A stretch of DNA of 64,000 bases from Tribonema minus (taxonomy: Eukaryota > Sar > Xanthophyceae > Tribonematales > Tribonemataceae), in contig JAFCMP010000036.1 of NCBI GenBank assembly GCA_017506865.1, positions 1 to 64,000 of the forward strand, read 5' to 3'. Positions 1 to 64,000 of this stretch are shown here, one piece after another. Made by a program: the position numbers and the translations under genes. Position 1 is the stretch's first letter, and the number at the start of each line of letters is the position of its first letter. The notes beneath the pieces were generated by a model, which made no database searches, was not told the origin of the DNA, and saw only the letters and a program-made list of their open reading frames with translations.

Positions 1-265
1 AACGTGCGGAAGGTCGGCGTAGACACTGCAAGGCGCGAAGGCACAACGGCAGACCTTCCGCGTGAGCCCGCGTGGGTCAACTACTACCTCACCCCACGCT
101 GGGGGGACGCGGACTTCATGGACGGCGAGGAGGAAAAGGGTGGCAGGCTCCGGCACGCGCAGCACCGCCTCGGAACGAGTTGGTTAAAGTTGCCGAGAGC
201 TTCTCGAGGGGCGCACGGCCAATGATGTAAATAACGACTAGCACGCCGCGAACAGAATGGAGGCG
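1..265 (+). pseudogene. Myb R2R3-like fragment, left edge, degenerate
   Basis: Reading rightward from the window edge, the sequence gives an end-of-repeat helix (WVNYYLTPRW, about 79-108) and then, with one frame change near 185-200, a second repeat resembling LGTSWLKVAESF and RTANDVNN. The order and spacing fit the third helix of Myb R2 followed by R3. Stops and a frame change follow, so this looks like a decayed or partial Myb DNA-binding domain rather than a working gene. The 5' part lies outside the window. At the DNA level about 197-251 resembles the reverse complement of the Myb fragment at 356-660. I infer Myb ancestry from tryptophan spacing only. Confidence 0.45.
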
Positions 266-355
266 CGTAGGAGCAGCAGCAGCAGGTCCAGGCCTCTTGG
301 CTCAAGGCAGAGAAAGGCAGAGAGAAGACAGAACCCTGCTGTTGCTGCTCATTAC

Positions 356-660
356 CTATGCGTCTCTCTTCTTTCGCGGGGCGTGGTAGTGGTTCTTTGC
401 ATCATTGGCCGTGCGCTCCTCCAGAAGCTGTGCTATTTCAGCCCACTTGTTGCTGAGCCGCTGCTGAGCGGAGCTCACACTCTTTCCTCAGGAAGTCCAC
501 TTCCGCTCCAGCGTGGAGTCCAGGCATTTTTTGACCCAGCTGCGCGGCAGGCCTGGTCGTTGCCTTGGTGCGGACGCCGCTACGACGGACCACTTCTCTG
601 CGCCGACGTTCTGCAGGATGTCGTCCTCCTCCGCAGACCATGTGGGTCCCCTGCCAAAAT
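356..660 (-). pseudogene. Myb R2R3-like gene fragment with in-frame stop
   Basis: Translated on the minus strand, this segment holds two Myb repeats in one frame. Repeat one starts WSAEEDDIL, with tryptophans at WSVVAA and WVKKCLD; repeat two has KWTS, then SNKWAEIAQLLEERT and AKNHYHAP. The R2R3 tryptophan spacing is kept, with Tyr in the last position. One TGA lies in frame between KWTS and GKSVSS near 490, and the frame ends at the TAG at 356-358. A possible acceptor (ggcag) precedes the first repeat near 655. A pseudogene, a sequencing error at the TGA or a retained exon of a larger Myb gene are all possible. TGA is a stop in other genes here (PsbP-like, Kir, listerin), so recoding is unlikely. 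Confidence 0.55.
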
Positions 661-1674
661 GCACCACCGGCAGAGAGATCAGCAACAATTCATGCGCGCT
701 TGCACCTCGCAGCCCCCAAACTCCCCATCACGTCGCGGCAGATGGCATGTCTAAATCCTCTCTGTTTTCGAGAACGCAACGAAGAACGCAAAGTTGAGTG
801 GTACCAGCTTGGTTGGACGTGCCACATTTTTTTTGCTTGTTGAAGTTGAAGCAGGGAACTGAACTTCAACAAGAACACCACCGTCCCACAAACGCGCCAG
901 GCATGCAGCGTGTGTGTGTGTGTGCGTTTGCCTGAGTTGACAGCGCTACAGCGTGCACATTCAGGCAGCGTCCGAGCTTTGCCCGTACATGTCAGTTGAA
1001 GCATCAGAAACGAGGCACGCCCAACCGTCCAGGGACGAGCAGACGTTGCAGAACCAGATCTGGACTGCAATGCAGCATGCACACGCCATCCCCCGTGTGT
1101 GCTGTGACGCTTTGCAACAGCTCAGCCTGCCCTGCCCTGAGTGGCATGGCATGGAGCGCATGCAACTGTGAGCACGCTGCGATCGCAGAAAGAAAAACAA
1201 AAATCAAGCAGCGTGTACAGAGTAATGAGGTGGGGGTATCTTTAAATATATGCGATGTGGGTTTGCTGGAAATTTGCTAGTTGGTTGCATCGACGGTGGC
1301 CACGTCTACAAGACCAGTGCGCTGGATGATCTATTTGAAGCTCTGTTCTTTCTGCACAGACAGGTAGCTGCTGCGCTGTCTCTAAAACTGCAGCAATCAA
1401 AGCGAAACGCATCTCCAATGCCTTTGCGCAGCGCGTATGAATATGGTCCGCATCACAACATCAACCCATCGGCACGCAACATGAACCTGCCACAGTGCAT
1501 CCTCGTCAGCGCACCATGATGTGGCTGTGTCAGAAGGCACTCAATCATAAATAGGGCTGTCCTGCCTGTCTGCATGCCGTTTGGGGGGCATTGACTGCAG
1601 CCCAACTTCAACAAACGAAGCACTGCCGCGCACCGGCGCAATGCGCCCACGCTAGCGTACGTCACAGTTATCGG
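661..1674. other. No gene recognised
   Basis: This lies 3' of the minus-strand C2 gene. Open frames are short and show no GC-rich third-position signal. It contains a short GT run near 910-924 and the recurrent ttgaagt/acttcaa word near 841-875 and 1605-1613. I see no RNA gene or repeat array. Confidence 0.6.
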
Positions 1675-4600
1675 TCAGAAGAAACCGCCGCCGGCATCCA
1701 CAGTGCCATGGCTCAAACTATTGGGCTCCAAAACGAGGCCGAACCGCTGCGGCATCACGGGCCTGCCAGCGGCAGCATCTGCGCCGCAAGGGCTGCCGCC
1801 GCGGCCGTCGTCCTCGCCGTCATTGCCGCCGCCGCTGCTGCTGCCTCCGCCGGCGCCGCCGCCACCGCCGAGTTCGCTGTCGCTCGCAGCGCGCCGCCGC
1901 GCTAGCGGTGATGCCGCAGCAGCGCCGGGGGCAGCGGCCAAGGGCGAGTAGCTCCCGGGGCGGGTCGCGCGGCGGCGGCGGAGGCGGCGCGCGCGTCGCG
2001 GCCGCCGCCGTCGCTGCAGACGCTGCCGCCGCCGCCGCTGCGCAGGTCGAGGCGGCGGCGCAGGCGCTCCGCGAGGCGGCGCGCAAAGTGCTGCCGCACG
2101 CGGCGCTGCACGAGCAGCACGGCGTCGTCCTCGGAGAGGCCGCGGTACGAGGACGCGACGCTGCGCGCGGCGCCGAGCCCGAGGCGCAGCACGCGCGCCA
2201 TGCGCGGCACGAGCGCCGCCGCGCCGGCGAGCAGGCGCAGCGTGCGCGCGAGCGAGCCCGCGAGCTTCACGTACGCGAGGAGCTGTGATGGGGGGGGGGG
2301 GCAGTGCGGGGGGGGGGGGGGGGGGGGGGGGTCGCGTCAGAGCGCTGTTGGGAGGCTGAAGCAGTTGGGAGCACGCCACGGGTGCATGTGTCGTGTTGCG
2401 TCGTAAGGGATACCTGTGAAGTTGCAGACTTGTGGTTTCGATCATTGGTTTGGCTTGAAGTGCATCCGTGTGGCCCCGTCACCGACACTGTGTCACAGGC
2501 CGTGGCGGGTATGGTGCACGGACTAGGCAGCAGCGGGGTGTCGCGCGGATGGAAGCAGGTGCGTGCATGTAGATGATTGATGATTGCGCCAGGGCCCACT
2601 AGCAGCGGCACAACGTTGGTCTCCTGGGCAGAGTGCGTGTCGGTGCTCACTGCAGCACAAGCTGACCCCCAGTCGCCTTACCAAATGCTGCTGCAGCAGT
2701 GCTCCACAGCAGCACTTCGCTCTTGGCAAAGAATGGCTCAAAGGCATTGTCACAAGTGCAAAACGCGCTGGGTGCGAGCGCGCACACGCGCTCCTGCAGG
2801 CTCACCCGCCTTGTAACTGGCGCCGCCGACATGACGACCGCCGAGTGTCAGACCATGTGGAACCTATCAGACTTGGTGACAGAGGGCAAGTGCAGTGGTG
2901 TTTGCACGTGCCCTTGGCAAGGGTTCAAGCCACAATCATGTTGCTGCCACGGACAGCACAGAGGGCGACTATAGAGACCGTACACAAGTGTTTTCGAGCG
3001 CCGGAAGTTGCAGGAAGACATCGCTCTATCTAACCCACTGTTGGTCAGACACCAACGCGCAGCACGGCTCAGCGCTGACGCGCGCGCGCGCCCCGCGCCC
3101 CACCTTGTACTCAAACACGCGGTGCACCCAGCGCTTGGTGACGCGCGTGCGGTTCCAGATCTTGCCGACCGCGGAGCGCCGCGGCGGCGGCGCGCCGAGC
3201 AGCGCGTGCAGCAGCGTGCGGCGCCCCTGCACGAACTGCGCGACGCCGCGGGCGCGTCATGACGGCGTTCTCAGCCCACGTGTCGAGTGCCTGGAAGGCG
3301 CGCGCGCGGCGCACCGCGTTGAGGCCGCGCCAGTGCAGCTTGCGCCCGAGCCTGCGCGCAAACGGCAGCGGCGGCGGCGGCGGCGACAGTGGCAGCAGCG
3401 GGTTTCAGCATTCGAGGCTTGGCTTGCGCACCCTCAGAAGCAGAGCAGAGCCATGCAGCCTGTGCGTTGTACATGCACACGGTGTAGTGCTGCGGACATC
3501 TCAAGGCGAAAGTGTGTTCGGGGTTTGCATCGACGAAAAGCGCCTCATGCGTCTGATCTTAACCCAGCCCTAACCTACAAGACAGGCGCAGCTGTGCACT
3601 GTAGGGGCTGCAAATCCAGCTCCCGCACCATCATGGGGGGGGGGAGAGGGAGGGGGGGACTGAGCGCGCCTCATCTGGCAGCTGGCATTTCTCAATCACA
3701 GCGCAGACCCCTCTCACAGAGTTGGCCAAGCTGCGAACGATGAACACGTGATCACTGCTGGAGGTTTATGTGCCCGGATGAGAGTGTGAATGTTGAGCGT
3801 TGTGATCGCCGTCATCGGAGAAGGCCTGTCCATGGCAGTATTGGATGTTACAGGCACTGCTCGCGCTGGGCAAACCACTGCGTCCAAAGCCTTGCAGCGG
3901 CTCGAGCGCGCCATCGTGTCAGAGATGTCATGGGGCGACGCAGCAGTCCTTGCCTGAAGACGAGCGAGATGTGGCCGAGCGTCGGTTGAGCTTCAGCACC
4001 AGGATTGGCCTGAAACCGTCCGTCATTGCCAGTGGCCGTGGCTGGAGTTACCATCTGCGTGTGCTTTGAAGGTCATGGACGTAAGCACATTGAGGCATCG
4101 CAGCAGCGCTCACCTGAAAACGAGCAGAGCCAGCGGGGTCTCCGGCGCCACCTTGCCGTCGCCGCCGGAGTCTGCGGTCCACGCCTCCCCCTCAAACCAC
4201 TCGTCCCCCAGGACTTTGCCTGCGATCGCAAGTAAAGCAAACGCTGGGGCTGTCAGGATACGCACGAGGCGCGCATAGAGACGACCTGCTGCTGCATCGA
4301 CTGGCGTTGCAGCCGGTGGATGCGCGGCGGCAGCGGCAGCGCGCATGCTCGGGCTGTAAGGACACACATTCGCGCAGCCGAGCTGCGGTGTTCACAAGCC
4401 CTGTGCGGGCTTGCTGCGCTGGTCCTCATGCTGGCGCGAGCGCTGCGCTGCGCGGAGCGGCCATGGGCTGAGCGCTGCCAGTGATGTACATGCATACACC
4501 AGCACGACGCAGGTCGAGGGGTGTGAGCTCTGTGCGGACGGCGGGGCACGCATGGCTGCACTGCATGGCTGCGGCGCGCCACGCATTTCCGCTTCTGTTG

Positions 4601-7600
4601 CTGCGCCGACAGCCGCCGTCGCCAGCCCGCCGTCAGCTACCGCCAGCGCCGGACACCCTTTGAGCCATTGCCGACGGCGCTGCCGCTGCCGTTCCTCTCC
4701 TCGCAGGCCAATGCGAAGACACCTGGCTGCGCGCCCACACTCAAGCAGCAAACTGTGCTGCGTGGCGCCACTGCTTGCCGCAGGCTACCACGTCAACATG
4801 TGCAGTGTGCACACACTCATGCAGCGCGATGAGCGGTAGCGCGCAGAGCGAGTCGCCGGCGCGCACTGCACGGGCGCCTGTCCTGCAGCGCAATCTACCA
4901 GCGACGCGCGCGCAGCTGCCGCTGCCGGCGCCGCCGGCAGCGCACGCGCAGCAACAGCACAGCGCCGCAACGGCGCGTCACACAAACGCTCTCCCCGCAG
5001 GGCGCACTCACGCAGCGCGTTATGCGGCAGCGCGCACAGCAGGTCGAGGCCTGCGCGCGTCGTCGCGTAGCGCCACGCCACGCGCCGCGGGTCCACCACC
5101 ACCGCGCCGTCCGCGCCTATGTAGCCCGTGCGCAGCGACACGGCGACGCCGAGCGCGCTGCTGGCGGTGAGCGCGGCGTCGAGCGCGCCCTGCCACGCCG
5201 CGAGCGCCGCGAGGCGCGCGTCCGCGCTCGCGTCGCACGCCCAGTCCAGGGCGCACCTGCGGCGGCAGCGGCGGCGTGTGCGTTCGTTCTCAAGCACCCC
5301 CCGAGTTTGTGCATGTATTCTCTATATAGGGTTGCCCTTGAGGTGCGAATGAAGCAGATGATCAACCGCGAGCGCCGCGAGCCGCGCGTCCGCGCTCGCG
5401 TCGCACGCCCAGTCCAGCGCGCACCTGCGGCGGCAGCGGGGTCGGCGGCGGCGCGCGTTTGCGTGTGTCTGCTGTTTATGTTCTTGAGTGCCCCAGTGAG
5501 TGCATGCGCGATTGATGAATTTAAAGAAATTAAATGCTCTCAAGGCGCGAGTCCATACATATGATCAACACCGCGCTCGCGTCGTACACCCAGTCCAGCG
5601 CGCACCTGCGGCGGCAGAGGCGGCGGCGGCGCGCGAGCGTTGCGCGTGTGCTGTTGTGTGTGTTTGTCCTTGAATACCCCAGCGAGCGTACGCGCTTGCG
5701 ATGAATTTGCTCGAGGCACGGAGTAGAACTGATGAGTTATGCCGTGCTTGCGACAGGCAGCGCGTGTGCGCTCGCGTCGCAGGGGTGCGCGTGCATTTGC
5801 GCAGCCTGTTTGGGACTGCCTTGGCGCACTCGAGGGGTGTGCTACCAGCGGCTCAAGTGCGCATAGGCGGTGATGTATGATGCGCATGCTGTCACCAGCG
5901 CACGTGAAGAGCGGGACCCTCACTGAGAGCAGCGCTCAGCATCAGATGACAAAGCTGCAGCGCGCCACGGCATCAGCACCGCGCGCGCGACGGTGGGGTA
6001 TGCATACCTACAGCAACCGCCCACATGTAACCGCTTTAACTGCAATACGCCCCATCGCGGCGCGCACCTGCGGCGTACGCGCGTGTAACTGCCTGCACGT
6101 AACAGCCGCAAGTGCCATCGAACCCCGTCGCAATGCGCACGTGCCGCGCAGCACGGCGCCGGCGAGCGCCACAGCGGCATACGCACACACACCTACTGTA
6201 ACCGCCCCGCATGAAACCGCTGTAACCGCCACCCCAACGCACCTGTGGCGCTGCACGGCGGTCGCGAGCATGACGGCGGCGTACGCGGCCAGCAGCAGCA
6301 GGTCCAGGACCTCGAGCGCCGTGCGCAGCGCGCTGCGGCCGGGCAGCATCATCCAGCGCCGCGCCGCCTCCGCGCGCGCGCGCGCGCCGCCGCTCGCGCG
6401 CCACGCGCTCGTCCCGCGGCAGCGTCCACCTGCGGTGCGCACGCAGCGGCGGCGGCGGCGCAGCGGCGCGTGCTGCTGAGTGCGCGGGGGGGCAGGAGCG
6501 GGGCCGGCGGCGCAGTGGTGCGGCGGTGCGCAGCGGCAGAGCGGCGGGCGGTCCGGTCCTGTCGCTGCGCGCACGCGTTCGGCGGCAGCGTTCGGCCCGC
6601 GCGCCCGCGCACCGGCGCGTTGAGTGCTTGAAGGGGGGGTCGTGGCGACCCTATGGAGCGGTGGTGCGGAGCGGTTGAGTGCGCTTTCAAAGCCCGTTGG
6701 GGGGTCGTGACGGTGCGCGTACGGAGCCGCAAACAGCACCGGCGCCTGCCGCCACGAGGCGCATGGCTTCATCACGCCTGTCGCGCCGGCGGAGTCGAGG
6801 GCAGCGCAACGGGTTCAACGCAGCAACTCTACTTTTTTCCGGTATACACACAGAAAGTGTGCACGATGACGACCGACCTGCGATGACTGCGTGGCCCGGC
6901 CTGTAGCAGCACGTGAGCGCTTGAAGCGGGCCTGGAGCGTGTATGCGCGTCGCGTGCGCATGGACACGCCCTGGAATCACACGGACGGCGGCGCCACGCG
7001 ATCAACTCGGTGCAGCAGCTCCTCTGCGGCAGCGCTCTGCTCATCGGAAGTACTTCGCATGGCAGGCGTGCCGCTCACAGACTCTGCAGCAGCGTCATGC
7101 GCTCCCTTCCCCCCTCCCGCCCCCATGGGCGAACGGCTCAGTGGCCTCAAGCGCAGCGCAACACGGGTTTTCAAAGTTGATTCTGAGCTGGATACGCTAC
7201 TGCCATGTTGCAGTGCGTCGCATAATCTTATACAATATCCCCCCCCCCCCCCCCTCTGGCGCTGCTACGCGCTGCGCCGAGCGCCTGGCGCTGCGGATTT
7301 TGTTGAGCAAATATGATGCCGCAGCTGGCGGCACGCGAGCGAGCAGCGGTGTGAGTGCAGCAGTGCTCAGGCGTGCGACTCACCCACACTGGCCATCACC
7401 TGCAAAAGCAGACATGCCTGAAGCATAGACACCAACTGACACTGGCGCGCGCGTGCGCACGCAGGCGGACGCGGACGCGAACGACGCACCTCTGCAGGAC
7501 CTTGACCAGCAGCTGCGACTCGTCGCGCAGCCGCGTCAGCAACAAATTTACATTCGTGAATATCATGTTCATGAATTAGCATGAACCATCGAGCGCGAAC

Positions 7601-9058
7601 GCACCTCTGCAGGACCTTGACCAGCAGCTGCGACTCGTCGCGCAGCCGCACGGACACGTTGACCACGCCGACCACGGCGCTCTCCGCATCGCTCGCAGCG
7701 CTGCTGCCGCCGCCGCCGCCAGCATCGCTGCCGCCGCCGCCGCCGCCGCCGCCGGCAGCTACATCAGCGCTGGCGTCCAAACCAGGAATAAGCCGTGGCA
7801 AGACCCCCCCTTCGTGCGCCCCCGTTGCAGCCCCCTCCTCTCCATGCGCCGGCGCCGGCGCCGCCGGCGCCGGCGCCGCTGCCACCGCGCCGCGTCGCGT
7901 CGCGCGCCACCGCTGCAGCACCGCCGGCGCCCTGCCTGGGCGCTCGAGGGCGAGCGCGGTCTCCGTGTCGGCGGCGGCGGACGCTGCTGCCAGAGCGCGC
8001 AGCTGCTCCGCCGGCAGCACGGCGCGCCCGAGCAGCTGCGTGCGGCGCGAGAAGCGGCCGGCGGCGCTGCACGGGCTCGCGGGTGCGGCGGCAGGCGGCG
8101 CGGCGGTGGTAGCGGCGGCGGCGGGGGCGGCAGCGGCGGCGCTGCTGCTGCTCACTGCTGCTGCTGCGGAGCGCGGCCCCCACACCTCCACCTCCAGCGT
8201 GCCGGGCTGCGCAGCGGCGGACGACAGGGTGTGGCGATCAGCTGACCAGATGCGATGTAAGGACATTGCGGCGCGTCACTGCAGTGCTGTAGAGGGACTT
8301 GTCCTACCCTCACAGGCCTTTGAAATTGCCAGTTCACCTGGCAAATACGCCGACTCGCGACGCTGGCGCTCATCTTCAACGAGCAAAAACATGGCCCTAG
8401 CACTACCCCCTGCCCCTAACCCCAACTCGCGCGCGAGCTGCTCACCGCGCGCAGCAGCTCCAGCGCCGACGGCCCCCACACCACCTCAAACCACTTGGGG
8501 CTGTCCAGCGGCGCCGGCGCCGCGTCCCCCACCACGCACTGGCACCGCGCAGCGCCCCCCCCGTCGCCCCCCAGTGGCAGCGGCGCATCGCTGAGCGCTG
8601 ACGCGTAATCGCGCGGCGCAAAGCCGAGGAGGCGCGCCGCGAGCGTCGAGCGCGCGCCGTGCAGCACGAACGCCGCCACGTGCGCGCGCGCCGTCGAGTA
8701 GAGCGTGAAGCGGCGCGCGCGCGCGTCCCAGTGGCAGCGCAGCCCCGCCGCGCGCCAGCCTGCGAAGCCCTCCGCTGCGGGGCGCATACGAAAGGGGGGG
8801 GGAGGGGGAGTGCGTGGTACGCAGAGCGTCACGTTTAAAGCAACACCCTCCGCTGCAAAGCGCGCACGCGCACGCTAGAAAGAGACAAAGAGAGAGAGAG
8901 ACCCGCAGCTTGTTGGCAACGGAATAGGGGGGAGCGGGGGGAGGGGCGCAAGGGGAGGGTACCCTGTACAGCACAGTGCCACTTGTGGGAACAGCGCAGC
9001 GCAGTGGCAGCGCAGCTCTGCCAGCCCGCGAAGCCCTTCGCTGCGCGGCGCGAGAGAC

Positions 9059-9092
<34 letters not shown>

Positions 9093-9631
9093 TAGCGCAT
9101 TGGTATGCGAGGCGTCACGCTTAAGGCCCGCTGCGCGCTAGCCCGCAGAGCCCTCTGCTGTAAGGCGCGCAAGCGCACGCTAGAGAAAGAGAGAGAGAGA
9201 GCGACGTGGCGTGATGGTGGGCACAGGAATGGGGGGGCAGGGTGGGAGGGGAGGGGGGGGGGGACAGGGGAGGGCACCCTGTACAGCACAGTGCCACTTG
9301 CGGGAACAGAGCGGTCAGAGACTCCACTAGCCGCGGCCATCTGGGCGGCACTGCAGCGAATAGCATAGCGATGCTGCCAATGCGGCGCCGCCGCCGCTAC
9401 TCCTGCTGCCGGACGAGGCACAGCTGTGCGCTGCCAAAAAGCAGGGCATGGAAATAGAGCTTTCCGCTGCGCAAGCTGCAGACCGCATCGGTCCTCAAAA
9501 TGGTACTCGATGTGTGACCATCAATTTGGCACCGCACTCGCAACGCACAAGCGCTCCAACCGCGCTCGTCTCACCGATGGGGTTCTGCCGCGCCGCCGCC
9601 GCCGCCCCCCCCGCCGCTGCCGCCGCCGCCG

Positions 9632-9669
<38 letters not shown>

Positions 9670-12600
9670 GCGCCGTTGAGCGCGTCCGCCAGCCCCTGCG
9701 CGTCGTATGTCGACAGGTGCATCGCGCGCCCGACCTCCACACGAACCTCCTCGCTCCGCGGCCACATCCAGGCGCCCGCCGCGGCAGCGCCGCCGCCGCC
9801 TGTGCCGCTGCCGCCGCCATCGCCGGTGCCGCTGCCGCCGCCATCGCCGGTGCCGCTATCGGCGGCGGCGGCGACGGCGGAGCTCGGCGGCGCCGTGTGC
9901 AGCGCGCGCTCCAGCCATTGTCGCGCGAGCGGCGACAGCGGCGGCGCCTGCTGCTGCTGCTGCTGGTGGTGGTGCTGGTGGTGCTCGTGAGCGTCGGCGG
10001 CTCCAGCGGCGGCGGCGGCTGCAGCGGCGATGAGTGCGCTGCTGCGACGGCGATGCTCAGCGCTGCCGCCAATGCCGCCACCAGCGCTAAGAGGCGAAGG
10101 CGAGTACGGCGGCGACCACAGCGGGGACCACGGCCGGCGCGGCGAGTGCGCAGACGGCGGCGACCACGGCGGCGGATACTCAGCAGGAGAGTGAGAGCTG
10201 CGTCGACACGCTGCCCTGCCGCCGCCGCTGCTGCCGCCGGCGAGGCGCGGCGACGGCGCCGGCCAGTGATGGTGGTGGGCGGCGGCTGCGGCGGCATGCG
10301 CGCTGCCAGCAGCAGGGCTGGCGTCGCCATCGCCGCCGCCGCTCTCCCGGCCGAAGAAGTAGGACTCGCGGCGGCGGCTGCCGTCCGCAGCGGCCTGCGA
10401 CGCGCGGCGCTGCTGCGCATTGACGGCGCCGGCGCCGGCATGACAGCGCAGCCCGTGTGCGCCGCCGCCGCTGCGTGCGTCGCCGGCGGCAGCAGCGCCG
10501 TCCGTGGCAGCGTGCCGGAACCAGACCGTCACGACCATGAGGCCGTTGACGGAGGGGTTGAGGCAGAAGCCCTGCGTCCAGGAGGCGTGGCGGGGGACGG
10601 CGAGTTCGCGGCCGCGCCACGTGACGCGCAGCGCGAGCGGCGGGTCGCCCGGCGGCACCGGCGCGCAGAAGCCGCTGGCGCCGAGCAGCCAGCTGCGTGC
10701 GGCAGCAGGAGCGTGGGGGGGCAGGGGGGGGGGGGGGGGGGGCGGCGGGCGGGGGAGGGGAAGACTGTGATGCAGGCCAGGACTGCACCAGTGTCTGATA
10801 TAATGATACCTTTCAGTCTTGTACTTGGAACGGATTTTTTGCTTGGAGTCACGCACGCGTAGCCGCGCGCCCTTCACAGCGACCAGCGGGACCAGAGCGG
10901 CGCGGCGGGCGGGGGGGGAGGGGAGCGAGGCGCGCCATGTGCTGTGATTATGCTGAGCGGAGAAAGGGGGCCGGACTGACCGCGAGCTGCGCGCCGTCTG
11001 GGCCTTCGCGCGCAGCACGGTGGTGCAGGGAGATGGATGTACGTGGATCGACAGCTCAGAGCGGCGGCCGCGTCAACGCAGCGTCTGAGAGCGGGCACTC
11101 ACGGCTGCAGGCGGACCATGGTGAGGCGCGCGCGCAGCGCGGCACATGGCGCAGCTACTTCATCTCTCAAAAACCAGGCTGTTGATGGACCACGCTATCA
11201 TCGCATCTGAGAGAGCGCGCACTCACAGCTGCAGGCGGACCATGGTGAGGCGCACGCGCAGCACGGCGCGCGCCGCGCCCCAGCGATCCCCCGCCGCGCG
11301 CAGCGGCAGCTCCACGGGGTAAGGGCGCGACGCCAGGTCCACCAGCACCCGAGGGCCCACCGTGCACGTCGCCAGCAGCGCACGGCCGCCGCCGCCGCCC
11401 GCCGCTGGCGCCGCCGACGCCGCGGACAGGTTCTCGCTGACGCGCTGCCCTGCGGCGGCGAGGCGGCGGCGCGCGCTGCTGACGGCGGCCTTGGCGACGC
11501 GCACCGAGTCGTACAGGAGATCGTCGTAGAGGTCCTGTGTCCGGGGGGGGGTGGGGGTGGAGGGGCGGGGGGGGGTTAGAGGATGGGGGGGGGGGGGTTA
11601 GAGAGTGTATGCATGGGGAGGGGGGGGGCGGCAGAGGGTAGGGAGATAGAGAGTGTATGTGGGGGGAGGGGGGGGGGGGGGGGCGCGCGTGAGTCTCTGA
11701 GCGACACATACGCGGTGCGATGTTGTGCAAGGTGAGATGCGTGATGCACACGTGCGCTGCGGCGCGCGATGAGCACCTGCCTACGCACGGCGACTGAGCG
11801 CCGCATGGCGACGGAGCGCCGCATGGCGACTGAGAGAGAAGCTCGCGCGATGTCAGTACGCATCGGCGTCCCACATCGCGCCGCTCCCTCGACACAAGAC
11901 ATACTTCGCAGCGCACTCGACGAGCGGCGCACCTGCGGCTCGTGCCTCGCGACGCTCAGCGCGGCGGCGCCGGCGGCGCGGCGGCGGTGCGGTGGCGCCG
12001 GAGGGCCCGCCCAGAGCTCAAAGGTGACGCCAGCGTGCGCGCCGCGCGGCTCGGGCGCGGGGGTCAGGGGCTCCTCAATGACAAAGCGCTCGTCGAAGAG
12101 GGGGCGCTTGCTGCCCGGCTGCTGGTCGAAGTTGCGCGTCGTGCCGACCTGGGGGGGGCCCCAGGGGGGGGGGGGGGGGTAGGGGGGGTCTATCTCTGGA
12201 GTACTCCGCGTCGTCATCTCAGGTCACAATAAGGGGATAGGTACTGCACGACCCCCAGTAAATATGATATTCTCCTGGCGCGTACAGTTTCGGTGAGGAC
12301 ATGCCGCAAGAGCTGGCTGCAGTGGCGGAATTGCGGCGCGGCGCACATCAGCTGGCCCCGACGCTGCTGCCACGCTCGTGCGCACCTCAGTGAACGATAC
12401 CCGCCAGTACTTTGAATGATAATCGATCACGGTACATGATACAACCTTCCCGCGGCGCTGGCGCCTTCAGCAATGCGTTGCGTATTTGTACAAAGTGGTT
12501 TTAATCAGGGTTAGGGTTGGGGGTGAGGGCGACAACCCCGCAACAGTCATGGTACGTGCGGATTGCAGCGACGCTTTGCTGAAGCAGAGCGCGCAAAGTT

Positions 12601-14225
12601 TTGAATGTGTAGTGCGCGCAATGGGGGCAACAGGGAAGGCAGTGGTTTCTGGGGCAGGTCTTGTGAGCTGCTGCTGCGTGCAATCTCGCACGATATGCTT
12701 GGACAAACTTGTACGAGTGGTCGTCTAGGTGTGAGCACAATGGCCTCTGGACCTTCGGGCGAAGTGTCCACTTCCGCAGTAGCCGGACGTCAGAGTGTGA
12801 CGAGATATCCTTTAGGGTACTCTGAAACGTCCACCGCCTGTACGCTTCCAGTACCAGGTGATGATTACGACATGCAGACCATTTGTGCAGGACACCGCGC
12901 AGATTTTTTCAACTTGACTATGTTGTCTCAGATCAGAGCACTAGAAGGGCCGTTGCGTGCAACGCCTTGCCGCAAATGGGCAACCCCACGTGGCAGCCGA
13001 CATCTCTCAAGGCGGACGGCGGCGAAGCACCGTGTACGCGACTGGTATCGCGCCAGCACGCATGCGAAAGCGGCTGCAGTGGTGCGTGCAGTTGGCGCGG
13101 GGATCTACGCAAGCGACTCTCCACGCACAGGAGAGTCACTGCGCCGCCTGAGCGCTGATGCGTGCAGCAGCTGTTGCCCGGGTGTCAGGGTTTGCGATGC
13201 CCTGCGCGTCACAGCTGAACTTGCGAGCCGCCGCGCTGCTCGGGCCGCAGTGAGCAGTGCTCAGAGCATCTTCGATACGGCTCTCGACGTGCAGATTGCA
13301 CGTTCTGCTCACTCACGCCACCCCCGTTCCCTGGTGAAGGGATGTCACACAGGCAGCTCACCTGCTGCTGCTGCTGCTGCTGCGGCTGCCTGTTTCTTTC
13401 TACGTCCATTACTTCGCACAATGACTCATGTCAGGCGCAGATCCGTGCCTCACCAGCAGCAGGTGCCACAAGTGCTAACGCCACGGCAGCAGGCGCGGTG
13501 TGCGAAGGATCCGTGAATGTGATCCACAGAGCTGACCAGATACGCTGCGCAGCAGCAGATTTACCCCATATTTGGCCGCCAGCGCAGTACATCAGCACCA
13601 AGACACCTCTTTCTCTTCAGGCGCGTTCAGAGCAGCCATGCCCTGGTAGCATGCCAGGCACTGGAAGCAGCCACTGCCTGGCAATGCCGGCTACCTAGAA
13701 TGCAAGCCATGTCTGCTGGGAGCAGATGGCACCTGTCTGCTGCAGCTGCTTGTGCACATTGCGTAGGTGCTCAGAAGACGTCGGCGACAGCTTATGCCAG
13801 GTCACATGTGTGCAGTGGGCCATGCAAGCCTACGTGCACTTTGCCACGCGGCACTTAGCAACCCAGTGGCGCTGTCGAAATCTCCCGAAGTACCATTGCC
13901 AGTAGCAGTCCGGCAGGATAGGGCTGTGTTGCCAGATGATATCACAGTAGCATTCGAGTCTGTTGTCAGAGCTACTGCAGAAAGTATTACATGACACTTC
14001 AAGACAGTGTGATCATGTCAATCAAAATGGGTTGCGAATGACTGATTGCCGCACCTTCACTCCATTATATCTCATCGTGATGAAGCTCACATCGCCAGCT
14101 GCGGTGGGCACATTTCTAGCACTGATGACGTGCACGTGCAGCACAGGTATTTTGCGCACAGGCGCCGCCGCCGTCGCCATCTCTCCTTTCGCTCGTTCAC
14201 TGCTCCTCGCACGCACCCTCAACAA
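1675..14225 (-). CDS. C2-domain protein with voltage-sensor-like membrane region (11 exons)
   Basis: Proposed exons, in transcript order: 14225-14055, 12148-11933, 11534-11227, 10692-9575, 8774-8446, 8206-7605, 6429-6243, 5256-5012, 4219-4114, 3351-3104, 2282-1675; roughly 1,380 residues. Exons 1-2 form a classical C2 start (VLHVHVISARNVP, then VGTTRNFDQQPGSKRPLFDE and VTFELWAG). Exons 3-6 hold more C2-like strands and long Gly/Ala/His/Gln-rich linkers. Exon 7 has a hydrophobic helix (VLDLLLLAAYAAVMLATAV). Exon 8 reads like S2-S3 of CNG/HCN/EAG channels (VSLRTGYIG, then VVVDPRRVAWRY and LDLLCALPHN). Exons 9-11 are Arg/Leu-rich and could include an S4, but no pore loop or GYG is seen. Splice phases match from exon 1 to 7. 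Frame breaks occur in a CG-dinucleotide run in exon 7, near 3240-3290 in exon 10, and near 1960-2000 in exon 11; without the last one the protein stops at 1902. An alternative start is Met at 14180. Membrane location is inferred. Confidence 0.6.
5190..5635 (-). repeat. Exon-edge echo array, acceptor of C2-gene exon 8
   Basis: The acceptor and first roughly 60 bases of exon 8 (exon starts 5256 on the minus strand) recur twice upstream in the intron, at about 5367-5445 and 5568-5630. Each copy has the block reading gcgcacctgcggcggcag on the plus strand plus flanking exon-like sequence (gcgctcgcgtcg...cccagtccag). The copies carry an intact AG acceptor but drift away from the exon further in. 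Confidence 0.85.
7482..7660 (-). repeat. Exon-edge echo, donor of C2-gene exon 6
   Basis: The last ~50 bases of exon 6 plus the donor (exon end 7605) are duplicated about 113 bases further into the intron, at 7482-7545. The shared block on the plus strand includes gcacctctgcaggaccttga followed by ccagcagctgcgactcgtcg. The GT donor is preserved in both copies. Confidence 0.9.
8800..9320 (-). repeat. Tandem ~290-bp intron units ending in exon-5 acceptor echoes (C2 gene)
   Basis: The intron before exon 5 (exon starts 8774) contains two related units. Landmarks: gcgtcacgtttaaa near 8826 and gcgtcacgcttaag near 9112; cctgtacagcacagtgccac near 8963 and again near 9278; purine-rich gagaaagagagag tracts at 8875-8900 and 9180-9202. 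Copies of the exon edge (agcc[t/c]gcgaagccct[c/t]cgctgcg) lie at 8755-8782 (real) and about 9017-9050, with weaker ones at 8848 and 9143. A pure G run of ~29 bases lies at 9061-9090. Confidence 0.85.
11084..11272 (-). repeat. Exon-edge echo, donor of C2-gene exon 3
   Basis: The end of exon 3 with its donor (exon end 11227) is copied ~122 bases into the intron at about 11084-11148. Shared plus-strand words are gggcactcac, ctgcaggcggaccatggtga and ggcgc; the copy keeps the GTGAGTG donor. Confidence 0.9.
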
Positions 14226-14406
14226 TTGCGACCCATGACGAGGATATCAGCAGCTGCCAAGGCTTGTTACAGCAAACCCTGTCCCCCGTCCCCAAAGCCT
14301 GGTGACACTGCTGTCAAGTCAGTTCAGGTCGATCACAACTTCACCTCCAAAACTTCACAGTTTGCAAATTGGAAATCCAGAGCGTGGTCGGCTGCCGTGG
14401 AAGAGC
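14226..14406. promoter_or_regulatory. Divergent promoter, C2 gene / NUP35
   Basis: Only about 180 bases separate the two proposed start codons (or 226 if the C2 gene starts at 14180). The interval must hold both 5' UTRs and promoters. It contains two acttca words (14338, 14354) resembling the recurrent ttgaagt/acttcaa motif near other gene starts. No TATA box is evident. Confidence 0.5.
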
Positions 14407-17400
14407 ATGTACGGGCAGGGATATGGGGGTGGATATGGCTATGGGGGCGGAGGCTATAGTGGGTTTGGTGGAGGTGCACCGCAGCATAGCGGCGGCTCGA
14501 GCTTTGGGTACGCCTCGGGCGGCAACGGCGAGTACGGCAGATCCTCTCAGCAACAAGAACAGCAACCGGATTACAACGAGGCAGGGCTCTTTGCAACACC
14601 GCGGTCTTCAAGAACACCGCCTCGTCAAAAAGAAGTCTATGCGACACCAGCAGCAACGACTCCTTACGACTACAGTGCCCCTGCTGCCACTCCGGGAGCC
14701 ATGGTACCAGCTCGCAGGTACGACACAAATCAGCAACAAATGCTAGGCGGTAGCAGTTGCCGTTCATGTGCGAGCATCAGAGGTGCTGTGAAGTCTACTG
14801 CAGCGCAATGGAGCAGCGAGGTTCTGTAAGGCACTGTTCCGGATCGGAATCCACACGAGAGTTCATGCTGTGGTCAACTCAGATGACTGATGCTGTCACA
14901 CTCAGCAAATCCACCATCCATAAGAGCAGCAACAACCCGCACATGGATCCCATCTTCTTCGCCTTTGCCTTTTCGGGTGCTGCAGCGAATCCGTGACGAG
15001 CCCCGGCAGAGACGGCGCGCCTGCCAACAGGACCAATGGGATGGAGCCCCCTGAGCACGGAGGGGCATTTATACCGACAGACATTGACGAGGCTCCTCCC
15101 ACAATGTCCCTTTTGGACTCAGGAGGTGAGGGCTTGGGTGAAATGATGGAAACAAAGCTTAGCGTGCTTACATTACCTTCCTGCCGACATGGGATCAGCG
15201 TGAGGGTCACGGTCAGGGCCAATTGGCGCATTTCACACGATCACCGGCCCTGCATGCGGCACAGCTCAACCCCGTACCCCCCCAGAGCACCCCACTCTAC
15301 AAACAGCCAATGGAGTAGGTCGCGTTACGCCGCTCAATGCGCACAGCACGCACCGCGAGTCAGGCGGGGGTGCACCTGGCTGTGCGCCGGGGACGCTCTG
15401 GCAAAGCGCGCTCGCTGCAAACCGTGCCCCGCAGTCGCGCGTGGGCTGAGCGCTCTCATGCACACGATTCACTGCAACGACTCCTATGAGCCAACACACG
15501 CCCCCCGCCTCACCATTCGCTGCCGCTGCCGCTGCCGCCGCCGCAGCGCGCGCGGAGCCATGGTCGGCGGCGCAGGAGGCGTCCTTCGGGCTGCGGCGGC
15601 GGCGCGCGGGCGACGACCTGCTCGCGCGCAGCGCGGAGGACTGGGCGCGCTGGGTGATGGTATATGGCATGCCCGCGGGGTGCGTGGCGGAGGTCGTGGA
15701 CCACTTCCGCGTGTACGGGCAGGTGCGTCAGCGCTCAGCTCGGGGGACGACGCCGGCGGCGGCGTCCGCGCGCGAGGGCGTTTGCACGTATGACTTTTTC
15801 CCGGCAATTTCTTTCTTGATGAATACTTGATTTATTCAAACCGCGAAACAATCTTGAATGGTTCACCGCGATGGCGCGCGGCGAGTGTGTCTGACGGCGT
15901 CGGCTGGCCCTAATACTAAGCGCGCTCGCTGGAGGAGGCGGTGGTGGTCTGCGTGCGTGCGGTTTCATCGTGGTCACTTGGGCGCAGCACGTGTGGGCAC
16001 GGTCAGGGTTAGGCTAAAATTTAGGGTTAGATTAGGTTACCCAGCCCTAAGTGCAGAGGCGGGCGGCAGCGCGCCGCAGTTCTATTGTCGGGCAGAATGA
16101 GCTGGTACATCAGGTGTCACTGCACGGTGGTGAGTTTCGCATGGCACGCATTGTTCTGGAAGTCTGGAGCCATGCTTCACACTCTGCAGGCGATCCGTCA
16201 GAGGCTTCAGAGGTTAGGGTAGAGGTTAGGGTAAGGGCCTGACCCTAACCCTGAGTCTTTGCCGCCGCTCACTGTGGGTGCGCATGCCACGCTGTATTGT
16301 GTGGTAGTCACAGTGTGCTCCGGCGCAGTGCACTGTGCGCCAGATGACGTCTGCAAATCTGCTTTCCGGCGCATTCATACCCTGTGCGCGCTTGTTATCG
16401 TCGCAGTCCATATGGTCGCTGAGGTCATATGCATATTCGCTGTGTCTTCGCTTGCTGTGCAGGTGGTGGAGAACAGGGTGGGCCAAGGCAACTGGGTGCT
16501 GCTGCGCTACGCGACTGTGCTGCAGGTGAGCTTGCGTCAGCGCTGCGCGCATTGTGTAGGCCGTGCAAGAGTTTCCTTGAAGCAGCGTGATGAACTGATT
16601 CAGGTTGTGGCAAAGCGTGGGAGCGACACGACAGTACTTGACGTAATGTGCTGCAGATTAGGATTGGGGTTAGGGTTAGAGTTAGGATTAGGGTTAGGGT
16701 TTGGCCGCCGCCGCCGCCGAGGTGCACGATGCGCATCATGAGAGGCCCGTCAGAGTTGTCTCTGCGGCAGCGTGGCCAACTGGTTCAGGTTATGGCTCAT
16801 GTGGAGGCGCGACATTACAAAAGCGTTACGTTCAATTGCAAAGCACACCTACATGCCCTGTGAATACATACCCTACCCCCGATACGACGAAACAATGCGT
16901 GGCGCTCGTGTAACCAGGGTGCCGGCAGAAAGCACTTCACGCGAAGCAACGCAGACACCTGTCCTGTGGAGCATTGCAGTGACAGTCACTGTGTACTCAC
17001 GTTCAACTGCCAAGTCCAAATGCTCTGCTGTCAGCTTGCGGCGTGCTTCCGCATCTCGAACCAGGATTAGGGTTGGGGTTAGGGCTAGGTCTCCCCCCCC
17101 CCCCCCCCCCCCCCCCCACCATGCGCTGCGCCAGGGAGGCCAGGGCCGTTGCCTGAGGTGCTGCCGCCCGCGTCAGCAGCCCATTGCGCCCTCATCTTTC
17201 TGGCAGTGTACCATATGCAGTTCAGTGTACAGTGTACTGGCCTGTGTACCCTGCGCGGCGCTCATCGCTGCTCTGCAAGTGTCGGCGGTCAGAGACCTAA
17301 GCGGCAGGGGCGCCAAAGACCGCCTGCGAGCGCTGCGTGCAGTGGACAGCGAGACATGCGCGACACCAGCACAGGGACGGCGCTGCTGCCTGCTGATGGC

Positions 17401-19814
17401 AGTGCTCACATACATGCTGCACTTGCGTTTCTTTGTGGGGTCCAACATCCTCAGATACACACGATGGTGTAAACCTGGAACGATGATATTTTAGCACCGG
17501 TTTCTGCGCTCCCAGCTGCAGCGTTGGAGTGCAAATCTCATCATAACCGAAGGACGGCACTCCCCTCCAACTCAAAACACATTGGCCCTGGCACCCATTG
17601 ATCTCAGCGACTGACGTGCAGCCTGCTGTCCCGTCCGCCTGCGCGTGCACTACCCTCAACCCTAACCCTGAGCAGGCGCGCAAGGCGCTCGCCTCGGGCA
17701 ACCACGCGCGCATCAGCGGCGGGCGCATCATGGTCGGCACGAGCGCCATCGACGCCGCCGCCGCGGCGCAGCTCGTGGTGGACGATGACGCCACGGAGCG
17801 TCTCGCGCGGCGCTGCGCGTCGCCCCCCCCCGCGCACGTCCCCCTGGGGGGGGGCGCGCGGCTGCGACCCCCGCGGCAGCGCTCCCCAGGTGAGCCGCTG
17901 TGTGGTCAGTACGGGTTGCAATTGAAGTTGCAGTTGAGGTATATTCAAAGCTTGAAACACGGTGCTCACAGCACGCCGTAAAACGCACGGCGCTGCGCGT
18001 CGCCCCCCGCCGCACACGTTCCCCTGGGGGGGGGGCGCGTGGCCGCCACCCCCGCGGCATCGTTCCCCAGGTGAGCCGCTGTGTATGTCAGCATGGGTCG
18101 CAATTGAAGTTGCAGTTGAAGTATGTCAATGCTTGGAACACAGTGCTCACAGCACGCCGTAAAACGCGTGGCGCTGCGCGGCGCCCCCCGCGCACGTCCC
18201 CCTGGGGGGGGGGGGCGCGACCGCGACCGCCGCGGCAGCGCTCCCCAGGTGGGCTGCGGCGGGCCGGCCTGTGTCTTGTTCGTGTCAGCGCATTCATATG
18301 TTCTCGCGTGTGGTGTCGAGCGACGTCTTTCGTGCGGGATCTGGTGATCCAACTCAACACCCAACACTCATTTTGGTTTTTTGGTCACCCTGAAATTTAT
18401 AGAAGTATGTTTATTGTCCCGGGTTTTTGGATTACTAGCCATGCCTTCTGTAAATATGCAAAGAAACTAATATTTGGGTATGTATCTTGCTGTGATGTGA
18501 GATCGCGCGCCTGGCGCGCTCTGCGTCTCATGAGCTCGGCGACGCCCCCCTGGAGCGGCATGCGAAACACCCCCGCAGCAACGCTCCGCGGAAGGGTTGT
18601 TTGTTCTGCCGCGCCGCTTGGGATGCTTGCCGCATCGCCTTCCAAATGGTGTTTGTTGATCGGCGGCATTGTGAAGCAGCCTACCAGACGCTCTCCGCCC
18701 CCTAGGAGAGGCACGCGCGCTGGCTCTGTAGCAACGCTTGCTGCCCATGCGCTGCATCTGAGCATTGCAGCTACCACATGCATTGGCAGCGAGCAACATA
18801 CGAAATGGAACCAGTCCACGGGCTGAGATGTCCATATTTGCGCCACTTTGCACTGAGGCGCGTCGTGCACGTCTGAATCGCTCCGCCGATGCTGCAGCGC
18901 CATCGGGTATGCGCCGCCGGTGCGGCCGCGCGCCACGGTGCGGAGAGTGGCCGCCATCGACGACTCCGACCTGCTGCAGGTGCGCTCGCGCGCTTCAGCT
19001 CCATGCAGACGGCGTTCAGACAACTGTTCTGTTTGGTGGTGTCGCCCTGTTTTCGCGCCTGCGCTGCGTGCCTCGCTCACCAACCTGGCTGTCACAGCCG
19101 CGTGCGTTTGGAGTTGCTGGATGTCTCAAGGGCCTAGGCGCACTGGCAACTGCTTCGAACCGCTACAAGCAGGCCCATTGATACTCGGCGCTGGTTGAAA
19201 GCCTGCTGACTTGATGGTGACACACGTCGCCGGGCCGCCTGCGCAGTCGTTTCCAGGCGCTCCTGCGCCTGACGCCGTCATACCAGCAGTCGCCTTGCAT
19301 GTTGTTCAAAGAGTGAGCAGTTGCGTCGCTGTTCGCAAGTCGTCTCGTTTTGGCCCACCCTGCAGGTCAGAACAAGATCTGATTCAGAAGCTGTGCCGCC
19401 GCGCTGCGATCACCGCGCGTTCACTGCGGCTCTGCAGCGATTGCTGCATCTGACATGCTGCGGGTACTTCCACGGCGCGCGATTGTACGTACGCTCGGTG
19501 ACGGCCCTACGTCTGCTCCTAGGCTTGCGAAGAGGGGGCTGATGCTGAGAAGTGGTAGACACCTGCTCGCGCAGTTCACACGTGCCTGCGTCCATCGTGC
19601 AATACCTGTGCTGTCTGACGACCGCAACACGAATGGCAAGTCCGGTGTTGGCACCGCATTGACACAGGTAGACACAGAACTTATCTGTGCTGACTGCTGC
19701 CGCCTTGCGCTGCTTGCGTGACGCGCGCAGGAGGCGCCTAGAGCGCGCAAGTGGAACGTCTGCGACCGCATCTACCAGTACATCTTCTCGGGGACGCGGG
19801 CGGTGCACGACTAG
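14407..19814 (+). CDS. NUP35: Nucleoporin NUP35/NUP53 (MPPN RRM-like domain)
   Basis: Exons: 14407-14717, 14986-15125, 15547-15722, 16463-16525, 17676-17889, 18898-18979, 19731-19814; about 356 residues, near the usual 320-400. The N-terminus is Gly/Tyr/Ser/Gln-rich with [10 protein letters not shown], as expected for a pore protein. Exons 3-5 encode the Nup35 [14 protein letters not shown], then [18 protein letters not shown] across the exon 4/5 junction, then [11 protein letters not shown]. The C-terminus ([15 protein letters not shown]) resembles the family's amphipathic membrane-binding tail. Role, from the family: inner-ring scaffold of the nuclear pore. Phases match except between exon 5 (ends phase 1) and exon 6 (needs phase 2). 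Exon 5 contains C and G runs, so a run-length error or a missed exon is likely. Confidence 0.88.
15999..16255 (+). repeat. Interstitial telomere-like repeats in NUP35 intron 3
   Basis: Degenerate ttaggg units occur at about 15999-16038. A short inverted pair (ggttagggtaagg then ccctaaccctgag) lies at about 16211-16255 and could form a hairpin. A third cluster is at 16658-16702 in intron 4. Confidence 0.75.
17805..18262 (+). repeat. Three tandem copies of NUP35 exon-5 end + donor + intron
   Basis: The last ~80 bases of exon 5, its donor and ~95 bases of intron occur three times in a row. Donors are at 17889/17890, 18071/18072 and 18248/18249, a period of 177-182 bases. Every unit ends ccccag|gtg, and the first two continue gagccgctgtgt. 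Intron parts share caattgaagttgcagttga and ctcacagcacgccgtaaaac. Homopolymer lengths differ between copies, so copies 2 and 3 change frame relative to copy 1. Confidence 0.92.
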
Positions 19815-20293
19815 GCGCGGCCTGCAGCAGCGCTAGAGCCATAGCAAGTACATTTTTGAACACACAGCTTGGCGGCGGCGACGGCCGCAAATACAATGTG
19901 GTGTTTGTCGTGCTTGGGCACACTGCGACGGTGTCTTGATCACGCGTCTCTGTGCTACGTGCTGTCGTCGTTGCTGCCTCATGTGTTTGCAAGCGCAGTG
20001 AACATGGGTGCATTCCGCGTGTCATGCATGACGGCGGCAGATGTCAATGTTGAAATTGCGTTTTTATTCATGGCAGGTGGATGTTAGAGTCATCTAGTGT
20101 ACTCCGAAATTTGTATTGGTGTTCAAGCTTTGCTCGAAGTCAAAGCTAAAGCAAGCCCCACCTTCACGTATCTTCTAGATTTATTTTGGGCGCGTCAACA
20201 ATTGTTGAAGTTGGTCTCCGACTTGAACCAAAGTCCCTCGACTCAAACGCGCTGCAGCTGTGCGCCAGCTGCCTGTAGCGGTGCTGAGTCACC
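19815..20293. other. Spacer between NUP35 and the K+ channel gene; likely promoter of the latter
   Basis: About 480 bases between two genes on the same strand. No coding signal. A near-palindromic ttgaagttgg tctcc gacttgaa lies at 20205-20227, about 70 bases before the channel start codon. Confidence 0.5.
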
Positions 20294-23200
20294 ATGCGGC
20301 GCGCTTCCATCCCTCATGCAGAGGGTGGACCAACGCTTGACATCGAGTCGGAGCCCAGCGCCGAATCCACCCTCTTGCCGGCGAGATCCTCTGTCAACTA
20401 CGGTGCTGATCAGGAGATCATGCCCCCCCCGTCGCAGCGCCAGAAGCAAAGCGAGGGCCAGCATCAAGAGGATGGCGATAAGGACAGAAAGCACAGGAGG
20501 AAGCACAAAGGGTTGAAATTCCTGTCAGGGCTCATGGCATGGAAAAAGAGGGCAGCCCCTGTTGTCAAGCTGCATCAGAGACTCATAGATAGGTGAGCGT
20601 GGCATGTACTGACGCATGTTGTGCTGGAAACATCTGCTCAGGCTGCTGGCCGTGTGCAGAAACTGGTCAGGAAGGGGGCGGGTCACGCATCGGAAAACGT
20701 GACATGTCACGAACCCCCAGAGACAACAGACTTGCAGCGCTAGGAGCTGTGTTGCCTGGCAATGCCAGCACCATATGCGGCATTGCTCTCACTTGCTGAA
20801 TGCCACACGACAGCGTGCACGTAACCGCTGCTACTTCCACCACACATGACTTTGACACACGCATAGACTGCGCATACTACGGGAGACGCGGCAATAGATG
20901 TCAGCGACGACACGAAAACGCAGAAATTTCCGATACGTATTGATGCCCATGCACCACACCAAAGCGCGCACATCCCAAAAAGCGAGACCGCTGATGAAGC
21001 TGCCGTTGTTCTTGGATCGCACATGTACCATGCAGCAACATGTTCAGCACATTTGCCCCCAGTTATTTGTTCAGGAAAGGCGTTATTTGTGTCGCCTGTG
21101 CGTCCCCGCTAGCTGCGAAGTAACCGTGCAGTGCGGTAGCTGCAGCTCGTTAAGACTCCTGCGCCTCGCTGCATTGCGCTGATCACTGCTGGCAGTCCGC
21201 GTTCATCAGCAGTTGAAGAAGGGTGAAGCGCCACGCGTCACATCTGTGCACTGCAGGCTGAGTGCTTGACACTGGATAGCGACGCCGTAGCGTAGTCTTG
21301 AACAAAGCTGAAATCAGACATGAGTACGCTCTGAGTACCCCACTCTCTCCGTAAACTCAATGTGCGCATGCCGTCACACATTCATGCCCGTAACTGCCGA
21401 TAATGTCACAAAACAGTGGAAACTCAAAGCGCGGCCGCTTGCAGACGTGTGGAGGGTGCCGTGCACCCCAGCAGCCTGTAAGTGGTGCAAAGGCGTTGTC
21501 ATTTTTGCATTCACGCGGGCAAGCGCGGCTCTGAATACATACACACAACATAGCTAACCAAAGTACATGCCGGCGTATCCGATAGGCGAGAAGAGCGTGC
21601 TGGGGCACATCGATGCCGGTAGGTGCTTTGCTCTGACTGACAATCACTGCCTTATGAATCGAGATGAACCGTCTATGTTTTGCACACGGGCGCGCGCGTG
21701 GGGGGGGGGGGGAGGGGGGCAGTCGGCCCACCTCAGCGACAGCGTGGTGTTTGGTGGTGGCAGAGGCATGCACATCACGGCCCCCGATGCACGGCGACAG
21801 CGCTCGTTGCACCGCGTGTGCGCGGCGGCGACGCAGCGCTCCCTGTTTAAGGATAGGTTAAGGTTAGGGTTAGGATCAGGGCAGGCAGGGCCCAGTAGAC
21901 AACGAGCTGCGAGGACTCAATGTGTGATCGTTCGATGCTTGTGGCAGTGCTCACCCCTAAACTTTGAAGGGGCTGATGCTCATCAGAGCATGAGGCTGGT
22001 GCTTGTTACAGCATCCATGCCTGGTACTTGTGATATGTCAACGTCCTTGTGTACTCTGGACGCGTCCGCACGGGGGCAGAGCGTACTGTGACATCCAGGG
22101 GTAGGGCCCAGCGCTGCGGATACGATGTAGCGACCAGTACCCCTTTGTTGCGGCCCGGCCATAGTTCTCAGCAATACATGGTAGGTATGCTCCACCGTGA
22201 CATCGCTCAACGTGTGAGGTCGCCACATCCGTTCGTTGCGACAGCAGGGACTGCTCGTGCCACCATGGCTACAGGCTCTACGGACACGATACAGCGACCA
22301 TTACCCCATTGTCATGCCGCACCGCAATTCCCATCAATGAAAGGCGCTTCACCGTAATATTGCTCAGCATACGCTCTGTGTCGATGTTCAAACCGCGCTC
22401 GCGCAGGTGCCTGCCTCACTTCCGGCATGCAGTAGCGCTTCGCTGTGACAACGCTCATCACGCACTCTGTGAGAACTTCACTGTAACACCGCTTTGCATG
22501 GACTCTGTGATAAGAAGACAGTGCTCAGCATGCGCTTCGTGTCGATGCTCAACGCGCGCGCTCGCGCAGGGACAGCACGTACCATCCGTTGTCACAACGC
22601 TCAACATGCACTCGGTGACGGTTTCACTCTTGAAGCTGCTTAGCATGGACTCTGTGACGAAGTTCGACGTGCGCTCTGTGACAATGCTCAGCATGTGTCA
22701 ACGCTCAATGCGCGCTCGCTCGTGCAGGGACAGCACGTACCACCAGAGCTACGGGCGCTGGAACATCGACCGCAACACCAAGGACGACCACATCCGCACG
22801 CTCTTCAACAACGACAGGTTCCACACGGTGCTGCACATGACGACGTGGAAGGTGCTGAGGTGAGGGGGGTGGAAAGCAGCGGGCAGACAGGGGGTGTCGC
22901 TATGTTTGAATCAGGGTAGCGCTGATGAGAGGAGGCAACGGAGATGGCGTTGTACAGCATGTAGAGATGCCAATGCCCATGCGACACAATCGCAACGGCC
23001 ACATGATGGAACCCGGTGCATGCAGTGTTGCGCTAGTGACAACAGGGGCCTCAATCACTGACTGCTCACCCCTTACCCCCTCCCCTCCCCCCGAACCCCC
23101 CCCTTCCTTCCTGCAGCTACCTATTCTTTGCGTACCTCGTGGTGGTATCGACGTTTGCGTTGATTTACCTCATCATATCGCACTTCGACGGCTGCAATAT

Positions 23201-26200
23201 GGGCATCGTCGACTACAGGGAGGCGTACTATTTTAGGTACGATCTGCAATATTTGTACTTCAAATATACTTTGTAATACTTTTGGCATCATTTTTGGCAG
23301 TCCTCGCTGGTAGTGCAGGGAAAAGCCCAGGACTTTGGTATGATATTGCAGAAGCGTTTTTTCATTACAAAAGGTTGCCTTCAGCACCTGACAGTACTCA
23401 CAGGTTAATGACAATTATGCATGCCTGTCACCGTATGGTTTTGTGGTCCGAAAGCGGACATGCGCCAAGATAGTCTCTGTAGTTTTGGTTGCAAAGATGG
23501 CGTGCATGATCATCTGGCACATGATGTGTCAACGGCTGTGGGGTAGTATGTTGTGGCTGCTGTTGAATGTGGGGAGCGTAGGGTTAGGGTGAAAATTGGG
23601 GTCAGGGCTAGGTTAGGGCAAGGGTTGAACCCTGCGTTGTGTGCCACAGTACGTGTGCGCGCTGTATGACAGTCACGCGCGTGCACTCAAGTGTGCGCGG
23701 ATCCGCGCGACAGGCGGCGGCGCTGGCGAGGTGCCGCTTTGTACCCTCGGTTTTGGTCGAAGCGACGCAGGGCAGGGGTTGAGCAACAGAGCGGACAATA
23801 CCCAACTCATTTTGAGGGGCCTGCACGCCACTTTCTTGTACCTTGGGTGCTACACATCGTTGACGTTGCTGCCAGTTACCCGAGATCCGTGCTAGCCGTC
23901 ACGCGGGGAATGCGTCTGCACGCAAAACACCCTGTATACCTTGTGGCCGTTTCCACCCTGGAGATGCACCGTGTCAACTTCAGTTATAGAGTGCCAGTTT
24001 TGAAGTGCACGTGCCACGCACTGCTCACCTGATGGTATGCACAGTTGCACCTTGCGCATAGTTGCACCTTGCAGCGATACTATAGCAAGTTCTGCACAGA
24101 CCCAATGGCTGCATGTCATTTGCACGTGTCCGTGCCTTGCTCACGGCGTGTCCAGTGGGCATGTAACGTTGCACTTGGCCAACCATCTCGAATAGCATTA
24201 TTTGCACGAGCGCTCGCCTGCTTCTGATTGTACGCATGACGTGTGAGTGCAAGCGCCACTGACATCGTACTCGTTTGCCTTGCCTTCCCGCGCATGTTAT
24301 TGCTTTTGAGGGCCACCAGTCTGGAGACCATGACGACGGTGAGCACTGTTGCTGATTGCCAACATTATCCCTACCCCTAACCCTACGCATCGACCAGCAC
24401 GAATGATAGGTGATATGCAGATCGACTGAGGCTATACGATGCATCGCTCGTGACGAAAAACGGTAATGATTTCGAATGCCCTGAAAGTGTGGTCGGGAGC
24501 TCTGAACCGAACAGTAGCGGCGGTCGATCGCGAGTGTGCTCCCACTTTTTGCCTACGGCAGCGCTTGACATGTTTACAGCTTCAGGTGATCACAAAAGCA
24601 CCATTGCGGACACTCTTTCACCTGTAACGCCTGTAGCTCGGGCACCGTAATTCGGGCACTGTAGCTCAGGCACTGTCCCGGCAGAGCTTGAGCCACAGAT
24701 TGGAGTACGTGCGTGCCGCCCATTTGCTCCCCCTGTGCTGGCACATCCTCTCCAGACGCGCTAGAGTGGGGCACAAGCTGCATCAGCCACTTGCTTTCTC
24801 GCCGCATGCAGAGTGTCCCGGGGGGGGGGGGGGTACCCTGCCGCATGACCGCAGCCTTGTTTTCGCAGCAGCTCTCCGTGCGCATGCGCCGCGATGTGCA
24901 AGCAGTGCACAGTTTGTACACACAGTGCACAGCTTGTGCGCAGCCCTCGCAGCTCCCGCCGCGCGGTGTGATCGCGGCATCAGCGCGGCGGCGCCGCGAG
25001 GCGCACGTCACACATGAAGTCATGCTACTGTGAATGTTGGTAATTGCGTCGTACTGCGGCAGGCGCGTGGATCACTGTGGCCGCCTCGGTGTGCGCGCGT
25101 GCGCTGCACCGCAGTGGCGGCGGCAACGCACGCGGCCATCTCCCGCGCTCTTCTCGACGATCCTCTCCGGTCCGGCCAGCTTGATGCGCACTTCAACCAA
25201 GGCAACCTCAACAATGGCAGCGTCGCTGCTCGCTGCGCGCCGAAACCTGCGCCGTGAACGTGTGCGCCGCCACGCTGACCCTCGCCCGCACCCTATGCCG
25301 CGCAGGTTGGCTATGGCACGCAGGGCGTGTTCTTTGGGCGCTGCTGGAGCGTCATGGTCGTCATCCGTTACAAGTGATGGTGATCCCTATAAGCGACACT
25401 CGCACAGCCTATTAGAGCTGACCTATGCCTCTCTAAGTGCATGATCTCTGTTTGCCCCGGTGTACCGGTGTTCGAAGTACACGATCTTTTTCCCGCACCA
25501 CGAGGTCGTCATCACTGCACACGGCACCTGTGCGCTGCCCCCTCAGGTCGGCTACGGCACGCAGGACGTGTTCTTTGGGTGCTGCTGGAGCGTCCCACGG
25601 TTGTCATCTGTCACAGCAACACTCGTTCATCACTCGCATCAACGCAGCCAGTCACATCATCTGGCTGATATATACATGCCAATGGGAACGAACGCATGTC
25701 GCTCCCGTGCTCTGCCCCCTCAGGTCGGCTACGGCACGCAGGACGTGTTCTTTGGGCGCTGCTGGAGCGTCATGGTCATCATCACGGCACAGGCATGCTG
25801 CGGCCTGCTCATAGATGCGCTGCTGATTGGCGTGCTCTTCGCCAGGTGCGCGCTGCGCGCCAGTGATGCTTTGAGACAGTTTTGAACGTGCTGATGACGC
25901 ATTGGTATGCTCATCTTGGGAGGCTTGGGGATTGGGGGGGGGGGGGCTGGAATGGTAACTATGACGGCGGCTTGTAATTTCAAGTGCACTTGAGGTTGGA
26001 CAGTCTACTCGTTGTTTGGCCTGCTCATAGATGCGCGCTGCTCATCGGCGTGCTCTTCGCCAGGTGGGCGCCAGCGAGATGCTGGAAGGTGTTGAGAATG
26101 CGTTGACCAAGCATTGGTTGCTCTTGAAGACGCGCTTGTGGATTGGGGGCGGGGGGGGGGGGGGGGGGGGGGTAAAGATTAAGTCGGCTTAGAGTTGAGT

Positions 26201-29200
26201 AGATGTGAGTTTGATCAGTTTGCTCAATGTTTGGCCTGCTCATCGACGCGCTGTTGATCGGCGTGCACTTTGCCAGGGCGGGCTCCGCGTCAATTATGCA
26301 TACTTCGGCGTACGCTCACCGCATCGCTCGCGCTCGCGCCGTCACAGACGAGCACCGTTGTGTTCAGCAGCATGTATGCCGCATGTCTGAAGGATTCTGC
26401 CATTCATGCATACCTTCGCTCGAGCTCATGTTGCGCTGCTGCAGATGCGCGCGAGCACTGGGGTGTTCAGCACCACATATGCAATATGATTGTACCATTA
26501 TGTTGAGTTCGAACCACTGCGTCACCCGAGCTCACGCTGCGCCTTTTGCAGGCTGGCGCGGCCGCAGACGCGCGCGAGCACCGTGGTGTTCAGCAGCATA
26601 TACGCCGCATGTTTCCATGATGGTGCCATACACGCATACCCTTGACGAGCAACCGATGCATTGCTCAATCTCACATCGTGCCTCGCCCAGGTTGGCGCGG
26701 CCGCAGACGCGCGCGAGCACCGTGGTGTTCAGCAACAAGGCAGTGCTCAGGCGCATCCGCGGGGAGTACTACTTCATGTTCCAGGTTTGTGCGCGTCGGG
26801 CCTTATTAGTGGGAGTGTGGAAAAGACATGCCGGTGCCCCCTCCCCAAGTGATGTACACGTGAGCGCAATCAGTTGCACTGTAGTGCACCAGCGCGAGCC
26901 GCTTACGCTGCGGTGGTAGGGAGCTGGTCGCGCAGAACAGTGGCCGCTGCAAGCGCTCTGTTGCTAATTTGTGTTTCGCTGTTCGCAATCCTTAGTGGAC
27001 CTGAGCACTAGTGCTTTTGAAGCGATGCCTCTTCGAGTTTCTTGAATCACGATTTGTGGGGGTACGGCGCCTCTGTGGCAGAGCGTGCACGATCCTCAAC
27101 ATCAACCCTAGGGCTATTGCATGCAATGAACGTACTTGAGAAGCACAATCAACAATGTGAGCGCACCGCCTGGCAACGACGACACGCGCGTCGCACATAT
27201 GACTATGCTTGCTGGGCGCCCTCTTGCAGTCGCATCGTCGGCACCTGTGAATTCATGAACGTCCAAGTGAATGGCCAATGAATGGCGCAAGTATGAATGG
27301 CACAAGTCTGATACGAGCTCTTAGCGAGCCGATACTACAAAGTACTCCAATATACGCCAGTCTTGCCAGCACGCGCGCGGCGCTCCTGTCACGCCAAACG
27401 CGCTGCACCTCTGATGCAGGCTGCCTTCACGTCAGGCAGCAGTGCTCACCGCACGCTGTGACAGGCGGGCGCGCTGCGCAGGCACCTGCTGCTGGTCAAG
27501 CCCGCGCTGTGCGTCGCTGCCGACTCGCGCAACCGCCATTTTACTTCATGAAGTATCTGCACCATACAGGGACGTATGTACGTCTGTCAGTCTGAGCTGT
27601 ACACAACAAGCCACAGCCGCGGCGGAGCATCATCAAGGCAGCGGCTGAAAGCGCCCGCTCGCTGCTCGCGACAGGTGGGCGAGCTGCGCAAGCACCAGCT
27701 GCTGGAGGCCAATTCTTAAGGCCGCACTGCGCGTCGCTGCCGCCTCGCTCGGCCTGCTGTCGTCCTCAGTGTACAGAGCATTGAACCACTGCCCACAACG
27801 CAGCGCGTGACGAGGCAAGCGCACATCGCGGCAGCTGAAACCGCCACGCTCGCTGATCGCTGCCGCAGGTGGGCGAGCTGCGCAAGCACCAGCTGCCGGA
27901 CACCAGTGTACGAGGCCGCGCCGCGCGTCGCTGCCGCCTCGCGCAGCCGCCATCTCATGCGTGCAACATAGGGAACAACTACGTATGAGCTATGAGCATC
28001 AAGCCACAAACACGGCAAACCATCATCACAGCAGCAGCTGAAACTGTCATGCTCGCTGAGCGCTGCGGCAGGTGGGCGAGCTGCGCAAGCACCAGCTGCT
28101 GGAGACCAAGGTGCGCTGCTACGCGGTGCGCCACCACCGCACGCTGCCGATAGACGCGGCGGGCTGCCTCGACGATGCGAACCCGCCCGAGACGGTGCAC
28201 TACCAGACTCACAACATGCGCCTGCAGCACCCCGACGACGAGCTGGGTGGAGCGCTGCTGCTGGTGCTGCCGCAGGTGCGCGCGCGCGTAGCAGTGTTCC
28301 AGAAGTATGCCATATGGTCGGTCATTTGCGACTGCTGTTAGAGCACCTCTTCCACTTTGCAGTGGTGTGACGCGAGCAGCACCCCAATGGCAAGCTCGGC
28401 GGAGCGCTGCTGCTGATCCCGCCGCAGGTGGGCGCGCGCTCTGCAGTGTTCTACGCCTTACACGGTCGGTAAGCGCGCGGTGTCAGCCTCAACCCTAACC
28501 TCAGCCCTGCGGCGCAGCTGAGTGGTGCACCACGTGGCGCACACGTGTCCTCCCCCACGCCCCCTAACCCTATAACTCAATCCCCAATCCCCAAACCCCA
28601 ACGCCGATCCCTTATCGCACCCCCCTCCTTGCGGTGCAGCTGGTGGGTGCACCGCGTGGACGCGTGGTCGCCCCTCATGCCCCCTAACCCTAGACCCAAC
28701 CCTATTACCCAAAAGCGTCAGACCTAAACGTAACCGAACCGTTCACCGCATCAGGGCAACTGTGTGGATGCGTGATCCCCCTCATGCCTCCGAGTCCTAG
28801 AACTGAAACCCAACTCTCAAAGCTAAAGCCTCAACCCTAACCCTAACCCTAGTCTATCCCGTTTTGCAGCGCAGTTGGTGGTGCACCGCGTGGACGCGTG
28901 GTCGCCCCTCAACTTTCCGCACACTATTAAATCCAATGCGATCACAGCTAACCCTGACCCCCTTTTGCAGCAACCCCTTTGCGACGCAGCTGGTGGTGCA
29001 TCGCGTGGATACGTGGTCCCCCCTCATGCCCCCTCATCCCAAACCCCAAAGCCTCAATCCTACCCCTACCCCTGACCCCCTTGGTGTGCCTCCCCTCCCC
29101 ACGCACCCTGACCTTACAACCGAACCCCCAAACCTCTGAGTCAACACTGATCCCTTGTCGCAACCCCCGTCGACGCGCAGCTGGTGGTGCACCGCGTGGA

Positions 29201-32200
29201 CGCGTGGTCCCCCCTCATGCCCCCGCCGCGCTGGGTCAGCGCCAGCGGCATCGTGCAGTGGGGGGTGCACGAGGACTGCGACTGGAACCGCGCCCCCTGG
29301 GAGTCCCCCAGCTCCCCCGAGGACAGCCCCACGGCGGGGGGCGCAGCGGGCGAGCAGCACCAGTTCACCGAGCCTGGCAAGGTCAGTCATTGATAGCTGA
29401 TATGCTCCTCAAGAGTGTGACAAGGATGCCTACTGCCTGACCCTTGCACCCTTTAACCCTAACCCTAAGCCCTGAGGACAGCCCCACTGCGGGGGCGGCA
29501 GCGGGGGGCGAGCAGCACCAGTTCACCGAGCCCGGCAGAGTCAGTCGTTGTTGCCTGAATTGCTTGAGTGTGTATAAGGATACCTACTGTACTGCATTAC
29601 CCTTACACCCTTAAGCCTGACCCTAACCCTGACTGCACTTGCTAGGCTCGAGTGTGTGTTATGTGAAATGTACCGGCGAGCAGCACCAGTTCACCGACCC
29701 CGGCAGGGTCAGTCACTGTTCCCTCAAATGCTCAAGTGTGTGAGGAAACGAATCAAAGATGGTAGAGCTCTAGGCAACAAGGTGTGGTTAGCCGACAAGT
29801 TGAATGCCTTCCATCGATGTCCGTGGTCGCCGCTGCTGCGGCAATTGGCCACGAGTGTGTCGGTGAACAATACCACTACACTTGAGCCCTTTGGGGTCCT
29901 TCAAACATGCCGTACTCGAGGGCGCATGACCTGAAACCTCCGGAGCCCTGCCAATGCTGTGCCTTACTTCAAAATTGTGTGCTCAAGAGGATCGTGTGAT
30001 GCTGTGTGCTCCATGCCGGTGACGGGGCAAAGGCGCCCCTGGCGAGATTGCTGACCCATTGGATCATCAAAGCGGCTCATTGTGCCAGCACACTGCATAA
30101 TGTGTGGCGGGGGGGGGGGGGCAGCTTGCCACCCTAATGTTCTAGTTGCCACACCATCATGGAGGCCATGATGAGCTCTGCATGGCATTTTCGAGTTGAA
30201 GATTGCACTCAACCGCGGCGCACCCCATACGTCAGCGTGGCATGCTCTGCTGCCACCCCCCCAAGTCATGGTCTGGCCACGCACTGAATCAACTTGAGGG
30301 GGACTGACCGTCACCACAACGGTTTCTTTGCTGTGCCGTGGTGCACCCCAGATGCTCAAGCGGCAGACGGCGTACTGGGACTCCGTGCAGCAGGACCCCT
30401 ATAGAGGCGGCGAAGACTCCGAGAAGGGGCCGGGATACGTGAGTCCAACAAGACGCATGTCATTGCCTGCGTTATAACTCACGCACCCCTACTGAAGTTG
30501 CGTACTTTGCTTTGTACACACTGTACACACTGTGTACTTCAGAGTACAGTATGTGTTCAGAGTACTGGGACTCCGTGCAGCAGGACCCCTAAGTACAGGG
30601 GCGGCAAAGACTCCGAGAAGGGGCCGGGATATGTGAGAATCGAACCTTCATGCTGTGCCTATCGGACCTAGCAAATGCGTCCATCAGCAGTGCCCCTCGC
30701 CCACTCCGTTGTGCGGACTGCATGGTTCAACTCAATGTCCAGCAATCGCAGGTCAGGTTAAGTCTCCGCGTGGCACCCTTGCCTTGCCGCGCCGCTGTCG
30801 TGCCCGCAGGTCGCAAGTTTTGTTTCCTGCCGTGACCCTGAGTGCGCTCGCTGCCTGCGCCGGTGTACTGGTTCCTGGACCCTGCTGAAAAACTCTGTGC
30901 GCTCAAAATTGAAGGTCATCTCTGTTATTGTCCGTGTAAGCACCCGATCCTCGCTACGTTGCATGCGCGGCGCCGGCGGCGCACGTTGCCCTCACATGCG
31001 CTGCCCTGACCTGACCCCTTCGCGCGCACGCGCGCGCTGCGCAGGCGCACCGGTTCTCACACCTGCTGTGTTGCGCGCGCTACCGCATGCCTCGACTCGC
31101 GGTCCAGCCACCGCAGTCTCAGGTTCAGTCGCAGCACCCTTTCCTCGTCGCCTCGCACTTATGCCAGCGCCTAGCGAGTTCCAACTTTTTTCATCGCCTG
31201 CCCTGACCGTCGTTCGTGTGCGTGCGCGTGCTGCGCAGGTGTACCGCTTTCCGGACCTGCTGAAGCGCTGGGACGACATCGACGGCGAGAGGGGGACGTG
31301 GTACGAGCGCATGAAGCGGCGCTGCACACGTGAGCCAAACCCTAGCCCTAGCGCACACGCGGCAGCGGTGATCTGGTGTTCTGATTTTGGTGCCCGCTTG
31401 TGCTGTGTCGTATGTTGCGCCAAACCTTTGCGACTGCCTGATAGGTCTGAGCTCAATGTTTATTTGCTGACTTGAACCCGCACCATACTGTGCACACGTG
31501 AGCTGAACCCTAGCCCCAGTGCGCACGCAGCAGTCACGACGATCAAGCGCTCGCCTTTGCCGCCATGGACCCATGCTATGCCATCACTCGCCCATGTATG
31601 CACAATAATATAGAAGTAGGATTCTTGGGCCCCGTGCGCTCGCTGTTGCTCTTCATATGTGTTGTGATCTGGCGCGCACGGCAGCATCGTACACACGTGC
31701 CAACATAGATCCTGAAGTGTACGGCAGGCATATAGTGGATGCACACATCAGCTTTGACCCTGGACTATACAGTAGGTATTTACACGCGAATGGCACACAA
31801 CCCTTCAAAGTATTGTAGTAAATGTGCGCTTCCCTCTTGGCTGTGCTGGGGCACACGTGGCGGGAGAGCAGTGCACTCGTCAACATCTGGTTAGGGTTAA
31901 GGTTAGGGTTAAGGGTAGGACATAGATACATACCGAAGGACATGCGCACACGCACACAGCCCTTATTTGTTATCACCAAGAACTGTCCTATGCCGAAGCG
32001 TATGCGCGTGAGCGCTATCCATACGCTTTACACGCACACGTCTTGAAGCTTCTCATGTTAAATGCGTGCTTCACTCCTTGCAGTGATGGAGCACGCGCGG
32101 CAGCCCTTATTTTGTCAACAAGTACTGTCCGTGCCGAAGCGTATACGCGTAAGCGTTGCGCGTATACTCACACGCACACAACTTCAACTTCTTCGTGGAT

Positions 32201-35200
32201 GCGCACTTCACTCTTCTGCAGTAATGGAGCACACGCGGCAGGAGCGCAGCGCACTCGTTGATATACTGAAGGACATGTGCACACGCACACAACCCTTCTT
32301 TTCATACATAGGCACTGTCTATGCTGAAGCGTATACGTGTAAGCGTTGTGCCTATGCTCAACACGACTTCATGTTCTGCACACAACTTCAAGTTCCATCA
32401 ATGCGCACTTCACTCTTCTGCAGTGATGGAGCACGCGCGGCAGCCCTTGTTTTGTCAACAAGTACTGTCCGTGCCGAAGCGTATACGCGTAAGCGTTGCG
32501 CGTATACTCACACGCGCACAACTTCAAGTTCCGTCGATGCGCACTTCACTCTTCTGCAGTGATGGAGCATGCGCGGCAGGAGCGCGTGCTGCGCGCCAAG
32601 GCGTACAAGGCCAGCCTCGCGGAGGCGGCGGCGGCGGGCAGCGCCGCGGCCGGCGACGCGCCGCCGCCGCCGGTGCCGCCGCCGATGCTGCGCGCCAAGT
32701 CCACCGCGCTGCCGCTCATGAACATTGTGCACGACCACGTGAGTGCGCGCGTAGGCTCGAACAGAAGGTGCGCGTATTCGTATCAGCGATTCTGGCTTGA
32801 CGCAAGAGGGAGGTTAGGCATGGTCAGTGTGATACCGGCGCACCCTTATTGATTGATGTGGTGCTGGAAGGTCCGTTGTGCCATCGCGCACTGACACAGG
32901 ATAGACAGTGCACCCGTACCAAATGTCATTCAACTTTAGATCAACCCTGACCCTAAGCTTATAGCAGCGCCTCACATGTACGTCAAGACCTGCGTGTCAG
33001 TCATGGCAGCATTTCTGTTGTGAAAGCAACCTGGCAATCAAGGTGTCCGCTTGGGAGCACTCCAGCTTGCCAAGCGGAAACTCGTGCGCCATGCGCATGC
33101 GCCCTCACGAATGCGCAGCCGCCGCATCGCCTTCAGCAGAGTAACCCTGCCGCTGCGCTCTGCGACTCACTTCAAGACCCCCCCCCCCCCTCCCCGAGCA
33201 GGAGATCCTCGAGAACCCGAGCGCTGCCACAACCACGGCGGCGTCCAGTATGACAGGGTCGCCGCAGGCGTCGGAGGCGTCAAGCGCGCAGGGCGGCTCC
33301 GTGCGGCAGCGCCAGCGCAAGAGCGCACCCATGGACGCCAAGCTGTGGTTCGCGCAGGAGGAGCGGCGCGCGATCGCCGCGTTTGTCAAAGACAGGGAGC
33401 TGGAGGTCGTCGTCATCGTCGAGGGCATAGGTGAGCGTGGGGCAGGGGCTTATAAGAAGGGTTTGTTCGTCAAGGTGTTGATATGGAAAAAAGGTTAGCG
33501 TAGGGTTCAAATGAGGTTTAGGGTCAGAACTAGGGTTGAAGTTAGGGTTAGGGAGCGGCGCGCGATTGCCGCGTTCGTCAAGGACAGGGAGCTGGAGGTC
33601 GTCGTTATCGTCGAGGGCATAGGTGAGGGGGGGGGGGGCATGCATAGATCAAGGGTTGAAGTGAGTTTTAGGGTCAGAGCTAGGGTTGAAGTCAGGGTAA
33701 GCGACGTGCAATCTGAGCTTTCATGCAATCTGAGCTTTCATGTACTGATGGAAGTGATTATATCCATGCTGGCATAGCAATCACCAGATTGCTATGTCGC
33801 CGCTGCATTATGGGTACGGCCATATCATGGTGACAGCACCAGCTCTCGTCCGATCGCTGAAGTTAAGCACCCTTGAGCGGAGCTAGTACTACGGTGGGGG
33901 ACCACGTGGGAAGCCTCCGTGCTGTACTCTTTTTTTCCTTTAGAAAGAAACGTCTGCAAGTGCAGCAAGTCAAGTGTGTGTTTGTAAACAAGACGAATAC
34001 GAACAAGAAGGCTTATTATTTCAGTGGTGCCTCACCACGAACCCTTGGTTGGGACTGCCCCCTTATCTCATGTAAATGTCGCTGGTCGATGCTCCATAGA
34101 ATTCATCACGCCTGGCACCAGCACGACACAGCGATGCCATTTCCATACAGAGGATTGTCTGATGCTCCAAGTCTATGGAAACGCATCAAAGGATTGTAGA
34201 GCCTTAGGTGACCAGGTGTGGTTAGCCGTCATATTGATTGCCTTCTACCAACCGTGGTCGCCGCTGCTGCGGCAATTGGCCACGAGTAAATCAGTGCCAC
34301 CATACTGGTTGCGAGATGGCTGGCAATAGCGCATCATGCAGCATGTGACATTCTGCACACACACACCGCCTACGATCCCAGCCACAGCTCATGATGCGCC
34401 GCGTTCTGCTGTCTCCACCTGTCTCTGTGCTGCAGATACGAGCACGGGCAGCACGGTGCAGGTGAGCGCTGACACAGTTTGGTGATCGCACTTCAAGCAC
34501 CACGTGTGGTGACCCTGGCCCTAAACTCACCACTGCCGTGGAGGTGCCGGTGCCTGTAAGCTCGCGCGCCATGTGCGCTTAGCGCAGCTATGCAGCTGTC
34601 CTGCCTATGCGCACAAGAGCAGCGGAGCACTGTTGCCGCAATGCGCTGGCTGCGCTGCACGCCCCTGCGCCTTGCCCGCGAGAATGCACAAATCAACTGA
34701 CCGCCGCTGGGCTGTGCAGCAGTGCTCATCGGCTGCACAACGTGGATGCCCATTTGCAGTCAGCGCTCCGCAAACGCCACACCCCCTGGCTTGATCGTAT
34801 CATTGTGCGGGTACAAGACCAGGCAACGAATGCAACGCGCTGCGGTGTGCAGCGCGGCATGCACGCGTGTAGTTGGGCGCTGACAGGCGTCCGCCGCCTC
34901 AACTCCCGAAATAGGTTCCAGCACGTAGTATTGGCATTTGGTGTGTCCCGTGTCATTGCTCAACTCTGCAAGCGTGCCGCTCGTGCGCCATGCATACGGC
35001 AGCCGTGTCAGCAGTGTTCGCTATTCGTTTTGGTGCATCAGCCTCCGCTGACCTCGTGCCGTACAATGTGCTGCGGACATTTGACACATCACCATCCATG
35101 GTCTAGCACCGCGCGACCCCGAACTTGATTGCGCGCGCGCGGCCGCGTCCATGTCGGGCCGCGCTACGACAAGACATTGCATTGCCAGCTGCGCCTGTTG

Positions 35201-35618
35201 CTGTACCTAGCGGGGACCTCGCTGCGCGCGCAACGTGGAGCGCTGCAGCAGCACGCTCAACCTCGCCTCGCGCGACGGCGGCGCTGCTGTGCAACTTTGC
35301 ACGGCGCAGATCCTCACTCTCACACTGTATTGGCGTTTTTGCACCCGCCGCACGCCAGCGCTGCGGCAATGCGCGCGTTGCCGCGCCCGCTTGTGTGAGA
35401 TTTTAACCCCCCTTTGCGGCGTGTTTCTGTCCCTCCGGGCGCGCGCGCAGTGCCGCTACTCGTACGCCGTCGACAACATGGTGTGGGACCACGCGATAGG
35501 GCCGTGCGTCACCAAGGACGCCGACGGCAAGTGCGTGGTGGACTTCCTCAAGTTCCACGACGTGCGCGCCGCGCCGCCGGACTGCATCGACTCCGGCTTC
35601 GTGCAGAGCTACGCGTGA
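20294..35618 (+). CDS. Inward-rectifier K+ channel (Kir family), 14 exons
   Basis: Exons: 20294-20592, 22728-22859, 23117-23236, 24320-24338, 25724-25845, 26691-26784, 28072-28275, 29181-29381, 30352-30438, 31239-31329, 32560-32738, 33202-33430, 34436-34461, 35451-35618. All phases agree and give 656 residues. Residues 1-100 are polar. M1 is in exon 3 (YLFFAYLVVVSTFALIYLII, ~145-164). The pore helix and filter span exons 3-5 (YREAYYFSLETMTTVGYG, GYG at 192-194). M2 (QACCGLLIDALLIGVLFAR) has Asp221 at the position that gives strong rectification in Kir2. ARLARPQTR matches the lipid-binding linker. The cytoplasmic domain follows (FMFQVGELRKHQLLETKV, HRVDAWSPL, ELEVVVIVEGID, VQCRYSYAVDNMVWDH). 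A ~210-residue Pro/Ala/charged insertion (residues ~345-560) separates the last strands, where animal Kirs have ~20 residues. Role from the family: K+ flux, probably lipid-gated. Confidence 0.93.
22370..22745 (+). repeat. Exon-edge echo array, acceptor of Kir exon 2
   Basis: Before exon 2 (starts 22728) the intron is built of degenerate repeats with tgctcagcatgc..ctctgtgac units. The acceptor context cgcgctcg(c/t)..gcag recurs near 22394-22402, 22556-22571 and at the real site 22713-22727. The copy at 22556 continues into exon sequence (ggacagcacgtacca) before diverging. Confidence 0.85.
24320..24338 (+). other. 19-nt microexon of the Kir pore (exon 4)
   Basis: The sequence ccaccag|t ctg gag acc atg acg acg|gtgagc supplies one base plus six codons, completing Ser and adding LETMTT between exon 3 and exon 5. 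Without it the channel would lack the end of the pore helix and the Thr of the TVGYG filter. Phases on both sides fit exactly. Confidence 0.85.
25289..25790 (+). repeat. Exon-edge echo array, acceptor and filter codons of Kir exon 5
   Basis: Three copies of cag|gtcggctacggcacgcag start at about 25303, 25546 and 25724 (real exon). Each continues through gtgttctttggg and tgctggagcgtc, so each encodes VGYGTQ(D/G)VFFG(R/C)CWSV. Copy one stays similar for ~70 bases, then reaches a stop; copy two diverges after ~55 bases. Several differences between copies are synonymous. Confidence 0.92.
25795..26280 (+). repeat. Exon-edge echo array, M2 end and donor of Kir exon 5
   Basis: The exon end (ggcctgctcatagatgcgct...gtgctcttcgccag|gtg, donor 25845/25846) is repeated at about 26020-26074 and, more diverged, at 26231-26275. 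The downstream intron parts also match, including gacgcattggt/ctcatcttg versus gcgttgaccaagcattggtt, and end in G runs at 25935 and 26149. Confidence 0.9.
26330..26735 (+). repeat. Exon-edge echo array, acceptor of Kir exon 6
   Basis: Four copies of the acceptor edge occur at about 26340, 26440, 26551 and 26691 (real). The best copy, 26551-26595, matches ggcgcggccgcagacgcgcg and agcaccgtggtgttcagca exactly. Copies are followed by shared intron text such as atgccgcatgt and cacgcatacc, at a spacing of about 100-140 bases. Confidence 0.92.
27465..28105 (+). repeat. Exon-edge echo array, acceptor of Kir exon 7
   Basis: Copies of gcaggtgggcgagctgcgca / agcaccagctgctgg lie near 27475 (weak), 27671, 27867 and 28070 (real), a period of about 195-205 bases. 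Intervening intron shares aggcggcagctgaaa.. and gctcgctg..gctgcg words. The shared exon part is ~30-35 bases long. Confidence 0.92.
28230..28450 (+). repeat. Exon-edge echo, donor of Kir exon 7
   Basis: The exon 7 end and donor (gagcgctgctgctggtgctgccgcag|gtg, donor 28275/28276) recur at about 28392-28445 as ggagcgctgctgctgatccc then gccgcaggtgggcgcgcg. Intron matches continue through cagtgttc and atggtcgg/cggtcgg. Confidence 0.9.
28505..29225 (+). repeat. Exon-edge echo array, acceptor of Kir exon 8 (five copies)
   Basis: The edge cgcagctggtggtgcaccgc / gtggacgcgtgg..cccctcatgccccc occurs at about 28512 (partial), 28637, 28870, 28986 and 29178 (real). Between copies the intron is made of ccctaaccc-type and ccccaa-rich text. 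Copies carry small insertions that shift frame or substitutions such as gcg to acg. Confidence 0.93.
28832..28851 (+). repeat. Telomere-like ccctaa array inside the Kir exon-8 echo array
   Basis: Just over three perfect ccctaa units (caaccctaaccctaacccta). Further degenerate units lie at 28490-28500, 28564, 28683 and 29452-29466. Confidence 0.9.
29310..29720 (+). repeat. Exon-edge echo array, donor of Kir exon 8
   Basis: The exon end (gaggacagccccac..ggcgagcagcaccagttcac, donor 29381/29382) is repeated at about 29475-29550 and 29670-29715, each followed by gtcagtc. The intron text after each donor also matches (ctcaa..tgtga, tacctactg..cttacacc). Confidence 0.93.
29745..29868 (+). repeat. 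Dispersed repeat, copy 1
   Basis: About 120 bases resembling 34165-34292, with long exact blocks (aggtgtggttagccg; ccgtggtcgccgctgctgcg followed by gcaattggccacgagt). Both copies can be read as similar peptides: here KRIKDGRALGNKVWLAD then CPWSPLLRQLATS. Family unknown; possibly a fragment of a mobile element or an old coding sequence. Confidence 0.75.
30352..30640 (+). repeat. Near-complete duplicate of Kir exon 9
   Basis: Exon 9 (30352-30438) from tactgggactccgtgcagca onward is repeated at 30563-30637, including donor gtgag. The copy has ccctaagtacaggggcggc where the exon has ccctatagaggcggc. It lacks the start of the exon and reads through a stop, so it is not a clean alternative exon. 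Confidence 0.9.
30838..31275 (+). repeat. Exon-edge echo array, acceptor of Kir exon 10
   Basis: The real site (cgcgtgctgcgcag|gtgtaccg..ttccggacctgctgaa, exon start 31239) has a copy at about 31022-31070 (gcgctgcgcaggcgcaccgg / ttctcacacctgctg) and an older one at about 30845-30890 (gtgtactggttcctggaccc / tgctgaa). Confidence 0.8.
31310..31530 (+). repeat. Exon-edge echo, donor of Kir exon 10
   Basis: The donor context at 31322-31365 (gcacacgtgagccaaaccct / agccctagcgcacacg) is repeated at 31488-31530 as gcacacgtgagctgaaccct / agccccagtgcgcacg. Confidence 0.9.
31815..32590 (+). repeat. Exon-edge echo array, acceptor of Kir exon 11 (five copies)
   Basis: Copies of gtgcgcttc..ctctt..gcagtgatggagca then cgcggcag occur at about 31822, 32060, 32199, 32401 and 32539 (real exon start 32560). 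The intervening intron is itself repeated: gtactgtccgtgccgaagcg, tatacgcgtaagcgttgcgc and gtatactcacacgcacacaa recur at spacings of roughly 140-200 bases. Confidence 0.93.
33345..33640 (+). repeat. Duplicate of the last ~74 bases of Kir exon 12 plus donor
   Basis: Exon 12 from gagcggcgcgcgatcgccgc to the donor at 33430 is repeated at about 33556-33627, again followed by gtgag. The two differ at four bases, all third codon positions and all synonymous (Ile, Phe, Lys, Val). Following intron parts also match (agggttgaagt, tttagggtcagaactaggg versus tttagggtcagagctaggg). Confidence 0.95.
33812..33929 (+). rRNA. 5S ribosomal RNA
   Basis: The ~118-base sequence gggtacggccatatcatggt...gtgctgtactc matches the eukaryotic 5S consensus: helix I ends pair (gggtacgg with ctgtactc), the internal promoter words gaagttaagcacc (box A) and ggtgggggaccacgtggg (box C) are present, and so are ctcgtccgatc and tagtacta. 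A T7 run follows directly. It sits in intron 12 of the K+ channel gene on the same strand, so the Pol III unit lies within a Pol II transcript. It looks intact. Confidence 0.95.
33930..33936 (+). terminator. Pol III T-run terminator of the 5S gene
   Basis: Seven consecutive T residues immediately after the 3' end of the 5S sequence, the usual Pol III stop signal. Confidence 0.85.
34165..34292 (+). repeat. Dispersed repeat, copy 2
   Basis: Partner of 29745-29868. The same reading register gives SKDCRALGDQVWLAVILIAF then QPWSPLLRQLATSKSV. It starts ~230 bases after the 5S gene. Nature unknown. Confidence 0.75.
34436..34461 (+). other. 26-nt microexon of the Kir cytoplasmic domain (exon 13)
   Basis: ctgcag|atacgagcacgggcagcacg gtgcag|gtgagc supplies DTSTGSTVQ between VEGI (exon 12) and CRYSY (exon 14). 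This matches the conserved Kir strand-turn EG-x-x-x-T-T-x-x-x-QCRSSY. Phases fit on both sides. Confidence 0.88.
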
Positions 35619-36701
35619 TGTAAACTGCCTGCGCGAAACGCAATACCCCGCACTGCGAAGTGCTTGTTGAAACAAGTGTTTTGCTTTGATACATGCACCG
35701 TCTGGGCACGAGGGAAGGGGGGGGGGGGGTGATGGGAAGGCCTCGAGGTTGTGATTGAGCGCTCGTGCGCGTGGAGCCACGAGGCACTGCAAATTGCAGT
35801 GACAGAGCCTTCCGCCAGCACGCAAGTTGTGCTTGCGCGGCCGTCACTGGCAGAACCCTTGCTCACGCGCCAAATTGGTGGGACACGACAGTTGCCGGCC
35901 CCTCAGGACCCCCCATCAGTCGTGCATACATTGTGTACTCAGGGTTTTCCTGGCCATTGCACAGCCCGCTAGAGCGTATTCCAGGCCACGCGGGGGGGTG
36001 CGTTGATTTTGTCACATTGCGATGACCCTACCGCTTTAGAAACGCGTCCGATGGCTTCTGCGGCAGCTGCACTGCTGGGGATGCATGTACCTGACATTTC
36101 ATGATGTCGATGCTCTTGAATGATGACCTCCCGTGTCTTCCCGATGACGCTTGCGCGGTTCACCTAGCGCATGCCTTACGTTGCGTCTGCCTGCCGCTAC
36201 GTTTTTGGGATGCTGCAGATCTTTAATGTACATTGAGGTTCTGCAGATCTCAGATGTATTGCTGCAGATATCTGACATGGGCGCTGCGCTGTCGCTTCAA
36301 ACCGTATGCATGACAGTTGCTTGCACTAAGCCCCAAGCAAGCAGTCAATTGTGCATTTCTTTGCCGAACAAGCGGCCACAAGGATGCAAGAGCGACAAGC
36401 GGCACGGAGAGGCACAAGGCTCAGAATGTGAAAGTGCTCGACCGTTATCTTTTGTTGTTAAACTCGCTGAACCTACAAGTGCTAGCCATGACGTTTGGCT
36501 CGCAGTAAATCAGCTAGTCTTGATGTGTGATGGTGTGCTCAAAATGCGTCTATGTAATGAGGCTTTTGATAGCACCCCACGCATGCAGAGGCTGCTGCCG
36601 TACAAGGCTTGCGCCCGAGAATCACATATCTCTATCAGAACTGTGCCAGAGGTGGCTCCAAGCGGCCTGTGTAAAGACTCTGGGATCAGCTTGCCCTCTC
36701 G
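35619..36701. other. Convergent spacer between Kir and PsbP-like genes
   Basis: The two genes end facing each other about 1.1 kb apart. Open frames here lack the GC-rich third-position bias of the neighbouring exons. A short ctgcagat repeat occurs three times at 36213-36271. No RNA gene seen. Confidence 0.55.
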
Positions 36702-39443
36702 TCACTTCATGTACTTGAACGTTGCCAATATGCCGTCCATCTGAGACGCGTAGGCGGGGTAGTTTGCCTCGTCGCACTGCGCTGTCAGCGTCACCAGCGC
36801 GTCGCCTGTTGGACGGCGCAACAGCAGCGCGCGGCGGGCAGTGAGCGTTGCAATCGTGAGAGCGAGCGCTCGCATCGCCCCGCAAGAGGTTTGCTCGAAC
36901 AGCCGCTTGCAACCAGTCTGATGCATCCTTTGCGGTGCACACTTCAGCAGGCTCCGGTTTGATGCATTCCTTGCGTGGTCTGATTCAGCAGCGCAAGGGA
37001 GTGGGCACTTACGGGCAGGGAACTCCACCCTGTGAGGCGTAGGCAAATGATTGCGTGCGCACACCCACGCGAAGGCCCGTTGTCCACAGGGTATCGTGCA
37101 GTGAGAAAGGGCGGCCGGGGTGTCTGCACCTGCGGCCCTCTGCGGCAGACAACGCATGCCCCTTAGCGGCATCAGCACAGTCTAGGTTACAATTGCATAT
37201 TCATGGACGTAGCGCACAAACGCTCGGCGCCGTGCATCACTCTCGCCATCGCGCACAGCGCAGCGCTGCACAGACAGCGATGGCGCCTCAACCGGCAGCC
37301 AGCAGGTCTGATGAGTCCAGCTGTTGCAGATGTCCGTACGCTGCGCACCTGAGACGACGCTCCAAACGCTCTTGAGGTGCTTCTCTGGGCGCCCCTCCTG
37401 AGCGATGATGTAGTCGTAGTAGTACATGGAGTTCTGCGGGGGGGGGAGGGGAAGGTTGGGGGGGGTGGATGAGCGCTGCGCACGCCTCCGGCATACCTAC
37501 TTAGCTAGCTCTGCATTTGTGGGTCCTCAATGGCCATAATTCGAAGTAAATCATAATCCAGACGTGCAAGAGAACACAGAGCGTTTGCTTGTCGACCGAG
37601 ACTCGATTTAACACTTCTCCATCGGCGTGCCGCTCACATGGCAACGCGCGCGGGTGCCTTACACAGCCAGAGTCGCCAACTTTCACGGGGACCTCCGCGA
37701 TCAGAAGTGCCTTGTGTATGACCAACACACTCGACATTGATGGTAGCGCTACATAGCGCCGTGTCGAAGCAAGACAGACACAGCGGGTGCACCCAGAGCG
37801 CCCCGCTGCGCACCACCAAGCAAGTGAGCAAGTGAGTAAGTGAGTGAGTCACCGCTGAGCGCTGACCTTGGACTTGACATTCAGCATCTCGCCGCTGATG
37901 CCCTTGCCGTTGGGGATGAGCGTCTGGCTGACTTCGTCCGCTGTGCCGAAGGACCCTGCACATGCATCAATGCATGAATGGAGGAATAGGCATGAATGAA
38001 TGAATGGGGGCAACGGAGTCACTACTGACCCTAACCTCAAGTACCGCTGCCTATGCACAGCATCACCCAGCAAGTGAACGTGCGCTACGTGCGTACACAT
38101 ATGATGTGGCGCCAGGGGCAAGCAAGGGGTCTGACGAGGCCGATGAGGCACATCACGCAACTTCAACATTGCAGTCACCACTGTGTGCGCAAAGGCGTTC
38201 GTTTGGGCACTTCTCAAAGCAGGCGCTCCACAGCACATACGATCCAACTTGATCAGGTCAAGGCTGCCAGAGCGACAATCTCTGATGCAGGTTGCGCGCT
38301 TTGTACACAATGCGTATGATCGGCTGTGCGTTTGGGTCAAAGCTGCCAGAGAGACCACGTCTGACACGGGAGCGGCGATGTCTGACACGAAGTAATGAGG
38401 AGCTCACAGGCAATGCACTCTTCAACAAGTTGATGTTGATGGGTAGGCACGACCTTTGCACGCCATTGCAAGCTGCGTCAATAGGTACTTCAGGTACTGG
38501 CAGTCAGGCATGGCATGCTGAGAGACCTCCACCCTCATGTGGGTGCATTTTCAACCTACAAGAACTGCCGCCAGCTGTCCGATGTTTGTCGGCCGCAACA
38601 GCGATCTCAATCCGCAAAAAAAAAAAAGGCTATTATGTCTGTCGTTGACTCGACAGTCAGCTCAGCACTCCTGCCAGCCGGTTCTAGCTCGTCACCAGAG
38701 GCTCAAAGGCACCGAGGTTGGCGCACATGCAAACACACGGACTGCCAAATAACATACTTCGAAGTACGAGGTATTTCCCTCATGCAGATGGCTTAATAAC
38801 ATCAAGGTAGTGTGTGGACAAGTGCAGCCTGGTCAACTTGCAACCAGAGGGTGTATCGCGCCGTATTAAGGCTGTCCTTGTCTCACCAGTGCAAAGATTG
38901 CACTGATCATCACCAGCATGCAGCAGTCCGCTGCAAGAGCCTCAGTATGAAGCGAGAACACCTGCCTCACCTAAGGATGTGAAGTCCCCCCTGACGGGGG
39001 TGACGGCGATGAACGCGTTGGCAGACCCATCGCTGGTCCAGATCACCACCTTCCTGCGCCCCGAGATCTCGGTTTCCGTCTGCGTCCAGCCTGCTGGCAC
39101 CTGCAACAGACACATCACGGCGTCGATGTAAGGTGACTCTAAGACACACAGCGATGAAAGCGTCATGATACAGCCACCTCACCTCGAATCGAAATTTGAA
39201 CTTATCGTCTACGTACTCCGTTGTTCCAGCAGCTAGGGCTGGCAATGCAAGGGCCGCGGTCCCGGCTGCAACCGCACAGCTGCCAATAAAGTCTCTGCGC
39301 GTCGCCTCCAGCGCCATCGTAGGCGATGAACAGGATATTCTACAGGCGCTCCGGCTGGCGAACGGTGCCACAGGCGTTGCCACAAAGCCGCACGCTGCAC
39401 ATGATGCTCCCAGCACCAGCAGCAGCAGAAGCTTGGCCCTCAT
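36702..39443 (-). CDS. PsbP-like thylakoid lumen protein with tripartite plastid targeting
   Basis: Exons, in transcript order: 39443-39183, 39100-38971, 37955-37867, 37433-37349, 36805-36702; all phases agree, 222 residues. Residues 1-19 are a hydrophobic signal peptide ending at Cys-Gly, followed by Phe20 (CGFVATPVAP), the ASAFAP-type signature of complex red plastids. A Ser/Arg-rich transit stretch follows, then Arg49-Arg50 with DFIGSCAVAAGTAALALPAL, a Tat-type lumen signal cleaved near residue 71. The mature ~150 residues match the PsbP fold order: YVDDKFKFRFEVPAGWTQTE, VVIWTSDGSANAFIAVTPV, SMYYYDYIIAQEG, and FKYMK at the end. PsbP-like proteins support photosystem assembly or oxygen evolution; which paralogue this is cannot be told. 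Confidence 0.88.
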
Positions 39444-39906
39444 GACACCGCTGTGTTCTACACCAACTTCAAACTTGGCGTGTCACACAGTTGAAGTGCG
39501 AGCATTGAAGTTGCTGGGTCTCTTGAAGTTCACGCCTGCGCCTTGTACTTTTGTAGCTATAGTTGTATGACGGTGAGCTTGAAGACTTTTCACGCCTGGC
39601 GCTTTGTATACCTGCTGAGCTCCTCCGTTGTGCTGCATGGGCTGTGATGCGGGTGCACGTGTTGACCAGAACAAAGACAAAGCACCCATCCGAAAGTCGC
39701 AGCGAAGTAGCAAGGAAAAAAGTAACATTTGCTTTTATTGTGCGCACTACGTACATGTGATTACATTCGCCGCAACCGCCAGTGGAGCTGCATTCCACCG
39801 CACCTCCCCCCACCCCCATCCCTATCCCCCCATCCCACAGCAATCTATGTACCCCTGCAACATCGCAAAGTGCTGCACCCCAGGGTCTGCCACACGCGAT
39901 CATGTA
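39444..39906. promoter_or_regulatory. Promoter region of the PsbP-like gene
   Basis: This lies between the PsbP-like start and the 3' end of the transporter. Upstream of the start codon the words acttcaa / ttgaagt occur four times (39464, 39491, 39508, 39524), the densest cluster in the window. Confidence 0.45.
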
Positions 39907-42900
39907 TCATCGCGACGCGATAATGTACACATTATTGGCGGTGCACGCGACGGCGAGGCACGCGGACACGACCAGCAGCGCCGCGGCGCCGGCGCGCCGC
40001 GCGCGGCTGCGCGCGTTGTGGTGCGCGCGGCGCCGTATCGCCAGGTACGCCGCGGCGGGCACGCAGAACGCGACGACGACGTTCACGGAGCTGCCAAGCA
40101 CGCCCCACACGTCCGTCACGCGCGTGATGAGCGACGCGAGCGCGAGCGCGGAGCCCAGCAGCGGCGCCGTGAGCGCGGCGCGCAGGCACAGCGACGTCGC
40201 GATGGCGTCCTCGCCGCCGGCGCCGCTGCCGCCGCCGCCGCTGCTGCGCGGGCTGCCGCCGCTGCTCTTGACGGTTTCGCGGCCGCCGTCGCTCGTCGGC
40301 GTCAGCAGCGACACCTCGAGGTTGGCGAAGGCGTCGTGGTCGCTGGCGGCGCCGCCGTCGCCGTCGCCGTCGCCGCCGCCGCCGTCGCTGCTGCTGTCGT
40401 CGCTGCTGGCGGCGGTCTCGCTGTGGCGCGAGCGCAGGCGCCGCCGCCGCCGCGACGGCCGCGGCGCGCCGTACCTGCGGCGGCGATGGTGGTGCGCGTG
40501 CAGGCAAGCGGCGCTGAGTGTTGCATTTGTCAATACATATGTTCAAAGAATGCGCAAAGCAGCTGCATCTCAGCTGAGGCAAGACTGCGTCAAGGGGCAT
40601 GCCGCGAGTGCAGAGGACCAAGGCCCCCCTCTGCTTCTGCGCGATCCCTCACTGCTGGAAGTGTGCAGGACGAGCAACAATGCCGCACTTGCATCTGTGT
40701 CTGAGGAGCCGTGCTGCGAACAGCGCGAATGGCGGCCAGTACTGCAGCCATCGCGCCTCGCCTGCACGCATGCCGTTGCTCCGGTGCCGGCCCTTGCACT
40801 GCACTTTTGCGACGCTGCAGACGCCGCCGCGGCGCTCTGCGAGTACAGCAGAACGCGCGCGGTCAACGCAAGCGCACGAGCGAGCGCTCCCAAACTCGCA
40901 GCCAACGCGCAGACGCAGCAGCAGCAGCGCTCAGCCCTCACCTGCAGTCCGCGTGCACGCGCAGCAGCGCGTCACGGCACGGCACGACGAGCAGCGGGAA
41001 GCTGAGCATGATGGTGACAACGAGGCCGAGGCGCCCCGCGTTCACGAGCCCGTCGGCGGGGTCGAACGCCGCCAGTATGTTGTCGCTCGCGCCGAGCGCG
41101 CCCACGCACGCGGCGTACAGGTACCCGGCGACGCCGATCGCGGCGTAGAACGCGGCGACGAGGCCCATGGTGAAGTGGACGGTGCGGTGGAGGCGCCGCC
41201 GCGTCGGGCGCGCGAGCGCGCCGTGCACTGGCAGCACATTGAAGTGGCACACGAACGCGCAGATCCAGATGGGCACGGACTGCAGCGCGCCGCTCGCGCC
41301 GTCGCGCGGCCAGAGGTTGACGGCGCCGCGCAGCGCGCCGCGCGGCGCGGCGCCGACGCACTGCGCCGCGCGCGTGATGATGGCAACTGCGAGCATCGTG
41401 ATGGAGGCGATGGAGACGAGGCACGCGGCGCGCAGGCCGTGGAGGCGCTCCACGAGGCACACGGGGAAGACGGCGGCAACGAGCGCGGCCGCGAGCAGGT
41501 TGCGCGCGCCGCGGCTCATCGTGGCGCCGCCAAGCACGTACAGCTCCACCACGGGCGCGACGAGGTCGCGCATGAGGATGATGTAGGCGATCAGCGGCAG
41601 GTACCTGCGGCGCGCGGCGGGGGGGGGTCGGGGGGGTTGAGGGGTGCGCGGCTGTGCGTGCCATTTGTCACCAGGGCCACGGCAGCTGCGCAGCACGCTC
41701 GTGCAGTCACTGCGCCGATTTTGAATGCGTGTCTGCCGCCGCCTCAGACGACTGTGCGGCTGCGCGGCGGCAGCGCGCATGCGCCCACGCGCCACAGCAG
41801 CGTCCCCGCGCAGGGACCGCGCGGAGAAGTGACGCGAGTGCAACGCAGCTCACGGCTGCAGCTTGCACTTGAAGTACGAAACTGCGATGGGGTGCCCGGG
41901 AGTTGACTAGCGCTGCGCGTGTCCACCCTTTGCAAAGCGCTGCTGCAGAATCTGGCGTCTCAGCATGCAGATATCGCAGGCACACACACACACGCGGCGC
42001 GCCCGCCCGCCCGCCCGCGTGCACTCACGTGACGCAGATGATGAGCGCCATGCCCCAGCGCTTGGCGCGCGGCCCAAACGCCTTCTCCGCCACCTCCTCA
42101 AACGACTGCGCGCCCGAGCGGCGGCTGCACGACACCAGTATGTACACGCTGAAGTCGGACGCGAGCGCCGTGAGGACGAGCAGCGCAAGGCCCGGTATGA
42201 GGCCCGCGCGCTGCAGCGCAAAGGGCAGGCTCAGCACGCCGCCGCCTGCAGCAGCAGGGGGGGGGGAGGGGGGGGGCGGGCAGCGCGGTGGTGTGGCGGC
42301 GGTTTCGAGTCGCATGTACATGTGTGGCAGCAGCAGCCGTTGAGGGCCCTGGCGGAGTAACGGTTTCCTGTACGTTGATGGCCGAACTAGCAGCATTTGC
42401 AACGAGCAGCTTGTGGCGCGCCGAATGCGAGCGTCAGAGGAAGCACAGGGTTGGAGCATGGTGCCGCAGGCCGAGAAGGGCGAGAACCGAGGAACGGCTT
42501 AATGACAGAACGGTCATGTAGCACGTGATCATATACTACATTCCAATAGCTCAAGTGCTCATGAGACAAGTAGTTGTACGATCCCAAAAGATTGCGCTAT
42601 GCACGACTGCCGCTGTTGCTGCGGCTGCAGGCGCGGCCGCTGCTGCGCTGCCGCTGCTGCTACCGCCGCTGCGGATTCGACGATTGCCGCGAACCCTTAC
42701 TCTGAAGCCACTCGAGTAGCTGATTATTCACCTTCCTCAAAACGCTGCAGCCATTTGTCCCGATGTCGGCCAGCAATAATACAAGCCATGGCGGTTTCAC
42801 GATTGACTGACACCAGACGACAACAGCTGCACTGCCAGCAGCACCAGCTCCATCGATCGTGCTCCTTACAATCAATTTCTCTTCTCAGGCACTTACGAAA

Positions 42901-43129
42901 ACATGGCCCTGTAACGCTCTTCCGACACTGGTGACAGCAGCAAACACTCACCTAATACAGTGCTGATCAGGTTCAGCACAGCTCCGGTGACCGAGCCCAC
43001 CCTCATTTCGCTGTGAAATGAAAAGGGAAAGAAAAGCTCCTCCTGACTCTGTGGCCTGCGCATGATGGCTGCCTCCTCCTCGCAACAAGTGGTTCGTCTT
43101 GTTTTGACTATGACATTGGTTCCTGTCAA
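39907..43129 (-). CDS. Amino-acid/auxin permease family (SLC38/AVT-type) transporter
   Basis: Exons: 43129-42952, 42245-42029, 41604-40942, 40474-39907; phases agree, 541 residues (519 from Met at 43063). The start of the AAAP fold is clear: GSVTGAVLNLISTVLG joins GGVLSLPFALQRAGLIPG across the first intron. Exon 3 carries further helices (YLPLIAYIILMRDLVAPVVE, NLLAAALVAAVFPVCLVERL, ITMLAVAIITRA, IWICAFVCHFNVLPVH, MGLVAAFYAAIGVAGYLYAA, LGLVVTIMLSFPLLVVPCRD). Exon 4 has a charged, Gly/Ser/Asp-rich loop, then the last helices (VWGVLGSSVNVVVAFCVPAA, ALLVVSACLAVACTA). CHFNVLP resembles the family's conserved FxFxCH-x-x-LP region. Likely an H+- or Na+-coupled amino-acid carrier; substrate and membrane unknown. 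Confidence 0.88.
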
Positions 43130-43463
43130 TGCGCACCTATGACTGTGTCCGAGCGCCAGTCATCGGAGCCCGCACGGCGATGGTGCTGCCAGCGTGATAG
43201 CACTTAAATCGCTACGACATCATTTCCTACACAGCGCTGCCGCTGTTGCTTCTCCTCAGCGAATTGAAGTTTTCAACTTCCGACATGAGTTTCCAAGAGG
43301 ACGAAGAGAAGCCCTAGCACACACGCGCGCCTGGCCAGCTGCATGACAAGAGAATTGCGGTAACGGGACTGCAGCAACGCAACCTCTCTGTCGACCTTTA
43401 ACAGCTGGTGTAGTGGGAGGTGCAGATTCGGGTGCACGGCAAGGCAAAAGCGGTTCAGAGAGC
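43130..43463. promoter_or_regulatory. Divergent promoter, transporter / delta-COP
   Basis: 334 bases separate the two start codons. It includes the inverted repeat ttgaagttttcaacttcc at 43264-43281. No TATA box is evident. Confidence 0.5.
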
Positions 43464-46400
43464 ATGGTGAGCTTTGCAGTGCTGAAGTCATAGTGCAATG
43501 TTTTCTTGCTGCCTATGGATTCTGCTTGAATTTGCACAGCCGTCCTTGCAACCTCGCCTCTGGCGCCATCAGCGACCGCGCGCAACCCGCAGCTGGCGCT
43601 TTGCTTGCTCGATGGCAAGGAAACGTGTATCTTCACCCGCGGCATGACACAACACTAAAATCTGTGCATAATGCTATTGCAGTTATTGGTGGCTGCGCAG
43701 CAGCAGCCGTACCGGTGCTGCATCATTGCGCGTCAATGTATTCGTCTGTTGACGTCTTGTCTTCGCTGACACGCCTGCGACGCGTGGATGTGCGTGTCTG
43801 GATCACCGTCACTGCAGGTTGTCTTATCAGCAGCCATCACCACAAAAAATGGCAAGGTGCGCACATAGCTAGCTTGCCATACTGGCATTGGTGTGGTAGC
43901 TTATACCATGCATGTGCTGCGGTTGCTTGCATAAGCATGCAGACATTTTTCTGGTCGCCAAGGCTGTCCATCGTGCTGTGTATGCATTTGCAGTTGCATT
44001 TGCAACAAAAAGCTGCGGTTTGTTCCATTCTTTCACGTTTGCAAGATTTCTATCATATTCATGCGCGCCAATCGCCTGAGCAAGTCACTTGTGCCACCGG
44101 AACGCGCTGTGGGACCTTCTTGTAGGATGCGTTTTTGAAGCAGCAGCGCTCCGATGCATCAACGCACATGACGCATCATCCAGCGGAAAGCTTACGAAGA
44201 ACAGAGGTGGAGCTGTACTCACCGCCTCACGTGTCTCATTGCCAGCATTACGTTGTCTCGCCTTCGAGTGCTTGCGCCACGTCCATACCACACCTACATA
44301 CTGCTCAATCGAACGTACCTGCATGCCCCCACCACACCATTTACATCCCTCTGCAGGCTCTGCTCGCGCGGCAGTACGTGGACATGAGCCGCATCCGCAT
44401 CGAGGGGCTGCTCGCCGCGTTCCCGAAGCTCATGGGCACGGGCAACAAGCAACATACCTTCATTGAGACGGACAGCGTGCGCTACATCTACCAGCCGATG
44501 GAGACGCTCTTCCTGCTGCTCATCACCAACAAGGGCAGGTATGGTGCAGTGTTATGTATCTGCTGCTGCTGAGCTTTGCCGCGCCGTGTGCATGCCGCAG
44601 CTGCCGCTGCTGCGGCCGGCACTGCAGTGCATTACTGGCGTCTGAGATCGGCCGAGCAGCGGAGCCATTCCGCAGCAGCTGCGGCAGCATAGAGAATTGG
44701 GATGCGTTGCAGATGCAGCTGTGCCCGCAATGGCAAGCAGCAACACCCCGTCGTGTGCTGCCGCTGATGCATCGCCGTTTCTGCAACTGCTAACGTAGCA
44801 CCGCATGAACGCGCATCCCTTCGATCGCGGCAGCAGCCACGTTGCGCGTGCTGCCTGCGCGCATCCGCCGCGCTTCCGCCCACCCAGCAGCAGCGCGCGC
44901 CGCCGCCTCGCACGTTGCGGCGGCGCAGCGGCTGCAGCTGTGCGGCTCGCCGCTCGCAGCAGCCTCAGCCGCCCTTTTACGGTTCACTGACCACACGGTA
45001 TGACTCCCCCCCCTCCCCCCCTTGTGTGCGCGCGCAGCAACATTGTGGAGGACTTGGAGACGCTGCGCATGCTGTCCAAGGTGGTGCCGGACGTCGCGGG
45101 CGGCGTCGCGGAGGACAAGGTCGCGGCGCGCTGCTTCGAGCTCGTGTTCGCATTCGACGAGGTGCTGACGGCGGGCGGCATGCGCGAGACCATCGCGCTG
45201 CCGCAGGTCAAGGTCAACCTCGAGATGGACTCGCACGAGGAGCGACTCCACAACATGATACAGGTGAGGCAGGCGCGCAGCGCGCGGTGCGCTGCGGCGC
45301 TTCAGTGCGCACTGTTCATTCTTTGAGCGCCTGCACAACATGATACAGCACGATGTGCGCCGTCGACCGCGCGCGGAGCGCCCCCGCGCCATGATACAGG
45401 CAAGGGGAGCGGCGCAGCGCGGTGAACTGCGTCGATGTACTGCGCGTCGCATCCTGCCTTGCGCCAGTTTCGCAGGCAGTGCCGCGCCTCCACCGCGCAT
45501 GACGTGGCGACTGACGCCACACCAGCAGCACTTCAGTGTTACCCACACACCAGTGGCACGCATTGCCCCCCCCCCCCCCCCCTTCTAAACTGGCTCTCTG
45601 AAATTCGCTCTCTGCAGGAGTCGAAGCGGGAAGCCGCGCGCGACGAGGCGGCGCGCAAGGCGCAGGAGATGCGCCAGCGGCAGAAGGCGCTGCAGGCGGC
45701 GGGCGGCAGCGCCATGGCCGGCATGGGCGGCGGCGGCGGCATGGCGGGGTACGGCAGCGGCGACATGAGCAGCATGGCAGGGGGTGAGCGCTGCTGCCTA
45801 ATGACTTTGAAGTCTCGCTGTACACGAGCTGTTGGCGGCGAGCGGCGATTGCGGGGGTATCCGCGCTGCGTGTGTGTGTGTCGCTGTTTTCTTGTTTATA
45901 TACGTTGCGGTGAGGTCGAAGCGTGCTGCGGCGGCAGCGCGGCGCTCAGGCGGCGGCAGCAGACGCGTGTGGCAGCGGCATGGGGTGCGGCAGCCGCGGC
46001 ACGCTTGTGGCACACGGCAGCGGTCGAGCGCTGGTGCTTGACGCTGCTTTGGAAATACTTGCTGCGTGAGCGGGTGCATGCGAGCTGCTAACGTGTGCGC
46101 GCACGCTGCGGATCGACAAACCGCTGCAGCGCGACGTGACGATCACGGGCGGCGGCGGCGGTGCGGCCGCTTGCTCATGCGCAGCAGGGGGCCCCTGAGC
46201 GCAGCCGACAGGCCGTGTGCAACTAACTGCCGCTGACAGTCGCATTGCGTTGAGGCCGGGGGGCCACGCGCAGCAGCGGCACACGTGCACTGCGCCGCGC
46301 AGCAGCAGCGCCGTAGTGCTGGTGGCAGGGCGGCGGTGCGGCAGCAGCGCACGAGCGGCGCAGCGCATGCCGCAGCTCGACACTGGCCAGCGCTGCGTCA

Positions 46401-49273
46401 GGTTTTCTGTGCTATCACATGTAAACGCCGCTATCGCTTCGTGGGCGCGGATGCCGAGCGCAGCTTGCTGATGTGGGTACGTATAGTCGGTAAGTCGCAG
46501 CTGTAGCCCAGTCAAAAACCTCTGGATGGAATATACATACATGCTGACGCTGGCGACTAACATCAAGCGCCATCACACGCACCCTGCGCGCGGCGCAGGC
46601 GGCTCATACGGCGGCATGGGCAGCGGCGGCGGCGGCGGCGGCGGCGCGGCGGACCCCTACGGCTACGGCACGCGCACGGCAGCGCCGGCGGCGCCCGCGG
46701 TCCCCGCCGCCGCCGCTGCGCCATCGCGCGCGACCAAGGGCATGAAGCTGGGCCTCGGCGGCGGCACTGCCAAGGGGCGTAACGCCATGCTGGACTCGCT
46801 GATGGCGGAGGAGAAGCTGGCGCCGGTGCCGGCGGCGGCGGCGGGCGGCGCGCCGGCGGTGCTGCCGGAGGTGACGGCGGCGGCGACGGCGGCGGCGGTG
46901 TACCCCGTGAGCCTGGTGATGGAGGAGAAGCTCAGGTGCGCATGGCCAGCTAACATGGGGTGGGAGGGGGGGGGGATCTTTGTGTCGGCGGGGGGTTCAG
47001 CTGTGATATGGGACCAGCCTGAGCTGCGCCAGCTCACCGCTCGCCCGTACGTCGAGGCTCGTCGCGCTGAGGCTGTCAGGGATGAACCTGCAATCCCCGC
47101 GCGGAGCAACACCATGCCAGTGCTCAGTCGCCACTACCGTCAAATAGCGTTTACCTCCTCTGCGCGTTTTGCAGCACTGGGTCTCGGCCAAGCAACGTCC
47201 GCATGCGTTCGGGTGGCGCAGCAGCCTAACTTGCACTGCGCGTTCAGCGCCAACTTTCACCTTCCTGCCAGTACGCCAGCTCTCAACAGCGTCGCAACAA
47301 CCAATTGCCGAGGCGTGCGTGACATGCCTGACCCCCCCCCCCGCCCCCCGCCGCCTGCCGCCGCAGCGCGCACCTGACGCGCGAGGGCACGCTGGAGCAG
47401 CTGGAGGTCAAGGGCACGCTGTCGCTGACGGCCAACGACGAGGGCGCGTCGCGCTGCAAGATCGTGCTCGCGGCGGGCGGCCCCGTGCCGGCGGGGCTCG
47501 CGTTCCAGACGCACCCCAAGGTCAACCGCGCGCTGTACGACGCGTCGCGCGCGCTCGCGCTGAAGGACGCCGGCAAGGTGAGCGCGCGGCAGCGGGAAAA
47601 AAAATCACTGACGCCCCATGACGTAGAAGCGCTGGGGACACAAGCGCGGCTACCTCCGTATTGAGAGGCAGTGCTTATTGCATCAGCGCAGCGCACCCGC
47701 TTGTGCTGCGGACTTCTTGGCGCTCCCGCTGTACGATGCGTCGCGCGCGCTCGCGCTCGGGGACGCCGGCAAGGTGAGCTCGCAGCAGCGGCGGCGGCAG
47801 CAGCAGCAGCGGCGACGGCGGCGGCGCGCGTCGATGCCCGCCCCTGCTCGTGTACATCTTGCTGCTTGGTCAGGGTGCTCGTCCCGTCTCCGCGCAGTGT
47901 CATGCCTGAGTCACAGCGATGTAGGCGTAACGATGCACATGGGCAGGTGGTCCCAGTGCTCTTGCGCAATCACACTTGTACAAGTCATTCTGACGGCGCT
48001 GCTGGCGCGGCCGGCAGAGTGGGCGATCGCGCGAGCGACCACACGCAGCACCAACGCCGCCGCCGGACCCCATCATCTGGCTTGCACGCAAACAAACATC
48101 GCGGCACTGTCGAACGGCGCCAAATGCGAGAAGCGCCTGCCCCCCCTCCCCCTCAACCCCCTGCCGCAGGGCTTCCCCGTGGGCCGCCCCGTCGGCGTGC
48201 TGCGGTGGTCGCTCGCGACGTCGGATGAGGCAGCGGCGCCGCTCACCGTCAACTGCTGGCCGGAGGACGAGGGCAACGGCAGCGTCGCCGTGAGCCTCGA
48301 GTACGCGCTAGGGCGCGGCGCGCGCGAGCTGCACGACGTCGTCATCAGCGTGCCGCTCGGCGGCGCGGCAGCGCCGCCGCGCGTGACGAGCGCGGACGGC
48401 GGCGCGTACCGGCACGACGCCGCCGCGGGCGCGCTCGTCTGGCGGCTGGAGCTCATCGACAATGTGAGCGAGTGCCTCAAAGACTCGAAGGAGTACGTGC
48501 GGGGGGGGCAGGGGGGGGGGGGGGTCTTGCGTCCGCGGAGCTCGTCGACAAGGTGACTGATTGTCGAGGAGTGCGTGGAGGGGGGGGGGGGGGGGGTTGG
48601 CCTGATGGGCCATGCCGTACAGCGGGCGCGTGCGGTGTGCGTAGCGTGTACTGCTCGGGGGGGCTGTATGACTGTGTGGGGTCGTTGTTTGCTTAATGAG
48701 CTGAGCGCTGTCGCACCGGGGCTTCTGCGGCGCGCGGCTGCAGGGCATCAGGGAGGGGTGGCGGCGCGGCGCAGGCGGCGCTGAACGGTGCCCTCATGCA
48801 ATGAGCTGGCGCAGCCGACAGAGGCGTGCCAATGAGGTGATGATGTCAGGGCGCTTGAAGTACCCGCGCCTCGACCCTCACTCGCCAGGTCGCTGCTGTG
48901 TTGCTGTTGCGCGTTCGGCCTTCCAACTGGCTGCTGCTCTATCATGGCCCCAGATATAGCACACCTCGGGCTGCTGGTAGCTTCTGTTTCAGCGATCACT
49001 TCGGGTCAACATGTTCCTGACTTCCCCCCCCCCCCCCCCCTCATTGTCTCTGCCCCCCGTTGATTCGCCTCGCAGTCAAACGCGTCGGGCAGCCTGGAAT
49101 TCACGGTCCAGAGCCGCGATACGGAGGGCTTCTTCCCGATACAGATGCAGTTCACCAGCAGCCTGCTGTACGCGCAGTTGCAAGTAGGCGGCGTCGTGTC
49201 CATCGACGCCGAGGCGCCCATCCCCTTTGGCATGGTGTCGAGCCTCACCACGGAGAGCTACGTGTGTGGGTAG
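43464..49273 (+). CDS. ARCN1: Coatomer subunit delta (delta-COP)
   Basis: Exons: 43464-43466 (ATG only), 43818-43856, 44357-44538, 45038-45263, 45618-45783, 46599-46935, 47367-47577, 48170-48463, 49076-49273; all phases agree, 551 residues (human ARCN1 is 511). The longin-like N-terminus reads [19 protein letters not shown] and [18 protein letters not shown], as in all delta-COPs. A charged helix follows ([20 protein letters not shown]). A Gly/Ala-rich linker with [12 protein letters not shown] comes next. The C-terminal mu-homology domain begins [20 protein letters not shown] and ends with [20 protein letters not shown] and [20 protein letters not shown]. Role: COPI coat, Golgi-to-ER retrieval. 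The start codon ends exactly at the first donor (atg|gtgagc); a longer 5' exon is non-coding. Confidence 0.93.
45225..45430 (+). repeat. Exon-edge echoes, donor of delta-COP exon 4
   Basis: The exon end cgactccacaacatgatacag|gtgag (donor 45263/45264) is echoed at 45330-45348 (cgcctgcacaacatgatacag) and, shorter, at 45389-45404 (cgccatgatacaggcaagg). The following ggcgcagcgcg intron text also recurs. Confidence 0.8.
47525..47795 (+). repeat. Exon-edge echo, donor of delta-COP exon 7
   Basis: The exon end cgctgtacgacgcgtcgcgc..ggacgccggcaag|gtgagc (donor 47577/47578) is repeated at about 47728-47790 with gat for gac, ctcggg for ctgaag, and the same gtgagc donor and cagcagcgg context. Confidence 0.9.
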
Positions 49274-52200
49274 ATGCCGCGCGGCGCGGCGGCGGCGGCA
49301 GCGGTGGCGGCTGCTGCTGTGGCAGTGCTCTGTGTCTTACACCATGCGCCCGTTACAGCACATGGTCGTCAATGTTGGTGGCACTGGACGGCGCAGCAGC
49401 AGTCGCCGCAGCCACTGCCGCCAGCGTTGCCTAATGGTAGTGTCTCCCCCCTCCCCTTGCCCCCCCTGTTGGCCTCTCTGTCATGTGAGGCTGCGCGCGC
49501 AGCAGGTGTTTCCTGCAAAGCGCTGCCTCCGGTGATGCGTGCCCGCAATTGAAGTAATCAACACACGTTTTGACTGTCTTTGGCTCTGTGCTTGTCTATA
49601 TGCCATGGTCTTTTGTGAGCGTAAGTTCTTGAAGGTTCTCCTGTGGTCTTTACTCACCGCCGAAGTTGCCCCTCACACGCCTGCATCTGCAACATGACAG
49701 GGTCTTCAGAGATGTACAAGTGGTGCACATGCACCGTAAGCGCAGCACTGCATCGCCGTGAGAACCATCTGAGCACAGCACCGTCAGCATGTGCATTCTC
49801 GGGTTTTCCAGAGACACGCCAACAAAAGCAGTCACACATATCTTGTGTCAATGGTGCATAGGGTCAACACAGCTGCAGCTGTGCTCACGAAGGACAGGCT
49901 CAGCGCAAGCACAGCTCAGGTCGAAGTTGAACTAAACGATGCTGATTTGCATGTCTTTTTTCCTTTGCAGTTCAGGGAGACAGTGATTGCAGCAGCCGCG
50001 TGCTTTGTAGGTAGTGGGGCTGGGTGGTGTGGTCGCGTGTGTTTGCGAGTTCTTCCCCCCCCTTTGCAGGTCACGCCAAGGCAGCAGCCGCAGTGTGTGG
50101 CAACGCAATCAACGATACATGAAGAATCAATATACCCGTCGACACCACTTTGACTGTAAGAATCTACTTCAAGAGTATGAGAGAGCATCAACAACGCGCT
50201 TACCCTCAGTTCTTGTCCTCGTCGTGCAGTTGGCATGATAGCGGCTCACGGCGCAGCGCTCAGAGACAGGGTTGAAGTTATGGCTATGCAGGGTTATCGC
50301 ATTGGTCAGGGTTAGGGGTCCTGCGTGTGCGACTGTGCGACGCGCCCACCTCCAGAGTCGCTGTTGGAAGCCGCATGCGCTCGCATCGGACAGCTCCGTG
50401 ACCATGAGGCTTGAGTGTTACAAAACTTTGGCGCGTCACATCAACTTGCTGCCGCTTTTGAATTTGTCCAGTAGTGCAGTCACCAGGTGAACTTGATTCA
50501 TGTCACGCTGTAGCCCGGGTCGGGGGGACCTGTTGACTGTTCACGTGCTTTGAGGTTGTTTGCTGTCACAGCAAACCAATGCTGTGCCATCACACAATGA
50601 TGGCCATTTGAACTTCGAATTTCATCTAGCTGCGCGCCCCAGTGCTCACTGCGCAATATTACAAGTTAGGCTGTTTCGCACCATATGGTAGACTAGGCAA
50701 TGATGGCAATGGGCAGAAGTGCAGCGCTTCGTGGTTTTAGAGTTGAACTCTTATGTAAACCTCTAGCTGACATGCATCGTGCAGATTGGCAAGGAGCACC
50801 TCAACCGCCCGCTCGGCTTTGAATGCGTTGTCATCTGAGCTTGAAAGCACAGCCTGTAAAGGCGGCGCGCACCTAGTCAGCAGACACAAACTCTGCCTAT
50901 TATAAATAAATGTAGCTCCATGCTGACGATCGCCCCGCCATGAAGATCAGCTCCTGAGCTGTGTGAAAAGAGAGTAGTAGGTTCGGTTGAGTGCAACTTC
51001 CCAACCGCATGCCGCGGCGTCATGACTTGACCACGGCGTGCCTAGTGCCCACTTCAGTTGGCGACAGATCCCGAAGTTGAACATGTGGGTCTTCGTGCCC
51101 GTTGCTGCAGGATTAAGGTGTCTTAGTGGCGAAGCTGGAGGCCATGTGACCTTACCGCCGGTTGATCACGGCTTTCGCGTATATGATGCACGTGAGCGCC
51201 TAGGAGGAGGGTAAAAGTGTGTGGAGACGCATCACGCTGCAAAGCTTTGTTATCCTCTACCATCGAACCACTTTTGTGGTCCAATTGGGGAGTTGGCCAG
51301 TTCTAAACGAAAAGTTCCGCGTTCGAGTGCGGCCTGGGTCTTTCGACTACCCTCACGCGACTTAGTAGATTGGAACTGATAGACCACTTTCTCTTTTGCT
51401 CCCCAACAATATTCATGTATGCTTTTCGTTTTGCTCCCCAACAATGTGTGATGTCATGTTTACCTACAGACAGAGTCAACCGTGATGTGCTCAAGGATCT
51501 TACTTCTGCAAAGATTTCATAGACTCTTCACATCTGATGTGCATCAACCACAACATCCGCATTGATTTCTAGACTACAGTAGGATAGCAATCTATACCTT
51601 CAGAGAGGTCCTTCACGTAAACTGTAGGGGATCACAGTGTCTGCCGTCACGTAATATGGTTGTGCAGCCGGCCTGCTTGTACAGTCGGTACTCCACAACT
51701 GCGCTGTCAGCAGTGCGTCGTCCCACCGGGCCCCACCAATGATGAATCGTCAGAGCACTGCAACACTCTGTACAGCCGCCTGCCTACAGAACATTTTGCA
51801 CTGAGCATTGGGGAACAAGACTCAAGGCTGTGTGTACAACAAACATGCACTTCCATCGCAGGCGCAAGATCCCCCATTTGAGCACAAAGCAGCTCCGCTG
51901 CATGCCGCCATGTGACCAACTCAGTTGAAAGCGTCAAGTACTTCAAGTATAAAATGGCAAGACAGCAGCAACGTTGCCGAATGCTTGAAATCAATGGCAT
52001 GCATGTAGGTATAGCAATGTGCTGGTGGTATTACGTGCAAGCAGAGGAAAGCTGTGGGCACACATGGCAGGGAGGCTTGCTGCGCACTTGATGGCAAGCA
52101 GTCGTCTATGCGACGGCATTTAGTGCCATTGCGTGAGCGTGGCTGTGTGTTGTTCAAGTATGTGGCACGCGCCGAGGCATGCCTCAGCAAGTGGCACTTC

Positions 52201-53230
52201 AAGGGGGGGGGGGCGGGGGGGTATGTGAGTGCCAAGGCGCTCATCCCATGAACATGCCACGGTGGGCTGCAGATGCCTGTTGTGACCTGCGTACAACAGC
52301 CGCATGCGCTGTTGCACCGCAGTCTTTAGGAGCGAACGCTGCGCACGAGCGCTGTGAAACCTGGCGACGCAAAAGGATACATCGAGCTCGCTCTACGACG
52401 GGGATGTACGGAGCGGGGGCGGCGCATGCACCGGACGCGCCTGAAGGCGTCTGTCTCTGTCAGGGGCGGTGGTCGCAGTTGCTACAGCAGCGCACGATCA
52501 TCTAAAGTCGCCCTGCACCTGCGCACGCGCGCCACGCGCTGCGGTTGGCGAGAGGGGCACACAGAGCCCCCCCCCCCCCCCCCCTTGCCTCTGCCCCAAC
52601 CCCTCCCTTCCCCTGCTGCAGGCACTGGCGCTGCCTCGAGGAGCGTCCATGGCAACAGATGGGCGTGCATCGCACGAGCCGTTCCCTGGCGCAGAAGTGG
52701 AGCGTTTGCGCTCTCCCACTGTGCATGCGGGGCGAGCAGTGCCTGCCATCCGCTCCCGATGGACAGGTCGAAACAACAGGGTCTGGCCTACCAAGACGCG
52801 CCACCTGCGATTTCCCGCAAGAGCTGCAGGCGCTGCCCCCCCCCCCCCCCCCCCCCTTGTGCCAGCATCTGCTTACACCGAGAACGCTTGCTCTCGCAAC
52901 CAGGCCGTGCAGACCAACTCGCTGTTCAAGCGGGGCAGGGCAGTGGCTCTTGCAGTTTGCGTCAACTTCCTGTGAGAGCCCGCGCAGCCTCCCCCCATCG
53001 CCTCCCCCCAACCCCCCGCAAGCCTGGCGATGGGTAACAAGAACCAAGAACTGGGGTGCACATAGCTGCAGGCCATCACTGATGCACATCAGCCCTGTTT
53101 GCCAGTACTGCCCACTGCAATTGGGACCGCCGCCGCCGCTGCAGCCGCCGCCGCCGCGTCGCCGCCGCCGCGTCGCCGCCGCCGCGCCGCCGTCGCCGCT
53201 GCCAGTGCCGCCGCCGCCTCTGCTGCCGAC
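49274..53230. other. Convergent spacer, delta-COP / listerin
   Basis: About 4 kb between two gene ends, with lower GC at 50640-51960. Contents I can point to: possible small-gene exons (49694-50838); a perfect accac-tttt-gtggt hairpin at 51267-51280; a direct repeat of ttttgctccccaacaat at about 51393 and 51431; interstitial gggttaggg near 50307; and C runs at 52569 and 52838. I recognise no RNA gene or transposon. Confidence 0.5.
49694..50838 (+). CDS. Possible small unrecognised gene (candidate exons only)
   Basis: Three phase-0 segments look exon-like. ATG at 49694-49735 encodes MTGSSEMYKWCTCT and ends at a strong donor (gtaagc). 49972-50007 encodes FRETVIAAAACF, between ttgcag and gtaggt. 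50785-50838 encodes IGKEHLNRPLGFECVVI and a stop, preceded by gtgcag, with the GC-rich third positions typical of real exons here. They would add to only 43 residues, so exons are probably missing or the grouping is wrong. No family recognised; the last segment is the most convincing. Confidence 0.25.
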
Positions 53231-56200
53231 TCAAGCCCACGTCTGCTGGCACAGCGGGCACTTGCTCTTGTGGCTTGTCTGGAACCACTTGTACAGGCAC
53301 GACGGGTGGAAGCGGTTGGAGCACGTGCGGCACGCGAGCGTCGGCAGCGCCATGTCACGCGGGTGCAGCGTGCTGTAGCAGATCACGCACGGCTCCATGC
53401 CCTCAAACTCCTGCGCGCGCAGCGGGGGGGGGGGGGGAGGGGGTCAGGCAATCCGGCACCGATCACCTGCATACCGGTCTATTGTGACTGACGGTCGGAC
53501 GAGGAAGGGGGGGGGGGGGGGGGGGGCAGCGGAAGGCTGGCATGCACAAGTATAAAGTAAGCGAGAAACAGTCACATGTGCCTTGCCGCATCGTGTGCTT
53601 ACACACTCTCTGCTGAGAACTTCAAGTCCTGTTTCTGACATGCGCCCACAAGAGTGCCTCCTCTGCAGTGCGCGCCTCCGCACCCACGCAGTCCTTTCCC
53701 GAGCCCGGGAATTGAGCGCGCGGTGCGGAAGGCACTGCCTGCACGAGCTTTCTGCGCAGCTGCAGCGGCAGCGGTGCGGCATCCGCGGCGTGCGCAGCAG
53801 CCGGTGCATGGCGCGGCAGACCGCGCGACGGCGGCGTTGTGGTGACGCGCAGTGCAGCATGGCGCCACAGACAGGCAGACGAGCCAGGCTTGGCATCACT
53901 GCCGTCTGGCAGTTTAAAACAAGGTCTGGGAGATGCACCAGTTCAGCCTCCGCAGCAGAAGAGGGCATTGAACAGGGAAGCGAAGTGTGGCGGGGATCCG
54001 CCGAGCCATGGGTGCGCAAGTGGCGGTGCTGTAGTGCAGCAGACCCCGCGCTCCGCGACATTACACGAGGGCCAAACAACCAGTAGGGCTAGTCTCGTGG
54101 GCAGCGGCCACGGAGATGCTGAGCGATGTTGACGGTATCGTCCTCGCAGACCTGCCAACGGGGGTAAGGGGTAGAATTAGCATACTTGAAGTACCTCATG
54201 GAGAGTGCGTACCTTGTCCACGTTGCGCTTCCACAGCAGCACCGCGTCAAGCACGGAGCCGTCGCGCACGGACAGGAGCGTCACAATCTGAAGTACCCAG
54301 CGCCGCCACCGCGCCTCGCCGATGCCCAGCTGGCGCGCGCACGACACCTCCACCGCGCGCAGCGGGTAGCTCGGTGGCAGCCGTATCGTCATGCTCAGCT
54401 CGCTTTCGTCCTTCACGTACGTGGCCACCACCTGCGGTGTGTGGTGTGCGGCGGCACGAGGGGCGCGGCTGACGTGTCAGCGCGTTCGCTGCTGGGGTTT
54501 GGGGTGAGCGAGACTGGTGGGACGAGCGCTTGTGGGTCGCGTATTGGGGGGGGAAGACCGAGGTTAAGGACGTCGTTTGCGCAAGTGGCCACCACATGCA
54601 TTCGGGAGCTGGTTGCAATCTGATGCTGTATGCGACATAAGATGAGAGCGCGTTGCAGGAGTGCGAGTGAGAGCGCTCACACGGCACCTGCCATCGCGGC
54701 GAGTGCGTGTGGCTCAGTGCAAGCCACAGCGGCGTTGACCCTACCAGAATAACCACAGGATGACCGCGGGTGCGAGAGCGTGTGTGTGCTTGCGCTGATC
54801 GACAAGCGTCGCAGGCCAGGTGCCCTCATTACGAAGCACTTGTCTTCAAGTATAACTTCAACAACTGCAAACTGCAGCGAACATGCCTCGCGGCCCGCCT
54901 GCACTCCAGTTGTAGGGCTAAAGCCTTGGCTTTGCCCTTGCCAAGGCGGCGCACTCACGCACACCGGACCCCATGATCATACGCTGGAGTACACCAGTGA
55001 ACGGGCGATTGCTAACCCTAACCCTAACCTTGACCCCTGAACCTAACCCATTGCTGACCCTAAAGCGTTGCCGACAGCAGCTCATCGTAAGTGATCAGCA
55101 ATATGCCAGAGCTGTGTTGGCCCGTATACGGTCCCGCATCCGGCACAGATTGCCCGCCGCGTGGGGAGAGCATCAGAACTTCACCTATTTTCATGTACTT
55201 CAACTTGGGATATACTGAGCGTAGCTGCGCGCGTACCTCGCCGACCGCCTCGCTCGCGCGCACCGCAAGCCCCTCCGAGTCCCAGCGCCCCCCCGCGCGC
55301 GCCGACGACAGGTGCGCGATTTCCCTGGCGGGGGGGGCGCAGAGTACACGACAGCAGCACACAGATAAAGGCATGCTCATATGGCGCGCAACAGCGTACA
55401 AGGTGACGTCTCGGCGCGTATGAGCGGCAACGCGCTAACGCACATGTGGCGCGTTAGCGGCCGGGGCGCGCGCGCACATGGAGACAAGGTAAGTTTGAGC
55501 CGTGCTCATGAGCGTATCAGGTGAGGTGTGTGTGTACGCGCATGGGTGACTCTGCGATAACGCGCATAATGCGCATTGGCGGCGGCATCCGCGCGCGTCC
55601 GGAGGAGTGTGCCGGCACACGCCGCCGCTCGCATCAGCTGCACTTGCAAAAATCACGTGCTGAGGAAGGTGCATGTCCCAAGGGGGGGGGGGGGCATCAC
55701 TCGTCACAGCCTGTGAATTGCCGCAGAGCGAGAGGCTTTGCGGCGCAGCTGCGCGAAGTGTGCATTTTCTAACCCAACCCTGACGCAACTCTCCTAGCCC
55801 TAAACCTAACCCCATTCCGACTCTGTTCACATACAGAACATGCCCGGTACTCAGCATCACACGTCATGGAAGCGCGACAACGCACGCAAAAGCACTCGAG
55901 GCGCCGCGCAGCACTGCGGAGCGACTCCGCAGTCGGCCTGACGGCAACACCACTGCCATACACGCAGTCGGCAGCAGGCGCTGCTGCGCAGCACCGGCGG
56001 CATGCGCGCGCGCGCACCTCGCGATGATCGCCGGCGTGACGTGCCGCCTCGTGAAGTGCTCCACCCAGGCCTGCAGGCGCCGCGCGCACGCGTCCGTCCA
56101 CCACGCGCGCACCAGCGCGGGGAACGCCAGCACCGTGCGGAAGTACACGAGCGTCGCGAGGCGCGCCGTGCCGCCGCGCCCCGCCTCGCCGCCGCCGCCG

Positions 56201-59200
56201 AGCAGCGCCGCGACGCGCAGCCGCGTGAGCGCCGCCGCCGTCAGCGCGCCGCCACCGCCGCCGCCGCCGCCACCGCGGCCGCTGCGGCGGCCGCCGTCGC
56301 CGCCGTCGTGCAGCAGGTGGAAGCACGCGTGCAGCAGCGGCGCGAGGAGGCGCAGGCGCGCGACCGTCGCGCTGAGCGACGCGCGCGCGCCGTCCTCGCA
56401 CGCGTCCGCGCGGTGCACGCAGCGCAGGAACAGGAGCCACGGCAGCGCGTGCGTGTACGCGAGGTGGCGCTCGCGCCGCGCCGCCGCGCTCTCCGCTTCC
56501 CCTTCCTCTTCCCCCTCTGCCCCCTCCCCCGCCCCCTCCCACGATGCCTCTGCGTCCTCAGCCTCCTCCTCTTCGCTGTCGCCGTCGCCCTCTGCCTCCC
56601 CCTCCTCTGGAGCGCTGCCGCTCTCCGCTGCCGCTGCAGCCGCCGCCGCAGCGCCGCACTCCTCGTCGTCCTCCGCGCCCAGCAGGTCCACCTCCACGCG
56701 CGCGCGCAGGCCGCCCAGCAGCGCCAGCAGCGGCGGCGGCACGCAGCGCCGCGCGACGCTGTCGTCGTGCCGCGCGGCGCGTTCCTCCGCAGCGCGCGCC
56801 TCGCGTTCCAGCGCCTCCTGCCCCTCCGGCACAGCAGCGGCGGCGGCGGCAGCGCCGTCGTCCGGCGGCGCGATCTCCGCGCACGCGGCGGCGGCGGCGA
56901 GGACGTGGTATGCGCACGCCTGCAGCGCGGGCGCGCCGTTGCGCTGCATGAGGCGGTACAGCGCGGCGCACGTGGCGCTGCCGGGGGCGGCGTGCGGCGC
57001 CCACAGCGCGCGCGCCTCCGCGGCGTCGCGCACGACGCAGTGGTCGTCCGCCGCCAGCTCCGTGATCAGCCGCACGCTGAGCGCCGCGCTGCGCAGCTCG
57101 GCGGCGGGTACGGCGGCACCCGCGTCATCCGCGGCGGCGGCGGCGAGCACGCGCGGCAGCGCCAGCTCCACAGCGGCGCGCTTCAGCGCGGGCGACAGCG
57201 CGCCGGCGCCGCCGCGCACGATGCGCCCCGCCTCGCACGCGAGGCACGCCGCGATGGCGCGCAGCAGCTCGGGGCTGGCGGCCGATGCGCTGCCGCCGCC
57301 GCCGCCGTCGCCGCCGGCGGCCGCGCCGCAGCACGTCATCGTGATGCTCTCGGCGACGCCGAGCGGCGCGCCGACGCCTGCGGAGGCGCTGGCGGCGACA
57401 GCGGCGCCGGCGCTGTCCGCCTGCAGCGCGTCGGCCACGAGCGTCAGCGCTGCGTGCTCGCAGCGCCGCGCGGCAGCGCTCCCCGCTTCCTCGTACATGT
57501 GCGCTTCCGAAAGGACGCCGTCTAGCGCCTCGAGCACGCGCTTCACATCGCCGGAGTGCGCGCGCATATACGGCGTGCCCGCAAAGAGCGCGGACATGAC
57601 GGCAGCGGCGGTGGCGGCAGCGCGCAGCCGCTCGTCCAGGGTGGCCGCCGAGTCCTCGCCTGCCGCCGCCGCCGCGGCCGACCAGTGCTCCCACACCGGC
57701 TGGAGCTCCAGCAGCAGAGGCGCACACTCTTCGCTGGCGGGGGATGCAGCGACAATGCGGATGCAGGCGGGAGCGGCTGCGCACAGCGCCGCCAGCAGCG
57801 TCTCGCTGTCGCCGTCCCCCGCACGCACCGCCGCTTCGAGCGGCAGCAGCTGCTCGCGCAGCAGGCGCGCTGCCGCCGCCGCCGCAATCATCGAAATCGC
57901 GACATTTTTGGTCTCACGCCACGAGAGCGCAGCAGACGCGGCAGCGGCGCGCTCCTCACTGCAGCCGGCGGCGCGCAACCTGCTGAGCACTGTCTGCCGC
58001 TCGCGCCCGTCCGCGTGCCTGACGGTGACGTACGCTTCACCCCCCGCCGGATCTGCATGAACGGCGACGACCGTCACGGTCTCCTCCTCGCCGCCGCCGC
58101 CCTCCGCGCCCGCCGCCGCCGCCGCAGCCGTCGCGCCGACGTAGCGCAGCACGCTCCCCTGCGTGACGGCGTCCTCCGTGAGCGGCGCAGCGGCGCGCAG
58201 CACGCGCGCGAGCCGCTCTGCCATGGCGGCGAGCGCGTCCGGCGCGTCCCTGCCGACGCCGTGCGCCAGCGCAGGGCCCAGCGCGCACGCCGCGAGCGCC
58301 GCCGCCGCCTCAGATGCCACATCAGCAGGTGCACCCGCTGGCGCCGCCGCCGCCGCCGCCGCCTCCGCTCCCATGTCAGACGGCACAGCTGCCGCCGCCG
58401 CCGCCGCGGCTTGTGCGACCTCCTGCACCCCGAGCTCCCAAGCCGTCAGCATGTGAAAGCGTGGAAGTGGATACAGATCGTCCGCCTTGCTCTGTGGCAG
58501 CAGCAGCGCCGCGGCGCGCGACGGGTACGGAGCCGCGCCGCCGCGCCCCCGCGGCAAGCACGACGCCCCGAAATCTGCGCCCATGGCAGCGGCGATGGCG
58601 CCGGAGTTGCGCCGCGACTCCGCCGCCGCCGCCTGCGCCGCCGCCTCCAGCGTGAGCGGCGCGCGCCGCCCGCCGACTTCCACGCCCGTACGCAGCAGCC
58701 CCCACAGCAGCGGCGGCATCGGGTCGGCACCCGCCGGCCACGGGGGGGTGATGGTGGCACTCACGAGCAGCTCCAGGGGCCCGCCGTCGTGCGCGCGCGC
58801 CATCAGCAGCGCCTCGGTGAAGGTCCACAGCGTCGACCGCATCCTGAGCGCAGCGGCCGCCGCTGCCGGCGCCGCGGTGCGCGGCGGCGGCTGCCACGAG
58901 GCGGGGACGGCGACGCCGAGGCGCGAGAGGATGCCGACACCGCTCATAGGCATGAGTTGCACGTCCAGGAGCTCCAGCGTGACGGCGACGCAGCGCGCGA
59001 TCGCCGGCGGCGCGCCCGCGCCATCGGCAGCGTCGGCGAGCGCGCGCAGCTGCTGCAGCACGTTTGCGATGCAGCGCTGGGATAGCATCTCCCAGAGGTG
59101 GCCGACGTCATTGTCGGCGTCGGCGGCGTTGCGCAGCACCGCCACCGCATGCGCCCGCCACAAAGCGCGCGCCGCCGCGGCGCCGCTGCCGCCGCTGCAG

Positions 59201-61833
59201 GCCAGGTCGAGCGCCGTCTGCAGCAGCGCGCACGCGCCGTTCGCCAGGAGTTGCGTGGCGCTGCGAGCATGGCCGCCGCCGTGCCTGCCGCCGTGCGCGA
59301 GCATCGGCAGCGCCGCCGCCACGAACGACGGCGAAAAGGACGCGCCCTCGCACAGCTGCGCAGCGGTCGCCTTGCTCACCAGTGGCGGCCTCCGCTGCGC
59401 CCCGTCCCAGAACCCGAAACACGTCTGCACGAAGGCGATCACGTTGGGCTGCACGTCGCCGCCGTCGGCAGCAGCAACAGCTATGACGGGCTCATCGACA
59501 CACCTGCGGCGGTCCTGCCGCGCGAGCGTGACAGCGTCGCCGCAGCGGCGCAGCGTCAGCGCCGCCACGCTGACTCCGCCGGCGCGCTCTAGCAGCTCGC
59601 AGACCACAGCGCTCAGCATCGGGCTGGCAGCGCCGATGTCCATCGCGCGCAGCACGCCGCGCAGGAGGTCCAGCAGCGGCGGCAGCGCGGGGGATGCGGG
59701 CTCCGCGGCAGTGATCCAGCCGCGCACGGCGGCACACAGCGCGTCCGTGCTGCCATCTGTCAGCAACGATGGGCTCACGGCCGCGGCGACGCGCGCCGCG
59801 AACAGCAGCAGAGGCAGCGGCGGCAGGGGCGCGATGCCCGCACGCGTCGCCTCCTCGCACGCCTCCAGGCACCGCGCAAACAGCGCGCGGCACAGCGCCA
59901 CCAGCCCGGCGCCCTGCCCTGCAGCCGCTGCTGCCGGTTCCGCGGGCGCCGCAGCGGCGTCGGGCGCTGTCGCCGCCGCCGCTGCCAGCGCCGCAGATGC
60001 GATCTCGCGCCGCTCCGCAGCCTCCGCCGCCAGCGCGTGCGCTCGGCTGAGGAGCTCCGCCGCCCACGTCGCGACGGGCGCGGACGCGCCGCGCAGCCAC
60101 TCCCATGCGCTGTCTGCGAGCGACTCCCAGAGCGCCGGCGCGATGCTGCCGCGCTGCAGCTGCGCGAGGCCGCGCGCCAGGGACTCCGCCGCGGCGGCGG
60201 CAGCGCCGGCCACCGCGGCAGCGCCGCTCCCGCGCGTGCGCTCCACGAGCCCGCCTGGCTCCGCCATCCAAGCGTCCAGCGCGCGGCAGACGTGGTCGCG
60301 CATGGCGTCGGCAGGCGCAGCTGCGCGCGGGCTGCTGTCAGCAGCGCCGCCGCTGCTGCCGTCGGCGCTGGCGGCGTGGACCACCAGCAGATACGCCGCG
60401 CACTCGGCGTGCGCGCCCGATATGGTGGCCGCGGCGGCGACGTCCGTCCCCGCTGCGGCGATTCCGCCCCACAGAATGTCCAGCAGCTGCACGGCGAAAC
60501 CGCCAAAGCCTCCGCCAGAGTACGCTGCCAGCGTCCCATTCGGCAGCACTGCCAGCAGCGGCAGGACGGAGGCGTAGGACGATGCCGCGGAGGGCAGGAA
60601 CGCGCCGGACCGCAGCCGCGCGAGCAGCGGCCGCAGCAGCAGCTTCTCCGTCTGCGGCGCAGCCAGAGCGCTCGGGTAGGCGCGCAGAAACAGCAGCAGC
60701 GCACTCCACGCCGCCGGATGGTTGCTCGGCTCCGGCTCCGTGACCAGGCCCAGCACCACTGGCGCCAGGCCGGCGGCGTGGCTCGCCGATGCCGCTGCTG
60801 CTGCTGCCTGTGGTGGCGCGGCAGCGTTGCTCAGCAGCAGCAGCTGCGGCGCGGCCTCGCAGCACGCGCATAGCAGCTGGCACGCGGAGCGCCGGAACGC
60901 GGGCCGCTTGTCGCGCAGCCACTTGCGCAGCACGCCCGCGATGGTGTCCGCATCTGCCTCCGTCAGCGGCATGGCCGCGAGATCCGTGGGCTGCGCTGCT
61001 GCTGCTGCCGCTGCCGCCGCGGCGTCTGCTGCCAGCGCGGACAGCAGCTGCCCCGTCGCCCCCAGACATGAAGTGATGACCCTATCGTATCGCTCTGTCG
61101 CCTCGTCAACCGTGCAGATCGTCATGTCACTCAACGCCTCCGGTGCGAGCCCCAGCGTTGCGGCAATGTGCGTCAGAATGTCGGCATGGCATTGTGCCAG
61201 GATAGTGGCTCGCCGTTTGGCTGAAGGGAATGCTGCTTCAAACGCGCGCTTCGCTGCTCCTGCGACCTCCGAGGCTGGGTCCGCCATACAAATCCACCAC
61301 GGGCCCAGGAGCTGTCGCAAAAAAGGAACCACGGCCTTGCGATTCGCCGCAGCTACATGAGAGAGAGTGGCGTTGGCCGACTCGCGGACGCGCCTGTCAT
61401 TGTCTAGTGCCAAGCGGGCATAAATGTACACCCAATGAGGGACGAGGCCAATGACGTCGTCTGGCGTCAAGAAGGCTTGATGGTGGTGGAGATGCTCTTG
61501 CTGCGGTGGAGTGCCGCGTTGAGGCGCCTCAGCAGCACTCGCGGCTGCAGAGCACAGGTTCTGAAGTTGCGACAAGGCCTTGAGCTTCGTCGTGGGGTCT
61601 TTTTTGGTCAGCCTTTTAAAGAGCATAGCCAAATCTGAGTTGGTGCCGTCGTAGAACGGCGGCAAAGGCCTTGCAGCGGGCTGAACGGATCCCGCGTTGG
61701 CATCTGCTGCGGCTGCGAAAGTGGATCCATTGGCTGCAAAGCTCGAGAACCCAATGAAACCTGCACCGCCGCTGCCCCCAGGCAGTGAGGCCAGCCCCGC
61801 ACTCCCTCCTGATGAGTTCCGCCGCTTCTGCAT
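53231..61833 (-). CDS. LTN1: Listerin, E3 ubiquitin ligase of ribosome quality control
   Basis: Exons, in transcript order: 61833-56018 (5,816 bases uninterrupted), 55324-55237, 54431-54213, 53410-53231; phases agree, 2,100 residues (human LTN1 is about 1,770). The N-terminus has the conserved start YDGTNSDLAMLFKRLTKKDP followed by TKLKALSQLQ. The middle is a long Ala/Leu-rich helical-repeat region with acidic stretches (EEDEECG, EEEEAEDAE). The conserved C-terminal part reads ELSMTIRLPPSYPLRAVEV and WVLQIVTLL. It ends in the listerin RING: CVICYSTLHPRDMALPTLAC, RTCSNRFHPSCLYKWFQTS, HKSKCPLCQQTW. Cys/His ligands are all present. Role: ubiquitinates nascent chains on stalled 60S subunits. Its single giant exon contrasts with the echo-filled introns nearby. 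Confidence 0.95.
55012..55030 (+). repeat. Short telomere-like ccctaa array in listerin intron 2
   Basis: ctaaccctaaccctaacct at 55012-55030; degenerate relatives follow at 55040-55060. A separate cluster is at 55779-55815 in intron 1. Confidence 0.85.
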
Positions 61834-62078
61834 CGCTGCGTGGCGTAGCTCTCTTCGTTCTCGTCAAGGACTCAAAAAAGTTCAAGTTTCCGAGCGGTGT
61901 TGAAGTAAGGTGGAAAAAAAAATTTGATCTGAGATAGCTCCAAGTGTTCACAGGTTGGCGATTGCAGGGTTCGACGGCTTGCGAACGGCGTTGAAAAGTG
62001 GTTTCAGAGACCACCCGCACGGCTGCCGTGGAGAGCGGCTTCCGACTGTCAACAGCGGAAAGCGCGGAAAGGTTCTAC
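61834..62078. promoter_or_regulatory. Divergent promoter, listerin / TSG101
   Basis: 245 bases between the start codons. Contains ttcaagtttcc (61880) and ttgaagt (61900-61906), and an A-rich tract at 61913-61921. No clear TATA box. Confidence 0.5.
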
Positions 62079-64000
62079 ATGGCCCCAGCAGGCGTGGACG
62101 CGCTCCTCGCTCAGTTCACGTGCTATAGGGTAAGTGTCAATGAGCTTCACATAAACCACCTGTCCTCGTGTGGGCTGTACAATTTCGGTGTTCATGACCG
62201 CCTTTTTAAGGAGGTGCTACAGTTCCGGGAGTGTTCTCCCATTTTTGTGCTGCTGTGTGCTGTTGTTGCGGTGCGCAGGATGTGGCGAGAATACGGTGGG
62301 ATATCAGCAATGTCTTGACGAACGTCAAGACGTTGAGCCCCGCAGCAGGCTCCTTAGTCCTGAACACAGGAGAGGAACTGCACTTGGCGACGCTCGCTGG
62401 CACCATCTCAATATCCTTCAGGGGTGCAAGCTACAACATACCAGTGGAAATATTCATCACCAAGCACTACCCGGAATCGCCTCCGATGGCGTACGTGAGG
62501 CCCACCAAAGACATGGACATCCAGAAGGGGCACAGGTGCGTTACAGCTATGTGGGAGCACCTTCTTCAAATTAACCAATGGGATCATCATGAAGGCTTGT
62601 CATCTCAAACAGTGGTGTCGTTTGTCACACCAAAGGGCAGGTGTCGACACTCATATCTTTTCAGTTGCGTAATTCCAACATGCAAGCACCGGGTGCGCGC
62701 AGGCGATCAGCCACATGCCATTCACGGAGCGTCAACTCTCATGTTAGCAACGGATTTCTGCCGTGCTGTACGGCAATTGCGCCCCAGAGCTCTGTACCGG
62801 CAAGGAGACACGCACGTCACAGCTCACGCACGCACACACACGACCTCCATCGTAAGCAGCAGCGTTTGCCGCGCCTAGCAGCAGGGCGTCCGCCGGGCCT
62901 CACAGCAGCCAGCGCCTTGCGCCCTCGCCTACCCCCCCCCCCCCCCCCCCCCCCCCGCCCCCCGCCCCCCCCTCGCAGGCACGTCGACAGCGCGGGCATG
63001 GTCTACCTGCCCTACCTCCACGAGTGGGAGGCGCGCTCGCATGACCTCGTGGAGCTGTGCGCGGCCATGTCAGGGGTCTTTGGACAAGACCCCCCCGTGT
63101 ACGCGCGTTCCTCATCTGCGTCCTCCTCAGCGGGGGGGTCCTTCCAATCTGGGGGTTCGTCATTCCCGTCGGGGCTCTCCGGCGGGGGCAACTCAACGGG
63201 GCCGGTGAGCTCGGCGGCGTATGCGGGGGGAAAGCTGGGGGGGTGGGGGGGAGGGGCGGGGGGGGGGGCGGACTCGCCGCCTTCGTACGCGGCGGCCACG
63301 GCCGCGAAGGAGGACCCTGTGGAGGCTGCTCGGCGCGACGTAACTGTCAAGATGACAGGCACGCTGCAGGTGCGTGCGTGTGTTTGTGTGTGTAAGTGGG
63401 TCAGGTCCCGGGGGCGGACGGCCGTGTAATGCGAGGACAGCGGCGGCGGTATGCTGGTATTGGTGTATGGTGATGTACCATGGGCGGCTGACCTTCTTGT
63501 GGCACCGTCAACTTGCCAGGTGGTATGATGTTCGATTCAATGGTCTGATGACATACTGGTTGCTGAACCAATGTGACAATGTCGGCTGCCCACTCAATCA
63601 CTGGCATGCCTTTGAGCAACGTCACACCGTGTTGCCAGGCACTTGCATGCGACCCATCTACACTCTGACAAGCCGCGGGAGGGGGGGGGGGGGGCTCGCT
63701 GATGATGGAAGAGTACCCTGCAGCATAGCTGCTACAACCCTGCTGCTACCTGCAATGTGTGGCGCTGCTGCACCCGCTTGACTGACAGCTGCCACGCCAC
63801 AGGGCGCAACCTCCATCATGAGTACATCCACCGCAGCTGGTCGCTGCCGCAGCTGCTGCCGGTGCCTGCTGCGCGGCCAACGCGTAGTGCATCAGTCACT
63901 TGCTTGCGCGCGCGCAGCTGAACGCTACCCGTACCACTGCTGCTGCCGCCACTGCCGCAGGCGCTGTACGAGGACCTGCGCGGCAAGATTGACGCCGAGT
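62079..64000 (+). CDS. TSG101: ESCRT-I subunit TSG101/VPS23, 5' part (runs off right edge)
   Basis: Exons: 62079-62129, 62279-62535, 62979-63369, 63961 to beyond the edge; phases agree. The UEV domain covers residues ~1-145: VLTNVKTLSPAAGSLVLNTG, LATLAGTISISFRGASYNIP, VEIFITKHYPESPPMAYVRP, then HVDSAGMVYLPYLHEWEARS and FGQDPPVYAR. The E2 catalytic Cys is absent, as expected for an inactive UEV. A Ser/Gly/Pro-rich linker follows (residues ~150-205), and exon 4 starts ALYEDLRGKIDAE, probably the coiled-coil stalk. Role: recognises ubiquitinated cargo for multivesicular-body sorting. I chose Met at 62079 because UEV homology begins just after it; the frame is open further upstream with no ATG. 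Confidence 0.93.

What the first reader, a model, noticed from the sequence alone, without database searches (positions are those of the whole stretch)
20593..34435. Exon-edge echo arrays: K+ channel introns built from tandem copies of exon ends with splice sites
At most junctions of this gene the adjoining intron contains 1-4 further copies of the exon edge (about 20-75 coding bases), its splice site and some intron. Acceptor echoes occur before exons 2, 5, 6, 7, 8, 10 and 11; donor echoes after exons 5, 7, 8, 9, 10 and 12. This accounts for much of the gene's 15 kb. Tandem duplication across splice junctions is known as a route to new introns, but repeated arrays at nearly every junction of one gene are, to my knowledge, not a described intron architecture.
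Basis: seen in the sequence. Interest (0 to 1): 0.9.

Follow-up and report, generated by a model that had tools for sequence, protein, structure and literature searches.

The report
Exon edges copied repeatedly into introns
In a potassium-channel gene of an unidentified eukaryote, half of the exon-intron borders have been copied, one to five times, into the neighbouring intron, and a few borders of other genes on the same stretch show the same, which points to introns growing by repeated duplication at their own edges.

Summary
At 27 bits, exons against adjacent introns give 23 plus-strand hits, 23 at the facing edge; shuffled introns average 0.03. Read by eye, nine more copies lie at six junctions of other genes. 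Of 32 short-range direct-repeat pairs passing a complexity filter in 64 kb, 31 lie in junction arrays (three of them intron-only parts of such arrays) and one starts 23 bp behind a donor; none is inverted. Copies carry frameshifts, so they are not coding. Uniform random duplication plus better visibility of exon-derived copies does not explain the junction bias. Exon-derived parts are better conserved between copies than intron-derived parts. Best reading: repeated staggered-break or template-switch repair across junctions lengthens introns; the exon-attached copy stays functional, the others decay. Single cases are known (potato RdRp gene); I found no report of such arrays in ten searches. 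RNA, relatives and the organism's identity are missing.

The parts
20294..35618 (+). Kir-type (inward rectifier) K+ channel gene, 14 exons: 20294-20592, 22728-22859, 23117-23236, 24311-24338, 25724-25845, 26691-26784, 28072-28275, 29181-29381, 30352-30438, 31239-31329, 32560-32738, 33202-33430, 34436-34461, 35451-35618
   Evidence: open spliced frame; PDB and Pfam matches
22111..22742 (+). array before exon 2 (weak: 15 exon bases copied at 22570-22584; the outer pair 22111/22275 is intron-only and linked to the exon by a 64% alignment)
25282..25792 (+). two acceptor echoes of exon 5 (exon starts copied at 25306 and 25547; working acceptor 25724)
25846..26299 (+). two donor echoes of exon 5 (exon ends at 26063 and 26276)
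26326..26690 (+). three acceptor echoes of exon 6 (26326, 26429, 26552); the two outer ones have lost AG
27444..28102 (+). three acceptor echoes of exon 7 (27465, 27675, 27869), spacing 194-210
28371..28450 (+). donor echo of exon 7 (exon end at 28427)
28483..29224 (+). five acceptor echoes of exon 8 (28518, 28640, 28755, 28875, 28990); spacers with telomere-like CCCTAA repeats
29382..29743 (+). two donor echoes of exon 8 (29539, 29707)
30562..30637 (+). donor echo of exon 9 (exon end at 30632); intron side of the copy not similar beyond gtgag
30717..31264 (+). weak acceptor array of exon 10
31323..31533 (+). weak donor repeat of exon 10 (7 exon bases plus intron)
31793..32585 (+). acceptor array of exon 11 (echoes 32084, 32222, 32424), spacing 136-202
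33509..33704 (+). donor echo of exon 12 (exon end at 33622); a telomere-like TTAGGG repeat ends where the copy begins
17804..18257 (+). Nup35-like gene: working donor 17889 and two donor echoes (18070, 18248), period about 180
   Evidence: Pfam RRM_Nup35
45232..45445 (+). adaptin/coatomer-like gene: donor 45263 with decayed echoes 45348 and 45399
   Evidence: Pfam Adap_comp_sub
47531..47791 (+). same gene: donor 47577 with echo 47773
5198..5708 (-). minus-strand gene (weak resemblance to voltage-gated K+ channels, no Pfam match): acceptor 5256 with echoes 5424 and 5605
   Evidence: (E 0.03)
7484..7649 (-). minus-strand gene: donor 7605 with echo 7490; 51 of 51 bases identical, little similarity beyond
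8721..9312 (-). minus-strand gene: acceptor 8774 with echo 9040

Best explanation
The echoes are non-coding relics of repeated short DNA duplications that cross exon-intron junctions. A staggered break (or a template switch) around a junction is repaired so that 20-90 bases of exon edge, the splice site and some intron are doubled, with or without filler such as telomere-like repeats. The copy joined to the exon body keeps working because selection preserves it; the other becomes intron, is pushed outward by later rounds, and decays. Shown: the copies, their placement, orientation and non-coding decay. Inferred: break repair as the cause. Not settled: why junctions are hit or kept so much more than intron interiors; either breaks are concentrated at exon edges or copies are refreshed by exchange with the selected exon.
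For: 23 of 23 adjacent exon-intron matches at 27 bits sit at the facing edge, all in direct orientation; 24 of 26 at 22 bits; 0 inverted pairs in the window. Echoes have 18 gap openings (14 not a multiple of 3) and 74 nonsynonymous to 43 synonymous differences in 1102 aligned bases. AG or GT is kept in 27 of 32 echoes (read by eye), about what 90% identity per base gives. The inner copy is sometimes the closest (exon 6: 72, 81, 96% from outer to inner), but the exon 7 and 8 arrays are not ordered. Telomere-like 9-mers: 94 against at most 16 for the nine other necklaces of the same letters; 4 of 11 clusters in the Kir introns lie within 3 nt of one of 23 exon-side echo ends, mean 0.27 under circular shift, 3 of 13344 shifts reach it (P 0.0018 if the exon 8 array counts once). 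I noticed this pattern before testing it, so these P values are optimistic.
Against: A uniform duplication process predicts a majority of intron-only arrays and none stands alone in the Kir gene, so an extra junction-linked factor must be added. In several arrays the exon-derived part is too well conserved for its intron part under plain neutral duplication (Fisher combined p 4e-8 over 16 arrays), and this holds between two non-coding echoes too (81.6% exon-derived against 56.9% intron-derived; unrelated introns 47.8%), which break repair alone does not explain unless flanks were filler. No relatives, no reads, no RNA.
Confidence: 0.5

Rival explanations
1. Anchored concerted evolution: junction-spanning tandem duplications arise anywhere, but those touching an exon stay alive as arrays because the selected exon edge keeps converting or re-duplicating its echoes, while intron-only repeats drift apart and vanish.
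For: Exon-derived parts of non-coding echoes are better conserved than intron-derived parts; some arrays have related but badly diverged flanks beside nearly identical exon edges (minus-strand acceptor 5256, exon 7, exon 8).
Against: Real exons carry silent changes absent from all their echoes (exon 5 donor side, exon 8 donor side, exon 11), so exchange is not frequent; some outer echoes have decayed; homology of 20-60 bp is short for conversion (general knowledge); young intron-only duplications should still exist.
Confidence: 0.23
2. Echoes have a job in splicing: decoy or recursive splice sites (AG followed at once by GT), kept by selection.
For: Exon edge plus splice site is the conserved part; 27 of 32 echoes keep AG or GT; all four Kir acceptors whose exon starts with GT have echoes, against 3 of 9 others (Fisher p 0.07; 0.22 without the weak arrays).
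Against: Splice dinucleotides are not kept better than the exon copy; five echoes lost theirs (26326, 26429, 26276, 45348, 45399); copies carry frameshifts; number and spacing differ from junction to junction; donors show no AG preference.
Confidence: 0.12
3. Ordinary uniform tandem duplication made visible only where one copy is frozen by coding selection.
For: The frozen exon does make junction copies easier to see; about six of 16 arrays fit a neutral full-unit tandem duplication.
Against: Simulation with frozen exons gives a junction share of 0.21-0.40, P(13 of 13) between 1e-9 and 7e-6 and P(at least 12 of 13) between 6e-8 and 1.4e-4. With introns evolving 6 times faster P(13 of 13) is 1.5e-3, 10 times faster 0.012 for full tandem units and 6e-4 for short repeats; with the 10 strong junctions alone the 10-fold case gives about 0.03 (my arithmetic), so a very fast intron clock would weaken the test. 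It treats arrays as independent and uses my own rate range.
Confidence: 0.1
4. Assembly or sequencing artefact.
For: No reads were available.
Against: Copies differ by substitutions and indels, introns of the gene share only one repeat with each other, and the exon chain gives an intact Kir protein.
Confidence: 0.03

Closest known systems
Junction-crossing tandem duplication in the potato RdRp gene (Ma et al. 2016, PMC4974935; parts 1 and 2 of 5 read)
   Same: A tandem duplication crosses an intron-exon boundary and doubles the acceptor with some exon.
   Different: One event that created a new intron and changed the mRNA; here arrays of up to five copies at half of a gene's junctions, and the gene model needs no extra exon from them.
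[quoted passage not shown]
   Same: Local tandem duplication supplies extra splice sites.
   Different: There the duplicated segment is exonic and becomes an intron; here pre-existing junctions are doubled and introns only lengthen. None of the 23 strong copies lies at the far end of its intron.
Staggered double-strand-break repair in Daphnia new introns (PMC4202315, passages read)
   Same: Direct repeats ascribed to staggered breaks, repeated bouts, passive growth of introns.
   Different: [quoted passage not shown] here 20-90 bp of exon edge is copied into the near side of introns. In Daphnia internal repeats are commoner in new introns than in established ones.
[quoted passage not shown] 2016; only the title seen, in the reference list of PMC8316200; details recalled)
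   Same: Would give short direct duplications with or without filler.
   Different: Not linked to splice junctions, as far as I recall.

Membership tests
Inward rectifier K+ channel (Kir) | IRK transmembrane and IRK_C cytoplasmic domains with a GYG selectivity filter | tested here: met
   Pfam IRK 40 bits, IRK_C 81 bits; TVGYG in the spliced protein
[quoted passage not shown]
   all 23 strong exon copies are of the edge facing that intron and carry the splice-site side of the exon
Junction-spanning tandem duplication (potato RdRp kind) | duplicated unit crosses one exon-intron boundary | tested here: met
Junction-spanning tandem duplication (potato RdRp kind) | whole unit (exon and intron part) homologous between copies | tested here: inconclusive
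   fits six of 16 arrays (Nup35-like donor, exon 7 acceptor and donor, exon 8 donor, exon 11, acceptor 8774); fails for others such as exon 9 donor, 7605 donor, 47577 donor
Introner / transposon-born introns | one element family shared by many introns, with target-site duplications or terminal inverted repeats | tested here: not met
   Kir introns compared with each other share one repeat only at 38 bits or more (introns 8 and 12, 79.9%); 0 inverted pairs within 700 bp. Only this window could be tested.
Recursive splicing sites | AG/GT ratchet points shown to be used in RNA | not testable with these tools
   AG directly followed by GT exists in several echoes; no RNA data

The most novel reading that the evidence does not exclude
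Duplication is aimed at splice junctions in this lineage: something that happens at exon edges (transcription, splicing or chromatin at the border) causes local breaks or template switches, so that introns grow from their ends inward, and exon edges plus splice sites are stamped repeatedly into them.
Probability: 0.3. Interest if true: 0.85.

Novelty: new variant of a known kind. Interest (0 to 1): 0.6.

Why it matters
How introns become long is usually answered with transposons or slow neutral insertion (general knowledge). Here a large share of intron length in one gene can be traced to duplications of the intron's own borders. If genome-wide, this lineage would let one date and order successive intron-lengthening events, and test how spliceosomes choose among up to six similar splice sites in a row.

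Tried and rejected
Chance GC-rich similarity: rejected, though non-adjacent exon-intron pairs also exceed shuffles a little (4 minus hits against 0.52 at 27 bits; 20 and 25 against 7-8 at 22 bits), probably base composition. Coding or alternative-exon role of echoes: not supported, given frameshifts and codon positions 31/39/47; there is a mild third-position excess, and the share of silent changes looks higher in the closest copies, but silent changes of the real exon are counted several times there, so I make no claim. Uniform neutral duplication. Nucleosome-sized period: spacings run from 51 to 266, too broad and too few to claim. Recursive-splicing tolerance: only a hint. Shared element family in the introns: one pair only. 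Relatives: one scan of viral contigs with part of the Kir protein found none; no genome is held for this window; metagenome scans were capped at 0 and not tried; the one genome-contig scan (bacteria and archaea) was not used. Rfam gave only a 5S rRNA. Ten literature searches found no such arrays; two of them returned nothing at all and two listed 15 of 48 papers. PMC4201569 (passages) and PMC2891723 (outline and abstract) do not describe such arrays in what I saw. My Nup35-like exon chain did not close to an open frame, so its junction count is approximate.
Full report
What was checked. I built the gene model by reading exons and joining them: 14 exons, 20294-35618 on the plus strand, every intron GT-AG, one open frame of 659 codons. 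The protein is an inward-rectifier channel (PDB 3sph E 3e-26; Pfam IRK and IRK_C). The boundaries are inferred from frame and homology; no RNA was available.

The echoes are real. Each exon was compared with all 13 introns. With a cut-off of 27 bits, which I chose, there are 23 plus-strand hits to an adjacent intron, and all 23 lie at the exon edge that faces that intron; there are no adjacent minus-strand hits, 1 plus and 4 minus hits to non-adjacent introns (shuffles 0.46 and 0.52), and a mean of 0.03 adjacent plus hits in 100 dinucleotide shuffles, maximum 2. At 22 bits there are 26 adjacent plus hits, 24 at the edge, and 6 adjacent minus hits, against shuffle means of 1.13 and 0.9. The 23 fall at 10 junctions; three more junctions (acceptors of exons 2 and 10, donor of exon 10) have weaker arrays in which little exon is copied. 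Nothing was found at these cut-offs at the donors of exons 1, 2, 3, 4, 6, 11, 13 and the acceptors of exons 3, 4, 9, 12, 13, 14. The exon 8 acceptor has five extra copies. Spacings run from 51 to 266 bases over all genes.

It is not confined to one gene. Reading the sequence around other repeats, I placed nine more copies at six junctions: a donor of a Nup35-like gene (Pfam RRM_Nup35), two donors of an adaptin/coatomer-like gene (Pfam Adap_comp_sub), and two acceptors and one donor of minus-strand genes, one of which weakly resembles voltage-gated K+ channels (E 0.03; no Pfam match). A list of direct repeats within 700 bases and above a complexity cut-off has 32 pairs in 64 kb. One (16547/16731) begins about 23 bases behind a donor and is not clearly a junction copy. 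The other 31 lie in junction arrays, but three of them are intron-only pairs inside such arrays (22111/22275, 31930/32263, 33509/33659); the first is tied to exon 2 only by a 64% alignment. The cut-off itself hides the two coatomer-like arrays, so other low-complexity repeats may be hidden too. The same search finds 0 inverted pairs, and 0 direct pairs in each of 10 block shuffles. The Kir introns share only one repeat with each other, an element in introns 8 and 12, so the arrays are not one family. The other genes are much sparser than the channel gene: 2 of 10 junctions in the modelled coatomer-like part, 1-2 of about 10 in the Nup35-like gene, whose chain I could not close.

What the copies are like. 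Against the real exon, 1102 aligned bases in 23 Kir echoes show 117 substitutions, 31/39/47 by codon position, 43 silent and 74 not, and 18 gap openings of which 14 break the frame. They are not maintained as coding sequence. AG or GT is kept in 27 of 32 echoes (counted by eye), about what their general identity would give.

Why at junctions. A duplication that leaves the exon intact must lie in the intron or cross a junction, and a junction copy is easier to see because one partner is frozen. I simulated uniform duplications with that bias: the share detected at junctions is 0.21-0.40; 13 of 13 then has a probability of 1e-9 to 7e-6, and at least 12 of 13 a probability of 6e-8 to 1.4e-4. With introns evolving 6 or 10 times faster than exon-derived copies, 13 of 13 has 1.5e-3 or 0.012; with short repeats plus filler 4e-5 or 6e-4. 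With only the 10 strong junctions the 10-fold tandem case gives about 0.03 (my arithmetic). The test assumes independent arrays, my own rate range, and counts the three intron-only pairs with their arrays.

Exon parts against intron parts. If a whole unit was duplicated and both copies drift, the intron side should match the exon side in age. For six of 16 arrays it does (P above 0.2), for eight the intron side is too different (P below 0.05), two are between; combined p 4e-8. The exon 12 array is a partial false alarm: a 42-base shift hides its intron homology. With MAFFT on 15 arrays, pairs of echoes (both non-coding) agree at 81.6% of exon-derived and 56.9% of intron-derived bases; unrelated introns give 47.8%. 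Ten of those 24 echo pairs come from the exon 8 array, so they are not independent, and choosing the best local match inflates the exon side somewhat. The cleanest case is the donor at 7605: 51 of 51 bases identical in its echo, little similarity beyond. So either only the edge was copied and the rest is filler, or the exon keeps refreshing its copies, or the copies are under constraint.

A hint at break repair. Telomere-like TTAGGG repeats are abundant (94 nine-mers against at most 16 for the nine other necklaces of the same letters). Four of the 11 clusters in the Kir introns lie within 3 bases of an echo's exon-side end; circular shifts average 0.27 and 3 of 13344 reach four. Two of the four are in one array; counting it once, P is 0.0018. 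The pattern was noticed before it was tested. That telomere repeats can be filler in break repair is from general knowledge, not from a call.

Reading. I think these are relics of repeated local duplication by repair of staggered breaks or template switching across junctions. The known parallels are single or small: a boundary-crossing tandem duplication in a potato gene (PMC4974935, parts 1-2 read), exonic AGGT duplications (PMC3443670, passages), and 4-12 bp exon-edge repeats ascribed to staggered breaks in Daphnia (PMC4202315, passages). What seems new is the number, the concentration on junctions, and the share of intron length explained. I cannot tell whether junctions are preferred when the copies are made or when they are kept.

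Noticed in passing
window 33812-33930 (+): A complete 5S rRNA gene (Rfam 105.9 bits, followed by a T run) lies inside intron 12 of the Kir gene, same strand.
   Followed up: partly
window 29728-29873 and 34162-34305 (+): A shared element of about 145 bases (79.9% identical), with what looks by eye like a GC-rich hairpin, is the only repeat that Kir introns share with each other (introns 8 and 12); a 28-base core matches twice and never in shuffles; no Rfam family. Possibly a small RNA gene or SINE.
   Followed up: partly
whole window, 22 clusters, 11 in Kir introns: Interstitial telomere-like TTAGGG/CCCTAA repeats; those outside the Kir gene were not placed on gene models.
   Followed up: partly
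window 55864-61863 (-): A listerin-like (LTN1) open frame of 1999 codons without interruption, beside genes with kilobase introns.
   Followed up: no
window 16547-16819 (+): Direct repeat (70%) starting about 23 bases behind a donor of the Nup35-like gene, the only listed short-range repeat not tied to a junction array.
   Followed up: partly
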